From the NCBI RefSeq assembly GCF_034009455.1, contig NZ_CP125380.1, forward strand, positions 6,429,001-6,493,000: DNA of 64,000 nt. The letters run 5' to 3'. Of this stretch, positions 1-64,000 are shown in pieces. Position 1 is the stretch's first letter; each line of letters starts with the position of its first letter. The position numbers were made by a program, and so were the translations under genes. Origin of the DNA: Pseudomonas sp. P5_109 (GTDB lineage Bacteria > Pseudomonadota > Gammaproteobacteria > Pseudomonadales > Pseudomonadaceae). Below the pieces are notes generated by a model. That model was not told where the DNA came from, did no database searches, and worked only from the letters and a program-made list of their open reading frames with translations.

Positions 1-5
1 CTGAA

Positions 6-563
6 TCAGCTACCGGCGGTGCCGGCGCCCCAGATGCTGCCCAGGCTGCCCAGCAACGAACCGCCGACGCCCTGCTGGCCGAAGTATTGCAGGAGCACCG
101 GAGCAAACTGGCCGATCATGCCGCTGTCCATGCCCAGGGCGCTGAAGGCGTTGTTCAGGTCGTTGGTGTCCTTGACGTTGCCCAGGGCGTTATCCAGCCC
201 TGCCGCTTTGCCGCTGGAACCGAGCAGGCCGGCCAGCGCGCCCAACTCACCGCCGCCCGAGAGCATGTCGATGCCCGGCACGCTTTTGGCCAGTTCCGAG
301 TAATCGGTCGAACTCAACTGATTCTTCGCCAGCCCCAGCATCGCCCCGGCACCGCCAACGGCTTGCTGTGGGGTGATGTTCAATTGACTGAGCGTGCTCA
401 GCAGGTCGGCTGTCTGCGGCGTTGGTGCGGCAGTCGCAGCCGCGTCACCGCCCTGCATGCCCGCAATCGCGCTGGCCGCATCGCTCAGGTTGAACTGTGC
501 AAAGGCCGGACTGACCGCCAGGGTCAAGAGCGATGCCAGGGCAAAACCGCGTAAAACCTTCAT
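6..563 (-). CDS. DUF2780 (VcgC/VcgE-like) exported protein
   Basis: A 185-residue protein with a clear N-terminal signal peptide (basic MKVLRG, hydrophobic core, likely cleavage after SPAFA at about residue 22). The rest is rich in Gly, Ala, Ser and Leu and carries stretches such as QQAVGGAGAMLGLAKNQL that resemble the DUF2780 family, known as VcgC/VcgE proteins of unknown function. It should be periplasmic or surface-exposed. It stands alone: the next gene on this strand is fdhA, 2.5 kb away, and a REP pair lies just upstream. No catalytic motif is visible. The family call rests on overall character and is moderately secure; the function is unknown. Confidence 0.75.
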   Translation of the reverse strand: MKVLRGFALASLLTLAVSPAFAQFNLSDAASAIAGMQGGDAAATAAPTPQTADLLSTLSQLNITPQQAVGGAGAMLGLAKNQLSSTDYSELAKSVPGIDMLSGGGELGALAGLLGSSGKAAGLDNALGNVKDTNDLNNAFSALGMDSGMIGQFAPVLLQYFGQQGVGGSLLGSLGSIWGAGTAGS

Positions 564-650
564 TCAGACATCCTCTATGAACACCGCCCGGCAATGGGCG
601 GCGAAAAACTGTGCATTGGACTGGTATCCCCGAGGATTGTTCCCAGCCCC

Positions 651-752
651 CTGTAGGAGCGAGCTCGCTCGCGATGAACGTTAACGATAACGCGTACTTC
701 CTGGATTAACGCGTTGGCCTGGAGTCCATCGCGAGCAAGCTCGCTCCTACAG
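651..752. repeat. REP pair (REPIN), GTAGGAGCGAGC type
   Basis: Two inverted copies of a REP word (CTGTAGGAGCGAGCTCGCTC and its complement ending TCGCTCCTACAGG) flank about 50 bp. This is the usual Pseudomonas REPIN layout. It fills most of the gap between the DUF2780 gene and the fasciclin gene. Confidence 0.9.
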
Positions 753-849
753 GAAAAATTCCCGCGCCCTGCATCCAGTCTGACGTCTCCCGCGTATATC
801 AAGCACGGACAGACACTCCTGGCCGATTCTCATCACAAGGATCATCACC

Positions 850-1443
850 ATGAAACGCACTTCGATCAAAACGCCATTGATTGCCAGCCTGCTGACCCTG
901 GCCCTTGGTGGCGGACTCGTCCTGAACACCGCGCTAGCGGCGGACATGGGCCACGACACCGTCACGGTCGGTGGCCAGGCCATGCTACCGAGCAAGGACA
1001 TCGTCGATAACGCAGTGAACTCCGCCGATCACACCACCCTGGTGGCCGCGGTAAAAGCCGCCGGCCTGGTCGACACCCTCAAGGGTAAAGGCCCGTTCAC
1101 CGTGTTCGCCCCGGTCAATTCGGCCTTCACCGCCCTGCCCGCCGGTACCGTCGACACCCTGCTCAAACCGGCCAACAAGGCCACGCTGACCCACCTCCTC
1201 ACCTACCACGTGGTCGCCGGAAAACTCGACATGATGACCCTGGCCGAGAAGATCAGGGCCGGTGGTGGCAAGGCCGAACTGACGACGGTTGCCGGCGGCA
1301 AACTGTGGGCAATGATGAACGGCCCGCACAACATCACCATCAAGGATGAAAAGGGCGACGTCGCGGACATCACCACCTATGACGTGTACCAGTCCAACGG
1401 GGTGATACAGGTCATCGACAAGGTGCTGATGCCGAAAAGCTGA
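850..1443 (+). CDS. Fasciclin (FAS1) domain secreted protein
   Basis: A 197-residue exported protein. The signal peptide (MKRTSIKTPLIASLL, cleavage near ALAA at about residue 30) is followed by one FAS1 domain at about residues 50-195. It shows the characteristic H1 segment GPFTVFAPVNSAFTALP and the YH-box region LLTYHVVAGKLD. FAS1 domains mediate adhesion or ligand binding outside the cytoplasm; no enzymatic role is expected. It lies 45 bp upstream of an ECF sigma factor and its anti-sigma. The same trio (fasciclin protein, SigK, RskA) is known in mycobacteria, where SigK drives the fasciclin-type antigens, so this protein is probably a target of its neighbours. That regulatory link is inference. 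Confidence 0.9.
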   Translation: MKRTSIKTPLIASLLTLALGGGLVLNTALAADMGHDTVTVGGQAMLPSKDIVDNAVNSADHTTLVAAVKAAGLVDTLKGKGPFTVFAPVNSAFTALPAGTVDTLLKPANKATLTHLLTYHVVAGKLDMMTLAEKIRAGGGKAELTTVAGGKLWAMMNGPHNITIKDEKGDVADITTYDVYQSNGVIQVIDKVLMPKS

Positions 1444-1488
1444 GCCATACCGCCGTCCCCGCGCTTAGGGGCCGGCGGTACTCCCGGG

Positions 1489-2124
1489 GTGTTCGCCGTG
1501 AATGGAACAACTGCGCACCGTGAACTAACCTCTGCCTGCAACCGGCCCCTTGCCCCGCTTTCCGGGAGAACCGCTATTCCCATCACCGACGCCGATCAGC
1601 TCAGGCAACTGCTGGCCCAGTGTTCACTGGGCGACCGCCGCGCGTTCGAGACGCTGTACCGCAGCGTCGGCCCGCGTCTGCACGGGGTAGCGCTGCGCTT
1701 CATGGGCCGGCCGGACCTGGCCGAAGAGGTGCTGCAAGAGAGCTTCGTGCGCATCTGGAACAATGCATCGCGCTACGAAGCGCATCTGTCGGCGCCGTTG
1801 ACCTGGATGATCAACATCACCCGTCATCAAGCCATCGACCAGTTGCGCAAACATCGCGATCGGCCATTGAGCAATCTCGAAGAACAGATGCTCATGGATG
1901 AAAGCCCATCGGCCCACGAGCAACTGGCCAGTGCCCGCGACGCCAGCGCCTTGAGCCGCTGCCTGGATAGCCTCGAAGGCATGCAGCGCCAGTCGATTAC
2001 CGTCGCCTATTTTCAGGGACTGTCATGCTCGGAACTGGCCGAACACCTGGCCGCGCCGCTAGGCTCGGTGAAATCCTGGATTCGCCGCGGCATGGAACGC
2101 CTGCGCAGGTGCCTTGAATCATGA
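1489..2124 (+). CDS. ECF RNA polymerase sigma factor, SigK-like
   Basis: A group IV sigma factor. Region 2 is visible as FETLYRSVGPRLHGVALRFM..DLAEEVLQESFVRIWNN..APLTWMINITRHQAID, and region 4 as the helix-turn-helix CLDSLEGMQRQSITVAYFQGLSCSELAEHL..LGSVKSWIRRGMERL. It directs transcription of a small regulon and is held inactive by the RskA-like anti-sigma encoded next; their frames overlap by 4 bp (ATGA). The start is unusual. No ATG precedes region 2. GTG at 1489 or 1498 gives a 30-residue extension without SigK character, while an in-frame ATT at 1576, eight bases after GGGAGA, would give the usual start (PITDADQLRQLL). Confidence 0.9.
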   Translation: MFAVNGTTAHRELTSACNRPLAPLSGRTAIPITDADQLRQLLAQCSLGDRRAFETLYRSVGPRLHGVALRFMGRPDLAEEVLQESFVRIWNNASRYEAHLSAPLTWMINITRHQAIDQLRKHRDRPLSNLEEQMLMDESPSAHEQLASARDASALSRCLDSLEGMQRQSITVAYFQGLSCSELAEHLAAPLGSVKSWIRRGMERLRRCLES

Positions 2125-2795
2125 ACTATCGAACCCCGACCCTGCGCCGCGCCCTCGCCGCCGACTATGCCATTGGCCTGATGCCCGCCACCGCGCGCCG
2201 GCGTTTCGAACAGCTGTTGCTGGAAGATGCGACCTTGCGCGCGGAATTGGCGCATTGGCAGGAAAGCCTGGCCAGCCTGACCGACGCCCTGCCGGAGCAG
2301 CCGGTACCGGATCGCGTCTGGCAAGGCATTACCGCGCGGATCGACCCGCAAGAATTGCATGTGCCGGCGAAACGGCCGTTCTGGAATTGGCTGCGAGTGA
2401 CGGCGGCGGTTTGCTCGCTGCTGATCGCCTTGACCCTTGGTGTGATCTACACCCGCGACGATGCCCACTACAGCGCGACCCTGGCCGGCGCCGACGCCCA
2501 ACCGGCGTTGCGTGTTCTGGCCCATGCCGATTACCTGCAAGTCGAACCGCTGACACTGGCAGCGATAGAACCGGGGCAAAGCCTGGAGTTGTGGGCGATC
2601 CCGGCGGACGGCAAACCGATTTCCCTTGGCGTGATCCCGGCGGGCGGCAAAGGCAAAGTTGAGCTGAGCGACGCGCAGAAAGCGCTGATCGGTAAACCGA
2701 TTGCGCTGGCGGTCAGCCTCGAACCGAAGGGTGGTTCGCCGACTGGGCAGCCGACGGGGCCGGTGTTGTATCAAGGGGCATTGGCGACGCTCTGA
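2121..2795 (+). CDS. Anti-sigma factor, RskA (anti-sigma K) family
   Basis: A 224-residue membrane anti-sigma factor. The cytoplasmic N-terminal part (residues 1-85) contains LAADYAIGLMPATARRRFEQLLLEDATLRAELAHWQESL, typical of RskA-type sigma-binding segments. One transmembrane helix follows at about residues 92-112 (LRVTAAVCSLLIALTLGVIY). The periplasmic domain contains the family hallmark SLELWAIPADGKPISLGVIPAGG. It is expected to sequester the preceding ECF sigma and release it after regulated proteolysis. Its start overlaps the sigma stop codon, which indicates translational coupling. A REP pair follows the gene. Confidence 0.9.
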   Translation: MNYRTPTLRRALAADYAIGLMPATARRRFEQLLLEDATLRAELAHWQESLASLTDALPEQPVPDRVWQGITARIDPQELHVPAKRPFWNWLRVTAAVCSLLIALTLGVIYTRDDAHYSATLAGADAQPALRVLAHADYLQVEPLTLAAIEPGQSLELWAIPADGKPISLGVIPAGGKGKVELSDAQKALIGKPIALAVSLEPKGGSPTGQPTGPVLYQGALATL

Positions 2796-2810
2796 AGGCG
2801 ATAAATCTTT

Positions 2811-2947
2811 CCTGTGGCGAGGGAGCTTGCTCCCGCTCGGCGGCGCAGCCGTCGCAAACGATCCACCACGGTACAGCTGATATACCCCATACCCAGGATT
2901 CAGGGCCGCTCCGCAGCCCAGCGGGAGCAAGCTCCCCTCGCCACAAG
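2811..2947. repeat. REP pair, TGTGGCGAGGGAGC type
   Basis: Inverted arms CCTGTGGCGAGGGAGCTTGC at 2811 and GCAAGCTCCCCTCGCCACAAGG ending at 2947 enclose a GC-rich spacer. This third REP subtype (GCGAGGG core) recurs near 45.65, 50.9, 55.9 and 60.5 kb. Confidence 0.85.
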
Positions 2948-2980
2948 GTTATGTCGATCACCAGATCTGATTTACAGCTC

Positions 2981-3010
2981 AAAAAAAACGGCGACCCGAA
3001 GGTCGCCGTT
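2981..3010 (-). terminator. Intrinsic terminator of fdhA
   Basis: A ten-base stem AACGGCGACC / GGTCGCCGTT with a four-base loop lies 18 bp past the fdhA stop. Read on the minus strand it is followed by eight T residues (A-run at 2981-2988). The opposite side has TTTCATTTT, so weak bidirectional activity towards the anti-sigma gene is possible. Confidence 0.9.
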
Positions 3011-3027
3011 TCATTTTGCGTGAAGGC

Positions 3028-4227
3028 TTACGCCGCGCTGAACATCTTGTGCGGATCGATCACAAATTTCTTCGGCACGCCGGCATCGAACTCGCCATAA
3101 CCCTGCGGTGCCTGATCCAGGCTGATCACCTGAACGCCCACCACTTCGGCGATGTTGATGCGGTCCCACATGATCGCTTGCATGAGCGCGCGGTTGTACT
3201 TCATCACCGGGGTCTGGCCGGTGTGGAAGCTGTGGGACTTGGCCCAGCCCAGACCGAAGCGAATGCTCAGGCTGCCCATTTTCGCGGCAGCGTCGACAGC
3301 ACCCGGGTCTTCGGTCACGTAGAGGCCGGGAATGCCGATCTTGCCTGCCACCCGCACCACGCCCATCAGCGAGTTGAGCACGGTGGCCGGGGCTTCGTGT
3401 TTCACGCCGTCATGGCCGTGGCCACGGGCTTCGAAGCCGACGGCGTCGATGGCACAATCCACTTCCGGCTCGCCCAGCAACGCGGCGATCTGTTCGTGCA
3501 GCGGAGTGTCCAGGGAAAGGTCGGCGATCTCGAAGCCTTGGGCCTTGGCGTGGGCCAGGCGCACGGTGTTGACGTCACCGACGATCACCACTGCCGCGCC
3601 GAGCAGGCGAGCGGATGCGGCCGCCGCCAGACCGACCGGACCGGCACCGGCGATGTACACCGTGCTGCCAGGACCAACGCCGGCAGTCACGGCACCGTGA
3701 TAGCCGGTCGGCAGGATGTCGGAGAGGCAAGTCAGGTCACGGATTTTTTCCATGGCCCGGTCGCGATCCGGCAGTTTCAGCAGGTTGAAGTCGGCGTACG
3801 GCACCATGGCGTATTCGGCCTGGCCGCCGGTCCAGTCGCCCATGTCGACATAACCATAGGCACCGCCCGGACGCGCCGGGTTGACGCTCAGGCACACGCC
3901 GGTGTGCATCTCTTTGCAGGAACGGCAGCGCCCGCAAGCGACGTTGAACGGTACGGATACCAGGTCGCCGATTTGCAGGTTCTCGACGTCGCTGCCCTTC
4001 TCGATCACTTCGCCGGTGATTTCGTGGCCCAGTACCAGGCCGGTTTGAGCGGTGGTACGACCGCGCACCATGTGCTGGTCGGAACCACAGATGTTGGTGG
4101 AAACCACACGCAGGATGACGGCGTGGTTGATCTTCCTGCCACGCGGGTCCTGCATTTTCGGATAGTCGATTTTCTGTACTTCGACCTTGCCAGCGCCGAG
4201 ATACACCACACCACGATTGCCAGACAT
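3028..4227 (-). CDS. fdhA: Glutathione-independent formaldehyde dehydrogenase
   Basis: A 399-residue zinc- and NAD-dependent formaldehyde dehydrogenase, the same length as the P. putida enzyme; it oxidises formaldehyde to formate without glutathione. Visible ligands are Cys47 (NICGSDQH) and His68 (LVLGHEITGE) for catalytic zinc, and Cys98, 101, 104 and 112 (ACGRCRSCKEMHTGVC) for structural zinc. The Rossmann motif is YIAGAGPVGLAAAASARLLGA. It sits at the downstream end of the sarcosine oxidase cluster and would remove formaldehyde released by sarcosine and dimethylglycine oxidation. A 207-bp gap with a REP pair separates it from purU, so it may have its own promoter; a strong terminator follows. 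Confidence 0.96.
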   Translation of the reverse strand: MSGNRGVVYLGAGKVEVQKIDYPKMQDPRGRKINHAVILRVVSTNICGSDQHMVRGRTTAQTGLVLGHEITGEVIEKGSDVENLQIGDLVSVPFNVACGRCRSCKEMHTGVCLSVNPARPGGAYGYVDMGDWTGGQAEYAMVPYADFNLLKLPDRDRAMEKIRDLTCLSDILPTGYHGAVTAGVGPGSTVYIAGAGPVGLAAAASARLLGAAVVIVGDVNTVRLAHAKAQGFEIADLSLDTPLHEQIAALLGEPEVDCAIDAVGFEARGHGHDGVKHEAPATVLNSLMGVVRVAGKIGIPGLYVTEDPGAVDAAAKMGSLSIRFGLGWAKSHSFHTGQTPVMKYNRALMQAIMWDRINIAEVVGVQVISLDQAPQGYGEFDAGVPKKFVIDPHKMFSAA

Positions 4228-4335
4228 GCTTTCACCTCGCTGTTGTTTTTATGTAGCGGTCGCGTCACCAGGGATCGGCGCCGCGTTGATTGCTCTGGGT
4301 GTTGCCTGTGTGTTTTGTGTTGTTCGTGTGGGCCT

Positions 4336-4412
4336 CATCGCCAGCAAGCCGGCTCCTACAAGGGATCGCTGCGCCGACCGCAATCCTGTAGGAGCCGGCT
4401 TGCTGGCGATGG
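4336..4412. repeat. REP pair between purU and fdhA
   Basis: Inverted arms CATCGCCAGCAAGCCGGCTC (4336) and GAGCCGGCTTGCTGGCGATG (to 4412), each flanked by TGTAGGA or its complement. The pair lies immediately downstream of the purU stop and may act as an mRNA 3'-end stabiliser. Confidence 0.9.
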
Positions 4413-4434
4413 GCTGCGAAGCGGCCCCAAAAAC

Positions 4435-5292
4435 CTAAAGAACAACGGTGCGATTAGCGTTCAAAAACACTCGTCGCTCAATGTGATACCCAACCGCCCG
4501 CGCCAACGTCAGCCCTTCGATATCCCGCCCCTTGGCGATCAGGTCTTCCGGGTAATGGCTGTGGTCCACTGCCTCGACGCCCTGGGCAATGATCGGGCCT
4601 TCATCGAGATCGTTGTTGATGTAATGCGCCGTGGCGCCCACCAGTTTCACGCCCTTGTTGTAGGCCTGGTGATAGGGCTTGGCACCCTTGAACCCGGGCA
4701 GCAGGGAGTGGTGGATATTGATCGCCTTGCCATCGAGCTTGCGGCACAGTTCCGGCGACAACACCTGCATGTAACGCGCAAGAATCACCAGTTCGGCGCC
4801 GGACTCCTCGATCACCTGCCACACCTGACGCTCTTGCGACGGTTTGTCGTTCGGGTCCAGCGGGAAGTGGTAGTACGGAATCTGGTGCCAGTCGGCCAGT
4901 GGCTTGAGGTCCGGGTGGTTGGAGACCACGGCGGCCACATCCATCGACAACTGGCCGATGCGCTGGCGGTAGAGCAAGTCGTTGAGGCAGTGATCGGCCT
5001 TGGAGACCATGATCACCACCTTCGGTCGATAGTTCGGCGCGGTCAGTTCGAAGATCATGCCAAACGCTTCGCCACGCTCGGCCAGGCCCGCGCGGAACGA
5101 CTGTTCGTCGAAGCCATCGGGTTGACGGAACTCCACTCGAATGAAGAAACGGCCCGAGAGCCGGTCGTCGAAGGAATGGTGCTCGGTGACGTAGCAGCCC
5201 TGCTCGAACAGAAAGCGGGTCACCGCGTCCACGGTGCCGAGCACACTCGGGCAGTCGGCGGTCAGAATCCATGTGTCTGGGGCGCGGCTCAT
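4435..5292 (-). CDS. purU: Formyltetrahydrofolate deformylase PurU
   Basis: A 285-residue enzyme that hydrolyses 10-formyl-THF to formate and THF. It has an N-terminal ACT domain (WILTADCPSVLGTVDAVTRFL to about residue 85) and a formyltransferase-fold catalytic domain with the Asn-His-Asp set in INIHHSLLPGFKGA..HYINNDLDEGPIIAQ. Start chosen at 5292 (MSRAPDTWIL); a further 23 in-frame upstream codons fall in REP-like sequence and are not family-like. It follows soxBDAG, where it would recycle THF loaded with one-carbon units from sarcosine demethylation. This matches the P. aeruginosa PA5420 (purU2) position. Confidence 0.95.
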   Translation of the reverse strand: MSRAPDTWILTADCPSVLGTVDAVTRFLFEQGCYVTEHHSFDDRLSGRFFIRVEFRQPDGFDEQSFRAGLAERGEAFGMIFELTAPNYRPKVVIMVSKADHCLNDLLYRQRIGQLSMDVAAVVSNHPDLKPLADWHQIPYYHFPLDPNDKPSQERQVWQVIEESGAELVILARYMQVLSPELCRKLDGKAINIHHSLLPGFKGAKPYHQAYNKGVKLVGATAHYINNDLDEGPIIAQGVEAVDHSHYPEDLIAKGRDIEGLTLARAVGYHIERRVFLNANRTVVL

Positions 5293-5326
5293 GGTGCGGT
5301 GACTCCTTTGAATGCGGTAGATGCCT

Positions 5327-5430
5327 CCTGTAGGAGCGAGCTTGCTCGCGATGGAGGTCAACGATGACGCGTACTTCCTGATTCAACGCGTCGCTCTGAA
5401 GTCCATCGCGAGCAGGCTCGCTCCTACAGG
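5327..5430. repeat. REP pair between soxG and purU
   Basis: Arms CCTGTAGGAGCGAGCTTGCT and AGCAGGCTCGCTCCTACAGG face each other across about 55 bp. The downstream arm ends 12 bp from the soxG stop. Confidence 0.9.
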
Positions 5431-5441
5431 GTCGGGTGTGA

Positions 5442-6074
5442 TCAGGCCTGAACGCTAAGCCCATACTCGGCAGAAGCATCCTGCAACCACAGCCACCAGT
5501 AATCCGAGAAGCTGCGACGAATCAGCAGTTCCCAGGTGTCTTCGGCGGTGTGGCGGATCATCAGTTGCGACTTGGCGAACACCGTGCCGACGGCTTTGCC
5601 CACCGGGAAGTTGTTCGGGTGCACGTCGTAGCTGGTGGACTTCATCAGCACCTGGCGCACGTTCGGGCCGCTCAGTTCGATGACTTGCTGGCCACCGCTG
5701 ACGTTGACGATTGCAATGTGCAGATCGCCCAGCGCTTCGCGCAGTTTCTGCTCGGCGGCCAGTTCTTCACCGGTCGGCACGATCAGCAGCCACTCATCCG
5801 GTCCCATCCATTGCAGGCTGGTTTCGCCTTTGACGATGACAGTCAGCGCACCCGGCAATTCGATGCCCAGGGCTTTGTGCACGCCTGCGGCAAACGCGGC
5901 GTCGTGGCCATCGCCACGAATGGTCAGGTGGCCGAGGAGTTTTTTCTCACGCACGATCACGCCGGCGTTCTTGCGACCCTTGCCCACCAGGCTGGCGAGA
6001 TCGGCGTGATGCAGCGACGACTCGGCCTTGGCCCCGGAGGTTGGGCGTTGTTGGTAAACATTGGCTGCGGTCAT
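5442..6074 (-). CDS. soxG: Sarcosine oxidase gamma subunit
   Basis: A 210-residue subunit of heterotetrameric sarcosine oxidase. The family is recognised from GDGHDAAFAAGVHKALGIELPG..LQWMGPDEWLLIVP and the C-terminal HTAEDTWELLIRRSFSDYWWLWLQDA. It resembles the GcvT/YgfZ fold and lies beside the alpha-subunit folate domain. Start set at 6074 (MTAANVYQQRP); a longer in-frame extension to 6224 reads through a REP pair and is rejected. It is last in glyA-soxB-soxD-soxA-soxG, separated from soxA by a REP-containing gap of 150 bp, so its level may be tuned separately. Confidence 0.94.
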   Translation of the reverse strand: MTAANVYQQRPTSGAKAESSLHHADLASLVGKGRKNAGVIVREKKLLGHLTIRGDGHDAAFAAGVHKALGIELPGALTVIVKGETSLQWMGPDEWLLIVPTGEELAAEQKLREALGDLHIAIVNVSGGQQVIELSGPNVRQVLMKSTSYDVHPNNFPVGKAVGTVFAKSQLMIRHTAEDTWELLIRRSFSDYWWLWLQDASAEYGLSVQA

Positions 6075-6114
6075 AAAGCACCTGTCTTGAATTCTGTTGA
6101 TAGTGCGGTCGCCT

Positions 6115-6205
6115 CCTGTAGGAGCCGGCTTGCTGGCGATCCAAACGACGCGGTGTATCAGATGCACCGCGTTATCGTTCATCGCCAGCAAGCTGGCTCC
6201 TACAG
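6115..6205. repeat. REP pair between soxA and soxG
   Basis: Arms CCTGTAGGAGCCGGCTTGCT (6115) and AGCAAGCTGGCTCCTACAG (to 6205) occupy most of the soxA-soxG gap inside an otherwise tight operon. Confidence 0.9.
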
Positions 6206-6224
6206 TCAAAACCACATCCGGCAA

Positions 6225-9200
6225 TCACACGTTCTGGCGTTCGCCTTTCGGATCGAAGAACACCGAAGAAACGATTTCCGCCTCGATCACGCTGCCGTCG
6301 GCCAGCGGTGCGAACACTCGCTCACCCATGCGCTGCAACCCGCCCTTGACCACGCCCATGGCGAACGAATAACCCAGGGAGTTGTGCAGGTAACTGGAAG
6401 TCACGTGACCGACCATGGTCATCGGGATGGCTTGCTTGGTGTTGAACACCAGTTGCGCACCTTCCGGCAGCCATTTGTTCGGATCGATCGGCTTCAGGCC
6501 AACCAGCTGTTTGCGCTGATCACGCACACAGTCCTCACGGTTCATGCCACGCCAGCCGATCCACGAGAACGGTTTGGTGCGACCGACACACCAGCCCATG
6601 TTCAGGTCGTCCGGGGTCATCGAGCTGTCAGTGTCCTGACCGACGATGATGAAGCCCTTCTCGGCCCGCAGCACGTGCATGGTTTCAGTGCCGTACGGGG
6701 TCAGGTTGTACTTCTTGCCAGCGTCGACGATTTTTTCCAGCACGCCCATCGCATAGTCGGCTTGCACGTTGACTTCGTACGACAGTTCACCGGTAAACGA
6801 AATCCGGAATACCCGCGCCGGCACACCACCCACCAGACCTTCTTTCCAGGTCATGAACGGGAAGGCTTCGTTGCTCAGGTCGATGTCGGTGACTTCGCTG
6901 AGCAGCTTGCGGCTGTTCGGCCCGGACAAGGTCATGGTTGCCCAGTGGTCGGTCACGGAGGTGAAGTACACCTTCATGTCCGGCCATTCGGTCTGGTGGT
7001 ACAGCTCCAGCCACTGCAGGACGCGAGCCGCGCCGCCGGTGGTGGTGGTCATGACGAAATGGTTGTCGGCCAGGCAAGCCGTCACACCGTCGTCGAAGAC
7101 CATGCCGTCTTCTTTGCACATCAGGCCGTAACGGGCCTTGCCCACATCGAGCTTGGTCCAGGCGTTGGTGTAGACGCGGTTGAGGAACTCGCGAGTGTCC
7201 GGGCCCTGGATGTCAATCTTGCCCAGGGTCGAAGCGTCCAGCAGGCCGACGCTGTCGCGCACGGCTTTGCATTCGCGCTTCACGGCGGCATGCAGGTCTT
7301 CACCGGATTTCGGGAAGTACCACGGACGTTTCCACTGGCCGACGTCTTCGAACTCGGCGCCGTTTTTCAGGTGCCATTGATGCAGGGCGGTGTAGCGCAC
7401 AGGCTCGAAGATGTGCCCACAGTGACGGCCGGCCACGGCGCCGAAAGTCACCGGTGTGTAGTTCGGACGGAACATGGTGGTGCCCATCTGCGGGATGGTC
7501 ACGTTCAGCGAGCGGGCGGCGATGGCCAGGCCGTTGACGTTGCCGAGCTTGCCCTGATCGGTGCCGAAGCCCAGCGCGGTGTAGCGCTTGACGTGCTCGA
7601 CCGACTCGAAACCTTCACGGGTCGCCAGTTCGATAGCGGCGGCGGTGACGTCGTTTTGCAGGTCGACGAATTGCTTCGGTGCCCGTGCGGTGTTCTTTTC
7701 ATGGGGCACCTGGAACAGCGCCAGGGTCGGCTCTTCGAGACGGCTCAGGGCTTTTGGCAGCAAGCCTTCGACGGTCTGGAACCCGGCTTCAGCGGCGGCG
7801 CGAGCGCCTCCTTCAAAACCGTCGGCCAGGGAATCGCCGAGGCCATAGACGCCGTTGATGCCACCGACGCACACGCGTTTCTGCGGTGCTTCACCCGGTA
7901 CGAAACCGAGGATGTCTTCACGCCAGATCGGCTTGCCACCCAAGTGCGAAGCCAGGTGAACCACCGGGCTGTAGCCACCGGAGCTGGCCACCACGTCGCA
8001 GTCGAGCCATTCGCCAGGGCTGGTCACGGTGTGCGCCTTGACATCGATGGCGGCCACGCGGGCAGCGGTCACGTGCTTGCTGCCACGGGCCTCTATCACG
8101 GCGCTGCCGGTGAGGATGCGGATACCTTTGGCGCGGGCTTCTTCCACCAGCGCACCACGTGGATTGCTGCGGGCGTCGGCAATGGCCACCACTTGCAGGC
8201 TGGCATCGAGCCAATCCAGGGCAACGCGGTAGGCGTGGTCGTTGTTGGTCGACAGCACCAGCTTCTTGCCCGGTGCCACGCCGTAACGGCGCACGTAGGT
8301 CGAAATGGCGCCGGCGAGCATGTTGCCCGGCACGTCGTTGTTGCCGTAGACCAGTGGACGCTCGTGAGCGCCGGTCGCCAGCACCACACGCTTGGCGCGG
8401 ACCCGGTGGATGCGCTGACGCACCTGGCCAATCGGTGCACGGTCGCCGAGGTGATCGGTCAGGCGCTCGTGAATGGTCAGGAAGTTGTGGTCGTGGTAGC
8501 CGTTGACGGTGGCGCGCGGCAACAGCAGCACGTCCGGGGTGTTCTTCAGTTCGTCGATGACGCTGGCGACCCACTCAGTCGCAGGCTTGCCGTCGAGGCT
8601 TTCGCGGGAATCGAGCAGGCTGCCGCCGAACTCTTCCTGCTCATCGGCGAGGATCACCCGGGCACCACTGCGCGCAGCCGCCAGTGCAGCGGCCAGGCCA
8701 GCAGGGCCGGCGCCGACGATCAGCACGTCGCAGTGCTGGTTCATGTAGTCGTAGGTGTCCGGATCGTTCTCGGTCGGCGAGCGGCCCAGGCCGGCAGCCT
8801 TGCGGATGTACTTCTCGTAAGTCATCCAGAACGATTGCGGGTACATGAAGGTTTTGTAGTAGAAGCCCGGTGGCATCAGCTTGCCGCCGACCTTGCCGAG
8901 AATCCCCATCATGTCGTTGTTCACGCTCGGCCAGCCGTTGGTGCTGGTGGCGACCAGGCCTTGGTACAGCGCCTGTTGCGTGGCACGCACGTTCGGGATC
9001 TGCGTGGCTTCGGTGGCGCCGATCTGCAGCACCGCGTTTGGCTCTTCAGCGCCCGCGGCGAAAATGCCGCGCGGACGGGAATACTTGAAGCTGCGACCAA
9101 TGATGTCGACGCCGTTGGCCAGCAATGCAGCGGCCAGGGAGTCGCCTTCGAAGCCTTTGTAGTTCTGGCCGTTGAAGGTGAAGGTCAAGACTTTGTTGCG

Positions 9201-9242
9201 GTCGATCCGTCCGCCGTTGGACAGGCGATTGATCTGGCTCAT
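6225..9242 (-). CDS. soxA: Sarcosine oxidase alpha subunit
   Basis: A 1005-residue alpha subunit of the sarcosine oxidase that converts sarcosine to glycine, with 5,10-methylene-THF or formaldehyde as the one-carbon product. The N-terminal 100 residues are a ferredoxin-like domain (LTFTFNGQNYKGFEGDSLAA). A dinucleotide-binding fold follows near residue 175 (DVLIVGAGPAGLAAALAAAR), with a second near 320. The last 390 residues form the GcvT-like folate domain (TALGFGTDQGKLGNVNGLAI, GYSFAMGVVKGGL). It overlaps soxD by 4 bp (ATGA coupling). Length and domain order match characterised heterotetrameric enzymes. Expression is expected to respond to sarcosine (SouR) or betaine/dimethylglycine (GbdR) as in P. 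aeruginosa. Confidence 0.97.
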   Translation of the reverse strand: MSQINRLSNGGRIDRNKVLTFTFNGQNYKGFEGDSLAAALLANGVDIIGRSFKYSRPRGIFAAGAEEPNAVLQIGATEATQIPNVRATQQALYQGLVATSTNGWPSVNNDMMGILGKVGGKLMPPGFYYKTFMYPQSFWMTYEKYIRKAAGLGRSPTENDPDTYDYMNQHCDVLIVGAGPAGLAAALAAARSGARVILADEQEEFGGSLLDSRESLDGKPATEWVASVIDELKNTPDVLLLPRATVNGYHDHNFLTIHERLTDHLGDRAPIGQVRQRIHRVRAKRVVLATGAHERPLVYGNNDVPGNMLAGAISTYVRRYGVAPGKKLVLSTNNDHAYRVALDWLDASLQVVAIADARSNPRGALVEEARAKGIRILTGSAVIEARGSKHVTAARVAAIDVKAHTVTSPGEWLDCDVVASSGGYSPVVHLASHLGGKPIWREDILGFVPGEAPQKRVCVGGINGVYGLGDSLADGFEGGARAAAEAGFQTVEGLLPKALSRLEEPTLALFQVPHEKNTARAPKQFVDLQNDVTAAAIELATREGFESVEHVKRYTALGFGTDQGKLGNVNGLAIAARSLNVTIPQMGTTMFRPNYTPVTFGAVAGRHCGHIFEPVRYTALHQWHLKNGAEFEDVGQWKRPWYFPKSGEDLHAAVKRECKAVRDSVGLLDASTLGKIDIQGPDTREFLNRVYTNAWTKLDVGKARYGLMCKEDGMVFDDGVTACLADNHFVMTTTTGGAARVLQWLELYHQTEWPDMKVYFTSVTDHWATMTLSGPNSRKLLSEVTDIDLSNEAFPFMTWKEGLVGGVPARVFRISFTGELSYEVNVQADYAMGVLEKIVDAGKKYNLTPYGTETMHVLRAEKGFIIVGQDTDSSMTPDDLNMGWCVGRTKPFSWIGWRGMNREDCVRDQRKQLVGLKPIDPNKWLPEGAQLVFNTKQAIPMTMVGHVTSSYLHNSLGYSFAMGVVKGGLQRMGERVFAPLADGSVIEAEIVSSVFFDPKGERQNV

Positions 9243-9568
9243 ACCTTCTCTCCCAGAGCCGTGCTGGCCGCTTTCGGGCTATCGGTCTTGTCGGTGAATT
9301 GTGGCTTGGCGCCGATCTTGTAGGTTTCGAGAATCTCGTAGGTCACGGTGTCACGGGTGACGTTGAAGTACTGACGGCAACCGGCGACGTGATCCCACAG
9401 CTCGTGGTGCAGACCGCGCGGGTTATCGCGGAAGAACATGTAGTCGCCCCACTCCTCGTCGGTGCAGGTGTTCGGATCCAGTGGACGCGGGATGTGCGCC
9501 TGGCCGGATGCGTGGAATTCCTCTTCGGAGCGCAGTTCGCCGCAGTGAGGACAGAAGATATGCAACAT
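9239..9568 (-). CDS. soxD: Sarcosine oxidase delta subunit
   Basis: A 109-residue zinc-binding delta subunit. The MLHIFCPHCGELRSEEEFH start contains the conserved CPHCG zinc site, with further ligands expected around DHVAGCRQYFNVTRDTVTYEI. It packs against the alpha subunit. It starts 14 bp after soxB and overlaps soxA by 4 bp, so the subunits are co-translated. The final 20 residues (IGAKPQFTDKTDSP and on) are a low-complexity tail. Confidence 0.95.
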   Translation of the reverse strand: MLHIFCPHCGELRSEEEFHASGQAHIPRPLDPNTCTDEEWGDYMFFRDNPRGLHHELWDHVAGCRQYFNVTRDTVTYEILETYKIGAKPQFTDKTDSPKAASTALGEKV

Positions 9569-9582
9569 GGGGATTTCTCCTG

Positions 9583-10833
9583 TTAGTGGGCAACCGCAGC
9601 AGCGCCGTGTTCATCGATCAACGCACCGTTGTGGAAACGGTCGATGGAGAAAGGTGCGGCCAATGGGTGCATTTCACCCTTGGCCAGGCTCGCGGCAAAC
9701 ACGTTGCCCGAGCCAGGGGTGGCCTTGAAGCCGCCGGTGCCCCAACCGCAGTTGAAGAACATGTTCGGTACCGGGGTTTTCGAAATGATCGGGCAGGCAT
9801 CCGGCGTGGTGTCGACGATGCCGCCCCACTGACGGTTCATGCGTACGCGGGACAAGACCGGGAACATCTCGACGATGGCCTGGATGGTGTGCTCGATCAC
9901 CGGGTATGAACCACGCTGGCCGTAGCCGTTGTAGCCGTCGATACCGGCGCCGATTACCAGGTCGCCCTTGTCGGACTGGCTGATGTAGCCGTGCACGGCG
10001 TTGGACATGATCACGCTGTCGATAATTGGCTTGATCGGCTCGGACACCAGCGCTTGCAGCGGGTGGGATTCGATCGGCAGGCGGAAACCTGCGAGCTTGG
10101 CCATGTGCCCGGAGTTACCGGCGGTCACTACGCCGACGCGCTTGGCGCCGATGAAACCCTTGTTGGTTTCAACGCCGATGCACACGCCGTTTTCCTTGCG
10201 GAAACCGATCACTTCGGTCTGCTGGATCAGGTCCACGCCGAGGGCGTCGGCAGCCCGGGCAAAGCCCCAGGCCACGGCATCGTGACGGGCCACGCCGCCG
10301 CGACGCTGGACGGTCGCGCCCATCACCGGGTAGCGAGTGTTCTTCGAGCAGTCGAGGTACGGAATCTCGTCGGCCACTTGTTTGGCATCGAGCAATTCGC
10401 CGTCCACGCCGTTGAGGCGGTTGGCGCTGACCCGACGCTCGGAATCACGGATGTCTTGAAGCGTGTGGCACAGGTTGTAGACGCCGCGCTGGGAGAACAT
10501 CACGTTGTAGTTCAGGTCCTGGGACAGGCCTTCCCACAGTTTCATCGCGTGTTCGTACAGGTGCGCCGACTCGTCCCACAGGTAGTTGGAGCGAACGATG
10601 GTGGTGTTGCGCGCGGTGTTACCGCCGCCCAGCCAGCCTTTCTCGACCACGGCCACGTTGGTGATGCCGTGTTCCTTGGCCAGGTAGTAGGCCGTGGCGA
10701 GACCATGCCCGCCACCACCGACGATGACCACGTCGTAGACCTTTTTAGGGGTCGGCGTGCGCCACATTTTCTGCCAGTTTTCATGATGGCTGAGAGAGTG
10801 TTTGAAGAGGCCGAAGCCCGAGTAGCGTTGCAT
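9583..10833 (-). CDS. soxB: Sarcosine oxidase beta subunit
   Basis: A 416-residue flavoprotein that carries the catalytic site for sarcosine oxidation. The FAD-binding motif [21 protein letters not shown] lies near residue 35, and the [17 protein letters not shown] segment contains the His expected to hold covalent FMN. The C-terminal [15 protein letters not shown] is the conserved flavin-contact region. Two in-frame ATGs lie two codons apart (10839 and 10833); the second is 9 bp from GGAG and gives the usual [14 protein letters not shown] start. It follows glyA by 23 bp and precedes soxD. Confidence 0.96.
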
Positions 10834-10856
10834 AGTCATTTACTCCAAAACCGCAC

Positions 10857-12110
<1,254 letters not shown>

Positions 12111-12153
12111 CGCGTCTCTCCCAGCGGCGGCGGTGCGCCATTCGTCTCGGTGA

Positions 12154-12176
12154 GGCACTGGTTTTTTGGCAGTGCC
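12154..12176 (-). promoter_or_regulatory. Stem-loop in the glyA 5' leader
   Basis: A perfect seven-base stem (GGCACTG / CAGTGCC) with a nine-base A-rich loop (on the minus strand) lies 44 bp upstream of the glyA start. It has no U-run in the glyA direction, so it is not a simple terminator. Role unknown. Confidence 0.45.
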
Positions 12177-12300
12177 CTTTGATAGCGATGGTATGACTGG
12201 CTTGGAGTCGTCAAATGCCTACGGGCGCCACGCAAAGGTGCGTTTACGACATGGCGGGAAATGGCATGCCGAACACAAACCTCAAATCAGAATGGATCCC

Positions 12301-12392
12301 TTGTGGGAGCGGGCTTGCTCGCGAAAGCGGTGTATCAGTAAGCATTGAAGTGACTGACACTCCGCTTTCGCGAGCAAGCCCGCTCCCACAGG
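12301..12392. repeat. REP pair, TGTGGGAGCGGGC type
   Basis: Arms TTGTGGGAGCGGGCTTGCTC (12301) and CGAGCAAGCCCGCTCCCACA (to 12390) are inverted. The pair ends two bases before the stop codon of the TraX-like gene, so it forms the 3' border of that gene and the promoter side of glyA. Confidence 0.9.
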
Positions 12393-12393
12393 G

Positions 12394-13110
12394 TCATGCG
12401 ACAACCTGACGTACCGCCAGAAGAGCGAGGAAATGCGCGGGATAAAGCGCATACGCCCAACGCCGCATCGGTGGTGGTTTTGCGCCCTTTGCATGTCGCA
12501 ACAAGAACAGCCCGAGCCATGGCGCGATCAGACACGTGACGATGGCCGGAATCGCCGCGACATTGCCCAGTCGGGCGGCGTAATACAGCACCTGCCATTG
12601 GTTGGCCGCCAGGCACACCAACCCCGCCAACAGCGCGAAATACCATGGCCGTTGCAGTATCAGCAACATCGCCAGCGGCAACAGAACGCCAAAGAACCCG
12701 AACATCAATCGCTGGGAGAAAAACCCGGCCAGCAGTACCGCGCCAACGGCCAGCAGGCGCGACGCAAGCACTGGCTGCTGCCAGCCGCGAACCACCAGCC
12801 AGCCCAGGGCAAGGGTGGGCAGCACGTTCAAGGTGTCGGGATTGGCAATGAACATTCGGTAAGGAATTTCACTCACCGCGCTGAACAGCAACAGCCAGCC
12901 CAGATAGCGCCACTGGCCACCGGTCGTCGTAGTCCGCACGCGCGCCAGATTGACCGCCATCGCCAGGCAGAACCACGGAAAGGCCAGGCGCCCCGGCACA
13001 TACAGCCAATCGGCGGAATAACCGACATATCGCAGGTGATCGAGGACCATGCTCAAAAGCGCCAGCCACTTGAGCAGATCCAGTGCCCCGTCCCTTGAAC
13101 TCACGTGCAT
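12394..13110 (-). CDS. TraX-family integral membrane protein
   Basis: A 238-residue polytopic membrane protein with about eight hydrophobic helices. The N-terminus GALDLLKWLALLSMVLDHL is the TraX family signature; TraX of F plasmids acetylates pilin, but chromosomal homologues are uncharacterised. The region YVPGRLAFPWFCLAMAVNLAR and the C-terminal RRWAYALYPAHFLALL also fit. Start set at 13110 (MHVSSRDGAL) because 28 upstream in-frame codons are not hydrophobic or family-like. It is divergent from ltaE and lies between it and glyA; PA5414 occupies the same place in P. aeruginosa. No link to conjugation is apparent here. Confidence 0.85.
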   Translation of the reverse strand: MHVSSRDGALDLLKWLALLSMVLDHLRYVGYSADWLYVPGRLAFPWFCLAMAVNLARVRTTTTGGQWRYLGWLLLFSAVSEIPYRMFIANPDTLNVLPTLALGWLVVRGWQQPVLASRLLAVGAVLLAGFFSQRLMFGFFGVLLPLAMLLILQRPWYFALLAGLVCLAANQWQVLYYAARLGNVAAIPAIVTCLIAPWLGLFLLRHAKGAKPPPMRRWAYALYPAHFLALLAVRQVVA

Positions 13111-13242
13111 AATTACCCTTCGACTGTGTATTTTCCCGACAGCGACATCCTGTGCGCTCCACCTGACGATCTTGGGTAAAGTGCGCACCCTCATTGACCA
13201 CGGGACGCTTCACCATAGGCATCTCGACCACGGAAGCAGGCC

Positions 13243-14283
13243 ATGACCGACAAGAGCCAACAATTCGCCAGCGACAACTATTCCGGCATCTGCCCTGAAG
13301 CCTGGGCCGCCATGGAACAGGCCAACCACGGCCACCAGCGCGCATACGGTGACGACGAGTGGACCGCCCGCGCCTCCGACGATTTCCGCAAACTGTTCGA
13401 AACCGACTGTGAAGTGTTTTTCGCCTTCAACGGCACCGCCGCCAACTCGCTGGCGCTGTCGTCCCTGTGCCAGAGTTACCACAGCGTGATCTGCTCGGAA
13501 ACCGCCCACGTCGAAACCGACGAATGCGGCGCGCCGGAATTCTTCTCCAACGGCTCCAAACTGCTGATCGCCCGCACTGAAAACGGCAAGCTGACCCCGG
13601 ATTCGATCCGCGAGGTCGCGCTCAAGCGCCAGGACATCCATTACCCGAAACCCCGCGTCGTGACCCTGACCCAGGCCACCGAAGTCGGCAGCGTCTATAC
13701 CCCGGACGAAATCCGCGCCATCAGCGTTACCTGCAAGGAACTGGGCCTGAACCTGCACATGGACGGCGCGCGTTTCTCCAACGCCTGTGCATTCCTCGGC
13801 TGCACCCCGGCTGACCTGACCTGGAAGGCCGGCGTCGATGTGCTGTGCTTTGGCGGCACAAAAAACGGCATGGCAGTGGGTGAGGCGATTCTGTTCTTCA
13901 ACCACAAACTCGCTGAAGACTTCGATTACCGCTGCAAACAGGCCGGGCAGCTGGCCTCGAAAATGCGCTTCCTGTCGGCACCCTGGGTCGGGATCCTGGA
14001 AAACGACGCCTGGCTCAAATACGCCAACCACGCCAACCGTTGCGCGCAATTGCTGGCCGAGCTGGTCAGCGACATCCCGGGCGTGGAGCTGATGTTCCCG
14101 GTACAGGCCAACGGCGTGTTCCTGCAACTTTCGGAACCGGCCATCGCCGCGCTGACCGCCAAGGGCTGGCGCTTCTACACCTTCATCGGCAACGGCGGCG
14201 CCCGCTTCATGTGCTCGTGGGATACCGAGGAGGAACGTGTGCGGGAATTGGCGAAGGATATTCGCGAAGTGATGAGTGCCTGA
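13243..14283 (+). CDS. ltaE: Low-specificity L-threonine aldolase
   Basis: A 346-residue PLP enzyme of the beta-eliminating lyase / threonine aldolase family that cleaves L-threonine and allo-threonine to glycine and acetaldehyde. The PLP lysine lies in DVLCFGGTKNGMAVGEAI, the active-site loop in HMDGARFSNACAFLG, and the N-terminal FASDNYSGICPEAW is typical. It is divergent from the TraX-like gene and is followed by the duplicated 67-residue genes. Its presence in the betaine cluster fits shared glycine/serine metabolism. Confidence 0.95.
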   Translation: MTDKSQQFASDNYSGICPEAWAAMEQANHGHQRAYGDDEWTARASDDFRKLFETDCEVFFAFNGTAANSLALSSLCQSYHSVICSETAHVETDECGAPEFFSNGSKLLIARTENGKLTPDSIREVALKRQDIHYPKPRVVTLTQATEVGSVYTPDEIRAISVTCKELGLNLHMDGARFSNACAFLGCTPADLTWKAGVDVLCFGGTKNGMAVGEAILFFNHKLAEDFDYRCKQAGQLASKMRFLSAPWVGILENDAWLKYANHANRCAQLLAELVSDIPGVELMFPVQANGVFLQLSEPAIAALTAKGWRFYTFIGNGGARFMCSWDTEEERVRELAKDIREVMSA

Positions 14284-14323
14284 GTCTGGCACCAGCAGCG
14301 GCAGGCGCATCCGGATTGCGTCG

Positions 14324-14830
14324 TGCCGCTCATCGGATCTGACATTTCTGACAGTTCAATCTCTCTACAACACGGGCGTAATGTCGGACCACCTGAAACG
14401 TTACATAGCTTTTCAGGAACCATGGTCTGTCGAGTATTCGACGTTATCCGTATTTCAGTAGGGAGAGTGACTCAAATGAGCAATCAATCTGAAGGTATAC
14501 CTCTGAAAAATGAAAACGCAGTTGAAGAAGAGCTGGAGTATGAGGAAGTATTGAAAATTGCGAACATCGGCGACAAGTTTAGATATTCCGACAATTCAGA
14601 ATCAACTATTGTAAAAAAAGTATTCACGCGAAACCCGTCACGAAAATACGTAATTACACTCTACACAACACAGTCGTAAATTATCGCTCAATGCTCCGTG
14701 TCAAAGCCTCCTAGACGCGGAGCCTTTCAGACGCCTACTAGTGATCCGGAACGCCTGAAATCGATACTGCCAGTGACGGGTGCAACAGAATTTCGCCTGC
14801 CGCTCATCGGCTCTGGTATTTCTTACAGTT
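14324..14830 (+). repeat. Duplicated leader segment of the two 67-aa genes
   Basis: A roughly 34-bp segment starting TGCCGCTCATCGG is present at 14324-14357 and again at 14798-14830, with only a few mismatches (shared words CTCATCGG, ATTTCT and ACAGTTC). The copies lie 152 and 155 bp before the start codons of two paralogous genes. Weaker similarity continues to each gene (TTTCAGGAACCATGG versus TTTCGGGAACAATCG, then a GGAGAG ribosome-binding site). The whole leader plus gene is therefore a diverged tandem duplication with a period of about 475 bp. Confidence 0.75.
14476..14679 (+). CDS. Small unknown protein, paralogue A (67 aa)
   Basis: A 67-residue acidic protein (start ATG after GGGAGAG). 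I recognise no family. It aligns without gaps, over its full length, to the next gene: about 22 of 67 residues are identical, with core EVLK..GD..Y...SES.I.KKVF. No signal peptide or transmembrane helix is visible, so it should be cytoplasmic. Codon use is more AT-rich than in the flanking metabolic genes, which suggests later acquisition. It may be a peptide-fold domain with beta strands (FRYSDNSESTIVKKVF, KYVITLYT). Function unknown; the gene is supported by its paralogue and ribosome-binding site rather than by database recognition. Confidence 0.7.
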   Translation: MSNQSEGIPLKNENAVEEELEYEEVLKIANIGDKFRYSDNSESTIVKKVFTRNPSRKYVITLYTTQS

Positions 14831-14952
14831 CCAGATATGGATATCGCGGGTGTAGGGTTTTCCGACCTGAAAAGGAACTTACGCAGTCTTTCGGGAACAA
14901 TCGCGTGTCGAACTTCCAACACAAAACCATGTTCTAGCGGAGAGCAATTTAA

Positions 14953-15156
14953 ATGAGCAAGCAAAACCTGGTCGAACTGCTGCCAAAAAGCGGCAAAATC
15001 GCTATTGAACTGGATTGGGATGAAGTTCTCAAACTGGTACAATCTGGCGATGTAATTAAATACAACTCAGGGAGTGAGAGCCTCATTGCACTCAAGGTGT
15101 TCGAACAGAAAGCGAATAACCAATTCGACATAAAAATCTACTCCGAAGCAAAGTAA
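14953..15156 (+). CDS. Small unknown protein, paralogue B (67 aa)
   Basis: A 67-residue protein of exactly the same length as paralogue A, with the conserved core DEVLKL..GDVIKYNSGSESLIALKVF. It starts at an ATG behind CGGAGAGC. The second half (KIKYNSGSES to FDIKIY) predicts a small beta-rich fold. No signal, membrane or catalytic motif is visible. A 12-bp perfect stem-loop follows the stop. Conservation of length and core between two copies whose DNA has diverged points to selection on the protein. Function unknown. Confidence 0.72.
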   Translation: MSKQNLVELLPKSGKIAIELDWDEVLKLVQSGDVIKYNSGSESLIALKVFEQKANNQFDIKIYSEAK

Positions 15157-15165
15157 GTTATCTAA

Positions 15166-15194
15166 CAGCCCACCTCACGTGTTGAGGTGGGCTG
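15166..15194 (+). terminator. Strong stem-loop after the 67-aa genes
   Basis: CAGCCCACCTCA pairs perfectly with TGAGGTGGGCTG across a five-base loop, starting 9 bp after the stop codon of paralogue B. No T-run follows (ATTAAC), so it is either an inefficient terminator or a 3' stabilising hairpin. Confidence 0.6.
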
Positions 15195-15340
15195 ATTAAC
15201 AACGCAATCAATCCTGGCGAAGGTAATGATGACTTCGTCATGGGCGCATGCTCATCGCCCTCCCTACGACTCCTGAACGACTTCGTCTACATTGTCTGTC
15301 GAGCCAATCCGCTCACATAACAACAATCAGGAGCGTGTAC

Positions 15341-16165
15341 ATGTCATTGCAAGGCAAAACCCTGTTCATCACCGGCGCCAGCCGCGGCATTGGCCGCGAG
15401 ATTGCGCTGCGGGCCGCCCGCGACGGGGCCAACATTGTGATCGCCGCCAAAAGTGCCGAACCCCACGCCAAGCTGCCGGGGACGATTTTCAGCGTCGCAG
15501 AGGAAGTGGAAGCCGCCGGGGGAAAGGCCTTGGCGTTGCAGGTTGATGTGCGTGATGAAGACGCCGTACGGGCGGCGCTGGCCCAGGCCAACGAACATTT
15601 CGGCAGCATCGATGCACTGATCAACAACGCCGGCGCGATCAAGCTGACCGGTGTTCAGCACATAGAACTCAAGCGCTTCGACCTCATGCACCAGATCAAC
15701 ACCCGTGCCGTTTTGCTATGCAGCCAGGCGGCACTGCCGTATCTGAAAAAGTCTGGTGGACACATCCTCAACCTGTCCCCACCGCTGAACCTGGCGACCA
15801 AGTGGTTCGCCCAATACAGCCCCTACACCGTGACCAAGTACGGCATGAGCATGCTGACCCTGGGCATGAGTGAGGAATTCAGGAACTACGGCATAAGCGT
15901 CAACTCGCTGTGGCCACAGACCATGATCGCCACCGCCGCGATCGAGTTTCAGTTGGGGTCGAGGGAATCGTTCAAGCATGCGCGCACACCGGCGATCATG
16001 GCGGATGCGGCGCATGTGATCCTGAGCAGCGCCAACCGCAGCTTGACCGGGCGTTTGCTGATTGATGAGGAAATACTGCGGGAGAGCGGCATTACCGAGT
16101 TCGAACACTACCGGTTCGCCCCCGACAGCAGCGACAAGCTGATGACTGACCTGTTTGTCGACTAA
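15341..16165 (+). CDS. SDR-family oxidoreductase (HSDL2-like)
   Basis: A 274-residue short-chain dehydrogenase. The nucleotide-binding motif TGASRGIGREIALRAA is at residues 11-18 onwards, NNAG is near residue 95, and the catalytic Tyr-Lys is in YSPYTVTKYGMSM. A serine precedes it in ILNLSPPLNL, as in the HSDL2-like subgroup. The insertion AKSAEPHAKLPGTIFSVAEEVEAAGG is also typical of that group, which favours NADP(H). Start set at 15341 behind CAGGAGCG; 31 further upstream codons are non-family. The substrate cannot be read from sequence. It is the last plus-strand gene before gbcB and is not obviously part of betaine catabolism. Confidence 0.9.
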   Translation: MSLQGKTLFITGASRGIGREIALRAARDGANIVIAAKSAEPHAKLPGTIFSVAEEVEAAGGKALALQVDVRDEDAVRAALAQANEHFGSIDALINNAGAIKLTGVQHIELKRFDLMHQINTRAVLLCSQAALPYLKKSGGHILNLSPPLNLATKWFAQYSPYTVTKYGMSMLTLGMSEEFRNYGISVNSLWPQTMIATAAIEFQLGSRESFKHARTPAIMADAAHVILSSANRSLTGRLLIDEEILRESGITEFEHYRFAPDSSDKLMTDLFVD

Positions 16166-16174
16166 ACACCCTCC

Positions 16175-16277
16175 CCTGTAGGAGCGAGCTTGCTCGCGAT
16201 GGACGTCAACGATGACGCTGGCAACCTGGCACCCCGCGGCGTTCTCAGGTTCATCGCGAGCAGGCTCGCTCCTACAG
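16175..16277. repeat. REP pair between SDR and gbcB
   Basis: Arms CCTGTAGGAGCGAGCTTGCT (16175) and AGCAGGCTCGCTCCTACAG (to 16277) lie between the convergent 3' ends of the SDR gene and gbcB. Confidence 0.9.
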
Positions 16278-16291
16278 TAGATCGGTGTTGA

Positions 16292-17392
16292 TCAGAACTC
16301 GATGCGCACGTCGCCCTTCGGCACACTGCAGCACGACAGAATGTACCCTTCGGCTTCGTCTTCCTCGGTGATCCCGCCGTTGTGTTCCATCTCCACTTCG
16401 CCGCCCAGCTTCAGCACCTTGCAGGTGCCGCAGATCCCCATGCCGCACGCTTTCGGAATCATCAGGCCGACCTTCGCCGCCGCCGCATGTACGGTCTCGC
16501 CCGGCGCCACGCGAATGCTCTTGCCGGAGGCGGTGAACTCCACTTGATGCAAGTCCGCGGCGTCGACTTCCGGCGCGTCTGCCGCCTGCTCGGCGTGCTC
16601 CACGGCGTCAGCGCGCGCCTCTGGCGGCGTCGCACCGAAGGATTCTTCGTGATAACGCGCCATATCGAAGCCAGCGGCTTCCAGCAAGCGCTTGACCGCA
16701 TTCATATAGGGTGTCGGGCCGCAGCAGAATACTTCGCGCTCAAGGAAGTCAGGCGCCATCAATTCAAGCATTCTGTGGTTCAGGTAACCGCGATAACCGG
16801 CCCAGGGCTCACCCATGCCGTGCTTCTCGCAGATCAGGTGCAGGCTGAAGTTGTCGATCCGCGACGCCATGTGTTCCAGCTCACGGTGGTAAATGATGTC
16901 TTTAGGCGAACGGGCGCTGTGGATAAACACCATGTCGACATTGCCGTTGGTGTCGTAGAACCAGCGGGCCATGGACATGACCGGCGTGATACCAACGCCA
17001 CCGCTCAGGTAGAGCACTTTCGGCGCGGTGAAGTCCATGGCATTGAACAGTCCGACCGGGCCGTGCACCGCCAGCTCCTGGCCTTCGTGCAGGGTGTCGT
17101 GCAGCCAGTTCGAAACTTTGCCACCCGGCACGCGCTTGATGGTCACCGAAAAGCTGTAGGGTACCGACGGCGAGCTGGAAATGGTGTAAGAACGCATGAT
17201 CGGCTGGCCTTCGATTTCCAGCTCCAGGGTGACGAATTGCCCCGGCTTGAAGAAGAACAGGATCGGCTGGTCGGCCATGAAGCAAAAGGTGCGCACATCC
17301 CAGGTTTCCTGGATGACTTTGACGCAACGGACGATGTGTCGACCATTGGCCCAGGTCTGGGTGGTTACCGGGTTCAGGAAGCTGTTGGACAT
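16292..17392 (-). CDS. gbcB: Glycine-betaine demethylase reductase subunit GbcB
   Basis: A 366-residue ferredoxin reductase that passes electrons from NAD(P)H to the oxygenase GbcA during demethylation of glycine betaine to dimethylglycine. The flavin-binding motif is MRSYTISSSPSVPYS (near residue 75) and the NAD region is VLYLSGGVGITPVMSM. The C-terminal plant-type 2Fe-2S domain has ligands in KACGMGICGTCKV and LSCCSVPKG. Start at 17392 (MSNSFLNPVTTQTW) rather than four codons earlier. It is divergent from gbcA across a 279-bp region with a candidate GbdR site, as in PA5410/PA5411. Confidence 0.95.
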   Translation of the reverse strand: MSNSFLNPVTTQTWANGRHIVRCVKVIQETWDVRTFCFMADQPILFFFKPGQFVTLELEIEGQPIMRSYTISSSPSVPYSFSVTIKRVPGGKVSNWLHDTLHEGQELAVHGPVGLFNAMDFTAPKVLYLSGGVGITPVMSMARWFYDTNGNVDMVFIHSARSPKDIIYHRELEHMASRIDNFSLHLICEKHGMGEPWAGYRGYLNHRMLELMAPDFLEREVFCCGPTPYMNAVKRLLEAAGFDMARYHEESFGATPPEARADAVEHAEQAADAPEVDAADLHQVEFTASGKSIRVAPGETVHAAAAKVGLMIPKACGMGICGTCKVLKLGGEVEMEHNGGITEEDEAEGYILSCCSVPKGDVRIEF

Positions 17393-17463
17393 GCTGATCT
17401 CCACGGCCGACTGTCGGCCTTCATGTTGGCGATTCTGCGTATAGCGCGAACCACCCGTTTACC

Positions 17464-17493
17464 TATCTGCGACATTGACATGCTTATCGCGAC
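17464..17493 (+). promoter_or_regulatory. Direct repeat in the gbcB/gbcA region, candidate GbdR site
   Basis: TATCTGCGAC (17464-17473) and TTATCGCGAC (17484-17493) are in direct orientation with a 20-bp period, two helical turns, as expected for an AraC-family activator. GbdR is known to activate gbcA and gbcB in P. aeruginosa; assignment of this exact repeat is inference. Confidence 0.5.
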
Positions 17494-17671
17494 CAGCCCC
17501 CAACTACCGGGGCTTGCGCGTCGGGAACAGATTGCACCATGTCGCCCATGGATAAGGTTCTGGCCAGCGCCGGCCCCACACTCGCCTCAACAGATAACTG
17601 CTGTTTTTTGTCTTGCGTCGCACAACCGTAGCCACTATTCGCCGGCCACACAGAATGGCCTTGAGGATTAA

Positions 17672-18970
17672 ATGATGGACGTCACTACTACCCTGAGCCT
17701 GGGCGATCCGCTGGAACCCGCACGCAAGGCCACTGCACAGATGCTGCAAGAGCGCGAGCGCACCTACTCGCTGCCGCAGCCGTTTTACTCCGACGAGCGC
17801 CTGTTTGATATCGACATGCAGGAAATCTTTCAGAAGGAGTGGCTGATCGCCGGCATGACCTGCGAAATCCCCACCAAGGGCAACTACCTGACCCTGCAGG
17901 TCGGCAAGAACCCGATCATCGTGATCCGTGGCGCCGAAGGCGTGGTGCACGCGTTCCATAACGTCTGCCGCCACCGTGGCTCGCGCCTGTGCACCAGCGA
18001 AAAAGGCAAGGTCGCCAAGCTGGTTTGCCACTACCACCAGTGGACTTACGAGCTTGATGGTCGCCTGCTGTTCGCCGGCACCGAAATGGGCGCCGACTTC
18101 GACATGAAGCAGTACGGCCTCAAGCCGGTGAACGTGAAGACTGCCGGCGGCTACATCTTCATCAGCCTGGCGGAGAACCCGCCGGCCATCGATGACTTCC
18201 TGTCGACGCTCAACCATTACATGGAACCGTACGACATGGAGAACACCAAGGTGGCGATCACCACCACCTTGATGGAAAAGGCCAACTGGAAGCTTGTGCT
18301 GGAAAACAACCGCGAGTGCTACCACTGCAACGCGTCGCACCCGGAATTGCTGAAAACCCTGCTGGAATGGGACGACGTCACCGACCCGCGCGCCGACCAG
18401 GCGTTCAAGGACCACGTCGCCGCCTCCGCCGCTGCGTGGGAAGCCGAGAAGATCCCTTACGCCCACGCCAGCTTCGGCCTGCGTAACCGCATCGTGCGCA
18501 TGCCGCTGCTCAAGGGCACCGTGTCGATGACCCTGGACGGCAAGCAGGGCTGCGCCAAGCTCATGGGCCGCATCAAGAACCCGGACCTGGGCTCGATGCG
18601 CATCCTGCACCTGCCGCACTCCTGGAACCACTGCATGGGCGACCACATCATCGTGTTCACCGTGTGGCCGATCAGCGCCCAGGAAACCATGGTCACCACC
18701 AAGTGGATCGTGCACAAGGACGCGGTCGAAGGCGTGGACTACGACGTGGAGCGCATGCGCCAGGTCTGGGACGCCACCAATGACCAGGACCGTCGCCTGG
18801 CCGAAGAGAACCAGCGTGGCATCAACTCCACCGCGTACCAGCCTGGCCCGTACTCCAAGACCTATGAGTTCGGTGTGGTGAACTTCGTGGATTGGTACAG
18901 CGAGCGCCTGCTGAGCAACCTGGGGGCCGAGCCTGCGCCGTATCTCAAGGGTGTACCCGTCCAAGGCTAA
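17672..18970 (+). CDS. gbcA: Glycine-betaine demethylase oxygenase GbcA (Rieske)
   Basis: A 432-residue Rieske non-haem iron oxygenase that removes one methyl group of glycine betaine, releasing formaldehyde and dimethylglycine. The Rieske ligands are in CRHRGSRLC and CHYHQWTYELDG (residues about 102-125). The mononuclear iron region is LENNRECYHCNASHPELL. Start is ATG at 17672 or 17675, behind GAGGATTAA. It works with GbcB, encoded divergently. A REP pair and an unusual DnaA-box repeat array follow instead of further catabolic genes. Confidence 0.96.
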   Translation: MMDVTTTLSLGDPLEPARKATAQMLQERERTYSLPQPFYSDERLFDIDMQEIFQKEWLIAGMTCEIPTKGNYLTLQVGKNPIIVIRGAEGVVHAFHNVCRHRGSRLCTSEKGKVAKLVCHYHQWTYELDGRLLFAGTEMGADFDMKQYGLKPVNVKTAGGYIFISLAENPPAIDDFLSTLNHYMEPYDMENTKVAITTTLMEKANWKLVLENNRECYHCNASHPELLKTLLEWDDVTDPRADQAFKDHVAASAAAWEAEKIPYAHASFGLRNRIVRMPLLKGTVSMTLDGKQGCAKLMGRIKNPDLGSMRILHLPHSWNHCMGDHIIVFTVWPISAQETMVTTKWIVHKDAVEGVDYDVERMRQVWDATNDQDRRLAEENQRGINSTAYQPGPYSKTYEFGVVNFVDWYSERLLSNLGAEPAPYLKGVPVQG

Positions 18971-18980
18971 CCCCTGCCCT

Positions 18981-19082
18981 CTGTAGGAGCGAGCCTGCTC
19001 GCGATGAACCTGAGAACGCTGCTGGGTGTCAGGTTGCCAGCGTTATCGTTGACGTCCATCGCGAGCAGGCTCGCTCCTACAA
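18981..19082. repeat. REP pair downstream of gbcA
   Basis: Arms CTGTAGGAGCGAGCCTGCTC (18981) and GAGCAGGCTCGCTCCTACA (to 19082) begin 11 bp after the gbcA stop. This is the last complete REP pair before a stretch of about 13.7 kb without one. Confidence 0.9.
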
Positions 19083-19142
19083 CCAGCTTAGAACTGTACG
19101 AAATATGATCTATCTCGTTCAGACCTATGCCAGCCGCACCTC

Positions 19143-19727
19143 CCAGCCTTCCGCGAACAAGTTATCCACACCTCCACCCACAGCTATTGGGGACAACTGT
19201 GGAAATCTCGCAAAATTTCTTCCCTGAAACCAAAGAAAAACCGTGACTTATCCAGAAGCCTGCTTTCAAGAACGCACTGATCACTTTTTGATCAATCTCT
19301 TGGAAGGCACGGTCTGTATAGCGTTCAGAAGATAGCGAACACCTTATCCACAGAAGCGCCAACAGACTTTGGGGGCAACTTGCGAGGTGCTGTGGAAAAC
19401 CGCTACAGGCCGCAAAAACTCTGCGCTTGCACAGGCTTAAGCGGTACAAAACCATGAAATGATCGTTTTTTGATCAGAATCCTGAAAGCCACGGTTTATA
19501 TGGCTTGTGGCGGTAAGCGAACATCTTATCCACAGAAGCGCCAACAGACTTTGGGGGCAAGTCGAAGCGCTCGAGCGTGCTTATCCCCCAGGAAAAACCA
19601 TGGAAAACCGCAACTTAGCGTGGTTGTTTTTTGATCACATGGCTGGAGAGCCCGATCTGCATGGGCTGTAGCGAGGGGCGAACAGGTTATCCACAGTGGC
19701 GTTAACAGGGATTGTGGGTAAATCCCA
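19143..19727. repeat. Tandem repeat array with four DnaA-box words
   Basis: This gene-free stretch consists of long imperfect direct repeats. TTATCCACA, the consensus DnaA box, occurs at 19162, 19344, 19526 and 19687, all in the same orientation with spacings of 182, 182 and 161 bp. Each unit is preceded by GCGAACA and contains TTTTTGATCA (19285, 19467, 19628) at the same relative place. Units two and three share GAAGCGCCAACAGACTTTGG directly after the box. A near-box TTATCCCCC lies at 19581. No open frame or terminator is convincing. It lacks the genes that flank Pseudomonas oriC, so it is more likely a DnaA-binding or titration array, or a structured repeat of unknown role. Confidence 0.75.
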
Positions 19728-20960
19728 TCAGACCCGGTTGAAGCAAGACCGCCCCGTGTCGATATCCAGATTCAATTCAAAGTCATTAAAGGCACGCCAG
19801 CCGAGCAAAATCGAGGGCACGTAGCGCCCAGACAATATCGACGGTGGAATGGTGAAGCCTGGATAATATTTGTAGCTGATCATCTGAGTGCTGCCCGGCA
19901 ATTTCAACACGCCCTTGAAGGCTTGGAAGCGTTGTCTTCCGGTGGCGTTCGTGCTTGAGTTAGGGCCCATGGAGTCGAAAGCGTTGACCGACTCACCTGG
20001 CGCAGCCGACGTCAGGTAATCCACGTTTCCGGTATCCACAATTGCCAATGTTGCCCGATTATCCAGCTGTGCTTCGATGGTCAGTCTCTGGTTGATGTCC
20101 GTGCGGGTGTAGGCAATGGGCGACTCGCATCGCGCGGCAGGCACAGGATTGAACTCCAGCGCTTTTTTGGTGATTTTCAGCCGCCCCAGTTTGCTGATCA
20201 GATCGAGCCCCAACAAATTGTCACGATCACTGACAAACACCAGCACATTCTTGAACTGGCTTGTGCCGACGGTTAGCGAATCAACAATTCCGAGGCTGGC
20301 AGACAGGTCCTTCTCGCCATAAAAGGTGCTGTAGGCGTAGTGGGAGTCGGTCAGCAACCTGATTCCCATCAGCTTCGCGGTTGCTTGATTGACGCGGGTT
20401 TGCGGAGCACCGGTATCCAGAACAAATCGAGCTGAATGACCACTTGCCCCATGGACGTCTATGAACGGCAGCTCTTGGTCAGCAATGGAAAAATCACTGG
20501 AATAGGGATGAATTGCCAGCACCTCTCGCTGCCGCGTTCTGCTCACCGAAAAATCATCACTGGCCCTCAATATCGAGAGCGACTCGTTGCCGAACATGGA
20601 AAACAGCACTGTCAGCTCAGCATCGGCTGCTATGAGCCGAGCGTGTTTTCGCTTGATCGCCAGGTAGTAGTCAGGGATCTGATTGGCGGCTTTTAGCTCC
20701 AACATCCGGCCAATCACGGAAACTGAGCAATTCAAGTTACTCATGGCATCCAGAAATTGCTCACAGCGTTGTCGCATCTGCGCCACGGTGGCTTTCTGCC
20801 CCTGCTTCGACTGCAGCCATTGATCATAATCCCTATCGACCTCATGACCTGCCCCAGAGCCGTTTGTCGGGGTGGCAGGCATCGATCCCGAAGACACGCA
20901 GATCGCCCATGCAAAGAGCATCAGAGACCGATTGAAAGCCGTCATGTTCAACCCATTCAT
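19728..20960 (-). CDS. Retropepsin-like aspartic protease domain protein
   Basis: A protein of about 410 residues with a signal peptide (MNGLNMTAFNRSLMLFAWAICVSSG). It has two aspartic-protease-like signatures: FVLDTGAPQTRVN followed by LLGLDLISKLG, and a second AIVDTGNVDYLT followed by SILLGWRAFNDFELNLD. Two DTG halves in one chain suggest an intramolecular pepsin-like pair of retropepsin lobes, exported to the periplasm. Start could be 20960 or 20945 (both ATG); further upstream codons lack a signal-like character. It is divergent from the secretion operon, so it may process a secreted protein, but nothing in the sequence proves this. The stop lies at the edge of the DnaA-box array. Confidence 0.7.
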   Translation of the reverse strand: MNGLNMTAFNRSLMLFAWAICVSSGSMPATPTNGSGAGHEVDRDYDQWLQSKQGQKATVAQMRQRCEQFLDAMSNLNCSVSVIGRMLELKAANQIPDYYLAIKRKHARLIAADAELTVLFSMFGNESLSILRASDDFSVSRTRQREVLAIHPYSSDFSIADQELPFIDVHGASGHSARFVLDTGAPQTRVNQATAKLMGIRLLTDSHYAYSTFYGEKDLSASLGIVDSLTVGTSQFKNVLVFVSDRDNLLGLDLISKLGRLKITKKALEFNPVPAARCESPIAYTRTDINQRLTIEAQLDNRATLAIVDTGNVDYLTSAAPGESVNAFDSMGPNSSTNATGRQRFQAFKGVLKLPGSTQMISYKYYPGFTIPPSILSGRYVPSILLGWRAFNDFELNLDIDTGRSCFNRV

Positions 20961-21191
20961 AAGAAACGAGTTTAATCCGCAAGCCGTGGACACCTGACAG
21001 ATCGCGCAACCATGCAGTACCTCGAACTGCGCATAAAAACTGTAGTTCACCGTGATGCTGGATGCAGAGCGAGGCGCATTCTTTCTCAAGTTATATTGTT
21101 CAAGACAAAATTTGTTTTACACTCAGGCAAGCAGTTAATTCCAATTGCCTGGGTTATTGAAGAAGTCCTTGGCGGGCACGGAGGTTAAACG

Positions 21192-21704
21192 GTGATGTGG
21201 CAGGGCAAGCTATCATTGATAGCGCCGAGCCATCGCTGCGCCAAAGGTTTTACGCTGATTGAATTACTACTGACGCTGGCTCTGCTGGCCACGCTTTCGA
21301 CAGTAGCTTATCCGCTGACGGCGGTGATGGGAAAACGCGACCGGGAACTTGAACTGCAGCGTTCGCTGCGGGAAATACGGCGGGCGATTGATTCTTATAA
21401 AGAAGCCGCGGACGACGGCCGTATTGAAAAAAGTATCAGCGACAGCGGTTACCCCCCCAACTTGCAAGCCTTGGTCCAGGGTGTCACCGACAAGAGTGAT
21501 ATCAAAGGCAGAAAACTGTTCTTCCTGCGCCGTATCCCCCGCGACCCTGTTTGTGAATGCCCCGAACTTCCACCCATAGATACCTGGCAGTTACGCAGTT
21601 ACCAAAGCAGTGTCGACAACCCATCAGAGGGAGAAGATGTATTTGACGTTTCATCCCGCAACCAACGGGAGAGTCTCAATGGAACGCCCTACACCCGGTG
21701 GTAA
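21192..21704 (+). CDS. Type II secretion pseudopilin, GspG-like (1)
   Basis: A 170-residue prepilin-like protein. The leader of 19 residues ends in CAKG, followed by FTLIELLLTLALLATLSTVAYP, which has the prepilin peptidase site (G/F), Glu5 and the N-methylated hydrophobic helix. The C-terminal globular part (LREIRRAIDSYKEAADDGRI, IPRDPVCECPELPPIDTWQLR) resembles GspG without its calcium-loop sequence. It starts at ATGATG behind GGAGG, is the first gene of the secretion operon, and overlaps the next pseudopilin by 26 bp. It is probably a minor or alternate pseudopilin. No prepilin peptidase is encoded nearby; the housekeeping PilD would have to process it. Confidence 0.88.
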   Translation: MMWQGKLSLIAPSHRCAKGFTLIELLLTLALLATLSTVAYPLTAVMGKRDRELELQRSLREIRRAIDSYKEAADDGRIEKSISDSGYPPNLQALVQGVTDKSDIKGRKLFFLRRIPRDPVCECPELPPIDTWQLRSYQSSVDNPSEGEDVFDVSSRNQRESLNGTPYTRW

Positions 21705-22068
21705 CCGGGCCTCCCGGGGATTTACCCTGATCGAACTGCTGGTGGTCATGGCGATCATTGCCACGCTCATGACTCTCGTCACGCCCCAATACTTTCGCCA
21801 ACACACCAAGGCCAAGGAAACCGTACTTCGGCATAATCTGACGTCGATCCGCCAGTCACTGGATCAATATCGAGAGGATCACGGCAACAACCCCGGATCC
21901 CTCCAGGACCTCGTCAACCGCCGCTACCTGCGGGAAATCCCCCTCGACCCCATTACTGGCAAGCGTGACACCTGGCAATTACAAACTGCCGATGAGCAAG
22001 GCCTGGGTGATGTGCGCAGCGGTGCCTCAGGCCAAGGCAATGACGGAACGCCCTATGCAGACTGGTAA
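21679..22068 (+). CDS. Type II secretion pseudopilin, GspG-like (2)
   Basis: A 129-residue pseudopilin with a 14-residue leader (MERPTPGGNRASRG) and methylation segment FTLIELLVVMAIIATLMTLV. The globular domain follows GspG layout: HNLTSIRQSLDQYREDHG, then NPGSLQDLVNRRYLREIPLDPITGK, ending GNDGTPYADW. Its ATG at 21679 lies inside the end of the previous gene in another frame, so translation is likely coupled. The C-terminal words NGTPYTRW (previous gene) and DGTPYADW (this gene) match, which shows that the two are duplicates. Confidence 0.9.
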   Translation: MERPTPGGNRASRGFTLIELLVVMAIIATLMTLVTPQYFRQHTKAKETVLRHNLTSIRQSLDQYREDHGNNPGSLQDLVNRRYLREIPLDPITGKRDTWQLQTADEQGLGDVRSGASGQGNDGTPYADW

Positions 22069-22246
22069 GCAGCCCTGATCCTCGCTAACTTGCGCGTCGC
22101 TACGCCTTTCCTCTCCTTGTATCTTCACGTGACCGTTCGTCGTAACTGTTATTTCTAACAGCTAGTGGCAGTCGCTCACTTGGCGTATTCATTTCAGACA
22201 TGATTTAACTTTTGAAATTTTTTGGACTCATTCCAAATAAAGCGAA

Positions 22247-22879
22247 ATGAATACGACAATGGAAAAACTGACTCCGATTGTCCATAGAGAAAACCTCATA
22301 GCGCTATTTTATGCTCGAGATTATCTATTAAACGCACATAAGAACGAAAAGCTCGTTATCAACGACAACACCCTTCAGACGGGTAAACAGCGCCAGCAAG
22401 GCTCGGTGTTCATGGGCATGTTGGTTTCAGTGGCAATTGTCGCGGTGATGCTGATGGAAACTGGCACGCTCTGGTCAAGTGTGCTGCAACGCGAACGCGA
22501 ACTGGAACTTTTGGCCCGCGGCGGTGAAATACGCCAGGCCATCGGCCTGTATTACGAACATGGCAAATCCTTCCCCAAAACCCTCGATGACCTGGTGCTG
22601 GATCGCCGCATGCCGACCACCAAACGCTACTTGCGCCGGGTCTATGAGGACCCCCTGTCGGGTACCACCGAATGGGGGCTGATCAAGGGCCCGGGCAACA
22701 GCATCATGGGCGTCTTCAGCACCGCCAAGGGAACACCTTTCAAGCAAAACAACTTCTCCAAAAAGAATCAGAGCTTCACGGGACAAGGCAGTTATCAAGG
22801 GTGGATGTTTCTGTACGTCCCTGGACAGAGTAACCCTCCAATAAGTTTCACGCCCAATGGAGTTGAACCGACCGGATGA
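22247..22879 (+). CDS. Atypical pseudopilin-like protein
   Basis: A 210-residue protein whose middle resembles the two preceding pseudopilins (RERELELLARGGEIRQAIGLYYEHGKSFPKTLDDL, DPLSGTTEWGL are shared landmarks, given here only as EIRQAIGLYY and LDDLVL). The membrane helix (SVFMGMLVSVAIVAVMLMETG) follows QRQQG, which looks like a prepilin leader end, but Phe1 and Glu5 are missing. About 53 residues precede it, far longer than a normal leader, so the true start may be internal or the start at 22247 may be wrong. It ends in a Pro/Gly-rich tail. It could be a GspK-like or non-cleaved tip protein; this is uncertain. Confidence 0.65.
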   Translation: MNTTMEKLTPIVHRENLIALFYARDYLLNAHKNEKLVINDNTLQTGKQRQQGSVFMGMLVSVAIVAVMLMETGTLWSSVLQRERELELLARGGEIRQAIGLYYEHGKSFPKTLDDLVLDRRMPTTKRYLRRVYEDPLSGTTEWGLIKGPGNSIMGVFSTAKGTPFKQNNFSKKNQSFTGQGSYQGWMFLYVPGQSNPPISFTPNGVEPTG

Positions 22880-22956
22880 AGTTAACAGCGACAAATCACC
22901 CTGATTGTTCCATGCAGTTCGGAACACGCATATCTGAATTGAAGGTGGACACCCAC

Positions 22957-24465
22957 ATGAAGAACCTACAGCGAAACAAGCGTTCCTTGCTGCGTTGGAT
23001 GATGGCGGCAGTGTTATTAGTACCCACACTCGTCTGGGCCCATGGCGCAGTGGATATTCCTGTTTCACGACAGGTGCATTGCTATACGCTCCCGGGTTTC
23101 TGGGGAGGTACCAATGACCCGGCCTGCAAAGCTGTACACGAGGTGAGCGGATCATATCCGGGGCAACAATGGAACGAAGTGGCCAAACTGGTCAAAGACT
23201 ACAAAAATGACACTGCGGTCATGGAGGCGATACCGGATGGACAACTCTGCTCTGCCGCCGACCCACTCAAAAACGGACTTAACCTACCCTTGGCCTCCTG
23301 GTACAAAACATCTATCACACCCAAGAATGGCATCATGGAAGTACGGATTATCGGTACCGCCCCCCATGTCGAAAGCTTCGTGAAAATTTACCTCAGTAAA
23401 CCCGGCTATAACGCTGCGACGACGAAGCTGAAGTGGAGCGACCTGGAATTAATCCATGAAGAAACGATGAAGGTGGCCCGCACTGACTGGGGCAGTCAGC
23501 CGCCGAAAATTGCAGGGGCCACGGGTTTCTTCAAGTTCAACGTAGCCATTCCCCCAGGCCGTTCGGGTGATGCCGTGCTCTATACCCGGTGGCAGCGTGA
23601 GGATCCGGCAGGCGAAGGCTTTTACAACTGCAGCGACATCAACATTGCCGGTGCCGGGACACCTGATCCGCTACATGATCTGGGTCCATTTATTTCCGGT
23701 ATGGATGACCTCAAAGTAGGGTACGCCGTGCATTTCCGCATCTTGGGCGGTCCGCCGGCGTTCAAGGAAGTCGTCGATATCACGCAAAAGATCGACCAAA
23801 ATAACTTGAACCCTAACGTCTGGGGGCGTCAGGTAGCTGAACAAGTGCCGGCGAATATCGCCAGGATTGGTGAAAAAAACGGCAATAACGTGGTGTTCAA
23901 CGCCATCAACGCTGCCGCCAACTCTGTCTACGCAACCCATGAGGCTTACACCAAGGCCATGTCCATCCTCCCCGGTGATGGTGAGACGCCTATCAACCCA
24001 ACAGCCCCAGTAGCAAGGATTACCGGCCCAAGCACTTTGGTGTCAGGACAGACTTATACCTTTTCTGGCCAGTCCTCAATCGGGTACAACGGTAGGTTGC
24101 TCTTTAGTTGGGTCCCTGCTGGGACGACCGAAGTACTGAATGGCGACACAGTGACGTTCAAAGCCTACTCCTCCACACAACCAGGAGATCACGTTGTACG
24201 GTTGATCGTGCGCGATACTCAAAATGGGAAAGCCAGCGCCCCCACCGAGTTCCCCGTGAAGATCAATCCGGCCAACGGCGACACTTATCCCCCTTATGTA
24301 GAGAACAAAACACCTCCATACGCCCCTAATGAGAAGGTTTCGAACAAAGGTGCAAACTATCAGTGCAAACCCGGTGGTGAGAGTGGGTGGTGTTCGCAAG
24401 CCCCGAGCTTTTACGCGCCTGGAACGGGTAGTCACTGGAAAGATGCCTGGATCGAAATAGATTAA
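22957..24465 (+). CDS. AA10 lytic polysaccharide monooxygenase with chitin-binding domain
   Basis: A 502-residue secreted copper enzyme. A 28-residue signal peptide ends ...PTLVWA, so the mature protein begins with His (HGAVDIPVSRQ), the first arm of the copper histidine brace; the second is His109 of the mature form (IIGTAPHVES). The AA10 catalytic domain extends to about FYNCSDINIAG. A middle domain follows, then an Ig/PKD-like domain (PVARITGPSTLVSGQTYTFSG), and a C-terminal CBM5/12-type chitin-binding module (NKGANYQCKPG..GWCSQ..SHWKDAW). It should oxidatively cleave chitin, perhaps on insects or fungi, as for V. cholerae GbpA, a known type II substrate. Start chosen for its AAGGTGG site; ATG at 22876 is an alternative. 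Confidence 0.93.
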   Translation: MKNLQRNKRSLLRWMMAAVLLVPTLVWAHGAVDIPVSRQVHCYTLPGFWGGTNDPACKAVHEVSGSYPGQQWNEVAKLVKDYKNDTAVMEAIPDGQLCSAADPLKNGLNLPLASWYKTSITPKNGIMEVRIIGTAPHVESFVKIYLSKPGYNAATTKLKWSDLELIHEETMKVARTDWGSQPPKIAGATGFFKFNVAIPPGRSGDAVLYTRWQREDPAGEGFYNCSDINIAGAGTPDPLHDLGPFISGMDDLKVGYAVHFRILGGPPAFKEVVDITQKIDQNNLNPNVWGRQVAEQVPANIARIGEKNGNNVVFNAINAAANSVYATHEAYTKAMSILPGDGETPINPTAPVARITGPSTLVSGQTYTFSGQSSIGYNGRLLFSWVPAGTTEVLNGDTVTFKAYSSTQPGDHVVRLIVRDTQNGKASAPTEFPVKINPANGDTYPPYVENKTPPYAPNEKVSNKGANYQCKPGGESGWCSQAPSFYAPGTGSHWKDAWIEID

Positions 24466-24492
24466 CTACATTCCGATTGATTTCCACCTATT

Positions 24493-24523
24493 AAGCGCCG
24501 CGCTTTGCAGTGCGGCGCTTTTA
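24493..24523 (+). terminator. Intrinsic terminator after the LPMO gene
   Basis: A nine-base stem AAGCGCCGC / GCGGCGCTT is followed by TTTTAAT, 27 bp past the LPMO stop. It would end the pseudopilin-LPMO transcript and separate it from gspG and the machinery genes. Confidence 0.85.
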
Positions 24524-24695
24524 ATAAACGAAAACATACTTCAAATTAATGACATAACTCTGGTTCGACCTTAAACGACAATCCGATTCACCCAGAAGTA
24601 CAGTGACGCAGTTCTACCGGCTGTGCCTGTGTAATTACGGGCCGGAAAAACCCTATACAACCGCCGTGCCTTGGCACTCCCAACAGGGTATTTCA

Positions 24696-25136
24696 ATGCG
24701 CTCTCTATCGATACCTTCTATTGCCTCACGCGCACAACAGGGTTTCACCTTATTAGAACTACTGGTTGTTCTACTAATTATCGCCCTGCTCGCCGGCTAC
24801 GTCGGACCGAAGATGTTCGATCGACTTGAATTGGCCAAGGTGCAATCCGCCAAAGGCCAGATGAAGTCCCTGGGCGATACCTTGAATCAGTACCGCCTGG
24901 ACAATAGTCATTACCCCAGCGAAGCCCTGGGCTTGAAAGCGCTGATCGAACGCCCTGCATCCGAGCCCAATTGGCATGGCCCTTATCTGCCGAAAGGCGC
25001 ACCACCCGATCCATGGAACAATCCCTACCTGTACAAAAACCCTGGAGCAGCCCACGAGATCGAGATTATCTCCCTGGGCCGCGATGGCCAGGCTGGCGGC
25101 GAAGGGACGAGTGCTGACATCGTGTTTGGTCAATGA
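24696..25136 (+). CDS. gspG: Major pseudopilin GspG
   Basis: A 146-residue canonical GspG. Leader MRSLSIPSIASRAQQG, then FTLLELLVVLLIIALLAGYVGP with Glu5. The C-terminal domain contains the family hallmarks HYPSEALGLKALIERP, GPYLPKGAPPDPWNNPYLY and the calcium-loop region ISLGRDGQAGGEGTSADI. It should assemble the periplasmic pseudopilus that pushes substrates through the secretin. Start at 24696 rather than an upstream ATG, because the leader then has normal length. It overlaps the transglycosylase gene by 4 bp, which places it in the machinery operon. Confidence 0.95.
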   Translation: MRSLSIPSIASRAQQGFTLLELLVVLLIIALLAGYVGPKMFDRLELAKVQSAKGQMKSLGDTLNQYRLDNSHYPSEALGLKALIERPASEPNWHGPYLPKGAPPDPWNNPYLYKNPGAAHEIEIISLGRDGQAGGEGTSADIVFGQ

Positions 25137-25603
25137 ACATGCACCGTTTCGTCCTCGCACTGGGCGCCATGTTTTTGATCAACGGCGCGCACGCCAATTG
25201 TTGGCAACTGGCGGGCAGCCGATACCACATTGACCCATTGCTGCTCTACGCCATCGCCAGAGTTGAGTCGGGCTTGAACCCGATCGCCCGCAACCTCAAC
25301 AGCGACGGCAGCCATGACATCGGCTTGATGCAAATCAACAGCCGCCATCTGCCAGCACTGGCGCAATTCGGCATCACCGAACAACACCTGCTGACCCAAC
25401 CCTGCACCAGCGTGATCGTCGGAGCATGGGTGCTCGCCGGGTTCATCCGCGAGAAAGGTTACGGCTGGCAAGCCGTCGGTGCCTATAACGCCGGTACGCG
25501 CCCCGGACGTGATGCCCGTCGTTCGCGCTACGCCGCCGCCGTCTGGCGTTATTACGGTGAACTGCAGCAGCGCAGGCAACAACTGGCCGGGCCAACACCA
25601 TGA
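25133..25603 (+). CDS. Lytic transglycosylase (IagB-like)
   Basis: A 156-residue exported muramidase-type enzyme. A signal peptide (MNMHRFVLALGAMFLINGAHA) precedes an SLT domain with catalytic Glu in LLYAIARVESGLNP and the motifs GLMQINSRHLP and VGAYNAGTRPG. It should open peptidoglycan locally so that the secretion complex can cross the periplasm, as for IagB-like enzymes of type III and type IV pilus systems. It overlaps gspG at its start and gspF at its end by 4 bp each, so all three are translationally coupled. Confidence 0.92.
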   Translation: MNMHRFVLALGAMFLINGAHANCWQLAGSRYHIDPLLLYAIARVESGLNPIARNLNSDGSHDIGLMQINSRHLPALAQFGITEQHLLTQPCTSVIVGAWVLAGFIREKGYGWQAVGAYNAGTRPGRDARRSRYAAAVWRYYGELQQRRQQLAGPTP

Positions 25604-26784
25604 TCGACTTCGAGGCACGCATCATCCGCGATGGCCATTTGCAGACCCTGCGCATCCAGGCGCCGGACCTTGCCCAGGCACGCCGGCAGTTGCAGGACGA
25701 CGGTACGCAGATCATCTCTGTGCAAGCGCGTCGCCAACTGAAGCTGCCCAGCCGTCGCACAAAATTTGCCCTGGGCCTGTTCATTCAGGAACTGGTGGTA
25801 TTGCTCGATGCCGGCCTGGTGCTGGTGGAAGCGGTGGAAACCTTGCGCGACAAAGCGGCACCCGGCGTCAATCGGCAGCTCATGAGTGAGCTGCTGGAAT
25901 CGATGTACCAGGGCAACGCGCTGTCCCGGGCAATGCAGTTCAAGCCGCAGACGTTTCCTTCGCTGTTGATTGCTACCGTGGCGTCCTCGGAGCACAGCGG
26001 CCAGTTGTCCGTCGCGCTGCGGCGTTATCACCATTTCGAGGCTCACCTGGAGACGGTGAAAAAACGCATCAGCGGTGCACTGATGTATCCCTTGGTGGTA
26101 CTGAGTGTCGGCGCGCTGATCCTGCTGTTCCTGTTGTTTTTTGTGATCCCGCGATTTGCCTCGGTGTTCGATGCGGTAGCCGATCTGCCGGCCACCGCCC
26201 GGTTCATGGTGTGGTGGGGAGCACTGGTGCAAACGCGTGGTGTGGAGCTGATGCTCGGCACCCTGGTGGCTGTCGCCAGCCTGGTGCTGCTGTTGCGCAG
26301 CGACGCCTTCAAGCAGCGGGCCAGCGCACTGTTCTGGAAAATCCCGAGCCTGGGTGCCCAGCGCACGCTGTTTATCCTCGCCCGCTTTTACCGCACCGCC
26401 GGAATGCTGCTGATGGGCGGGATGCCGGTGGTCACGGCGATCGCGTTGTCCGGCGCGCTGCTGCCCGGTGAACGCCAGGGCGCACTGCGCCAGGCCATGA
26501 CCGACATCCAGGCTGGCCAGCCGCTGTCGACATCCCTGGCACGCCACCAACTGACCACCGCTGTCGCTGAACGCCTGTTGCGGGTGGGCGAGCAAAGCGG
26601 TGAATTGGCGGCGATGTGTGAACGCATTGCGCAATTTCATGATGAGGCGCTCGAACGGGCCATCGAATTGTTCAGCAAGGTCTTCGAACCCCTACTGATG
26701 CTGGTGGTCGGCGGCTTGATCGGGCTGATCGTGTTCATGTTGTACATGCCGATTTTCGAGTTGGCGGGCTCCATCCAGGGGTAA
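25600..26784 (+). CDS. gspF: Type II secretion inner-membrane platform protein GspF
   Basis: A 394-residue polytopic protein with two T2SSF domains (residues about 65-190 and 265-390) and membrane helices at LMYPLVVLSVGALILLFLLFFVIP, GVELMLGTLVAVASLVLLL and the C-terminal LLMLVVGGLIGLIVFMLYMPIF (each shown in part). Hallmarks are the FIQELVVLLDAGLVLVEAVE start and LLRVGEQSGELAAM before the last helix. It anchors the GspE ATPase at the membrane. It overlaps the transglycosylase gene by 4 bp and precedes gspE by 4 bp. Confidence 0.94.
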   Translation: MIDFEARIIRDGHLQTLRIQAPDLAQARRQLQDDGTQIISVQARRQLKLPSRRTKFALGLFIQELVVLLDAGLVLVEAVETLRDKAAPGVNRQLMSELLESMYQGNALSRAMQFKPQTFPSLLIATVASSEHSGQLSVALRRYHHFEAHLETVKKRISGALMYPLVVLSVGALILLFLLFFVIPRFASVFDAVADLPATARFMVWWGALVQTRGVELMLGTLVAVASLVLLLRSDAFKQRASALFWKIPSLGAQRTLFILARFYRTAGMLLMGGMPVVTAIALSGALLPGERQGALRQAMTDIQAGQPLSTSLARHQLTTAVAERLLRVGEQSGELAAMCERIAQFHDEALERAIELFSKVFEPLLMLVVGGLIGLIVFMLYMPIFELAGSIQG

Positions 26785-26788
26785 TGCG

Positions 26789-28426
26789 ATGAGTGATCAA
26801 ACCCGACAATGGCAAATCCTCGCCGACCGGCAAGGGCTGTCGATGGCCAATTATTTGCTGGAGGAGCTGAACAACACGCCCGAGCAATTGCAGGCAATTG
26901 CCAGACAACTCGGTTTGAAGGCCATCGACCCGCGAGAACTCGACAATCACTGGCGTTTCGACCTGCTGCCCCTGCCCCAGGCGCTGATCCATCAGGTGCT
27001 GGTGGTGGACAATCAAGGTGAGCCCTGCCTGGTGTTGGGGGATCCGTTTTCACTGGCCAGTCGTCGCTGGATCCAGTCTTCCAGAACCTTGCAATCACTG
27101 CCTCTGGGCATGAGTTTGGCGGGCGCGGTGAAACAGCAGTTGACCCTGGCCGAAGCCAGCCAACGGGTCATGCAACCCTTCGGCGAGGACGACGAAAATG
27201 CTCGAGTAATGCAGGCAGCCCAGGAGATCTCACTGAGCAGTATTGCCCGCGACGACAACCCGGTGGTGCGCCTGGTCAACTCAATGTTATTCGATGCCCT
27301 GCAAAGCCGCGCGAGCGATATTCACGTCGAATCCACGCCCCAGGGCCTGGAGATCAAGTACCGCATCGACGGTGTGCTGCAAAAAATGGGGCAGGCAGCC
27401 GGGCTGGATATGGCAGAGCAGTCGCTGTCGCGGATCAAGGTCTTGTCGGAGCTGGACATAGGCGAACGACGGGTGCCTCAGGACGGTCGTTTCAAGGCCA
27501 GGATTCAGGCTCGCGAAGTGGATTTTCGGGTGTCGATCATGCCCAGTATCCACGGCGAAGATGCCGTGCTGCGTATCCTCGACAAGTCGCAACGGGGCGA
27601 AGCACTGAGCCTCGATTCCCTGGGACTGGCTGCCGACACCATCGCGCGTATTCGTGTCCTGGCCAGTGAGCCCTACGGCATGTTGCTGGTGACGGGGCCA
27701 ACCGGTAGCGGCAAATCCACCACCTTGTATGCCGCCTTGTCGGAGACCAATACTGGCGAAAAGAAAATCATCACCATCGAAGACCCGGTGGAATACGAGT
27801 TACCAGGGGTCTTGCAAATTCCGGTCAACGACAAAAAGGGGCTGACCTTCGCCCGTGGCCTGCGCTCGATCCTGCGTCATGACCCGGACACGATTCTGGT
27901 GGGGGAAATCCGCGACGGCGAGACTGCCGGCATAGCCGTACAGGCAGCGCTGACCGGGCACCTGGTGATGTCCTCGGTGCATGCCAACAGCGCCTTCAGC
28001 GTGTTGGAGCGCTTCATCTACATGGACGTGGAGCCGGCCAGTTTTGTCGAGGCGCTGAACGGTGTGGTTGCCCAACGACTGGTACGGCGCATCTGCGAGG
28101 AGTGCGCCGTGGATATCGAGCCCGATGCTGAACTGACGCGACTGGCGAAGCTGTCGCCATTGCACTTGAAGGACGGTCGTTACCGGGTCGGCAAGGGTTG
28201 TGAGGCCTGTCGTCACACCGGCTATCGCGGGCGATTGGCACTGGCCGAGGTGTTGACCGTCACCGACAGCATCAAGGAAGGATTGCTGCAACGCAGTTCG
28301 GCGTCTGCCCTGCGGGAGTTGGCGCAGCAGGCTGGCCACCTGTTTATCCGCGATATCGCACTGGCCAGCGCTGCCGCCGGACACACCACACTCAAGGAGA
28401 TTCACCGTGTCATCTCTCTGTATTGA
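26789..28426 (+). CDS. gspE: Type II secretion ATPase GspE
   Basis: A 545-residue secretion ATPase of the GspE/PilB family that powers pseudopilus assembly. It has an N-terminal domain (residues 1-130), Walker A GPTGSGKSTT near residue 302, the Asp box ITIEDPVEYELPGVLQIPV, Walker B ILVGEIRDGETAG, and the His box LTGHLVMSSVHANSA. A tetracysteine zinc module (CEEC near 436 and GCEACRHTG near 470) is typical of GspE. It overlaps the next gene by 20 bp. Confidence 0.95.
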   Translation: MSDQTRQWQILADRQGLSMANYLLEELNNTPEQLQAIARQLGLKAIDPRELDNHWRFDLLPLPQALIHQVLVVDNQGEPCLVLGDPFSLASRRWIQSSRTLQSLPLGMSLAGAVKQQLTLAEASQRVMQPFGEDDENARVMQAAQEISLSSIARDDNPVVRLVNSMLFDALQSRASDIHVESTPQGLEIKYRIDGVLQKMGQAAGLDMAEQSLSRIKVLSELDIGERRVPQDGRFKARIQAREVDFRVSIMPSIHGEDAVLRILDKSQRGEALSLDSLGLAADTIARIRVLASEPYGMLLVTGPTGSGKSTTLYAALSETNTGEKKIITIEDPVEYELPGVLQIPVNDKKGLTFARGLRSILRHDPDTILVGEIRDGETAGIAVQAALTGHLVMSSVHANSAFSVLERFIYMDVEPASFVEALNGVVAQRLVRRICEECAVDIEPDAELTRLAKLSPLHLKDGRYRVGKGCEACRHTGYRGRLALAEVLTVTDSIKEGLLQRSSASALRELAQQAGHLFIRDIALASAAAGHTTLKEIHRVISLY

Positions 28427-29141
28427 GCACGTGGTGTTGCTGCAAAGCACGGGCGCCAGCTGGGCCGCCCGCCCCCGCTGGAAAACCGCAACGACCTGGC
28501 GCAGTCACCAGGACGGCGAGCCCCTGGGTGCTTGCGCCGCCCTGCTGGAACGGGCGCCAAGAGGGCGTTTGCGCTATCTGGACCGGGTCACATTACTGTT
28601 GGGCTTTCCCCATGTGCACTACTGGATTCTGCCCTGGCAAGCAGGCCTGTATAGCCAGGCCGATTGGCAAGGTTACGCCCGGGCGAGCTTGAGCCAGCAG
28701 ACCGGCATTGACCCGACCCTCTGGCAGGTACAGGTCGCACCGCCAGGCTTCGGTCAAAGCTGCCTTGCGGTGGCTACTCCCCTGGATCTGCTGGAAGACT
28801 TGCGCATCCTGTTCAAGCTCAAGGCCCTGCCGTTTAGTGCCTGTGTACCCTTGCTGACAGCAACCCTGCAGCATTACGGCAAGCAGTTGCGTGGTGACTG
28901 TGTGTTGGCGGTGCCTGAAACCAGCGCCCTCGGTTGCGTCTACCTGCAGCAAGGGAAAGTCAGCCAGGTCTGCTTGATACACACCGCTCCCGACAGTCTC
29001 CTGAGTAACAACCTGTTCACCGCCAACCTATTGGTTGAACAACACCCGCCAACCACCTTTGTCGCCACCCCTCGCCCCGTGGAGCCGCCCGAACACTGGC
29101 TGGGGCCACCCCACCCCTGGTTGATGGAGCCGGCACCATGA
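28407..29141 (+). CDS. Secretion operon protein in the GspL/PilM position
   Basis: A 244-residue protein without a signal peptide or membrane helix. It starts at GTG 28407 behind AAGGAGA, 20 bp inside gspE. Features are weak: Trp-rich segments (HVHYWILPWQAGLYSQADWQGYARASL), a likely beta-rich core (CVLAVPETSALGCVYLQQGKVSQVCLI) and a proline-rich tail. The position just before a PilN-like protein, the lack of membrane segments and the actin-like pattern (VYLQQGKVSQV) suggest the cytoplasmic GspL/PilM equivalent, but I cannot recognise the family from the sequence. Co-translation with gspE is likely. Confidence 0.65.
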   Translation: MSSLCIEHVVLLQSTGASWAARPRWKTATTWRSHQDGEPLGACAALLERAPRGRLRYLDRVTLLLGFPHVHYWILPWQAGLYSQADWQGYARASLSQQTGIDPTLWQVQVAPPGFGQSCLAVATPLDLLEDLRILFKLKALPFSACVPLLTATLQHYGKQLRGDCVLAVPETSALGCVYLQQGKVSQVCLIHTAPDSLLSNNLFTANLLVEQHPPTTFVATPRPVEPPEHWLGPPHPWLMEPAP

Positions 29142-29692
29142 ACCTCGCGCTGCGCAACCGCTGGCAACGCCTGCGGGCCCCGCGCTTGCCGACGATCGAT
29201 TTTCTGCACCCCGGTGCCACCCGCCGCCCCCTTGTGGCGTTGCTATGGCTGATCGCCCTGATGGTGTTGCTCACCACATCGCAGCACTGGCAGCAGATGC
29301 AGCATCAACAGCGACAGACCGACGAATTGGAGCAGCAGTTCATCCAACTGGCCCGGCAACAGGAACAACTGATTCAGTCTGCCATCCACCTTTCACCCCA
29401 GCAAAAGCAACAGTTGGTGATCTTCGCCAGGCAAGCGGTCACCCCGTTCCCCCTGCTCGATGCCGTGGGGCAAGCGTGGTCCCACGATGTGGCGCTGACA
29501 CGCCTGGAGGTCAACACCCAGACCCAAATACTGAACCTTGACCTGGAAGCTCGGGTTCTGGGCGACGCGTTTCGCTTTGTCGAGCGACTCAAGACCCTGA
29601 AAGGCATTCAAGTAAACCTGCAACAAAGCAGCCGTAAAACCAACGATCCAGCCCTCCCGGTGCTGGTCAAGCTAACCCTTGACGGCGGATAA
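29138..29692 (+). CDS. PilN/GspL-like bitopic membrane protein
   Basis: A 184-residue protein with a short cytoplasmic N-terminus containing the PilN-like IDFLHPGATRR, one transmembrane helix (PLVALLWLIALMVLLTT, residues 30-47), a Gln-rich periplasmic coiled coil (QMQHQQRQTDELEQQFIQL), and a small ferredoxin-like C-terminal domain (LTRLEVNTQTQILNLDLEAR). This is the architecture of PilN, MshI and the C-terminal half of GspL. It overlaps the preceding gene by 4 bp. It should form the inner-membrane platform with the PilO-like protein. Confidence 0.85.
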   Translation: MNLALRNRWQRLRAPRLPTIDFLHPGATRRPLVALLWLIALMVLLTTSQHWQQMQHQQRQTDELEQQFIQLARQQEQLIQSAIHLSPQQKQQLVIFARQAVTPFPLLDAVGQAWSHDVALTRLEVNTQTQILNLDLEARVLGDAFRFVERLKTLKGIQVNLQQSSRKTNDPALPVLVKLTLDGG

Positions 29693-29695
29693 GCC

Positions 29696-30256
29696 ATGAT
29701 CAAGCGCTTGACGCGTCGCCTGCCCTCCCTCGTTCAATGGCTACCACGCCTGCAGTGGCAACTGGCGCATTGGCAGCAAATCCTCGGCTTCTGGGGCCTG
29801 CTCGCCCTCGGGGTCATTACCTGCTCGTTGTTGATTAAATGGACACTGATTGTCCCGTCCCTTGAACAGGACGCCTTGCGTCGCCAGGAACTGCAGGCAG
29901 CCATCGCCGAACGCCCTCAAGATGTACAGGTCACCGAGCCGGCAGTGGTAGAAAAATTACCCAGTGCCCAGGCCTTCGCGACTCGCCTGGAAAAGATCCT
30001 GACGCTGATTCAGCAACAGGGATTCAACATCGACCAGACCACCCTGTCCTACTCAACGCCCGGCGATGACGGACTGCAACGGCTGGACATCGACATCCCC
30101 CTGGCTGGCACTTATCCAGCATTGCGTCAGGCCTTGGCCATCGTGGTGCAAGAACCGGCGGTGCGTATCGAAAACCTCACTCTGGAGCGCAAGGAGATCG
30201 ACATTGCGCAGTTGACCATCAACCTCAAGTTGAGCGTATTGGGGGTGGTTGATTGA
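29696..30256 (+). CDS. PilO/GspM-like bitopic membrane protein
   Basis: A 186-residue protein with one transmembrane helix (ILGFWGLLALGVITCSLLIK, residues about 29-50) and a periplasmic domain that begins with a coil (LRRQELQAAIAE) and ends in a PilO/GspM-like ferredoxin fold (RLEKILTLIQQQGFNIDQ..LPLAGTYPALRQALAIVV). It starts 3 bp after the PilN-like gene and its stop overlaps the next start. It is the predicted partner of the PilN-like protein and of the PilP/GspC-like protein. Confidence 0.85.
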   Translation: MIKRLTRRLPSLVQWLPRLQWQLAHWQQILGFWGLLALGVITCSLLIKWTLIVPSLEQDALRRQELQAAIAERPQDVQVTEPAVVEKLPSAQAFATRLEKILTLIQQQGFNIDQTTLSYSTPGDDGLQRLDIDIPLAGTYPALRQALAIVVQEPAVRIENLTLERKEIDIAQLTINLKLSVLGVVD

Positions 30257-30753
30257 AAGTGCCACTCTATCTGCGGATCTTGCTACTGCTCACCCTGTGC
30301 GGTTGCGGCTGGTTGTTCTGGCAGGATCAGGCCGGCAGCCCCAACACACCAACATCCCCCGCAGCAGTGTCCGAAGTATCCACCCCGACGCCACCTGAGC
30401 CGACGCAAACGGCGGTTGCTGAAACCGGCCCTCTGGTGGATGTATTCCCGATTCAGACCTGGAAGCCACCACCTCCACCCCCGGTGGTCAGCAACCCGAC
30501 ACCGACACCGCCGCCCCTGCCGTTTGTTGTCAGTGCGCAATGGCGCTATCAAAACCAGGCCAAGATCGTCGTGCTCAGAGGTAACGGCAACCAATACACC
30601 TTGTGCAACCGATGCACCGTACCGGGCCGGATTCGGCCTGGCGGCATGCTCGACAAAGACTACCGGCTGGACAAATTGACCGACACCAGCGTGGTGCTGA
30701 CGTACTTACCGATGAAGCACGTCAGCACTTTACATCTGGGAACCCAACCGTGA
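30253..30753 (+). CDS. GspC/PilP-like periplasmic linker protein
   Basis: A 166-residue protein with an N-terminal membrane anchor (LYLRILLLLTLCGCGWLFW), a long Pro/Thr/Val-rich linker (residues 28-95), and a small C-terminal HR-like beta domain (KIVVLRGNGNQYTLCNRC..RPGGMLDKDYRLDKLTDTSV). This matches GspC/PilP proteins that connect the inner-membrane platform to the secretin. The LLLLTLCGC segment could also be read as a lipobox (TLCGC). Start is probably TTG at 30253, overlapping the previous stop, or GTG at 30259. Confidence 0.82.
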   Translation: MKVPLYLRILLLLTLCGCGWLFWQDQAGSPNTPTSPAAVSEVSTPTPPEPTQTAVAETGPLVDVFPIQTWKPPPPPPVVSNPTPTPPPLPFVVSAQWRYQNQAKIVVLRGNGNQYTLCNRCTVPGRIRPGGMLDKDYRLDKLTDTSVVLTYLPMKHVSTLHLGTQP

Positions 30754-30771
30754 CGGAAAAAGAGAGTGCCC

Positions 30772-32733
30772 ATGTCAACGCGCACACTAGTTCACTGCTG
30801 CCTTGGATTGTTCCTGCTGACCGGTTGCCAGACGCAGCGCGCCATCGAGCAAAGCGATGAACTGCGCCAGCAAGGTCAAATCGTGGATTCGGTAGAACTG
30901 CTGCAAGCCGAAGCCAGGGAAAACCCCGACGATGTACGACTGCGCACCGCCAACTTCAGCAAACTGGAAATATTGGTCGCCCAATACAGCCGCGAGGCCA
31001 GCGCCGCGTTGCTGCGTGGTGATGACGCCGCGGCCATCGCCGCCATGCAAACCATCCTCAAGTACGACCCTGGCAACCTCGGCGCCCGCCAGGAAATCCA
31101 GAGCATCCAGATGATGCAGCAGCTACGCCCGCAATTGGCTCGGGCTTTCGCGATGAAAGGCAGCAATCCGGTAGAAGCCCTGAATCTGGTGCGCCAGATC
31201 ATCGCGCAGAAACCCAACTATCGCGCAGCCCTTGAGCTGCGCAATGCCCTGACCCGCGAACTGGTGAGCGCCGATTACCTGAGCCCCGACCTCAGTGACG
31301 CCATGCGCAAACCCGTGAGTCTGGAGTTCAGCTCCCAGAGCCTGACGGCCATCTTCGAGACCATCGCCCGCGTGTCAGGCGTCAACTTCGTCATCGACAA
31401 GGACGTGAACCCCAATGCCGCCGCCAGCATGACCGCCACCAGAACCACCGCTGAAGATGCACTCAACCTGCTGCTGGCAACCCAGCAACTGCAGAAGAAA
31501 ATCCTCAACGCCAACACCATCCTGGTGTACCCCTCACGGCCGGAAAAAGATCGCGAATACCGTGAACTGGCGGTGCGTACCTTCTACCTGAGCCACAGCG
31601 ACCCGAAGTTGATCGCCGCCGAAATCAAGCAGTTGCTCAAGCCCAAGGAAGTGCTGGTGGATGAGCGCCTCAACGCAGTGATTGTGCGCGATGGTCTCGA
31701 CACCTTGAGCGCCGTGGAAAAACTAGTGGAAGCCATCGACATCGCCCAGTCGGAAGTGACCATTGATATTCAGGTGCTCGAGGTCAGCCTGGCGGACGAA
31801 CAGAACCTGGGGATCGCCTACCCCGAAAGCATCGGCCTTTCGGTGGGCAACTTCACCAACCTGCCCGAGGGGCTCGCCGGCACCCCTATCAGCGCATTGC
31901 GGGGGATCAATGGCGATAACATTTTGCTCGACACCGGGAGTACTTCAGCACGGATCAACTTGCTACAACGCAGCGGCAACACCGTGACCCTGGCCAACCC
32001 AAGGGTTCGTGTGAAAAACCGCGAGCAGGCTCAGGTCAATATCGGAGACAAGATTCCAGTGATCACCACCACGACCGCCAACCAGATCAGCACTTCTTCA
32101 GTGAGCTACCAGGACGTGGGCCTGAAAATCGAAGTGCAGCCCAACATCAGCCTGGCCGACGAAATCAGCCTCGATCTGTTTGTGGAAATGAGCCACATCA
32201 CCAAACGCATCCCTGGCTCGGAAAATGTTCCGGCTACCTTTGAGCTGGGATCCCGTTCCACCAAAACCATGCTGACAGCACGCAACAATGAAACCCAAGT
32301 GGTCTCAGGACTCATCCGCACGGCAGATATTGATGAAGGGTCGGGCTTGCCATGGCTGAGCAATATCCCGTGGCTGGGCAAAACCTTGTTCGGTACCAAT
32401 CTGGGCACCCAGCAGAGGACAGAAATCATCCTGCTGCTCACCCCCCGGATCGAGCGCAATCTGGATCTGCCGATCTCTCAGGTCAGCACCTTCCACAGCG
32501 GTACCGAGGCGCGCAGTTCCACCGAAGGGATGATCCTGCGTGACACCAGCAATAGCGTCACTCTCAAATCCAGCGGCGCTCCGAGTACCCTGGGTGCACC
32601 GCTGCTACCGCCGATGCAGCAACCGGACGCCAGCTGGCAGCCGTTGCCGCCGCCGGTGCAACAGCAAACGGCAGCGCCGACCGTACCGCCACCCGTACAG
32701 CCGGCACCCATTCCCGCAGCCCTTGGTCCATAA
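30772..32733 (+). CDS. gspD: Secretin, GspD/MshL-like lipoprotein
   Basis: A 653-residue outer-membrane secretin. An N-terminal lipobox (LFLLTGC) predicts lipidation. TPR-like helices (about residues 30-160) precede an N0 domain (KPVSLEFSSQSLTAIFETIA) and a single N1-type module (YLSHSDPKLIAAEIKQLLKP). The secretin domain follows (LANPRVRVKNREQAQVNIGD, SYQDVGLKIEVQP, EIILLLTPRI). The Pro/Gln-rich C-terminal tail of about 110 residues is unusual. One N1 repeat plus a TPR N-terminus is closer to MshL-type secretins than to classical XcpQ. ATG 30772 was chosen over GTG 30766. It ends the operon. Confidence 0.93.
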   Translation: MSTRTLVHCCLGLFLLTGCQTQRAIEQSDELRQQGQIVDSVELLQAEARENPDDVRLRTANFSKLEILVAQYSREASAALLRGDDAAAIAAMQTILKYDPGNLGARQEIQSIQMMQQLRPQLARAFAMKGSNPVEALNLVRQIIAQKPNYRAALELRNALTRELVSADYLSPDLSDAMRKPVSLEFSSQSLTAIFETIARVSGVNFVIDKDVNPNAAASMTATRTTAEDALNLLLATQQLQKKILNANTILVYPSRPEKDREYRELAVRTFYLSHSDPKLIAAEIKQLLKPKEVLVDERLNAVIVRDGLDTLSAVEKLVEAIDIAQSEVTIDIQVLEVSLADEQNLGIAYPESIGLSVGNFTNLPEGLAGTPISALRGINGDNILLDTGSTSARINLLQRSGNTVTLANPRVRVKNREQAQVNIGDKIPVITTTTANQISTSSVSYQDVGLKIEVQPNISLADEISLDLFVEMSHITKRIPGSENVPATFELGSRSTKTMLTARNNETQVVSGLIRTADIDEGSGLPWLSNIPWLGKTLFGTNLGTQQRTEIILLLTPRIERNLDLPISQVSTFHSGTEARSSTEGMILRDTSNSVTLKSSGAPSTLGAPLLPPMQQPDASWQPLPPPVQQQTAAPTVPPPVQPAPIPAALGP

Positions 32734-32751
32734 TCACCCTGGATCGAATGC

Positions 32752-32770
32752 ACGAGCGGGCTTGCTCGCC
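32752..32770. repeat. Single degenerate REP half at the right edge of the secretion block
   Basis: CACGAGCGGGCTTGCTCGCC is an unpaired, degenerate TGTGGGAGCGGGC-type REP word between the convergent ends of gspD and etfB. It has no inverted partner. Confidence 0.5.
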
Positions 32771-32776
32771 ACCACT

Positions 32777-33547
32777 TCAGCGAACCACGCCCTCTTCAAT
32801 CAGCAATTTGAGGATTGCCTCAGCCCCAGCTTGCGCCGTCACGCCTTTAAGCACCTGCCCGCCGCCGCCACTGGCCTTGGCCGTTGCGGCTTTCATACGA
32901 TCGGCGCCACTTTTAGCCTTGATCACTTTCAAGCGCTTTGGCCGTGGCTTGGCCGGTTGCAGGGTGGCGACCGCCAGCAGTTCATCGTCGACGATTTCCA
33001 CGTCCCGGGCCTGCAACACCCCGCGTCGGGCCGGGCCATAGGCGCTCTGGCGCGGCTTTGGCGCTGCGTTATCCACAGTCGCCAGGAACGGCAGACGCAC
33101 CTTCAACCGACGACGCTGACCACGGGGCAAGGCTTGCAGCACCAGCGCCGAACCGCCATCGATCGACTCGACCTGCGCCAGCCCCACCACCAGCGGCCAG
33201 CCGAGGCTTTCGGCCAGCAGGAAGGGCAACATGCCGGAACCTTCACCGGTTTCTGCCTGGCTGCCGGTCAACACCACCTGAGCACCGGCATCGCGCAGAT
33301 ATTCGGTCAATGCCGGCAGTGCATCGGCACCCTCGGGTTGCTCAAGCACATGCAACTGTTCCAGGCCCATGCCCAGATAAGCGCGCAGCGCAGGCTCGGT
33401 GATGTCGCCGGCATGCAGCACTTGCAAGTTATCCCCAGCCAGTTGCAGACCCAGTTCCACCGCCCGTGCATCCTGTTCCGCGCGACGCGGCCGACCGGAG
33501 GTCGGGTGGGCGCCGATGGACACCAGGCTGATGATTTTCGTGCTCAT
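32777..33547 (-). CDS. etfB: Electron transfer flavoprotein beta subunit (dimethylglycine pathway)
   Basis: A 256-residue EtfB/FixA-family protein. The AMP/FAD-contact segment LVVGLAQVESIDGGSALVLQ and the VVLTGSQAETGEGSGMLPFLLAESLGW region identify it, though it diverges from housekeeping EtfB. It would accept electrons with EtfA from DgcAB during dimethylglycine oxidation. It is the last gene of the dipeptidase-DUF5943-dgcA-dgcB-etfA-etfB operon, 15 bp after etfA. The C-terminus has an extra Lys/Gly-rich segment (KAATAKASGGGGQ). Confidence 0.88.
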   Translation of the reverse strand: MSTKIISLVSIGAHPTSGRPRRAEQDARAVELGLQLAGDNLQVLHAGDITEPALRAYLGMGLEQLHVLEQPEGADALPALTEYLRDAGAQVVLTGSQAETGEGSGMLPFLLAESLGWPLVVGLAQVESIDGGSALVLQALPRGQRRRLKVRLPFLATVDNAAPKPRQSAYGPARRGVLQARDVEIVDDELLAVATLQPAKPRPKRLKVIKAKSGADRMKAATAKASGGGGQVLKGVTAQAGAEAILKLLIEEGVVR

Positions 33548-33562
33548 AACCCTTTCCTTCCC

Positions 33563-34783
33563 TTAAGCCGCATCGCGCTTGGCGTCGTTGCGGTAAGCCT
33601 CTACCGCCTCGATCAAGGCTTGAAGAATCTCCGCGCTCTCGCCGATCACCGAGAGGTCTGCGCGCTTGATCATGTCGCAGCCAGGGTCAAGGTTGATCGC
33701 CACCACCTTGTCGCAGGCACCGATGCCTTGCAGGTGCTGGATCGCCCCGGAAATCCCTACTGCCACATAAACCCGTGCGGTAACCCAGGTGCCGGACGCG
33801 CCGACCTGACGGTCGCGGGCCATGAAGCCGTCGTCCACCGCCACCCGCGATGCGCCTTCGGTCGCGCCGAGGGCTTCGGCGGTCCTGTGGAAAAGTCCCC
33901 AGTCCTTGACCCCGTTGCCGCCGGAGAAAATGAACTCGGCTTCGGCCATGGGGATCGCCGCCGGATCGACTGCCACCGCACCCAGGTCTTCGATCCGCGA
34001 CAGGCTGCGCGCCACGGTTGTGGATAACTCCACCGGCAAGGCTTCGTGACGGGTTTCACTGACCGGTTCGGCGCACTCGGCCGCCGCCAGAATCAAGCGC
34101 GCAACCGGACGCGCGAGGTCTTGCAGACCGGCACCGGCGCGGCCGATGCACTCCTGGTCCTTGACCTGCCAGACCCGCGTCGCCGGGCGTTCGCCCAGCG
34201 CTGCGGCAAAGCGTCGGCCAAGTTCGCCACCGCCGCTGCGGCTGTCCGGCAGCAACCAGTGACGTGGGCTGAACTGGTTATCCACAGCCCTCAGGCCCTG
34301 GACCCGTTGTTCCGGTGCATAACCGTTGAATTCTTCACCTTCCAGCACCAGCAGGCGGTCGACGCCCGCCGTGGCAAAAGCGCTTTCCTTGTGTTCGCCG
34401 AAGACCACGGCCAGCACCGCGCCGTCATTGCCGGCCAGTTGATGGGCCAGGCCCAACAGGTCGCGGTCATGGCTGCTCAGGCGGCCACCGACCATGTCGG
34501 GTACCACGCAGATGTAGTGCGCCGGGGCAGGCACTTGATGCAGCGGCAATTGCACTTCAACAGCGGCGGTACGCTTGGTCGCCCCGCCCTGCTGCGCGCC
34601 ACTGCGGTCGATTCGCTTGATCCCGTTGGGGCCGATAAAGCCAATGCCATGGGGATTCTTGCGGATGACACCGTTGGGGCCCATCCAGCTGTGTTGCGCC
34701 GGCTGCATGGCCGCATGCAGCGGGTGCAGACGGTTGCGGGCGATCCATTCAGCCCGCGGGTCGCGGCGAATAATGTCGCTCAT
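33563..34783 (-). CDS. etfA: Electron transfer flavoprotein alpha subunit (dimethylglycine pathway)
   Basis: A 406-residue EtfA-family protein, longer than the usual 310 or so. The C-terminal FAD-binding half has GISGAIQHLQGIGACDKVVAIN and DLSVIGESAEILQALIEA (shown in part). The N-terminal extension of about 90 residues contains a repeated GPNG motif (WMGPNGVIRKNPHGIGFIGPNGIKRI in two halves) not found in housekeeping EtfA. Its ATG overlaps the dgcB stop (ATGA). PA5400 has a similar length and place. It is expected to carry electrons from dimethylglycine oxidation to the respiratory chain. Confidence 0.9.
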   Translation of the reverse strand: MSDIIRRDPRAEWIARNRLHPLHAAMQPAQHSWMGPNGVIRKNPHGIGFIGPNGIKRIDRSGAQQGGATKRTAAVEVQLPLHQVPAPAHYICVVPDMVGGRLSSHDRDLLGLAHQLAGNDGAVLAVVFGEHKESAFATAGVDRLLVLEGEEFNGYAPEQRVQGLRAVDNQFSPRHWLLPDSRSGGGELGRRFAAALGERPATRVWQVKDQECIGRAGAGLQDLARPVARLILAAAECAEPVSETRHEALPVELSTTVARSLSRIEDLGAVAVDPAAIPMAEAEFIFSGGNGVKDWGLFHRTAEALGATEGASRVAVDDGFMARDRQVGASGTWVTARVYVAVGISGAIQHLQGIGACDKVVAINLDPGCDMIKRADLSVIGESAEILQALIEAVEAYRNDAKRDAA

Positions 34784-36732
34784 CAGTGCACCTCCGCAGG
34801 TTCACGTTGGGCCGGTGCAGCTGGCTTGCTTGGCGCTGAGTCTTCCAGCAACGCATCGGCCACCAGTTCGGCAATGTCCTTGATCAACGGCCGGGGTTCG
34901 ACCACGCCTTCGAGCATGGCGGTGCATTGTGGACAACCCACCGCCACCAGTTCGGCGCCGGTTTCACGGATGTCTTCCATGCGCATGTCGGGAATCCGCT
35001 GCTTGCCCGGAATGTCGGTGATTGGCGCGCCGCCACCGCCGCCGCAGCAGCGCGAACGGAAACCGGAACGTTGCATCTCTTTCACTTCGATCCCGAGGGC
35101 GCGCAGGACCTGGCGCGGCGCCTCGTACTCGCCGTTGTAGCGGCCGAGGTAGCACGGATCGTGATAGGTCACGCTGTCGCCTTTGTGCTGGCCAAGATTG
35201 AGCGCGCCAGCATCGATGATTTCCGCCATGTAGGTGCTGTGGTGCTGCACCAGGTAGTTGCCATCGAAGGCGCCGTACTCGTTTTTCAGCACGTGGAAGC
35301 TGTGCGGATCGCAGGTGACGATACGGTTGAAGCTGTATTTGGCCAGGGTCTGGATGTTGCGCTTGGCCAACAGTTGGAAAGTCGCCTCATCGCCCAGGCG
35401 CCGCGCCACGTCACCGCTGTCGCGCTCTTCGAGGCCGAGCACGGCGAAGTCTATTTTCGCCGCTTTCAGCACTTTGACGAAGGCGCGCAGGGTACGCTGG
35501 TTGCGCATGTCGAAGGCACCGTCGCCAACCCAGAACAGCACGTCGGTGGATTTCTTTTCGCTGAGCAGGTTGAGGTTCAGGTCCGCCGCCCAGTTCATCC
35601 GCCCGCCCGGCGCGAAGCCGCCCGGGTTGTCGGTGGCGATCAGGTTTTCCAGGACCTCGGCGCCCTTGTTCGGGGTCGCACCTTTTTCCAGGGTCAGATG
35701 ACGGCGCATGTCGACGATGGCATCGACGTGCTCGATCATCATCGGGCATTCCTCGACGCAGGCGCGGCAGGTGGTGCACGACCACAGGGTCTCGGCGTCT
35801 ACCAGGCCGTTGACGATCGGTTGATGCGGATTACCGGCGTGTTCACCGATGGCCTTGCCCGGATACGGGCTGCCGGCGAATTTCGCATCGGTGCCACCGG
35901 CCAGGCCGACGACCATGTCCTGAATCAGTTTTTTCGGGTTCAGCGGCTGGCCGGCAGCAAACGCCGGGCACGCCGCTTCACATTTACCGCACTGCACGCA
36001 GGCGTCGAAGCCGAGCAACTGGTTCCAGGTGAAATCCTTGGGTTTTTCCACGCCCAGTGGCGCGGTCGGATCGTTCAAGTCCAGCGGCTTGAGGCCCGTG
36101 GAACGACCGCCACCGAAACGTTCGGCGCGACGGTGCCAGGCCAGGTGCAGCGCACCGGCGAAGGCGTGTTTCATCGGCCCGCCCCAGGTCATGCCGAAGA
36201 ACAGCTCCGACACGCCCCACAACACGCCGACTCCGAGAATCACTGCCAACAGCCAGCCACCGAAGTTTTCCGGGAGGATGCCGGCCACCGGCAAGGTCAC
36301 CAGGAAGAAAGAGGCCGAGAACGCCAGCAGGCTTTTCGGCAGGCGCATCCACGGGCCTTTCGACAGGCGCGCCGGCGGGTTGCGCCGACGCAGGTAAACG
36401 AAGATCGCGCCGACGAACATCACCGCCGTCATCAGCAGCAGCGCATAGCCGAGGAAGCGGTTATGCAGGCCGAAACCGTGCACCAGAATCGCCAGCACGA
36501 TGGACGCCACCGCACCGCCGGCCGTGGCCACGTGGGTGTTGGCAATGTATTTGTCTCGCGCCACCACATGGTGCAAGTCGACCATGTAACGCTTGGGCAT
36601 GGCGAACAGGCCGCCGATCAGGTCGACTTTCGAAGCCCGGCCCCGGCGCCACATGGCCACCCGCCGCAACGCACCCAGGACACCAAGGCCCAAGGCGGCG
36701 AACAACAGGATTGGAAGAAGGGTGTTCAACAT
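34783..36732 (-). CDS. dgcB: Dimethylglycine catabolism protein DgcB (iron-sulfur oxidoreductase)
   Basis: A 649-residue membrane-anchored iron-sulfur protein. Several hydrophobic helices fill residues 1-200, then two 4Fe-4S clusters are visible (CVQCGKCEAACPAF and CTTCRACVEECPMM). A C-terminal heterodisulfide-reductase CCG domain has FRSRCCGGGGGAP. It acts with DgcA to demethylate dimethylglycine to sarcosine and passes electrons to Etf and quinone. Start set at 36732 (MLNTLLPILL), dropping 11 codons. The stop overlaps etfA by 1 bp of ATGA. Confidence 0.93.
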   Translation of the reverse strand: MLNTLLPILLFAALGLGVLGALRRVAMWRRGRASKVDLIGGLFAMPKRYMVDLHHVVARDKYIANTHVATAGGAVASIVLAILVHGFGLHNRFLGYALLLMTAVMFVGAIFVYLRRRNPPARLSKGPWMRLPKSLLAFSASFFLVTLPVAGILPENFGGWLLAVILGVGVLWGVSELFFGMTWGGPMKHAFAGALHLAWHRRAERFGGGRSTGLKPLDLNDPTAPLGVEKPKDFTWNQLLGFDACVQCGKCEAACPAFAAGQPLNPKKLIQDMVVGLAGGTDAKFAGSPYPGKAIGEHAGNPHQPIVNGLVDAETLWSCTTCRACVEECPMMIEHVDAIVDMRRHLTLEKGATPNKGAEVLENLIATDNPGGFAPGGRMNWAADLNLNLLSEKKSTDVLFWVGDGAFDMRNQRTLRAFVKVLKAAKIDFAVLGLEERDSGDVARRLGDEATFQLLAKRNIQTLAKYSFNRIVTCDPHSFHVLKNEYGAFDGNYLVQHHSTYMAEIIDAGALNLGQHKGDSVTYHDPCYLGRYNGEYEAPRQVLRALGIEVKEMQRSGFRSRCCGGGGGAPITDIPGKQRIPDMRMEDIRETGAELVAVGCPQCTAMLEGVVEPRPLIKDIAELVADALLEDSAPSKPAAPAQREPAEVH

Positions 36733-36770
36733 GGTGAAGCTCCCACAAACCACGGAGTCATGCATCGGTC

Positions 36771-36861
36771 TTGTAGGAGCCGGCTTGCTGGCGATTCAGA
36801 CGACGCGGTGATTCAGGCAGACCGCGTTATCGTTCATCGCCAGCAAGCCGGCGCCTACAGG
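36771..36861. repeat. REP pair between dgcA and dgcB
   Basis: Arms TTGTAGGAGCCGGCTTGCTG (36771) and CAGCAAGCCGGCGCCTACAG (to 36860) occupy the 137-bp dgcA-dgcB gap within an otherwise compact operon. Confidence 0.9.
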
Positions 36862-36869
36862 TGGCAGGC

Positions 36870-38930
36870 TTAGAAGTCCTTGCACAACCGCAGCGCGTCA
36901 TAGATCGCCGCATGCACGTTCCGCTGGGCCACGCAGTCGCCGATGCGGAACAACAAGTAGCCGTCGCCGCTCTGCTCCAGGCAAGGCTGCGGCTTGATCG
37001 CGAACAAGGCTTCGACGTCGATCTGGCCCTTGTTGCGCGAGCCTTCCTTCATCGCGTAGTAGATCTCCTCGTCCGGACGCACGCCGTTCTCGATCACCAC
37101 CTGGTCCACCACCCGTTCCTCTTTGGCGCCGGTGTATTCGTTTTCCAGCACCGCCACCAGCTTGTCGCCTTCGCGGTAGACCTTCTCCAGCATCATGTCG
37201 CCGGTCATGATCACTTCTTTCGGGTACATGCTGCGGTAGTAAGTCGGGAACGACGTACCACCGATGGCCACGCCCGGCTTGATGTCGTCGGTGACGATCT
37301 CGACCTGGCTGCCCTTGTCCGCAATGAAGTCGGCAGTCGACATGCCGGTGAACTCGCAAATGGTGTCGTAGACCAGCACGTTCTTGCCAGGCGCCACCTT
37401 GCCGTCGAGCACATCCCAGCTGCTGACCACCAGGCCTTCAGCCGCGCCCCAGTGTTCGTTCTGTTCGATGAACGGATGACCGCCGACGGCCAGCACTACC
37501 ACGTCCGGACGCAGGTCCATGATGGTCGGCGCATCCGCCGCGGTACCCAGGCGCAGGTCGACTTTCAACCGAGCCAGCTCCAGCTGATACCAACGGGTGA
37601 TACCGGCGATCTGGTCCCGTTGCGGTGCTTTCGAAGCGGTGGTGATTTGCCCGCCGATGAATTCTTTTTTCTCGAACAGGGTCACGTCGTGGCCACGTTC
37701 GGCGGCAACGCGAGCGGCTTCCATCCCCGCAGGACCGGCACCAACGACCACCACCTTGCGTTTCACGCCGGTGGTTTTTTCGATGATGTGCGGCACGCCC
37801 ATGTACTCACGGGACGTCGCGGCGTTCTGGATGCACAGCACATCCAGGCCCTGATACTGACGGTCGATGCAGTAGTTGGCACCAACGCATTGTTTGATCT
37901 GGTCGATCTGGCCCATCTTGATCTTGGCGATCAGGTGCGGGTCGGCGATGTGCGCGCGGGTCATGCCGACCATGTCGACGTAACCGCCTTCCAGAATGCG
38001 CGTGGCCTGGTTCGGGTCCTTGATGTTCTGCGCGTGCAGCACGGGAACCTTGACCACTTCCTTGATGCCGGCAGCCAGATGCAGGAACGGCTCCGGTGGA
38101 TAACTCATGTTCGGAATCACGTTGGCCAGGGTGTTGTGGGTGTCGCAACCCGAGCCCACGACGCCGATGAAATCGAGCATGCCGGTGTCGTCGTAATACT
38201 TGGCGATCTGCTTCATGTCTTCATGGGACAGGCCGTCGGGGTGGAACTCGTCACCGCAGATGCGCATGCCCACGCAGAAGTCGTCACCGACCTCGGCGCG
38301 CACGGCTTTCAACACTTCCAGGCCGAATTTCATGCGGCCTTCGAAGGTGCCGCCCCATTCGTCGGTACGCTTGTTGACCCGTGGGCTCCAGAACTGGTCG
38401 ATCATATGCTGGTGCACGGCCGACAGCTCGACACCGTCCAGGCCACCGGCCTTGGCGCGGCGTGCCGCTTGCGCGTAGTTACCGATCACCCGCCAGATCT
38501 CTTCCGGCTCGATAGTCTTGCAGGTGGCACGGTGCACCGGCTCACGCACACCCGATGGCGACATCAGGGTCGGCCAGTTGAAGCCGTCCCAACGCGAGCG
38601 ACGGCCCATGTGGGTAATCTGGATCATGATCTTGGCGCCGTGCTTGTGCATGGCGTCGGCCAGATTCTGGAAGTGCGGAATGATGCGGTCGGTGGACAGG
38701 TTTACCGAACTCCACCACTCCTGCGGGCTGTCGATGGCGACCACCGACGAGCCGCCGCAAATCGCCAGGCCGATCCCGCCCTTGGCTTTCTCTTCGTAAT
38801 ACTTGACGTACCGGTCGGTGGTCATGCCACCGTCAGTCGCGTAGACCTCGGCGTGCGCGGTGCTGAGCACGCGGTTGCGGATGGTCAGTTTGCCGATCTG
38901 GATCGGCTGGAACATTGCTTCGAAAGCCAT
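36870..38930 (-). CDS. dgcA: Dimethylglycine catabolism protein DgcA (flavin oxidoreductase)
   Basis: A 686-residue Old-Yellow-Enzyme-type flavoprotein that oxidises dimethylglycine to sarcosine. The N-terminal TIM barrel (residues 1-370) has FMN-site segments such as RVLSTAHAEVYATDGG, the active-site DGVELSAVHQHMIDQFWSP, and a 4Fe-4S binding region around CVGANYCIDRQYQGLDVLCIQNA (shown in part). The C-terminal part is an NAD/FAD-binding domain (VVVVGAGPAGMEAARVAAERG). It resembles trimethylamine dehydrogenase in domain order. It lies between the DUF5943 gene and dgcB. Confidence 0.95.
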   Translation of the reverse strand: MAFEAMFQPIQIGKLTIRNRVLSTAHAEVYATDGGMTTDRYVKYYEEKAKGGIGLAICGGSSVVAIDSPQEWWSSVNLSTDRIIPHFQNLADAMHKHGAKIMIQITHMGRRSRWDGFNWPTLMSPSGVREPVHRATCKTIEPEEIWRVIGNYAQAARRAKAGGLDGVELSAVHQHMIDQFWSPRVNKRTDEWGGTFEGRMKFGLEVLKAVRAEVGDDFCVGMRICGDEFHPDGLSHEDMKQIAKYYDDTGMLDFIGVVGSGCDTHNTLANVIPNMSYPPEPFLHLAAGIKEVVKVPVLHAQNIKDPNQATRILEGGYVDMVGMTRAHIADPHLIAKIKMGQIDQIKQCVGANYCIDRQYQGLDVLCIQNAATSREYMGVPHIIEKTTGVKRKVVVVGAGPAGMEAARVAAERGHDVTLFEKKEFIGGQITTASKAPQRDQIAGITRWYQLELARLKVDLRLGTAADAPTIMDLRPDVVVLAVGGHPFIEQNEHWGAAEGLVVSSWDVLDGKVAPGKNVLVYDTICEFTGMSTADFIADKGSQVEIVTDDIKPGVAIGGTSFPTYYRSMYPKEVIMTGDMMLEKVYREGDKLVAVLENEYTGAKEERVVDQVVIENGVRPDEEIYYAMKEGSRNKGQIDVEALFAIKPQPCLEQSGDGYLLFRIGDCVAQRNVHAAIYDALRLCKDF

Positions 38931-38945
38931 GGCGGGTTCCTCGAC

Positions 38946-39476
38946 TTACAACGGCTTGACGGTGAACAAGCCGTCTTCGTGGCCCTCTTCGGAGCCACCG
39001 TAGACTTGCTCGGCCACAGTGCGGATCTTGCTGCCGCGAGCGGCGAGGATCTGGTCCATTGCACCGGCAAACCAGCCGGTGAACATGTAGTCGACCTTGC
39101 GCCCGACCTTGCCGTACACGTAGACGAACGCCGAGTGTTCGAGCTTGACGCTGGCGGTGCCTTTGTCGAGGTCGATGTCCTGGATCTTGAACAGGCCCCA
39201 GCCACGTTGCGACAGACGCTTCATGTAGTGTTCGAACACCGCCACCCCTTCCAGTCCGTGGCATTCGGCTTCTTTTTCACACCAGTGCCAGGCGGACTTG
39301 TAGCCGGCCTTATAGAGGATTTCGGCATAAGCTTCAGCGCCCAGCACTTCCTCGATGCCCATGTGGTTGTTGACGAAGAAATGGCGCGGCACATACAGCA
39401 TCGGCAGGGCGTCGGAGGTCCAGACACCGGTTTCGCTGTCGACTTCGATTGGCAATTGCGGGGCGATCTTGGCCAT
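38946..39476 (-). CDS. DUF5943 protein of the dimethylglycine operon
   Basis: A 176-residue soluble protein (MAKIAPQLPIEVDSETGVWT, HFFVNNHMGIEEVLGAEAY) resembling DUF5943 proteins that lie next to dgcA in pseudomonads (PA5397). The fold resembles the 4-vinyl-reductase (V4R) small-molecule-binding domain: HWCEKEAECHGLEGVAVFEHYMKRL (in two halves) is the helical segment before a beta hairpin. It has no signal peptide. It starts the dgcA module 15 bp upstream of dgcA and is probably an accessory subunit or assembly factor; the function is unproven. Confidence 0.85.
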   Translation of the reverse strand: MAKIAPQLPIEVDSETGVWTSDALPMLYVPRHFFVNNHMGIEEVLGAEAYAEILYKAGYKSAWHWCEKEAECHGLEGVAVFEHYMKRLSQRGWGLFKIQDIDLDKGTASVKLEHSAFVYVYGKVGRKVDYMFTGWFAGAMDQILAARGSKIRTVAEQVYGGSEEGHEDGLFTVKPL

Positions 39477-39554
39477 GGAAACTTAACTCCAGAAAATTCG
39501 TTGTGTTGCCCGCTGCACGGACGGCAGCGGGAAAGGATTCAGAAGTGCGGCGGC

Positions 39555-40532
39555 TTATTCGCCCCAGACGTCTTTCAGCACGTTCACCCAGTTCTCGCCC
39601 ATGATCTTGCGCACCACGCGCTCGGAATGGCCGCGCTTGAGCAAGGTTTCGGTCAGGTTCGGGAACTCGCCGACGGTGCGGATGCCCAGCGGGTTGATGA
39701 TCTTGCCGAAGCTGGTCAGGCGGCGGGCGTAGCCCTTGTCGTGGGTCAGGTATTCGAAGAAGTCCTGGCCATGGCCCTGGGTGAAGTCGGTGCCGATGCC
39801 GATGGCGTCTTCGCCCACCAGGTTCATGGTGTATTCGATCGCTTCGGCGTAGTCGTCGATGGTCGAATCGATGCCCTTGGCCAGGAACGGCGCGAACATG
39901 GTCACACCGACAAAACCGCCGTGGTCGGCGATGAACTTCAGTTCTTCATCGGACTTGTTGCGCGGGTGCTCCTTGAGCCCCGACGGCAGGCAGTGGGAGT
40001 AGCAGACCGGCTTCTTCGACTCGAGGATGACTTCTTCGGAAGTCTTGGATCCGACGTGGGACAGGTCGCACATCACGCCGACGCGGTTCATCTCGGCGAC
40101 GATTTCGCGACCGAAGCCCGACAGGCCGCCATCACGCTCGTAGCAACCGGTGCCCACCAGGTTCTGGGTGTTGTAGCACATCTGCACAATGCCAACGCCG
40201 AGCTGCTTGAAGACTTCGACATAGCCGATCTGGTCTTCAAAGGCGTGGGCATTCTGGAAGCCGAAAAGGATGCCGGTCTTGCCCTGCTCCTTGGCCTTGC
40301 GGATGTCGGCAGTGGTGCGGACCGGAATCACCAGGTCGCTGTTCTCGCGGATCAGCTTCTGGCTGGCGGCGATGTTGTTGACGGTGGCCTGGAAGCCCTC
40401 CCACACCGACACGGTGCAGTTGGCCGCGGTCAAACCGCCCTTGCGCATGTCTTCGAACAGTTCACGGTTCCACTTGGCAATAATCAGCCCGTCGATAACG
40501 ATGCTGTCGGCGTGCAATTCGGCTGGGCTCAT
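39555..40532 (-). CDS. Membrane-dipeptidase-family (renal dipeptidase) protein
   Basis: A 325-residue zinc metallopeptidase of family M19. Metal ligands are visible in SIVIDGLIIAKW (first ligand pair atypical: the common HxD is replaced), GTDFTQGH, and the His in CDLSHVGSKTSEEV and YSHCLPSG. It is the first gene of the dimethylglycine operon (PA5396 position). The usual HxD motif at the N-terminus reads DGLI here, so classic dipeptidase activity is doubtful; it may act on an N-methylated amino acid derivative. No signal peptide is present, so it is cytoplasmic. Confidence 0.88.
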   Translation of the reverse strand: MSPAELHADSIVIDGLIIAKWNRELFEDMRKGGLTAANCTVSVWEGFQATVNNIAASQKLIRENSDLVIPVRTTADIRKAKEQGKTGILFGFQNAHAFEDQIGYVEVFKQLGVGIVQMCYNTQNLVGTGCYERDGGLSGFGREIVAEMNRVGVMCDLSHVGSKTSEEVILESKKPVCYSHCLPSGLKEHPRNKSDEELKFIADHGGFVGVTMFAPFLAKGIDSTIDDYAEAIEYTMNLVGEDAIGIGTDFTQGHGQDFFEYLTHDKGYARRLTSFGKIINPLGIRTVGEFPNLTETLLKRGHSERVVRKIMGENWVNVLKDVWGE

Positions 40533-40768
40533 CAGGCTGTCCCCTTATTAGCGATTCATGCGCCGAATCGTCTGCCGGCGCTTTGGGGCCAGCATATGCC
40601 TGAGGGAGGGGGCAGCCGGGTGCAAAAACGACAGGGGGTTTGCCGAAAGCGTCAATCCGCGACAAAGGGTCGTCGCCAGGCACAATCACCGACCTGTTCA
40701 AGGCCCTCGGCTTGGGCCAGAATTCGGCGAATCACTGGATGCTTCACTGGACAAGAGCGGCGACGATA

Positions 40769-41170
40769 ATGAAATCGATCATTCTGGCAATGGCACTGAT
40801 TGCGACCGGCGTACACGCAGCGGAGGAGGCCGACGACAACCCCTGCGACAAAGTCGAAAACGACATCCAGACTCTCGAATGCTCGGCCTTCAGCAAAACC
40901 ACCGCCGAAGACCTGCTCAAGGAAAACCTCCAGGGCCTGACCGAGCGCATGCAGTCGCAATACGGCAAAAACCCGTCGCAACTGGCTGACATCACCGCCA
41001 AGCTCAAGGCCGCCCAACAGCAGTGGCTGAAGACCCGCGACGCAGACTGCGCCGTCGAAGCCTTCCCGGCCACCAGTGGCAGCAAGGCGTTCACCATCGC
41101 GCAGAATGATTGTGTGGCGCGGATGAGCGATGAACGGTCGGAGTTTTTGGAGTCGATTGGGCAGGAATAG
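40769..41170 (+). CDS. LprI-family (DUF1311) periplasmic protein
   Basis: A 133-residue exported protein with a signal peptide (MKSIILAMALIATGVHA) and the DUF1311/LprI domain: four Cys (DNPCDKVENDIQTLECS, DADCAVEA, AQNDCVARM) and the typical LKAAQQQWLKTRDADC segment. LprI-like proteins include lysozyme inhibitors, but most are uncharacterised. Start at ATG 40769; an in-frame extension to 40640 is rejected because it covers the signal peptide. It is divergent from the dipeptidase gene across 236 bp. Confidence 0.88.
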   Translation: MKSIILAMALIATGVHAAEEADDNPCDKVENDIQTLECSAFSKTTAEDLLKENLQGLTERMQSQYGKNPSQLADITAKLKAAQQQWLKTRDADCAVEAFPATSGSKAFTIAQNDCVARMSDERSEFLESIGQE

Positions 41171-41354
41171 TCCTGAATATTCCGGTGAATGCCGGAACTG
41201 CATCCAGCTTTCAACAGCACTTTCCCTTGTTCCTACAACCCGCTATGACCTCGCCTACACGTATTGCTTGGAAGCCCTAATCTGTGGGCTTTTCAAGCAA
41301 CATGCTGACAACTATTGTTGATTGGCCACCTGGAAAATATAAGTAAAGATTCGC

Positions 41355-41372
41355 AAGTCTTATAAAAGACTT
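41355..41372 (+). promoter_or_regulatory. Operator palindrome of the toxin-antitoxin pair
   Basis: AAGTCTT-ATAA-AAGACTT is a perfect inverted repeat that ends 11 bp before the toxin start codon, in AT-rich promoter sequence. It is the expected binding site for the XRE-type antitoxin and would couple repression to antitoxin level. Confidence 0.7.
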
Positions 41373-41382
41373 ATATTCTTCC

Positions 41383-41637
41383 ATGAACAGCATCCACTGG
41401 ACTCGAAAGGCCGTTAAGCAACTCCTGAAATTGCATTCCGCTCATCAGGGCCAGCTTCGTGATGCCATCACGGCGCTGGCAGGCATGCCCGAAGTAGGCA
41501 ATGTCAAAGCACTGGTCGGTCATGACTACGCTTATCGGCTGCGTGTCGGTAACTATCGAGTCATGTTTGATTGGGATGGCGCGATCAAAGTGGTCAGTAT
41601 TCAAGAGGTCAAAAAACGCGATGAACGCACCTACTGA
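41383..41637 (+). CDS. RelE/ParE-family toxin
   Basis: An 84-residue RelE-like toxin. The family core is visible in WTRKAVKQLLKLHSAHQGQL, YAYRLRVGNYRVMFDW and IKVVSIQEVKKRDERTY. The C-terminal KKRDERTY pattern (basic residues plus Tyr) matches the RelE ribonuclease active surface. Toxin precedes antitoxin, the HigBA-like order, and their frames overlap by 17 bp. It is predicted to cleave mRNA on the ribosome. Confidence 0.92.
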   Translation: MNSIHWTRKAVKQLLKLHSAHQGQLRDAITALAGMPEVGNVKALVGHDYAYRLRVGNYRVMFDWDGAIKVVSIQEVKKRDERTY

Positions 41638-41944
41638 CATTCAAATCATCAACGACGCCGAAGGCAATCCAGCCTTCGTGGTCATTCCCTATGCGCAATA
41701 TGTGGCGCAGAAGATTGATCCCGATCTGATTCCTCACGAAGTGGTCAGTCGTATCGTCGATGGCGCCACACCCATCCGCGCCTGGCGCGAACATTTGAAC
41801 CTTACCCAGGATGAAGTGGCCAAACGCATGGGCATTACCCAACCGGCCTTCGCCCAACAGGAAACAGTCGCCAAGCCACGCAAAGCCACCCGCGAGAAGA
41901 TCGCCGCGGCGTTTGGCATCACCGCGAGTCAACTTGAGCTGTAA
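41621..41944 (+). CDS. XRE-type antitoxin
   Basis: A 107-residue antitoxin with an N-terminal partner-binding part (TDIQIINDAEGNPAFVVIPYAQYVAQ) and a C-terminal helix-turn-helix (LNLTQDEVAKRMGITQPAFAQQE, then ATREKIAAAFGITASQLEL). It neutralises the RelE-like toxin and probably represses the operon through the palindrome at 41355. Start at 41621 lies inside the toxin gene. The recognition helix TQPAFAQQE has Ala where Ser/Tyr is common. Confidence 0.9.
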   Translation: MNAPTDIQIINDAEGNPAFVVIPYAQYVAQKIDPDLIPHEVVSRIVDGATPIRAWREHLNLTQDEVAKRMGITQPAFAQQETVAKPRKATREKIAAAFGITASQLEL

Positions 41945-41975
41945 GCTGCACGCTTCAGCCAGTAAAGGATCCAAC

Positions 41976-42392
41976 ATGAAAGTCTGCGGCATCGAAATCA
42001 AGGGCAGCGAAGCGATCATCGCCGTGGCCACGCTGGACGGTCAGGCGTTGAGCCATCTCACGCTCGCCACCAAGAAAATCGCCCTGGACGATGACGACGA
42101 AGCTGCCAACGTCAAAGTGTTCGCCGCTCAGGTCGCTTCGTTTGTCCGTGAGAACTCCATCGACCGCATCGCGATCAAGAAGCGCAGCAAGAAAGGCGAA
42201 TTCGCGGGCGGGCCGACGACGTTCAAGATCGAAGGGGTTTTCCAGTTGCTGGAGAATTGCGAGGTGACCTTGCTGTCGCCGCAGACAATCAATGCCCAGG
42301 CCAAGAAGCATAATTTCGAACTGCCGGGAACGCTGAACAAGTATCAGCATGAAGCGTTCAGGGCGGCGTGTTCGGCGTTGGTGAAGAAGTAA
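41976..42392 (+). CDS. DUF3010-family protein
   Basis: A 138-residue cytoplasmic protein (MKVCGIEIKGSEAIIAVATLDG). The pattern of a first beta strand with Gly-x-Glu, then AIKKRSKKGEFAGGPTTFKIEGVFQLLE and LPGTLNKYQHEAFRAACSAL, fits DUF3010, an RNase-H-like fold of unknown role. It follows the antitoxin by 31 bp but the start has its own AAAGGATC region, so it need not be part of the toxin-antitoxin operon. Function unknown. Confidence 0.85.
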   Translation: MKVCGIEIKGSEAIIAVATLDGQALSHLTLATKKIALDDDDEAANVKVFAAQVASFVRENSIDRIAIKKRSKKGEFAGGPTTFKIEGVFQLLENCEVTLLSPQTINAQAKKHNFELPGTLNKYQHEAFRAACSALVKK

Positions 42393-42412
42393 CTCCAGGC
42401 GCCGCCGTACAC

Positions 42413-42505
42413 ATGTGGGAGCGGGCTTGCTCGCGAAGGCGCTGGGTCAGTCTAATTATCTGTCGACTGATACATCGCATTCGCGAGCAAGCCCGCTCCC
42501 ACAGG
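42413..42505. repeat. REP pair between DUF3010 and cdhR
   Basis: Arms ATGTGGGAGCGGGCTTGCTC (42413) and GAGCAAGCCCGCTCCCACAG (to 42505) separate two convergent genes. Confidence 0.9.
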
Positions 42506-42517
42506 TTTCTCGGGTGT

Positions 42518-43462
42518 TTATGCCTGCGCGGTACGTCGGTCTTCTCGCGGACAGCGCTCATACTTCGCCCGGTAACTGCGGGTGAAATACGAGGGCGATT
42601 CAAACCCGCAGGCAATGCTCACCTCCAATACGCTCATGTCGGTCTGGCGCAGCAACTGCCGGGCCTTTTCCAGCCTTAGGCGCAGGTAGAAATTGCTCGG
42701 TGTGTCGTTCAGGTGCAGGCGAAACAGGCGCTCTAGCTGTCGCCGCGTCACCTTGATCGATTCCGCCAATTCCAGCGTGCTCAGCGGTGGTTCGCTGTGC
42801 TGTTCCATCTCGCCGATCACGTGCACCAGCTTCTTGTTGCTGATGCCATAACGGGTGGCGACTTCCATGCGCTGGTGGTCTTTGCGCGGGCGGATGCGGC
42901 CGAGTACGAACTGTTCGCTGACCTGGATCGCCAGTTCCGGGCCGTGGGCCTGGGCGATCAGATCCAGCATTAAATCGATGGAGGCGGTGCCGCCAGCGGA
43001 GGTGATGCGCCGTCGGTCGATCTCGAACAGCTCCTGGGTGACGCTGAGCTGTGGATAGGACTCCTTGAAGGCGTCGATAGCTTCCCAGTGCAGGGTCAGG
43101 CGATGGCCGTCGAGCAAACCCGCCTCGGCGAGAATGAAGCTGCCGGTGTCGATGGCGCCGAGGATCACGCCTTCGTTGTCCAGCCGACGCAACCAGTGTT
43201 CCAGCGCCGGAGTGGCGAACTTCAGCGGCTCGAACCCGGCGACCACCAGCAGTGTCGCGCCTTTCTTTAGCGGCTCCAGAGCCGCATCGGCGTTCACCGA
43301 CATGCCGTTGCTGGCCAGCACCGCCCCGCCATCGGCGCTCAGCACATGCCAGCGATAGAGCTCGCCGCGAAAGCGATTGGCGACCCGCAACGGCTCGATG
43401 GCCGAGATAAATCCGATGGCCGAGAAACCCGGCATCAACAAGAAGTAGAAATCCTGGGACAT
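42518..43462 (-). CDS. cdhR: Carnitine-responsive regulator CdhR (GATase-AraC)
   Basis: A 314-residue regulator with an N-terminal DJ-1/PfpI (GATase1-like) sensing domain (FYFLLMPGFSAIGFISAIEPLRVANRF in two halves; IDTGSFILAEAGLLDGHRLTLHW) and a C-terminal AraC-type double helix-turn-helix (LSTLELAESIKVTRRQLERLFR, and DMSVLEVSIACGFESPSYF). It activates carnitine catabolism in P. aeruginosa (PA5389), and is divergent from caiX here in the same way. Start set at 43462 (MSQDFYFLLM); an upstream extension of 33 codons would run into the operator. No nucleophile Cys is visible at the usual DJ-1 place. Confidence 0.94.
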   Translation of the reverse strand: MSQDFYFLLMPGFSAIGFISAIEPLRVANRFRGELYRWHVLSADGGAVLASNGMSVNADAALEPLKKGATLLVVAGFEPLKFATPALEHWLRRLDNEGVILGAIDTGSFILAEAGLLDGHRLTLHWEAIDAFKESYPQLSVTQELFEIDRRRITSAGGTASIDLMLDLIAQAHGPELAIQVSEQFVLGRIRPRKDHQRMEVATRYGISNKKLVHVIGEMEQHSEPPLSTLELAESIKVTRRQLERLFRLHLNDTPSNFYLRLRLEKARQLLRQTDMSVLEVSIACGFESPSYFTRSYRAKYERCPREDRRTAQA

Positions 43463-43562
43463 GGAGCGCACTCGCTTAGCAGGTAACAAGAGGCCAGGTA
43501 ACGAGAGGGCGGACAGCGTGTGGACGTTGATACGCCACTTGCACGCGGCATTCAAGAGCACA

Positions 43563-43597
43563 GGTCGCTGCAGTGCAAGAGCTGGTCGCCGCAGTGC
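43563..43597 (+). promoter_or_regulatory. Near-perfect 21-bp direct repeat, candidate CdhR operator
   Basis: GGTCGCTGCAGTGC (43563-43576) and GGTCGCCGCAGTGC (43584-43597) differ at one base and repeat with a period of exactly 21 bp. They lie between cdhR and caiX, 91 bp upstream of the caiX start. This is the expected form of an AraC-family operator on a divergent promoter. Confidence 0.65.
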
Positions 43598-43687
43598 GCT
43601 TTCATCGGTGCTTTGCTGCGTAACTTGGCATCACCGGCGCATCAGACACCGGAACTCACAATAAACGAACTGCCGAGGAACCTGAGA

Positions 43688-44632
43688 ATGAAACGACTGA
43701 TCAGCAGCTGTGTTCTTGCACTCAGTGGTACCGCGTTACTGAGCGCCAGTGTCATGGCCGCCGAACCCGCCGCATGCCAGAACGTGCGCATGGGTGTAGT
43801 GAACTGGACCGACGTGATCGCCACCAGCGCCATGACCCAGGTATTGCTCGATGGCCTCGGCTATAGCACCAAACAAACCAGCGCCTCCCAGCAAATCATC
43901 TTCGCCGGGATCCGCGACCAGCGTCTGGACATGTTCCTCGGCTACTGGAACCCGCTGATGACCCAGACCATCACCCCGTTCGTCGATGCCAAACAGGTCA
44001 AGGTGCTTGAAGCGCCAAGCCTGCAGGACGCCCGCGCGACCCTCGCCGTGCCGACCTACCTCGCCGACAAGGGCCTGAAAACCTTCGCCGACATCGCCAA
44101 ATTCGAAAAAGAACTGGGCGGCAAGATCTACGGCATCGAGCCTGGCTCGGGCGCCAACACCCAGATCAAGGCGATGATTTCCAAGAATCAGTTCGGCCTC
44201 GGCAAGTTCCAGCTGGTCGAGTCCAGCGAAGCCGGCATGCTCGCCGCGGTTGATCGCGCCGTACGTCGCAACGAAGCCGTGGTGTTCTTCGGCTGGGCGC
44301 CGCACCCGATGAACGTCAACGTGAAAATGACCTACCTCACCGGCAGTGAAAACGCCCTGGGGCCAGACGAAGGCAAGGCCACCGTGTGGACCGTCACCGC
44401 ACCGACCTACGCCGAACAATGCCCGAATATCGGTCGCTTGCTGAGCAACCTGACATTCACCGCCGAAGACGAGAGTCGGATGATGCAGCCACTGCTGGAT
44501 CACAAGGACGCCTTCGAGTCGGCCAAGCAATGGCTCAAGGATCACCCGCAGGACAAAAAACGCTGGCTTGAAGGCGTCACCACCTTCGATGGCAAACCGG
44601 CCGCTGAAAACCTGCAGCTGACCAGTAAATAA
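43688..44632 (+). CDS. caiX: Carnitine-binding protein CaiX
   Basis: A 314-residue periplasmic substrate-binding protein of the ProX/OpuAC family. Signal peptide [24 protein letters not shown]. Binding-site aromatic residues are expected in [24 protein letters not shown], and [10 protein letters not shown]. No permease or ATPase is encoded with it; in P. aeruginosa CaiX uses the CbcWV core, which is encoded at 53.8-55.8 kb here. It is the first gene of the carnitine operon and followed by a stem-loop that may limit downstream transcript. Confidence 0.93.
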
Positions 44633-44652
44633 ACCCGAACGAACCACCGCCT

Positions 44653-44672
44653 CGCAGCCCCAACGGGCTGCG
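44653..44672 (+). terminator. Intercistronic stem-loop after caiX
   Basis: CGCAGCCC / GGGCTGCG forms a perfect eight-base stem with a CAAC loop, 21 bp past the caiX stop, without a T-run. It probably stabilises the caiX mRNA or attenuates cdhC rather than ending transcription. Confidence 0.6.
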
Positions 44673-44727
44673 AACGGGACCACCACGCCTGGCCAAAACC
44701 AAAAACTCGCCTGTAAGGAACCGCCCC

Positions 44728-45615
44728 ATGAACCACGACGTCATCATCACCTGCGCACTCACCGGTGCTGGCGACACGACCGCCAGAAGCCCACACGTGC
44801 CGGTCACCCCGAAACAGATCGCGGCCGCCGCCGTGGAAGCCGCCAAGGCCGGCGCCACCGTGGTTCACTGCCATGTGCGTGACCCGCAAACCGGCAAGTT
44901 CAGCCGTGACGTGGCGCTGTACCGCGAAGTGATGGAGCGCGTCCGCGAGGCGGACGTGGACATCATCGTCAACCTCACCGCCGGCATGGGCGGCGACCTG
45001 GAGATCGGCTCCGGCGAGAACCCGATGGAGTTCGGCCCGAATACCGACCTGGTCGGCCCGTTGACCCGCCTGGCCCACGTCGAAGAACTGCTGCCGGAAA
45101 TCTGCACCCTCGACTGCGGCACCCTGAACTTCGGCGACGGCGACACCATTTACGTGTCCACCCCGGCGCAGCTGCGCGCTGGCGCCAAACGCATTCAAGA
45201 GCTGGGCGTTAAAGCCGAGCTGGAAATTTTCGACACCGGCCACCTGTGGTTCGCCAAGCAGATGATCAAGGAAGGCCTGCTCGACAACCCACTGTTCCAA
45301 CTGTGCCTGGGCATCCCGTGGGGCGCTCCGGCGGACACCACCACCATGAAAGCCATGGTCGACAACCTGCCCGCCGACGCGGTCTGGGCCGGCTTCGGTA
45401 TCGGTCGCATGCAGATGCCGATGGCGGCGCAAGCGGTGCTGCTCGGCGGCAACGTGCGGGTCGGGCTGGAAGACAACCTGTGGCTGGACAAGGGCGTGCT
45501 GGCGACCAACGGCCAACTGGTCGAGCGCGCCGGCGAAATCCTCAGCCGCCTCGGTGCCCGCGTTCTAACGCCGGCTGAAGGCCGGGCAAAAATGGGCCTG
45601 ACCAAGCGCGGTTAA
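44728..45615 (+). CDS. cdhC: 3-dehydrocarnitine cleavage enzyme CdhC (BKACE)
   Basis: A 295-residue beta-keto acid cleavage enzyme. Zinc ligands are in [13 protein letters not shown] (HxH), and the acidic/basic residues of the active site in [19 protein letters not shown] and [15 protein letters not shown]. In carnitine catabolism it converts 3-dehydrocarnitine plus acetyl-CoA to betainyl-CoA and acetoacetate. Gene order caiX-cdhC-cdhA-cdhB is that of PA5388-PA5385, which supports this substrate over other BKACE substrates. Confidence 0.92.
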
Positions 45616-45631
45616 TCCTCCCAAACACAAC

Positions 45632-45760
45632 CTTGTAGGAGCCGGCTTTTGTGGCGAGGGGGCTTGCCCCCGTTGGGTCGCGAAGCGGCCCTAAAAGCTT
45701 TACGACTGCTTCGCAGCCGAACGGGGGCAAGCCCCCTCGCCACAGAGCCGGCTCCTACAA
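45632..45760. repeat. Nested REP pairs between cdhC and cdhA
   Basis: A TGTAGGAGCCGGCTT-type pair (outer arms TTGTAGGAGCCGGCTT and AGCCGGCTCCTACAA) encloses a complete TGTGGCGAGGGGGC-type pair (from about 45650 to 45744). One REPIN appears to have been inserted inside another. Confidence 0.85.
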
Positions 45761-45788
45761 CGATCACCGAACTCTTCAGGAAGTCACC

Positions 45789-46754
45789 ATGAGCTTTATC
45801 ACCGAAATCAAAACCTTCGCAGCGCTGGGCAGCGGTGTCATCGGCAGCGGTTGGGTATCCCGCGCCCTCGCCCATGGTCTGGATGTAGTGGCCTGGGACC
45901 CAGCTCCCGGCGCTGAAGCCGCCTTGCGCAAACGCGTCGCCAATGCCTGGGGCGCGCTGGAGAAACAAGGCCTGGCGCCGGGCGCATCACAGGATCGCCT
46001 GCGCTTTGTCGCGACCATCGAGGAGTGCGTGCGCGACGCCGACTTCATCCAGGAAAGCGCCCCGGAACGCCTTGAGCTGAAGCTGGACCTGCACAGCAAA
46101 ATCAGCGCAGCGGCCAAGCCCAACGCCTTGATCGGTTCCAGCACCTCCGGCCTGTTGCCGAGCGAGTTCTACGAAAGCGCCACACACCCGGAGCGCTGCG
46201 TAGTCGGCCACCCGTTCAACCCGGTTTACCTGCTACCCCTGGTGGAAGTGGTCGGCGGCAAAAACACCGCCCCTGAAGCCGTGCAAGCGGCAATGAAGGT
46301 CTATGAATCCCTGGGCATGCGCCCGCTGCACGTGCGCAAGGAAGTACCGGGCTTCATCGCCGACCGTCTGCTCGAGGCGCTGTGGCGTGAGGCCCTGCAC
46401 CTGGTCAACGACGGTGTGGCGACCACCGGCGAAATCGACGATGCAATCCGCTTTGGCGCGGGCTTGCGCTGGTCGTTCATGGGCACCTTCCTGACCTACA
46501 CCCTGGCCGGTGGCGATGCCGGCATGCGCCACTTCATGGCACAGTTCGGCCCGGCGTTGCAATTGCCATGGACCTACCTGCCGGCGCCGGAACTGACCGA
46601 CAAGCTGATCGACGACGTGGTCGACGGCACCAGCGATCAACTGGGCAAACACAGCATTTCGGCGCTGGAGCGCTATCGTGATGACTGCCTGCTGGCGGTA
46701 CTGGAGGCGGTGAAGACCACCAAAGAGAAGCATGGGATGGCCTTCAGCGAGTAA
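45789..46754 (+). CDS. cdhA: L-carnitine dehydrogenase CdhA
   Basis: A 321-residue 3-hydroxyacyl-CoA-dehydrogenase-like enzyme that oxidises L-carnitine to 3-dehydrocarnitine with NAD. The Rossmann motif is [21 protein letters not shown], the catalytic region [16 protein letters not shown] and [21 protein letters not shown]. Start at 45789 behind AGGAAGT; upstream in-frame codons come from the REP pair. The C-terminal domain covers residues 185-310. Matches PA5386 in position and length. Confidence 0.94.
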
Positions 46755-46788
46755 GCCTTATGTTATGAGGCCAGCAGTACCGGCCTCT

Positions 46789-46881
46789 TCGCGAGCAAGC
46801 CCGCTCCCACAGGGGATCTGCTGAGTGACCTAGATTGTATTCACACTGCAAATCACTGTGGGAGCGGGCTTGCCCGCGAAG
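46789..46881. repeat. REP pair between cdhA and cdhB
   Basis: Arms TTCGCGAGCAAGCCCGCTCC (46789) and GGAGCGGGCTTGCCCGCGAA (to 46881), inverted and spaced about 50 bp apart. Confidence 0.88.
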
Positions 46882-46919
46882 ACGGCAGCCCAGTCACCAT
46901 CAATGTCGGAACTAACATC

Positions 46920-47396
46920 ATGCCCACCCTCACCACCTACCAAACCACCATCATCCCCGACTGGGTCGACTACAACGGCCACCTGCGCGACGCCTTCTAC
47001 CTGCTGATCTTCAGCTACGCCACCGACGCCCTGATGGATCGCCTGGGCCTGGACAGCAACAGCCGCGAAGCCAGTGGCAACTCGCTGTTCACCCTCGAAC
47101 TGCACCTGAACTACCTGCACGAAGTGAAGCTCGACGCCCAGGTCGAGGTACACACCCAAATCATTGCCCACGACGGCAAGCGCGTGCACCTCTATCACAG
47201 CCTGCATCTGGTCGGTGATGACAAGGAACTCGCCGGCAATGAGCAGATGCTGCTGCACGTGGACCTCGCCGGGCCGCGCTCGGCACCGTTCAGCGAACAG
47301 TCCTTGACCCGGCTGCAAGCCATCGTCGCCGAACAGGTAGACCTACCAACACCCGAGTACATAGGCCGAGTGATCGCATTACCCTCCAAAAAATAA
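46920..47396 (+). CDS. cdhB: Betainyl-CoA thioesterase CdhB
   Basis: A 158-residue hotdog-fold thioesterase. The core pattern is VDYNGHLRDAFYLLIFSYATDALM, with catalytic Asp in the DYNGH loop, as in 4HBT enzymes. It would hydrolyse betainyl-CoA to glycine betaine, the end of the carnitine-to-betaine route. It starts after a REP-containing gap but the next gene follows by 13 bp, so it is coupled to the gamma-butyrobetaine hydroxylase. Confidence 0.92.
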   Translation: MPTLTTYQTTIIPDWVDYNGHLRDAFYLLIFSYATDALMDRLGLDSNSREASGNSLFTLELHLNYLHEVKLDAQVEVHTQIIAHDGKRVHLYHSLHLVGDDKELAGNEQMLLHVDLAGPRSAPFSEQSLTRLQAIVAEQVDLPTPEYIGRVIALPSKK

Positions 47397-47409
47397 CAAG
47401 GAGATCGCC

Positions 47410-48573
47410 ATGAACACCGCTGCTGCATTTGCCGACTTTCGTACCTATCCGTTAATCAGCGCGCTGACTGGCGTGCAGACTCTGGCGGACCGTGTTCTGG
47501 TGAAGTGGGCCGACGATCGCGTCAGCCCTTTCCACCATCAATGGCTGCGGGACAATTGCCCGTGCCCGCAATGCGTCTACACCGTGACCCGCGAACAAGT
47601 GCTGGAAATCGTCGATGTGGCTCAGGATCTGATGCCTGACGCCGTACACATCGACACGCAAGGCTGCCTGTCGGTGGACTGGCAGGACGGCCACGCCAGC
47701 CGCTTCGATCCCGGCTGGCTGCGCGCCCATGCCTATGACGACGAATCCCGCGCCGAGCGCCAGGCACGCAAGCCAAAAGCCAGGCTTTGGCACAGCGACT
47801 TGCAGTTGCCGGTGTTCGAGTATCAGGCGCTGATGACCGATAACGACGCTCTGTTGCAATGGCTGCTGGCGGTACGCGATGTCGGGCTGACCCAAGTCCG
47901 CGGCGTGCCCACCGAGCCCGGCTCGTTGAAGCTGATCGCGCAGCGTATTTCCTTCATCCGCGAGAGCAACTTCGGCGTGCTGTTCAACGTGCAATCCAAG
48001 GCCGACGCCGACAGCAACGCCTACACCGCGTTCAACCTGCCGCTGCACAGCGATTTGCCGACTCGGGAGTTGCAACCGGGGCTGCAGTTCCTGCATTGCC
48101 TGGTCAATGACGCCGAGGGTGGCGAGAGCATTTTTGTCGATGGTTTCGCCATTGCCGACGCCTTGCGCCGGGAAGACCCAGAATCCTTCAAGAGCCTCTG
48201 CGAAATCCCCGTGGAGTTTCGCAACAAGGACCGTCACAGTGACTACCGCTGTCTCGCGCCGATCATTGCCCTGGATGCGTTGGGGAGTGTGTCGGAAATC
48301 CGCATGGCGAACTTTCTGCGCGGGCCGTTCGATGCTTCGGTAGAGCAGATGCCCAGGCTGTACCAGGCCTACCGGCGCTTCATCGCGATGACCCGCGAAC
48401 CCCGCTTCCGCCTGATGCAGCGACTCAATCCCGGTGAGCTGTGGTGCTTCGACAACCGCCGCACCCTGCACGCCCGCAACGCCTTCGACCCCACCACCGG
48501 CGCCCGGCATTTCCAGGGCTGCTATGTCGACCGGGATGAGTTGCTGTCGCGGATTCTGGTGTTGCAACGCTAG
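47410..48573 (+). CDS. Gamma-butyrobetaine hydroxylase
   Basis: A 387-residue 2-oxoglutarate- and iron-dependent dioxygenase that hydroxylates gamma-butyrobetaine to L-carnitine. The N-terminal zinc-binding domain has WLRDNCPCPQCVYTVTREQ. The catalytic TauD-like domain has the iron facial triad in FNLPLHSDLPTRE (His-x-Asp) and NRRTLHARNAF (His). The 2OG-binding Arg lies near GARHFQGCYVDRDEL. It extends the carnitine operon to allow growth on gamma-butyrobetaine, feeding directly into CdhA. Confidence 0.94.
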   Translation: MNTAAAFADFRTYPLISALTGVQTLADRVLVKWADDRVSPFHHQWLRDNCPCPQCVYTVTREQVLEIVDVAQDLMPDAVHIDTQGCLSVDWQDGHASRFDPGWLRAHAYDDESRAERQARKPKARLWHSDLQLPVFEYQALMTDNDALLQWLLAVRDVGLTQVRGVPTEPGSLKLIAQRISFIRESNFGVLFNVQSKADADSNAYTAFNLPLHSDLPTRELQPGLQFLHCLVNDAEGGESIFVDGFAIADALRREDPESFKSLCEIPVEFRNKDRHSDYRCLAPIIALDALGSVSEIRMANFLRGPFDASVEQMPRLYQAYRRFIAMTREPRFRLMQRLNPGELWCFDNRRTLHARNAFDPTTGARHFQGCYVDRDELLSRILVLQR

Positions 48574-48589
48574 ACCGCGTAATCGTTCT

Positions 48590-48673
48590 TCGCGAGCAAG
48601 CCCGCTCCCCCATTCAACCGCATTCCCCCTGAAGGAACTCGGTCGAATGTGGGAGCGGGCTTGCTCGCGAAGG
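48590..48673. repeat. REP pair downstream of gamma-butyrobetaine hydroxylase gene
   Basis: Arms TTCGCGAGCAAGCCCGCTCC (48590) and GGGAGCGGGCTTGCTCGCGA (to 48671) begin 17 bp after the stop codon. Confidence 0.88.
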
Positions 48674-48712
48674 CGGTATATCAATCAACACAAAACCCAC
48701 TGAATCACAGAC

Positions 48713-48749
48713 AAAAAAAGCCCCGATCAAGCCGTGACAGGATCGAGGC
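48713..48749 (-). terminator. Orphan minus-strand intrinsic terminator
   Basis: Read on the minus strand, GCCTCGATC pairs with GATCGGGGC (one G-T pair) across a 12-base loop and is followed by seven T residues. No annotated minus-strand gene ends here: gbdR ends 570 bp away at 49323. It may end a long gbdR 3' UTR or an unannotated small RNA from 48750-48950. Confidence 0.7.
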
Positions 48750-48959
48750 AGAGGGTACTGTTGAGGAGCTGCCGTGCGAGGGTGACCAAACCTTCGTGAA
48801 GCGAGCTGAGTCCAGTGTGCCCCCTCCTCAGGCCGGCAAGTTGCCCGAAAACGACCTGTTCATAGCCAATGCTGCCATTGCGACAAATCGCCCTTGCCGA
48901 CACCCGGCACCCCCACCAGAATCGAACCACGACCCCGTTCCCTGAAGAAGGATTGCGTC

Positions 48960-49226
48960 ATGATGCACGCCGATTTGATAGACCAGGAAGACCTGTTGGG
49001 CCAGCTCAAGTCGTTGGGATTCGAAGTGCCCACCGGCGCCACCGCCGAGCAGGCCTGCGAGTGTGCGGTACGGGGATTGAACGATGTGCGGGCAATGACC
49101 CTGCGCACCATGGTCAAGCAGATGTACACCAGCAGCGCGACCATCCTGCCGGCGGTGCGCCAGGCGATCGACAAGCAGTTGTTGCCGGCGTTGGCTGAGT
49201 ATCAGCAGAGCCACACAGGCCGATAA
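48960..49226 (+). CDS. Small conserved-looking protein of unknown function
   Basis: An 88-residue protein, mostly helical (MMHADLIDQEDLLGQLKSLG, LNDVRAMTLRTMVKQMYTSS, AVRQAIDKQLLPALAEYQQS). It has one Cys pair (ACECAV). No signal or membrane segment is visible. Start at 48960 behind AAGAAGGATT. It lies between the carnitine operon and gbdR in the place where P. aeruginosa has small hypothetical genes, so it may be linked to betaine metabolism, but no motif supports a function. Confidence 0.7.
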   Translation: MMHADLIDQEDLLGQLKSLGFEVPTGATAEQACECAVRGLNDVRAMTLRTMVKQMYTSSATILPAVRQAIDKQLLPALAEYQQSHTGR

Positions 49227-49232
49227 AAAGCC

Positions 49233-49308
49233 TTCGCGAGCAAGCCCGCTCCCACATTGGTTCTGTGAACGACACAGATCAAATGTGGGAGCGGGCTTGC
49301 TCGCGAAT
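49233..49308. repeat. REP pair between the 88-aa gene and gbdR
   Basis: Arms TTCGCGAGCAAGCCCGCTCC (49233) and GGGAGCGGGCTTGCTCGCGA (to 49307) lie between two convergent stop codons. Confidence 0.9.
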
Positions 49309-49322
49309 GAAAACGCCTCGGA

Positions 49323-50426
49323 CTAGAGCCTTACACTGGCAAACGTCGACTCATTACGCGCCTGGCTCAACGCCGACAACGGCCCGGACAACGGCGACAG
49401 CACCAGTGCTTGCGGCAGCGGCATCATCGCCACTTGCTGGGTGGTGTTGGAGCCTACGCGCTCGTCACGCGGCGGAATGCCGAAGTATTCGCGGTAGCAC
49501 TTGGAGAAGTGCGGCGTGGACACGAAACCGCACACCGACGCCACTTCGATGATCGACATCGGCGTTTGCTTGAGCAGCTGGCGCGCGCGGATCAGGCGCA
49601 GCTTGAGGTAGTAACGCGACGGCGAGCAGTGCAGGTATTTCTGGAACAGGCGTTCGAGCTGACGACGGGACACCGCGACATACACCGCCAGTTCGTCGAG
49701 GTCGATTGGCTCTTCGAGGTTGGCTTCCATCAGCGCAACGATTTCCTGCAGTTTCGGCTGGTTGGTGCCGAGCATGTGCTTGAGCGGCACACGCTGGTGA
49801 TCCTGCTCGTTGCGGATGCGCTCGTAGACGAACATTTCCGAAATCGCCGCCGACAGCTCACGACCGTGATCTCGGCTGATCAAGTGCAGCATCATGTCCA
49901 GCGGCGCGGTGCCGCCGGAGCTGGTGAACCGGTTACGGTCGAGGGTGAACAGACGGGTGCTCATCGCTACCCGGGGGAAAGCTTCCTGCATCGCCGCCAG
50001 GCATTCCCAGTGCACGCTGCAATCGAAACCGTCGAGCAGGCCGGCGCAGGCCAGGGCCCAGCTGCCGGTGCAGACCGCGCCGAGACGGCGCGACTGGCGG
50101 GCCTGGCTTTGCAGCCACGACACGTGTTCGCGGGTAACAGTACGCTGGATGCCAATACCGCCGCAGACGATGACAGTGTCCATTGGCGGGGCTTTGTGCA
50201 TGGAGGCGTCAGGGGTGATTTGCAGGCCGTCACTGGCCCAGACCTGGCCGCCATCGACGGTGAGGGTGGTCCAGCGATACAGCTCGCGACCGGACAACTG
50301 GTTGGCCATGCGCAGGGGTTCCACTGCGGAAGCCAGAGAAATCAGCGTGAAATTGTCCAGCAGCAGAAAGCCGATGGATTGAGGCGCACGGTTCTGGGGT
50401 TGGGCCCCGGAGTTGAACGTCGTCAT
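49323..50426 (-). CDS. gbdR: Glycine betaine/dimethylglycine-responsive regulator GbdR
   Basis: A 367-residue GATase1-AraC regulator. The sensing domain (GFLLLDNFTLISLASAVEPLR, GAVCTGSWALACAGLLDG) contains a Cys in the nucleophile-elbow position. The AraC domain has two helix-turn-helix units (DLDELAVYVAVSRRQLERLF, SIIEVASVCGFVSTPHFSKC). GbdR of P. aeruginosa (PA5380) activates gbcAB, dgc, sox, sdaB, cbc and plc genes when betaine or dimethylglycine is present. A C-terminal tail of about 45 residues (ALVLSPLSGPLSALSQ) is disordered. Confidence 0.95.
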   Translation of the reverse strand: MTTFNSGAQPQNRAPQSIGFLLLDNFTLISLASAVEPLRMANQLSGRELYRWTTLTVDGGQVWASDGLQITPDASMHKAPPMDTVIVCGGIGIQRTVTREHVSWLQSQARQSRRLGAVCTGSWALACAGLLDGFDCSVHWECLAAMQEAFPRVAMSTRLFTLDRNRFTSSGGTAPLDMMLHLISRDHGRELSAAISEMFVYERIRNEQDHQRVPLKHMLGTNQPKLQEIVALMEANLEEPIDLDELAVYVAVSRRQLERLFQKYLHCSPSRYYLKLRLIRARQLLKQTPMSIIEVASVCGFVSTPHFSKCYREYFGIPPRDERVGSNTTQQVAMMPLPQALVLSPLSGPLSALSQARNESTFASVRL

Positions 50427-50852
50427 CGCGGTATCTCCTCACACAAAGCGGGTGATGGCCTCAGGCGGAGGCTCTTTTTATTGCCATCGTTCTCGCGTGG
50501 GAGACGGGCTTTGTAATGACAGAGCAATTGCCATGCCTAAATTTGAATGCGCGTTCAATAACTCCTAAAAACGACGTCGGAATGTGTCTATATATGTCTT
50601 GCAAGGCGTGGGGATTTAAATGGCCATCAGGACTGGCAAGCACCCCGGCCCACACGCTGTGAGCAATTCGGTAGCACTTGTGGGAACAGGGCTGCGAGCC
50701 GCTGTAAAAGAGTGTCACCGCAGGCACGGGTGACGGGCGGTCGAGGGCTTGAAAGACGCCGACGGCTGGCAAGACGATTTATCTGAGAGCGACGCGCCAA
50801 AAGGTGGCGCGTTTTCGAGCAGGTGTTCACTTAGCGCGCAGTTTTGACTGGT
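50427..50852. other. Gene-free stretch upstream of gbdR
   Basis: This roughly 425-bp stretch (532 bp with the following REP) has no convincing open frame. It should hold the gbdR promoter. A plus-strand stem-loop with a short T-run lies at 50793-50815 and is listed separately; no protein gene reads towards it, so a small plus-strand RNA is possible. Confidence 0.6.
50793..50815 (+). terminator. Orphan plus-strand terminator-like hairpin
   Basis: CGCGCCA pairs with TGGCGCG across a five-base loop and is followed by TTTT. It lies on the strand opposite to gbdR and sdaB, so it does not end a known gene. Confidence 0.5.
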
Positions 50853-50950
50853 CTGTGGCGAGGGGGCTTGCCCCCGTTGGGTCGCGAAGCGGCCCTAAGA
50901 TTTTTACGACTGCTTCGCAGCCGAACGGGGGCAAGCCCCCTCGCCACAGG
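50853..50950. repeat. REP pair, TGTGGCGAGGGGGC type
   Basis: Arms CTGTGGCGAGGGGGCTTGCC (50853) and GGCAAGCCCCCTCGCCACAG (to 50949), with an inner GTCGCGAAGCGGC / GCTTCGCAGC spacer, next to the sdaB stop. Confidence 0.9.
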
Positions 50951-50958
50951 GTTCGGTC

Positions 50959-52335
50959 TCAGCACTCCACCGCGCTAACCGCCAACCCACCCCGCGATGT
51001 CTCCTTATATTTGTCATGCATGTCGGCACCGGTATCGCGCATGGTGCGGATCACTCGATCCAGCGAAATAAAGTGCTGGCCATCACCGCGCAATGCCATT
51101 TGCGCCGCGTTGATCGCTTTCACCGCGGCAATCGCGTTGCGCTCGATGCACGGCACCTGGACCAGCCCACCCACCGGGTCGCAAGTCAGGCCGAGGTTGT
51201 GTTCCAGACCGATTTCCGCCGCGTTGCACAGTTGCTCCGGCGTGGCGCCGAGAATTTCCGCCAACCCGGCTGCCGCCATGGCGCAGGCCGAACCGACTTC
51301 GCCCTGGCAGCCAACTTCGGCACCGGAGATCGAGGCGTTCTTCTTGCACAGGATTCCCACAGCCGCCGCGCTGAGGAAGTAGTCGACGACATTGGTGTCG
51401 GTCACCGCCTCGCTGAATTTCATAAAGTAGTGCAACACCGCCGGAATGATCCCCGCCGCGCCGTTGGTCGGTGCCGTGACCATGCGCCCGCCAGCGGCGT
51501 TCTCTTCGTTGACCGCCAGGGCGAACAGGTTGACCCACTCCATGGCGCTCAAGGTCGAGCCGATCACGTTGGGTTTGTTCAGCTCCTGCAAGCTACGGTG
51601 CAGCTTGGCCGCACGACGGCGCACATTCAGCCCGCCGGGCAGGATGCCTTCGTGTTTCAGGCCTTGTTCGACGCAATCCTGCATGGCGCGCCAGAGCGTC
51701 ATCAAGCCGCTGCGGATTTCATCCTCGCTGCGCCACACCCTCTCGTTAGCCATCATTAATTCAGCTACGCGCAGATTGTGTTTTTTACACAGCTCCAGCA
51801 GCTCGGCAGCGCTGGAAAAGTCATAGGGCAGCACGGTGCGGTCGAGGTCGACGACACCGCTTGCGGCCTGAGCCTCATCGACGACAAAACCGCCGCCGAC
51901 CGAATAGTAGGTGTCGCGATGCAACTCGCCGTCATCGCCCTCGACTATCAAGGTCATGGCGTTGGGGTGGAATGGCAAGTTCTCATCGATCAGGCGCATG
52001 TCCCGGGCCCAGGTGAAGGGCACAGGCAAGCGACCGTCGAGCAGCAGCGTATCGGTCTCACGCAGTGTGGCGATGCGGATGCCGATTTGCGACGGATCGA
52101 TTGCATCCGGCCACTCGCCCATCAGGCCCATGATCACGGCATTGTCGCTGCCGTGGCCGATGCCGGTGGCCGACAACGAACCGAACAGCTGTACTTCGAC
52201 ACGCCGCACCCGCTCCAGCAGCCCGCGCTCGCGCAGGCCCTGCACAAACAACGCCGCCGCCCGCATGGGCCCCACGGTGTGCGAACTGGACGGGCCGATG
52301 CCGATTTTGAACAGGTCGAAAACACTGATAGCCAT
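50959..52335 (-). CDS. sdaB: L-serine ammonia-lyase
   Basis: A 458-residue iron-sulfur L-serine deaminase that converts serine to pyruvate and ammonia. The N-terminal beta domain starts [20 protein letters not shown]; the alpha domain has the cluster cysteines in [24 protein letters not shown] and [16 protein letters not shown]. Start at 52335; 23 upstream in-frame codons lack similarity. It completes the betaine-to-pyruvate route behind GlyA and shares a 435-bp divergent region with cbcX. PA5379 has the same place. Confidence 0.95.
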
Positions 52336-52579
52336 TACTGCCGAACTCCTGGATGGGCCCACTGCGCACGCGAAAGCGCACGGTGACGGAGCTGCTACGC
52401 TCAAGCTGCAATCCGCCGAGATGACCGCATCATCAAGCTTTTATCGTGTTGTTCGACGTCTCTAACCGACGCACTCATGCCCACTAACGCCGCGTGTCTT
52501 TTACGCAGTGTTTTCGCCGTTTTTTTGCGGTTCGGAGGGGGAAAAAGGGCTGAAAAAATCTGTAAACGACGTCACCGAC

Positions 52580-52612
52580 ACTGGAAGCGACCATCCCTGT
52601 ACTGGATACGAC
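52580..52612 (+). promoter_or_regulatory. 21-bp direct repeat in the sdaB/cbcX region, candidate GbdR site
   Basis: ACTGGAAGCGAC (52580-52591) and ACTGGATACGAC (52601-52612) match at 10 of 12 positions with a period of 21 bp. The site lies 158 bp upstream of cbcX and 244 bp upstream of sdaB. Both genes are known GbdR targets in P. aeruginosa; binding here is inference. Confidence 0.55.
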
Positions 52613-52770
52613 GCACCCTGTAGGCGTCAGATTTTCACTGGTACATGATCATATCGACTCGATTGCAAGGCGCCGTGGTAGAGCTGTCTCCAAAACGCCA
52701 TCCAACCGCAACCTATAAGTGCGGTGGTCCAGTCGGAACACTGCCAAAAAAAACACCAAGGAGTCCATCC

Positions 52771-53715
52771 ATGAAAGGTTCCCCGTCGTTGTTGTTGGCC
52801 GCCATGCTTAGTCTGCCGGTTCTGGCGCAAGCCGCAGAACCGGCGCAGTGCAGTACCGTAAATTTCTCCGATGTCGGCTGGACCGACATCACCGCGACAA
52901 CCGCGACCACCAGCGTCGTGCTCGATGCCCTCGGCTACAAGACCAAGACCACCATGATTTCCGTGCCCGTGACCTACAAGTCCCTGGCCGACGGCAAGAA
53001 CATGGACGTGTTCCTGGGGAACTGGATGCCAACCATGGAAAACGACATCAAGGCCTATCGCGACGCGGGCACCGTGGATGTCGTGCGCACCAACCTCAAG
53101 GGCGCCAAGTACACCCTCGCCGTTCCCCAGGCGCTGTACGACAAGGGGCTGCATGACTTCGCCGACATCGCCAAATTCAAGAAAGAACTCGACGGCAAGA
53201 TCTACGGCATCGAGCCTGGCAACGACGGCAACCGCCTGATCCAGAGCATGATCGACAAAGATGCCTTCGGCTTGAAGGCCGCCGGTTTCAAAGTCGTCGA
53301 ATCCTCCGAAGCCGGCATGCTGTCGCAAGTAGACCGCGCGCAGAAACGCGACACCGCCGTGGTGTTCCTCGGCTGGGCGCCGCACCCGATGAACAAGCGC
53401 TTCAAGATTCAATACCTGACCGGTGGTGATGATTTCTTCGGCCCGGACTTCGGTGCCGCCACCGTGGCGACCAACACCCGCAAGGGTTACGCGCAGGAGT
53501 GCGGCAACGTTGGTCAGTTGCTGAAGAACCTGGAGTTCACCGTCGACATGGAAAGTGAACTGATGGGCAACATCCTGGACGACAAGATGAAGCCTGACGC
53601 GGCCGCCAAGGCCTGGCTGAAAAAGAATCCACAGGTGCTCGATACCTGGCTCGCTGGCGTGACCACCATTGACGGTAAACCTGGCCTGGAGGCCGTGAAA
53701 GCCAAACTGCAGTAA
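52771..53715 (+). CDS. cbcX: Choline-binding protein CbcX
   Basis: A 314-residue periplasmic choline-binding protein of the ProX/ChoX type. Signal peptide MKGSPSLLLAAMLSLPVLAQA. Binding-box residues lie in FSDVGWTDITATTATTSVVL, VFLGNWMPTM, and [10 protein letters not shown]. It resembles CaiX (43.7 kb) closely in length and motifs, so the two are paralogues with different ligands. Start at 52771 behind AAGGAG. It is first in cbcXWV and is followed by a strong stem-loop. Confidence 0.95.
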   Translation: MKGSPSLLLAAMLSLPVLAQAAEPAQCSTVNFSDVGWTDITATTATTSVVLDALGYKTKTTMISVPVTYKSLADGKNMDVFLGNWMPTMENDIKAYRDAGTVDVVRTNLKGAKYTLAVPQALYDKGLHDFADIAKFKKELDGKIYGIEPGNDGNRLIQSMIDKDAFGLKAAGFKVVESSEAGMLSQVDRAQKRDTAVVFLGWAPHPMNKRFKIQYLTGGDDFFGPDFGAATVATNTRKGYAQECGNVGQLLKNLEFTVDMESELMGNILDDKMKPDAAAKAWLKKNPQVLDTWLAGVTTIDGKPGLEAVKAKLQ

Positions 53716-53724
53716 TCGCTTATG

Positions 53725-53746
53725 CCGGGCAGGTTCGCCTGCCCGG
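53725..53746 (+). terminator. Intercistronic stem-loop after cbcX
   Basis: CCGGGCAGG / CCTGCCCGG with a TTCG tetraloop, 9 bp after the cbcX stop. It lacks a long T-run, which suits partial termination or mRNA protection so that the binding protein is made in excess of permease and ATPase. Confidence 0.7.
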
Positions 53747-53781
53747 GCTGTTTATTTCCTTGCATGCGGACGTTCACTACC

Positions 53782-54627
53782 ATGCTGATTGATCAGAAAA
53801 TACCCCTAGGCCAGTACATCGCGAGCTTCGTTGAATGGTTGACGCAACACGGCGCCAGCACCTTCGACGCCATCGCCGTGACACTGGAAACGATGATCCA
53901 CGGCGTGACGTTTGCGCTGACCTGGTTCAACCCGCTGGCACTGATCGGCCTGATCGCACTACTGGCACACTTCATTCAACGCAAATGGGGCCTGACCGCC
54001 TTTGTCGTTGCCTCCTTCCTGCTGATCCTCAATCTGGGGTACTGGCAGGAAACCATGGAAACCCTCGCCCAGGTGCTGTTCGCCACCCTGGTCTGCGTGG
54101 TCATCGGCGTGCCGCTGGGCATCGTCGCCGCGCACAAGCCGATGTTCTATACTTTAATGCGTCCGGTACTCGATCTGATGCAGACCGTACCGACCTTCGT
54201 TTACCTCATTCCTACCCTGACCCTCTTCGGGCTGGGCGTGGTCCCGGGCCTGATCTCCACGGTGGTGTTCGCGATTGCCGCGCCCATCCGCCTGACCTAC
54301 CTGGGTATCCGCGATGTTCCGGAAGAACTGATGGACGCCGGCAAAGCCTTTGGCTGCTCGCGACGTCAACTGCTCTCGCGAATCGAACTGCCCCACGCCA
54401 TGCCAAGCATCGCGGCCGGTATTACCCAGTGCATCATGCTGTCTCTTTCGATGGTGGTGATCGCGGCACTGGTGGGCGCCGATGGCCTGGGTAAACCGGT
54501 GGTCAACGCACTGAACACTGCTGATATCGCGCTGGGCTTCGAAGCTGGCCTGGCGATCGTACTGCTGGCGATCATGCTCGACCGTATCTGCAAACAACCC
54601 GACGCCAAAGTAGGGGGTGATGCATGA
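53782..54627 (+). CDS. cbcW: Choline ABC transporter permease CbcW
   Basis: A 281-residue permease with about six membrane helices (PLALIGLIALLAHFIQRKWG, AFVVASFLLILNLGYW, VLFATLVCVVIGVPLGIVAA). The cytoplasmic EAA-type loop is DVPEELMDAGKAFGCSRRQLL. Start at 53782 (MLIDQKIPLG). It overlaps cbcV by 4 bp. It serves CbcX and probably CaiX. Confidence 0.94.
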   Translation: MLIDQKIPLGQYIASFVEWLTQHGASTFDAIAVTLETMIHGVTFALTWFNPLALIGLIALLAHFIQRKWGLTAFVVASFLLILNLGYWQETMETLAQVLFATLVCVVIGVPLGIVAAHKPMFYTLMRPVLDLMQTVPTFVYLIPTLTLFGLGVVPGLISTVVFAIAAPIRLTYLGIRDVPEELMDAGKAFGCSRRQLLSRIELPHAMPSIAAGITQCIMLSLSMVVIAALVGADGLGKPVVNALNTADIALGFEAGLAIVLLAIMLDRICKQPDAKVGGDA

Positions 54628-55802
54628 GCATAATTCGCTTCGATAACGTTGACGTTATCTTCTCCAAGGATCCACGCGAGGCGCTCAAGCTGCTGGATCA
54701 GGGCATGACCCGCAACGAAATCCTGAAAAAGACCGGGCAGATTGTCGGCGTTGAAAAAGCCAGCCTGGACGTCGAAAAAGGTGAGATCTGCGTACTGATG
54801 GGCCTGTCCGGCTCCGGCAAGTCCAGCCTGTTGCGCTGCATCAACGGCCTGAACACCGTCAGCCGCGGCAAGTTGTTCGTCGAGCACGAAGGCAAGCAGA
54901 TCGATATCGCCTCCTGCACCCCGGCAGAACTGAAAATGATGCGCACCAAGCGCATCGCGATGGTGTTCCAGAAGTTCGCCCTGATGCCTTGGCTGACCGT
55001 TCGCGAGAACATCAGCTTCGGCCTGGAAATGCAGGGCCGCCCCGAGAAAGAACGCCGCAAATTGGTAGACGACAAGCTTGAGCTGGTGGGCCTGACCCAG
55101 TGGCGCAACAAGAAACCCAACGAGCTGTCCGGTGGCATGCAACAACGCGTGGGCCTGGCCCGTGCCCTCGCGATGGACGCCGACATCCTGCTGATGGACG
55201 AACCGTTCTCGGCACTCGACCCGCTGATCCGCCAGGGTCTTCAGGACGAACTGCTGGAACTGCAACGCAAGCTGAGCAAGACCATCGTGTTCGTCAGCCA
55301 CGACCTCGACGAGGCCCTGAAACTGGGTAGCCGCATCGCGATCATGAAAGACGGCCGGATCATCCAGTACAGCAAACCGGAAGAAATCGTCCTCAACCCG
55401 GCGGACGACTACGTGCGGACCTTCGTGGCCCACACCAACCCGCTGAACGTACTGTGCGGCCGCAGCCTGATGCGCACCCTGGACAACTGCAAACGCATCA
55501 ACGGTTCGGTGTGCCTGGATCCGGGCGGCGATTCGTGGCTGGACCTGGCTGAAGGCAACACCATCAAGGGCGCTCGCCAGAACGGGTCTGCGCTGGACTT
55601 GCAGAACTGGGTACCGGGTCAGGCCGTTGAAGGCCTGGGCCGTCGACCAACTCTGGTGGACTCGAACATCGGCATGCGCGATGCGCTGCAGATTCGTTAT
55701 CAGACCGGCAACAAACTGGTGCTGCACGATAACAACCATGTGGTGGGGATTCTCGGCGACAGCGAGTTGTATCACGCACTGCTCGGCAAGAACCTGGGGT
55801 AA
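54624..55802 (+). CDS. cbcV: Choline ABC transporter ATPase CbcV
   Basis: A 392-residue ABC ATPase of the ProV/OpuAA type. Walker A GLSGSGKSSLLRC, signature LSGGMQQRVGLARAL, Walker B ILLMDEPFSALDP. The C-terminal 115 residues (from about LNVLCGRSLMRTLDNC) hold a CBS-like regulatory region, as in OpuA ATPases. It overlaps cbcW by 4 bp and is followed at 55821 by a strong terminator. Confidence 0.95.
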   Translation: MSIIRFDNVDVIFSKDPREALKLLDQGMTRNEILKKTGQIVGVEKASLDVEKGEICVLMGLSGSGKSSLLRCINGLNTVSRGKLFVEHEGKQIDIASCTPAELKMMRTKRIAMVFQKFALMPWLTVRENISFGLEMQGRPEKERRKLVDDKLELVGLTQWRNKKPNELSGGMQQRVGLARALAMDADILLMDEPFSALDPLIRQGLQDELLELQRKLSKTIVFVSHDLDEALKLGSRIAIMKDGRIIQYSKPEEIVLNPADDYVRTFVAHTNPLNVLCGRSLMRTLDNCKRINGSVCLDPGGDSWLDLAEGNTIKGARQNGSALDLQNWVPGQAVEGLGRRPTLVDSNIGMRDALQIRYQTGNKLVLHDNNHVVGILGDSELYHALLGKNLG

Positions 55803-55816
55803 GGCAACAGACACAA

Positions 55817-55850
55817 AAACGCCGCGAGAGGATCGCGGCGTTTTTGTTAG
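55817..55850 (+). terminator. Intrinsic terminator of cbcXWV
   Basis: AAAACGCCGCGA pairs with TCGCGGCGTTTT across GAGGA, and the T-run continues to TTTTTGTT. It begins about 15 bp past the cbcV stop. Confidence 0.9.
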
Positions 55851-55878
55851 TGCAGATATTCAGCTGTAAGCAGAGAAC

Positions 55879-56013
55879 CCTGTGGCGAGGGGGCTTGCCC
55901 CCGTTCGGCGGCGTAGCCGTCGTAAATCCGGATAATGCGGTTTATCTGAACTACTGCGGTGTCTGGATTTGGGGTCGCTGCGCAACCCAACGGGGGCAAG
56001 CCCCCTCACCACA
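55879..56013. repeat. REP pair between cbcV and betT
   Basis: Arms CTGTGGCGAGGGGGCTTGCC (55879) and GGCAAGCCCCCTCACCACA (to 56013), spaced about 90 bp apart, between convergent genes. Confidence 0.88.
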
Positions 56014-56056
56014 ATTAGAACTGCGGAGCATTGACTGCACCGCAGTACCTCACTTC

Positions 56057-58054
56057 TTAGCTATAAACCCGGCCAAGGAGCTGCCGATGGCTTTCAAACT
56101 GATCGAGCACGTCACGGGTGATCTGATCCTGGGTGAAACCCATCAAGTCGTAGTCCTGGCTGCCGTTGTGCAGGTAAACCTCGGCACGGTAGAAACGCTG
56201 ACGCGCCTCATCGGACTGGGCAGACTCGGTCGGCGTGGCCAGATAACCGTCCAGGCTCACTTCGTAGACGAAAGGGTTGCCCTCTTCCATTTCCACCCGT
56301 ACACCCATGCAGCGCTTGGATTTGCCCAGCAGTGTCTGCACTTGCAGGCCTTGAGCACGCATTTGCGCCGTCGCATCTTGCAGCGCCGGGCTCACTTGCT
56401 TGTCCATGAAGCGCTGTACCACCGATTGGCTCGGCTGCAGGTCCAGTTGGGTCAGGCGCTCGCTGAAACCACGACGACCGCGTGCCGCCAGCTCCGCTTG
56501 CTCCTGTTCGATCTGCACGTCCTGGCGCATGGCCTTGTGCAAGCCGAACATGAAGAACACCAGCACCACCGAGAACGGCAGGCCAGCCAACACCACCATG
56601 GTTTGCATGGCTTCGAAGTTGCCGGCGAACAGCAGACCGATGGTCACCAGGGTGATCACCGCCGACCAGAAGATCCGCAACCAGTGCGGGGCGTCTTCGT
56701 CAACGTTGCCGCCCTTGCACGACAGGTTGGCCATCATCACCGCGCCGGAATCCGCCGGGGTCAGGAACAGCACGAAACCGACGAAAATCGATACGCCGAT
56801 CACAACCTTCGACGCAGGGTAATGCTCAAGCAACTGGTAGATCGCCATGGACGGCTGTTCCAGCGCCGTCTTCCCGAGTTCCACCGCCCCATGGTTCATC
56901 ACCAGGTCCAGGGCCGAGTTACCGAAGATCGACAGCCACGCCAGGGTGAAACCCAGCGGAATCAGGAGCACGCCCGCGACCAGTTCGCGCACGGTACGAC
57001 CACGGGAAATACGCGCGATGAACATGCCCACGAATGGCGCCCAGGAAATCCACCAGGCCCAGTAGAACAGAGTCCACAGGCCCAGCCAGCGGTCGGACTT
57101 CTCACTGTCGCCTTCGTACACATAGAGGTCGAAGGTCTTCAGCACCACGCCATTCAGGTAGTCACCGACGTTCTGCACGAAACCGTTGAGCAGGTGCAGG
57201 GTCGGGCCGAACAACAGCACGAAAATCAGCAAGCCGCTGAACAGCACGATGTTCAGGTTGGACAGGCGGCGGATGCCGTTTTCCACGCCCGACACGGCGG
57301 CGATGGTCGCCACGGTGCTCATCACGATGATCACGATCAGCAGGTTGGTGTTGCTGTGCTCCATGCCGAACAGGTTTTCCAGCCCCGACGACACTTGCAG
57401 CGAACCAATCCCCAGGTTCGTCACCAGACCCAGCAGGGTCACGAACATGCCGAAGCCGTCCACCGCATGCCCGGCCGCGCCCTTGACCCAACGCTCGCCC
57501 ACCAGCGGATACAGCGCCGAACGCAACGCCAGCGGCTGGTTATGACGATAAGCAAAGTAGGCAACGGCCAGACCGACCAATGCGTAGATCGCCCAGCCGT
57601 GCAGGCCCCAGTGCAGGAACGTCAGTTGCACCGCCTGACGGGCGGCAAGGTTGCTGCCGGCCACGCCTTCCGGCGGGTTGAAGTAGTGGTCCAGCGGCTC
57701 CGATGCGCCGAAGTACAGCAGCGAAATGCCGATACCCGACGAGAACAGCATCCCCGCCCAGGCGCCGTAGCTGAAGTCCGGGGTGTCGTCCTTGCTGCCC
57801 AGCTTGAGTTTGCCGTAGGACGAAAACGCCAGGCCGACGACAAAAATCAGGTAGGCGGCAATCACCACCATGTAGTACCAGCCGAAGCTGCGGGACAACC
57901 AGGCTTGCGCCGTACCCAGCATTCTGCCGGCCTCTTGCGGGGCGATGATCAGAATGGCGGTCAACAACAGAATCAACGCGGTAGAGGTGTAGAACACCCA
58001 ACCGTTGACCGTCACCTTCTCGGGTGGGGTCTTTATTAGCGAGGCAGAACTCAT
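56057..58054 (-). CDS. betT: High-affinity choline transporter BetT (BCCT)
   Basis: A 665-residue BCCT carrier with 12 membrane helices and a C-terminal cytoplasmic domain of about 170 residues (from LHKAMRQDVQIEQEQAELAA), the length class seen in osmoregulated BetT. The family segment is LFYWAWWISWAPFVGMFIAR, with the substrate Trp residues. It takes up choline for oxidation by BetA and BetB. It is divergent from betI-betB-betA across a 324-bp region with two candidate operators. Confidence 0.94.
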   Translation of the reverse strand: MSSASLIKTPPEKVTVNGWVFYTSTALILLLTAILIIAPQEAGRMLGTAQAWLSRSFGWYYMVVIAAYLIFVVGLAFSSYGKLKLGSKDDTPDFSYGAWAGMLFSSGIGISLLYFGASEPLDHYFNPPEGVAGSNLAARQAVQLTFLHWGLHGWAIYALVGLAVAYFAYRHNQPLALRSALYPLVGERWVKGAAGHAVDGFGMFVTLLGLVTNLGIGSLQVSSGLENLFGMEHSNTNLLIVIIVMSTVATIAAVSGVENGIRRLSNLNIVLFSGLLIFVLLFGPTLHLLNGFVQNVGDYLNGVVLKTFDLYVYEGDSEKSDRWLGLWTLFYWAWWISWAPFVGMFIARISRGRTVRELVAGVLLIPLGFTLAWLSIFGNSALDLVMNHGAVELGKTALEQPSMAIYQLLEHYPASKVVIGVSIFVGFVLFLTPADSGAVMMANLSCKGGNVDEDAPHWLRIFWSAVITLVTIGLLFAGNFEAMQTMVVLAGLPFSVVLVFFMFGLHKAMRQDVQIEQEQAELAARGRRGFSERLTQLDLQPSQSVVQRFMDKQVSPALQDATAQMRAQGLQVQTLLGKSKRCMGVRVEMEEGNPFVYEVSLDGYLATPTESAQSDEARQRFYRAEVYLHNGSQDYDLMGFTQDQITRDVLDQFESHRQLLGRVYS

Positions 58055-58100
58055 GGCACAGATGCTCCGGGCAGTGCGAGAGAAGAACGCAAGACAAACG

Positions 58101-58123
58101 AGTTACCCGACCAATCGGTTAGT
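58101..58123. promoter_or_regulatory. TetR-like dyad upstream of betT
   Basis: TACCCGA-CCAA-TCGGTTA forms a dyad (six of seven pairs, 58104-58121) 47 bp upstream of the betT start. The sequence differs from the BetI palindrome at 58289. Its regulator is unknown; a TetR-type protein is the best guess. Confidence 0.45.
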
Positions 58124-58288
58124 GGGCAGCCGACCGGCGGGTGATATAAAGACACCCCGAAAAAAGCCCGAAACCCCTGGAGCGCCACAGCGCGTAGGTT
58201 TCGAGCAGTTTTTGATGTCGTTTTTCCGCCAACTACAAGTAGGAAAAACCTGTAGGCAGCGACGATTTGTCGCAGATCTTATTCTTTG

Positions 58289-58308
58289 TTGATTGAACGT
58301 TCAATCAA
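58289..58308. promoter_or_regulatory. Perfect 20-bp palindrome, candidate BetI operator
   Basis: TTGATTGAACGTTCAATCAA is a perfect dyad 71 bp upstream of the betI start, in the AT-rich part of the betT/betI region. BetI is a choline-sensing TetR repressor that binds this intergenic region in enterics and pseudomonads; this dyad is the obvious candidate. Confidence 0.8.
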
Positions 58309-58378
58309 AACAAAATAGACTGGCCCTCAAGCCGATGGACGTTCTGCGTCTGCCGGAAGGCCTAAGGAGATGTGCAAG

Positions 58379-58972
58379 ATGCCCAAGGTCGGTATGCAAC
58401 CCATCCGCCGCCAGCAATTGATCGAAGCCACTTTGCTGGCCGTCGACCAGGTCGGAATGGGGGACGCCAGCATTGCGCTGATCGCCCGTTTGGCCGGTGT
58501 CTCGAATGGCATCATCAGTCATTACTTTCAGGACAAGAACGGCCTGATTGCCGCCACCATGGGGTACCTGATGACGGTCCTGAGCGAGAACGTCACCGCG
58601 CGCCGATTGGCGCTGACAGATGACAGCCCGCGGGCGCATCTGCAGGTGATCATCGAAGGCAACTTCGACGCCAGCCAAGTCAATGGCCCGGCAATGAAAA
58701 CCTGGCTGGCCTTCTGGGCCACCAGCATGCACCAGCCGTCTTTGCACAGGTTGCAGCGGATCAACGATCACCGCCTGTATTCCAACCTGTGCTGCCAGTT
58801 CCGCCGCGTGCTGCCGCTCAATGATGCGCGCAGTGCCGCCCGGGGCCTGGCAGCGTTGATCGACGGATTGTGGTTGCGCGGCGCGCTGTCGGGAGATGCT
58901 TTCGACACCGAGCAGGCGCAACAGATCGCTTACGAATACATGGATACCCAACTGGCCAAGCGGGTGAGTTAG
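58379..58972 (+). CDS. betI: Choline-responsive repressor BetI (TetR)
   Basis: A 197-residue TetR-family repressor. The N-terminal helix-turn-helix is [28 protein letters not shown] (in two halves), and the C-terminal choline-binding domain includes [21 protein letters not shown]. Start at 58379 (MPKVGMQP) with TAAGGAG 9 bp upstream; an ATG at 58370 is too close to it. It represses the bet genes until choline is present. It precedes betB by 61 bp. Confidence 0.95.
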
Positions 58973-59033
58973 AGCACACACAAACGCTCAACCACCGGAC
59001 CGTGCCAACCACTTATGCTCTTGCGAGGACTTT

Positions 59034-60506
59034 ATGGCCCGTTTCGAATTGCAAAAACTCTACATCGATGGTGCTTACAGCGACGCCAGCAGCGACGCCA
59101 CTTTCGAAGCCATCAACCCGGCTAATGGTGAAGTCCTCGCAAAAGTGCAACGTGCGACCAAGGACGACGTCGAACGCGCCGTCGTCAGCGCCGAAAAGGG
59201 CCAGAAGATCTGGGCTGCCATGACCGCCATGGAGCGTTCGCGCATCCTGCGTCGCGCCGTGGAAATCCTGCGTGAGCGCAACGACGAACTGGCCGCCCTG
59301 GAAACCCTGGACACCGGTAAAGCGTTCTCCGAAACCAAGTACGTCGACATCGTCACCGGTGCTGACGTGCTGGAGTACTACGCAGGCCTGGTACCGGCCA
59401 TCGAAGGCGAGCAGATCCCACTGCGCACCACTTCGTTCGTCTACACCCGTCGCGAGCCGCTGGGCGTCGTGGCCGGTATCGGCGCATGGAACTACCCGAT
59501 CCAGATCGCCCTGTGGAAATCCGCACCTGCCCTGGCGGCCGGTAACGCGATGATCTTCAAGCCAAGCGAAGTCACCTCGCTGACCACCCTGAAACTGGCC
59601 GAAATCTACACCGAAGCCGGCCTGCCAAACGGCGTGTTCAACGTCCTGACCGGCAGCGGCCGCGAAGTCGGCACCTGGCTGACCGAGCACCCGCGCATCG
59701 AGAAGATCTCGTTCACCGGCGGCACCGACACCGGCAAGAAAGTCATGGCCAGCGCTTCGGCTTCGTCGCTCAAAGACGTGACCATGGAACTGGGCGGCAA
59801 ATCCCCGCTGATCATCTGCGACGACGCCGACCTCGATCGCGCCGCCGACACCGCGATGATGGCCAACTTCTACAGCTCCGGCCAGGTCTGCACCAACGGC
59901 ACTCGCGTGTTCGTACCGGCCCACCTGAAAGCCGATTTCGAAGCCAAGATCGTTGAGCGCGTTGCGCGCATCCGCATCGGTAACCCGGAAGACGAAAACA
60001 CCAACTTCGGCCCGCTGGTCAGCTTCGCCCACATGGAAAACGTGCTGGGCTACATCGCCAAGGGCAAGGAAGAAGGCGCCCGCGTACTGTGCGGCGGCGA
60101 ACGCCTGACCGACGGCGAATTCGCCAAAGGCGCCTTCGTCGCGCCGACCGTGTTCACCGACTGCACCGACGACATGACCATCGTCCGTGAAGAAATCTTT
60201 GGCCCGGTGATGGCGATCCTGTCGTACGAAACCGAGGAAGAAGTGATCCGCCGCGCCAACGACACCGACTTCGGCCTGGCCGCCGGTATCGTCACCAAGG
60301 ACCTGAACCGCGCCCACCGCGTGATTCATCAGCTGGAAGCCGGTATCTGCTGGATCAACGCCTGGGGCGAGTCCGACGCGAAGATGCCGGTTGGCGGCTA
60401 CAAGCAGTCGGGTGTTGGCCGTGAAAACGGCATCAGCTCGCTGAACAACTTCACCCGCATCAAATCGGTACAGGTCGAGCTGGGCGATTACGTCTCGGTG
60501 TTCTGA
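59034..60506 (+). CDS. betB: Betaine aldehyde dehydrogenase
   Basis: A 490-residue aldehyde dehydrogenase that oxidises betaine aldehyde to glycine betaine with NAD(P). The catalytic Glu lies in [15 protein letters not shown], the catalytic Cys in [13 protein letters not shown], and the nucleotide region in [17 protein letters not shown]. Length equals the P. aeruginosa enzyme. It is between betI and betA; a REP pair separates it from betA. Confidence 0.97.
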
Positions 60507-60534
60507 TTCGCACGCGCTCTGGAGTGGACGCCAT

Positions 60535-60667
60535 TGTGGCGAGGGGGCTTGCCCCCGTTGGGCCGCGGAGCGGCCCCATCCAGACGCCGCATGCTTTCAG
60601 ATAGAACGAGGTCGCTGAATTTGCGACTGCTGCGCAGCCGAACGGGGGCAAGCCCCCTCGCCACAGG
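60535..60667. repeat. REP pair between betB and betA
   Basis: Arms TTGTGGCGAGGGGGCTTGCC (60535) and GGCAAGCCCCCTCGCCACAG (to 60666), within the 215-bp betB-betA gap. Confidence 0.9.
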
Positions 60668-60721
60668 TTATGCAGTGTCCCAGCGACCTCGACCTGACCA
60701 ACATCAAAGAGGGTGCATTCA

Positions 60722-62422
60722 ATGTCCCAAGAATTCGATTACATCATCATCGGTGCCGGCTCGGCCGGTAACACCCTGGCGACCCGTCTGACCGAAGACG
60801 CCGGCGTCACCGTCCTGCTGCTCGAAGCCGGCGGCCCGGACTACCGTTTCGACTTCCGCACACAAATGCCGGCCGCCCTGGCGTTCCCGCTGCAAGGCCG
60901 TCGCTACAACTGGGCCTACGAAACCGATGCCGAGCCACACATGGACGGTCGTCGCATGGAATGCGGTCGCGGCAAGGGCCTGGGCGGTTCCTCGCTGATC
61001 AACGGCATGTGCTACATCCGCGGCAACGCCATGGACTACGACGGCTGGGCGAAACTGCCAGGCCTGGAAGACTGGTCGTACCTGGACTGCCTGCCGTATT
61101 TCCGCAAGGCGGAAACCCGCGACATCGGCCCGAACGATTACCACGGTGGCGAAGGCCCGGTCAGCGTGACCACGCCGAAAGCCGGCAACAACCCGCTGTT
61201 CCACGCCATGGTTGAAGCTGGCGTGCAGGCCGGTTACCCGCGCACCGAAGACTTGAACGGCTACCAGCAGGAAGGCTTCGGCCCGATGGACCGCACCGTG
61301 ACGCCGAAGGGCCGTCGTGCCTCCACCGCCCGTGGTTACCTGGATGTGGCCAAGAAGCGTTCGACCCTGACCATCGTCACCCACGCCCTGACCGACAAGA
61401 TCCTGTTCGAAGGCAAGCGTGCGGTCGGCGTGCGTTACCTGGTCGGCGCTGCTGAAGAGCGCGTTGAAGTCAAAGCACGCAAGGAAGTGCTGCTGTGCTC
61501 CGGCGCCATCGCTTCGCCGCAGATCCTGCAACGCTCCGGCGTCGGCCCGGCCGAGTTGCTGAACAAGCTCGACATTCCAGTGGTCCACGACCTGCCGGGC
61601 GTCGGTGAAAACCTGCAGGATCACCTTGAGCTGTACCTGCAATACGCTTGCACCCAACCGGTCTCGCTGTACCCGTCGCTGCTCTGGTACAACCAGCCGG
61701 CCATCGGTGCCGAGTGGCTGTTCAACGGCACCGGCATTGGCGCCAGCAACCAGTTCGAAGCCGGCGGTTTCATCCGCACCCGTCCGGAATTCGAATGGCC
61801 GAACATCCAATACCACTTCCTGCCGGTAGCGATTAACTACAACGGCAGCAACGGTGTGAAAGAGCACGGTTTCCAGGCGCACATGGGCTCCATGCGTTCG
61901 CCGAGCCGTGGGCGCATCCAGGCCAAGTCCAAGGACCCACGCCAGCACCCGAGCATCCTGTTCAACTACATGGCCACCGAGCAGGACTGGCAGGAATTCC
62001 GCGACGGCATCCGCCTGACCCGTGAAATCATGCAGCAGCCTGCGCTGGACGCCTTCCGTGGTCGCGAGATCAGCCCGGGCATCGACGTGCAAACCGATGA
62101 ACAGCTGGACAAGTTCATTCGCGAACACGCCGAAACCGCGTTCCACCCATCCTGCTCGTGCAAGATGGGCACCGACGACATGGCCGTGGTCGATGGCGAA
62201 GGCCGCGTGCATGGCATGCAAGGCCTGCGAGTGGTCGATGCCTCGATCATGCCGATCATCACCACCGGCAACCTCAACGCACCAACGATCATGATGGCCG
62301 AGAAAATCGCCGACAAGATCCGTGGCCGCAAGCCATTGCCGCGCAGCACCGCCACTTACTATGTGGCGGGTGAAGCGCCGGTGAAGGGCAAGCCGGTGCG
62401 GGAAGTGAGCCAGATCGCTTAA
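60722..62422 (+). CDS. betA: Choline dehydrogenase
   Basis: A 566-residue membrane-associated GMC flavoprotein that oxidises choline to betaine aldehyde. The FAD motif is [22 protein letters not shown] signatures are [20 protein letters not shown] and [15 protein letters not shown], and the catalytic His is in [11 protein letters not shown]. Start at 60722 (MSQEFDY) behind AGAGGG. It is last in betI-betB-betA; a REP pair follows. Confidence 0.97.
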
Positions 62423-62446
62423 CAACCGTTAAACCGCGGTGCGGCC

Positions 62447-62539
62447 TTCGCGAGCAAGCCCGCTCCCACACTTGATCTCCAGCGGACACAGATTTTGTGA
62501 ACACCCGGGATTAAATGTGGGAGCGGGCTTGCTCGCGAA
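62447..62539. repeat. REP pair downstream of betA
   Basis: Arms TTCGCGAGCAAGCCCGCTCC (62447) and GGGAGCGGGCTTGCTCGCGA (to 62538). The remainder of the gap to 62700 is C-rich with no further feature seen. Confidence 0.88.
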
Positions 62540-62700
62540 TGGGCCCTGTCAGCCACCCCCCTCCCAAAGTATCCCCCGCTCCAGACCGCTCCACCCTTGA
62601 TCCTCCCCCCCGTGCAGGCCTAATCTAGCGCCACACAATCGTTTCACCACTCCCCTCGCAACACCGCTCTATCGCCACTCCATACCCAGGAGGTTCATGA

Positions 62701-64000
62701 ATGTTCGATTTCCATCCCCAGCTCAAGCAGCGCTTCGCTGCCTTGCGCACGGGTGCCGAATTCTTTTCCCTGCGTTATGTGCGCGAATCCGGGCAGTACC
62801 TGTCGGTGCGCAAGAACGTCGCCGAACCGCCGAGCCTGAGCCGTGACGAAGGGGCGATGCTGACCGTGCGAGTCAATGGCGTCGAGGCCTATGCGGCCAC
62901 CAACGATCTGTCGCAACAGGGCCTGCAAGCCGCCCTCGAACGCGCCGAACTGCAGGCCCGCCGGCTCAAGCCCCACGCCTTGCTGGACCTGCGTGAACAA
63001 GCCGTTTCCAGCGACCGCGCCGATTACTTTTCACCCAACCTCGACCAGGCCTTCCCGACCCTGAGCGACTGCTACCAGTTGCTCGGCGCCGAATCCGCCG
63101 CCGTACCCAGGGACGAGCGCCTGGTGAACTGGCAGGTCAGCCTCGGCATCACCCACGTCGAGCAGATCTACCTCAACAGCGCCGGTGCCGAACTGCGCCA
63201 GGCCCAACGCTTTGTGTACCCTGGGCTGGACGTCACGGCCTACGACGGCAACGACAGCCAGACCCGCAGCCTGGGCCGCGAGAACTTCGGCCAGCAAGGC
63301 GCGGCGGACGTCATCAGCCGCTGCGGCCTGATCGGTGCCGGTGCCCAGGTGGCCGATCAGGCCCTGCAATTGCTCCTGGCGCCAAACACCCCGCAGGGCA
63401 AGCGCGACTTGCTGCTGATGCCTGACCAGATGATGCTGCAAATCCACGAGTCCATCGGCCATCCGCTGGAGCTGGACCGCATCCTCGGCGACGAGCGCAA
63501 TTACGCCGGCACCAGTTTCGTCAAAGCCAGTGATTTCGGCCGCCTGCAATACGGTTCCGGCCTGCTCAACGTGACCTTCGATCCAGAGATCCCCGAAGAA
63601 CTCGCCAGCTACGGCCATGACGACGACGGCACCCCCGCCAGCAAACAGTTCCTGATCCGTGAAGGCCTGTTGCTGCGCCCGCTGGGCGGTGCGTTGTCGC
63701 AATTCCGTGCCGGCATGGACGGCGTCGCCAACAGTCGCGCCTGCGGCTGGAACCGCCCGCCGATCGATCGCATGGCCAACCTCAATATCGAGCCGGGCGA
63801 TCAGTCCATCGAGCAACTGATCGGCGGCATCGAACACGGCGTGCTGATGTCGACCAACCGTTCCTGGTCGATCGACGATGCGCGCAACAAATTCCAGTTC
63901 GGCTGCGAATGGGGCCAACTGATCGAAAACGGCGAACTCAAGGGTGTGGTGAAGAATCCCAATTACAGGGGCATCTCCGCGCAGTTCTGGAAAAGCCTCA
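62701..64000 (+). CDS. TldD/PmbA-family metallopeptidase (partial, runs off the window)
   Basis: An open frame of at least 433 codons that starts at ATG 62701 behind AGGAGG and is still open at the window edge. The motif HESIGHPLELDRI (HExxxH) is the zinc site of TldD-like proteases, and RDLLLMPDQMMLQIHESIGH and LLNVTFDPEIPEEL are typical of the family. TldD/TldE act as a heterodimeric peptidase on unfolded peptides; a partner gene probably lies downstream. It is not part of betaine catabolism. Confidence 0.9.
   Translation, partial: MFDFHPQLKQRFAALRTGAEFFSLRYVRESGQYLSVRKNVAEPPSLSRDEGAMLTVRVNGVEAYAATNDLSQQGLQAALERAELQARRLKPHALLDLREQAVSSDRADYFSPNLDQAFPTLSDCYQLLGAESAAVPRDERLVNWQVSLGITHVEQIYLNSAGAELRQAQRFVYPGLDVTAYDGNDSQTRSLGRENFGQQGAADVISRCGLIGAGAQVADQALQLLLAPNTPQGKRDLLLMPDQMMLQIHESIGHPLELDRILGDERNYAGTSFVKASDFGRLQYGSGLLNVTFDPEIPEELASYGHDDDGTPASKQFLIREGLLLRPLGGALSQFRAGMDGVANSRACGWNRPPIDRMANLNIEPGDQSIEQLIGGIEHGVLMSTNRSWSIDDARNKFQFGCEWGQLIENGELKGVVKNPNYRGISAQFWKSL

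What the first reader, a model, noticed from the sequence alone, without database searches (positions are those of the whole stretch)
21192..32733. Minimal MSHA/type II hybrid secretion system with its own chitin-active LPMO cargo
The block encodes pseudopilins, GspG, an IagB-like transglycosylase, GspF, GspE, PilM/PilN/PilO/PilP-position proteins and a short lipoprotein secretin, in one compact run with 4-20 bp overlaps. An AA10 LPMO with a chitin-binding module sits among the pseudopilins. Classical GspH, I, J, K and a prepilin peptidase are absent. GbpA of V. cholerae is a type II substrate, so a system dedicated to the LPMO is plausible. The organisation resembles neither Xcp nor Hxc of P. 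aeruginosa.
Basis: partly seen in the sequence, partly recalled or inferred. Interest (0 to 1): 0.82.

Follow-up and report, generated by a model that had tools for sequence, protein, structure and literature searches.

The report
Secretion machine with swappable chitin enzyme
A soil Pseudomonas carries a compact, unusual relative of the type II protein-secretion machine built around one gene for a probable chitin-attacking enzyme, and across related species the machine stays much the same while that enzyme gene is repeatedly exchanged for a different version.

Summary
The block is real: 13 genes (21192-32733) encode three minor pseudopilins, an AA10 LPMO, GspG, an IagB-like transglycosylase, GspF, GspE, PilM/N/O- and GspC/PilP-like proteins and a lipoprotein secretin. 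The MSHA-hybrid reading fails: ATPase, platform and secretin trees each put it in a 100/100 clade apart from the sampled Txc/Xcp-like and Hxc-like T2SSs, T4aP and MSHA. Relatives lie beside RHS-repeat proteins or, in this same genome, curli-export genes csgEFG.

The LPMO link is strong. All 32 assemblies found with the machine have LPMO sequence in the same slot, 30 intact; among 398 Pseudomonas genomes no full-length A-type LPMO was seen at another locus. The machine is conserved but the cargo is exchanged: sister loci mostly 80-98% identical fall to 48-62% across the LPMO gene. One cassette resembles the LPMO beside the genome's own classical T2SS.

Best reading: a dedicated LPMO secretion system with a swappable cargo slot. 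Export is inferred, and companion T2SSs are always present. Txc-CbpE is the precedent, so this is a new variant of a known kind.

The parts
21192..21704 (+). psp1, minor pseudopilin (leader G^FTLIE)
   Evidence: N_methyl 3.8e-07; FTLIE in 25 of 25 named loci; 49% identical to the equivalent in G326 and in the csg-linked system of the same genome
21679..22068 (+). psp2, minor pseudopilin, GspG-like; probable start 21679 (ORF opens at 21610)
   Evidence: N_methyl 3.7e-09, T2SSG 0.0052 below cut-off; 26-nt overlap with psp1 as in L165 and others
22247..22879 (+). psp3, probable tip-type minor pseudopilin (leader G^SVFMG, no Glu+5)
   Evidence: no Pfam or NCBIfam hit; conserved in the same place in related loci and 33% identical to psp3 of the csg-linked system; leader read directly
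22957..24465 (+). Cargo: AA10 LPMO; signal peptide, then His1 (mature N-terminus near 23041), GbpA_2, weak PKD-like module, C-terminal carbohydrate-binding module; ORF opens at 22876
   Evidence: LPMO_10 9.5e-41, GbpA_2 3.2e-09, PKD_4 0.008 below cut-off; two His invariant in 30 of 30 slot LPMOs; PDB relatives incl. CbpD 7sqx and, for the C-terminus, 6z41
24493..24520 (+). Hairpin with T-run between LPMO and GspG, terminator-like
   Evidence: fold -21.8 kcal/mol; a strict scan finds a strong one in only 3 of 25 named loci; not in the tool's terminator list
24603..25136 (+). GspG, major pseudopilin (probable start 24696)
   Evidence: TIGR01710 149.8 bits, cut-off 88.85; T2SSG 6e-36
25133..25603 (+). 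IagB-like lytic transglycosylase
   Evidence: SLT 3.2e-25; PRK15328 IagB 180 bits, below cut-off 208; not seen at the 9 relatives outside the genus nor in L089/L090
25600..26784 (+). GspF-like platform protein
   Evidence: T2SSF 4.4e-42; TIGR02120 233 bits, below cut-off 424
26789..28426 (+). GspE-like assembly ATPase
   Evidence: T2SSE 2.9e-121; TIGR02533 480 bits, below cut-off 630; Walker A in 25 of 25 named loci
28407..29141 (+). PilM/GspL-cytoplasmic-domain-like protein
   Evidence: no Pfam hit, no profile match to PilM or GspL; low-confidence model (pLDDT 62) whose best PDB hits are PilM (E 2e-4) and, lower, GspL cytoplasmic domains (E 3e-3), TM only 0.2-0.3
29138..29692 (+). PilN / GspL-C-terminal-like protein
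   Evidence: TIGR01709 gspL C-terminal part 3.8e-4; the equivalent in L203 hits PilN 1.5e-06
29696..30256 (+). GspM subtype b / PilO-like
   Evidence: T2SSM_b PF10741 1.4e-06, above cut-off
30253..30753 (+). GspC/PilP-like linker: N-terminal helix, Pro-rich stretch, HR-type beta domain
   Evidence: no sequence hit; model pLDDT 73.8; top Foldseek hits GspC HR 3oss (TMt 0.67) and PilP 2y4y, PulC HR 6hcg at rank 8, all with E of 0.02 or more
30766..32733 (+). GspD-like secretin with lipobox (LTGC), TPR-like N-terminal region, one N0 and one N1 domain
   Evidence: Secretin 5.1e-33, Secretin_N, STN; PDB profile search; alignment A3; lipobox read directly

Best explanation
A self-contained, divergent type II secretion machine dedicated to exporting the LPMO encoded within it. 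Steps: (1) Sec exports the LPMO, a signal peptidase exposes His1, and it folds and binds copper in the periplasm. (2) Genome-encoded PilD processes GspG, psp1, psp2 and psp3; psp3 probably caps the pseudopilus. (3) GspE on the GspF-PilM-N-O platform drives pseudopilus growth, the IagB-like enzyme opens peptidoglycan, and the GspC/PilP-like protein docks the platform to the lipid-anchored secretin. (4) The pseudopilus pushes the LPMO out, where it attacks chitin (fungi, arthropods). The LPMO slot is a cargo cassette exchanged by homologous recombination in the conserved flanking genes, which may change substrate preference while the machine stays fixed. Shown: gene content, order, conserved His pair, linkage, cargo exchange. 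Inferred: export, cargo recognition, recombination route, role on chitin.
For: All 19 genomes with a strong A-type match among 398 have it at this locus. Cargo identity hardly follows the machine (r = 0.29, against 0.71-0.94 for the nine machine genes outside the F/E/D yardstick). Sharp exchange borders in sister loci and conflicting trees. CBZ-4 carries in the slot an LPMO 54% identical over its length to the LPMO beside the window genome's own classical T2SS, and its genome (G307) has no T2SS of that type. Machine parts complete, two of them by fold only. Precedents: Txc-CbpE, CbpD via Xcp.
Against: No secretion assay. All 18 carriers searched also hold another T2SS gspE, so export by a companion cannot be excluded. 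G127 keeps an open LPMO after losing gspG-gspD: recent decay, or another export route. G097 and G148 have shorter LPMOs whose catalytic part is 49% identical to the query and no block gene nearby, so related catalytic domains do live without the machine. LPMO transcripts may end at the hairpin; co-transcription with gspG-D is not shown. GspE/F/D miss NCBI's equivalog cut-offs. The slot could be swapped under selection unrelated to export.
Confidence: 0.7

Rival explanations
1. The LPMO is exported by a classical companion T2SS; the block builds a short adhesive pseudopilus or other surface structure and the LPMO is a regulatory or ecological partner in the operon.
For: Every one of the 18 carriers searched has another T2SS gspE. 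G127 keeps an open LPMO without the machine. LPMOs are substrates of classical T2SS (Xcp-CbpD, Txc-CbpE).
Against: The companions differ between carriers, judged by gspE identity: only X-type in G000, only T-type in G046 and G291, only Hxc-type in G145 and G307. Eight of 18 carriers lack the X-type, LPMO-linked T2SS. No intact machine was found with an empty slot. GspG passes the T2SS major-pseudopilin cut-off.
Confidence: 0.17
2. The machine shows the LPMO on the cell surface or at the pseudopilus tip, giving a chitin-bound adhesin-enzyme in the manner of GbpA rather than a freely released enzyme.
For: GbpA-like module order. The curli-linked relative in the same genome suggests that surface structures may be exported by this clade.
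Against: Ordinary signal peptide and no pilin-like or lipid anchor on the LPMO (read from the sequence). No evidence of retention.
Confidence: 0.1
3. An MSHA-type pilus variant with an unrelated passenger gene.
For: Separate PilM and PilN genes and a lipoprotein secretin resemble pilus systems; MSH loci also lack a peptidase (PMC6668835, passages).
Against: Outside the MSHA rows in the E, F and D trees; MshL 95 bits against cut-off 250; no MshM-type ATPase in the block.
Confidence: 0.03

Closest known systems
Txc T2SS and its substrate CbpE (P. paraeruginosa PA7)
   Same: A T2SS whose substrate is a chitin-binding protein encoded beside it (PMC12369383, passages). The window genome's second T2SS (L088) has that layout, with an LPMO directly upstream.
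   Different: Txc is an Xcp-like T2SS. The block here is a different clade with separate PilM/PilN genes, T2SSM_b, three minor pseudopilins, IagB, a short lipoprotein secretin and a swappable cargo. That L088 is Txc-type is inferred from the F113 description (PMC3570484, passages), not tested by sequence.
Hxc T2SS
   Same: Lipid-anchored secretin (HxcQ as a lipoprotein is recalled, not looked up); linked substrate.
   Different: Separate clade in all three trees; the Hxc-like loci L123/L124 (so named by me from gene order) have H, I, J, K matches and another order.
csg-linked T2SS-like system in the same genome (2.64-2.67 Mb)
   Same: Same clade; E-M-N-O-P-D-psp1-psp2-psp3 order.
   Different: Followed by csgEFG instead of an LPMO; gspG-gspF lie about 14 kb away on the other strand; no IagB or LPMO match in L089/L090.
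RHS-linked relatives (L207, L209, L064/L211)
   Same: Same machine clade and a very similar block.
   Different: RHS-repeat proteins beside it instead of an LPMO.
MSHA pilus
   Same: Single locus, no peptidase, secretin-ATPase-platform core.
   Different: Other branches in the trees; curated scores not met.
Xcm (P. putida GB-1), Hpl (Pseudomonas), Oxp (Geobacter)
   Same: Other T2SS-like clusters; Xcm and Hpl appear in passages, Oxp is recalled.
   Different: Sequences not compared; any of them could belong to this clade.

Membership tests
Classical type II secretion system | GspE, GspF and GspD above NCBIfam equivalog cut-offs | tested here: not met
   480/630, 233/424, 141/351 bits; the genome's classical T2SS passes: 664, 483, 492
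Classical type II secretion system | Major pseudopilin GspG | tested here: met
   TIGR01710 149.8 bits, cut-off 88.85
Classical type II secretion system | Minor pseudopilins recognised as GspH, I, J, K | tested here: not met
   psp1 below the GspH, I, J cut-offs (it passes only the general pilin-leader domain model), psp3 no hit; psp2 was not given to NCBIfam; three minor pseudopilins occupy the role
Classical type II secretion system | Fused GspL | tested here: not met
   separate M and N genes
Classical type II secretion system | GspC with HR domain | tested here: inconclusive
   no sequence hit; model resembles GspC HR, TMt 0.67, E 0.022
Classical type II secretion system | Groups with Xcp/Txc-like and Hxc-like systems in E, F, D trees | tested here: not met
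   separate clade, 100/100 in each tree
Classical type II secretion system | Exports folded proteins from the periplasm | not testable with these tools
   needs mutants and a supernatant assay
MSHA pilus | MshL secretin score | tested here: not met
   95 bits, cut-off 250.2
MSHA pilus | Groups with MshE, MshG, MshL | tested here: not met
   with 4 MSHA loci for E and F and 7 for D; L239 has a long branch and sits apart from the other MSHA rows in E and F; long-branch warnings in D
MSHA pilus | mshM in the locus (mandatory in the published model) | tested here: not met
   the only ATPase found in 21192-32733 is GspE-like
Type IVa pilus | PilB and PilQ scores and clade | tested here: not met
   PilB 441/676, PilQ 135/284 bits; outside the few T4aP rows
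AA10 LPMO (GbpA/CbpD-like) | LPMO_10 domain with N-terminal His and second His | tested here: met
AA10 LPMO (GbpA/CbpD-like) | Oxidises chitin | not testable with these tools
   enzyme assay needed
Txc-CbpE type dedicated system | T2SS machine with adjacent LPMO as specific substrate | tested here: inconclusive
   linkage met (32 of 32); specificity of export not tested

The most novel reading that the evidence does not exclude
There is an unnamed clade of minimal T2SS machines (G-F-E-M-N-O-P-D plus three minor pseudopilins), each wedded to one kind of cargo: LPMOs here, RHS-repeat proteins in other gammaproteobacteria, curli-type export in the same Pseudomonas genome. In the LPMO branch the cargo slot works as an exchange cassette: whole LPMO genes, even of another LPMO subfamily, are swapped by recombination through the conserved flanks, so the machine must accept substrates sharing as little as about 20% identity. 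Species would retune chitin attack without changing the secretion apparatus.
Probability: 0.45. Interest if true: 0.8.

Novelty: new variant of a known kind. Interest (0 to 1): 0.64.

Why it matters
How T2SSs recognise substrates is a long-standing open question because substrates share no linear signal (recalled). A machine with one linked cargo that nature has repeatedly replaced by LPMOs down to about 20-25% identity is a ready-made experiment: whatever the accepted cargos share is a candidate recognition feature, and only 23 columns are invariant across 30 cargos. The machine also looks simpler than the 12-gene textbook T2SS (separate PilM/PilN, three minor pseudopilins, lipid-anchored secretin with a TPR-like region). 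It occurs in Pseudomonas species known (by recall of their names) from soil, plants and mushrooms, where attack on fungal chitin is plausible.

Tried and rejected
MSHA hybrid: rejected by trees and scores. Membership in the Hxc-like or Txc/Xcp-like clade: rejected. Looking for a carrier with no other T2SS: none; G046 and G291 first looked empty, but L121/L122 showed a T-type T2SS. G364 as co-decay of machine and cargo: dropped, because unrelated genes there (dgcB, two other gspE copies) are broken too, so assembly error is likely. Conserved terminator after the LPMO: strong in the window but in only 3 of 25 named loci by a strict scan. No sigma-70-like promoter match in the region. Sequence-profile matches of M and P to PilM/GspL and PilP/GspC failed; structure models helped. 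Ten literature searches listed no paper recognisable as describing the cluster; lists were capped at 10-15 of up to 66 papers, subscription papers are mostly missing, and I saw only passages of the papers cited.
Full report
What is there. The window lies at 6,429,001-6,493,000 of a 6.96-Mb chromosome; the nearest named GspF is that of Pseudomonas laurylsulfatiphila, 95% (where the window's own record may be left out). Upstream are a Rieske oxygenase gene and a divergent aspartyl-protease gene; downstream, on the other strand, are ETF-domain, Fe-S and FMN-oxidoreductase genes (dimethylglycine catabolism dgcAB by recall). Between them lie 13 same-strand ORFs: psp1, psp2, psp3, LPMO, gspG, iagB-like, gspF, gspE, M, N, O, P, gspD. 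M has no Pfam match, but its low-confidence model is nearest to PilM and then GspL cytoplasmic domains. P has none either, but its model (helix, Pro-rich stretch, small beta domain) is nearest to GspC HR and PilP (E-values weak, 0.02 or more). N and O match GspL C-terminal and T2SSM_b models. The secretin has a lipobox, a TPR-like N-terminal stretch, one N0 and one N1 domain. psp3 carries a leader without Glu+5. So the H-I-J-K set is not absent but reduced to three minor pseudopilins. No peptidase is in the block; an A24 peptidase sits at 6.02 Mb beside a pilC-like gene.

What kind of machine. NCBI's curated models accept the genome's classical GspE, GspF and GspD (664, 483, 492 bits) but not the block's (480, 233, 141 bits); GspG passes. 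In IQ-TREE trees of E (32 rows), F (34) and D (32), the block groups at 100/100 with the csg-linked system of its own genome, a system in G326 and nine loci from seven other genomes of the class. It lies apart from the X-type (Txc/Xcp-like), Hxc-like and T-type T2SSs, T4aP and MSHA; these type names are mine, from gene order and similarity. Caution: treekit warned of long branches (L239 MSHA, PilQ, some relatives); Xcm, Hpl and Oxp were not in the set; rows L061-L063 of the F tree were labelled csg by GspF similarity only, since csgEFG was seen only in the window's genome. GspF relatives at 37-45% identity occur in 128 further Pseudomonas genomes of the 398. Outside the genus the clade looks rare: a psp1 profile matched 8 of 398 phylum-wide genomes at E <= 1e-25, own genome included, with at most nine candidates scored per genome. 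All nine fetched relatives had E, F and D of this clade, eight of nine had gspG beside them, and none showed an LPMO or IagB match.

Cargo beside the relatives. I gave Pfam ten neighbouring ORFs from seven loci. RHS-repeat proteins lie beside the machine in L207 (three ORFs) and L209 (one), and a 2061-residue Transglut-plus-RHS ORF follows psp3 in G326 (L211). The others were two ORFs without a hit (L206, L210), a ShlB-type transporter (L210), a second gspE (L202) and a response regulator (L204). Other neighbours were not examined. In the window's own genome the run E-M-N-O-P-D-psp1-psp2-psp3 is followed by csgE, csgF and csgG. That each of these is a cargo is inference.

Linkage of the LPMO. 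Genus survey with GspF: 146 of 398 genomes at E <= 1e-60 (at most four candidates scored per genome), 18 of them (own included) in the block's own group at 77-100% identity, G364 in two pieces. The other 16 loci show all 13 genes in order, though G145 (L036) has its LPMO in two overlapping frames and G291 (L040) has psp3 and PilO broken (L174 is the same contig). A scan of named genomes gave 25 Pseudomonas loci (a 26th hit, in a non-Pseudomonas MAG at 20% identity, was dropped), all with an LPMO in the slot. Of these 25, 21 show no fault in the 12 machine genes; L174 has psp3 and PilO in two frames, L188 has gspF in two frames and its contig ends early, as does L186's, and L173's GspG match falls in two frames. 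Searching the 398 genomes with the LPMO (at most three candidates scored per genome) gave 33 genomes, 19 with strong A-type matches: 17 carriers of the machine (all but G307, whose cargo is another type; G364 in pieces) and G127 and G269. The other 14 have weak or partial matches (E 2e-35 to 9e-16). The best of these, G097 and G148, have shorter LPMOs 49% identical over the catalytic part, as alike as slot LPMOs are to each other, and no other block gene in the 20 kb around. G127 and G269 are deletion remnants at the same site: psp remnants and LPMO, gspG-gspD gone; G127's LPMO is open, G269's has lost an internal part. G127 still has Hxc-like and T-type gspE by identity, no X-type.

Companion systems. 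Ten of the 18 carriers have an X-type gspE (75-100% identical), and all ten have an LPMO within about 4 kb of it. In the window genome this is a gspC-M cluster with the LPMO directly upstream. Of the eight carriers without it, seven have no LPMO gene but the slot one; G023 has one more. No carrier lacks every other T2SS, so genomics alone cannot prove which machine exports the slot LPMO. The companions differ, however, and none of them is common to all carriers.

Cargo exchange. Over 23 named loci (253 pairs; L186 and L188 left out as their contigs end early) LPMO identity hardly follows the machine (r = 0.29), while nine machine genes follow it at 0.71-0.94; F, E and D (0.94-0.99) form the yardstick itself. 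Of two flanking genes the Rieske gene, nearly invariant, gave 0.49 and ETF-B 0.85 (190 pairs). In the 102 pairs whose F, E and D average 88% or more (the script's column header says 90) the median LPMO identity is 45%, the machine genes' 72-91%. The first set gave the same picture: LPMO median 41.6% over 120 pairs, machine genes 58-86%. Nucleotide profiles show sharp borders: P. grimontii against P. marginalis PgKB35 is 82-98% along the block but 52-59% over most of the LPMO, rising again at its C-terminal module. KBW05 against CBZ-4 falls to 48-62% over the LPMO gene with 86-99% next to it; the rest of that block is 76-99%. P. sivasensis and P. cyclaminis show a milder drop (60-70%), the two P. 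gingeri strains one limited to the 5' part (72-76%). Trees conflict: the machine pairs KBW05 with CBZ-4 (100/100), the cargo pairs CBZ-4 with PDM05 (100/100) and KBW05 with P. nabeulensis (100/98); nine other machine forks are unresolved. The CBZ-4 cargo is 54% identical over its length to the second LPMO of the window genome, the one beside the classical T2SS, whereas the window's own slot LPMO is 24% identical to that protein. CBZ-4's genome (G307) has no X-type gspE. Seven slot cargos checked by Pfam all have LPMO_10 and GbpA_2. Point evolution alone would hardly give such borders, so I read this as gene replacement through the flanks.

Against known systems. Txc of P. paraeruginosa secretes CbpE, a chitin-binding protein encoded close by (PMC12369383, PMC8623646, passages), and CbpD leaves by Xcp (PMC10550240, PMC7902821, passages). 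A T2SS of a fungal endosymbiont releases chitin-binding protein and chitinase for entry into hyphae (PMC4166002, passages). So 'a T2SS for an LPMO' is known. New here are the machine clade, the cargo placed inside the pseudopilin block, and the cargo exchange. Ten capped searches listed no description, but the library lacks most subscription papers.

Verdict. Observation confirmed; MSHA reading not supported; dedicated LPMO secretion is the best explanation (0.7) with export unproven; new variant of a known kind.

Noticed in passing
G000:C1 2644-2669 kb (L089, L090): A second machine of the same clade in this genome is followed directly by csgE, csgF and csgG, with gspG-gspF about 14 kb away on the other strand: a T2SS-like machine next to curli export genes.
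   Followed up: partly
G000:C1 458-470 kb (L088): Classical T2SS (gspC-M) with its own LPMO directly upstream, probably Txc-CbpE type; 10 of 10 block carriers with this gspE type have an LPMO beside it.
   Followed up: partly
window 19728-21089 (-): Divergent retropepsin-like aspartyl protease gene next to psp1; among the 25 named loci only P. laurylsulfatiphila (L165) showed it.
   Followed up: no
L211 4292-10477: 2061-residue Transglutaminase-core plus RHS-repeat ORF directly after psp3 of the G326 system; transposase-like ORFs (read by eye) lie upstream of the machine in L064.
   Followed up: no
L202 7786-9231: A second, divergent gspE-like gene follows psp3 in this relative.
   Followed up: no
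window 18971-19728: Intergenic stretch with inverted GAGCAGGCTCGC-type repeats and other repeated short sequences, as in REP elements (recalled).
   Followed up: no
L162 (G148) about 9296-9940, L163 (G097) about 9011-9649: Short LPMO genes whose catalytic part is 49% identical to the slot LPMO, without the machine; possible sources of cassettes.
   Followed up: no
L036 (G145) 12630-14137 and L047 (G364): LPMO split into two frames in G145; several unrelated genes broken in G364, probably assembly error.
   Followed up: partly
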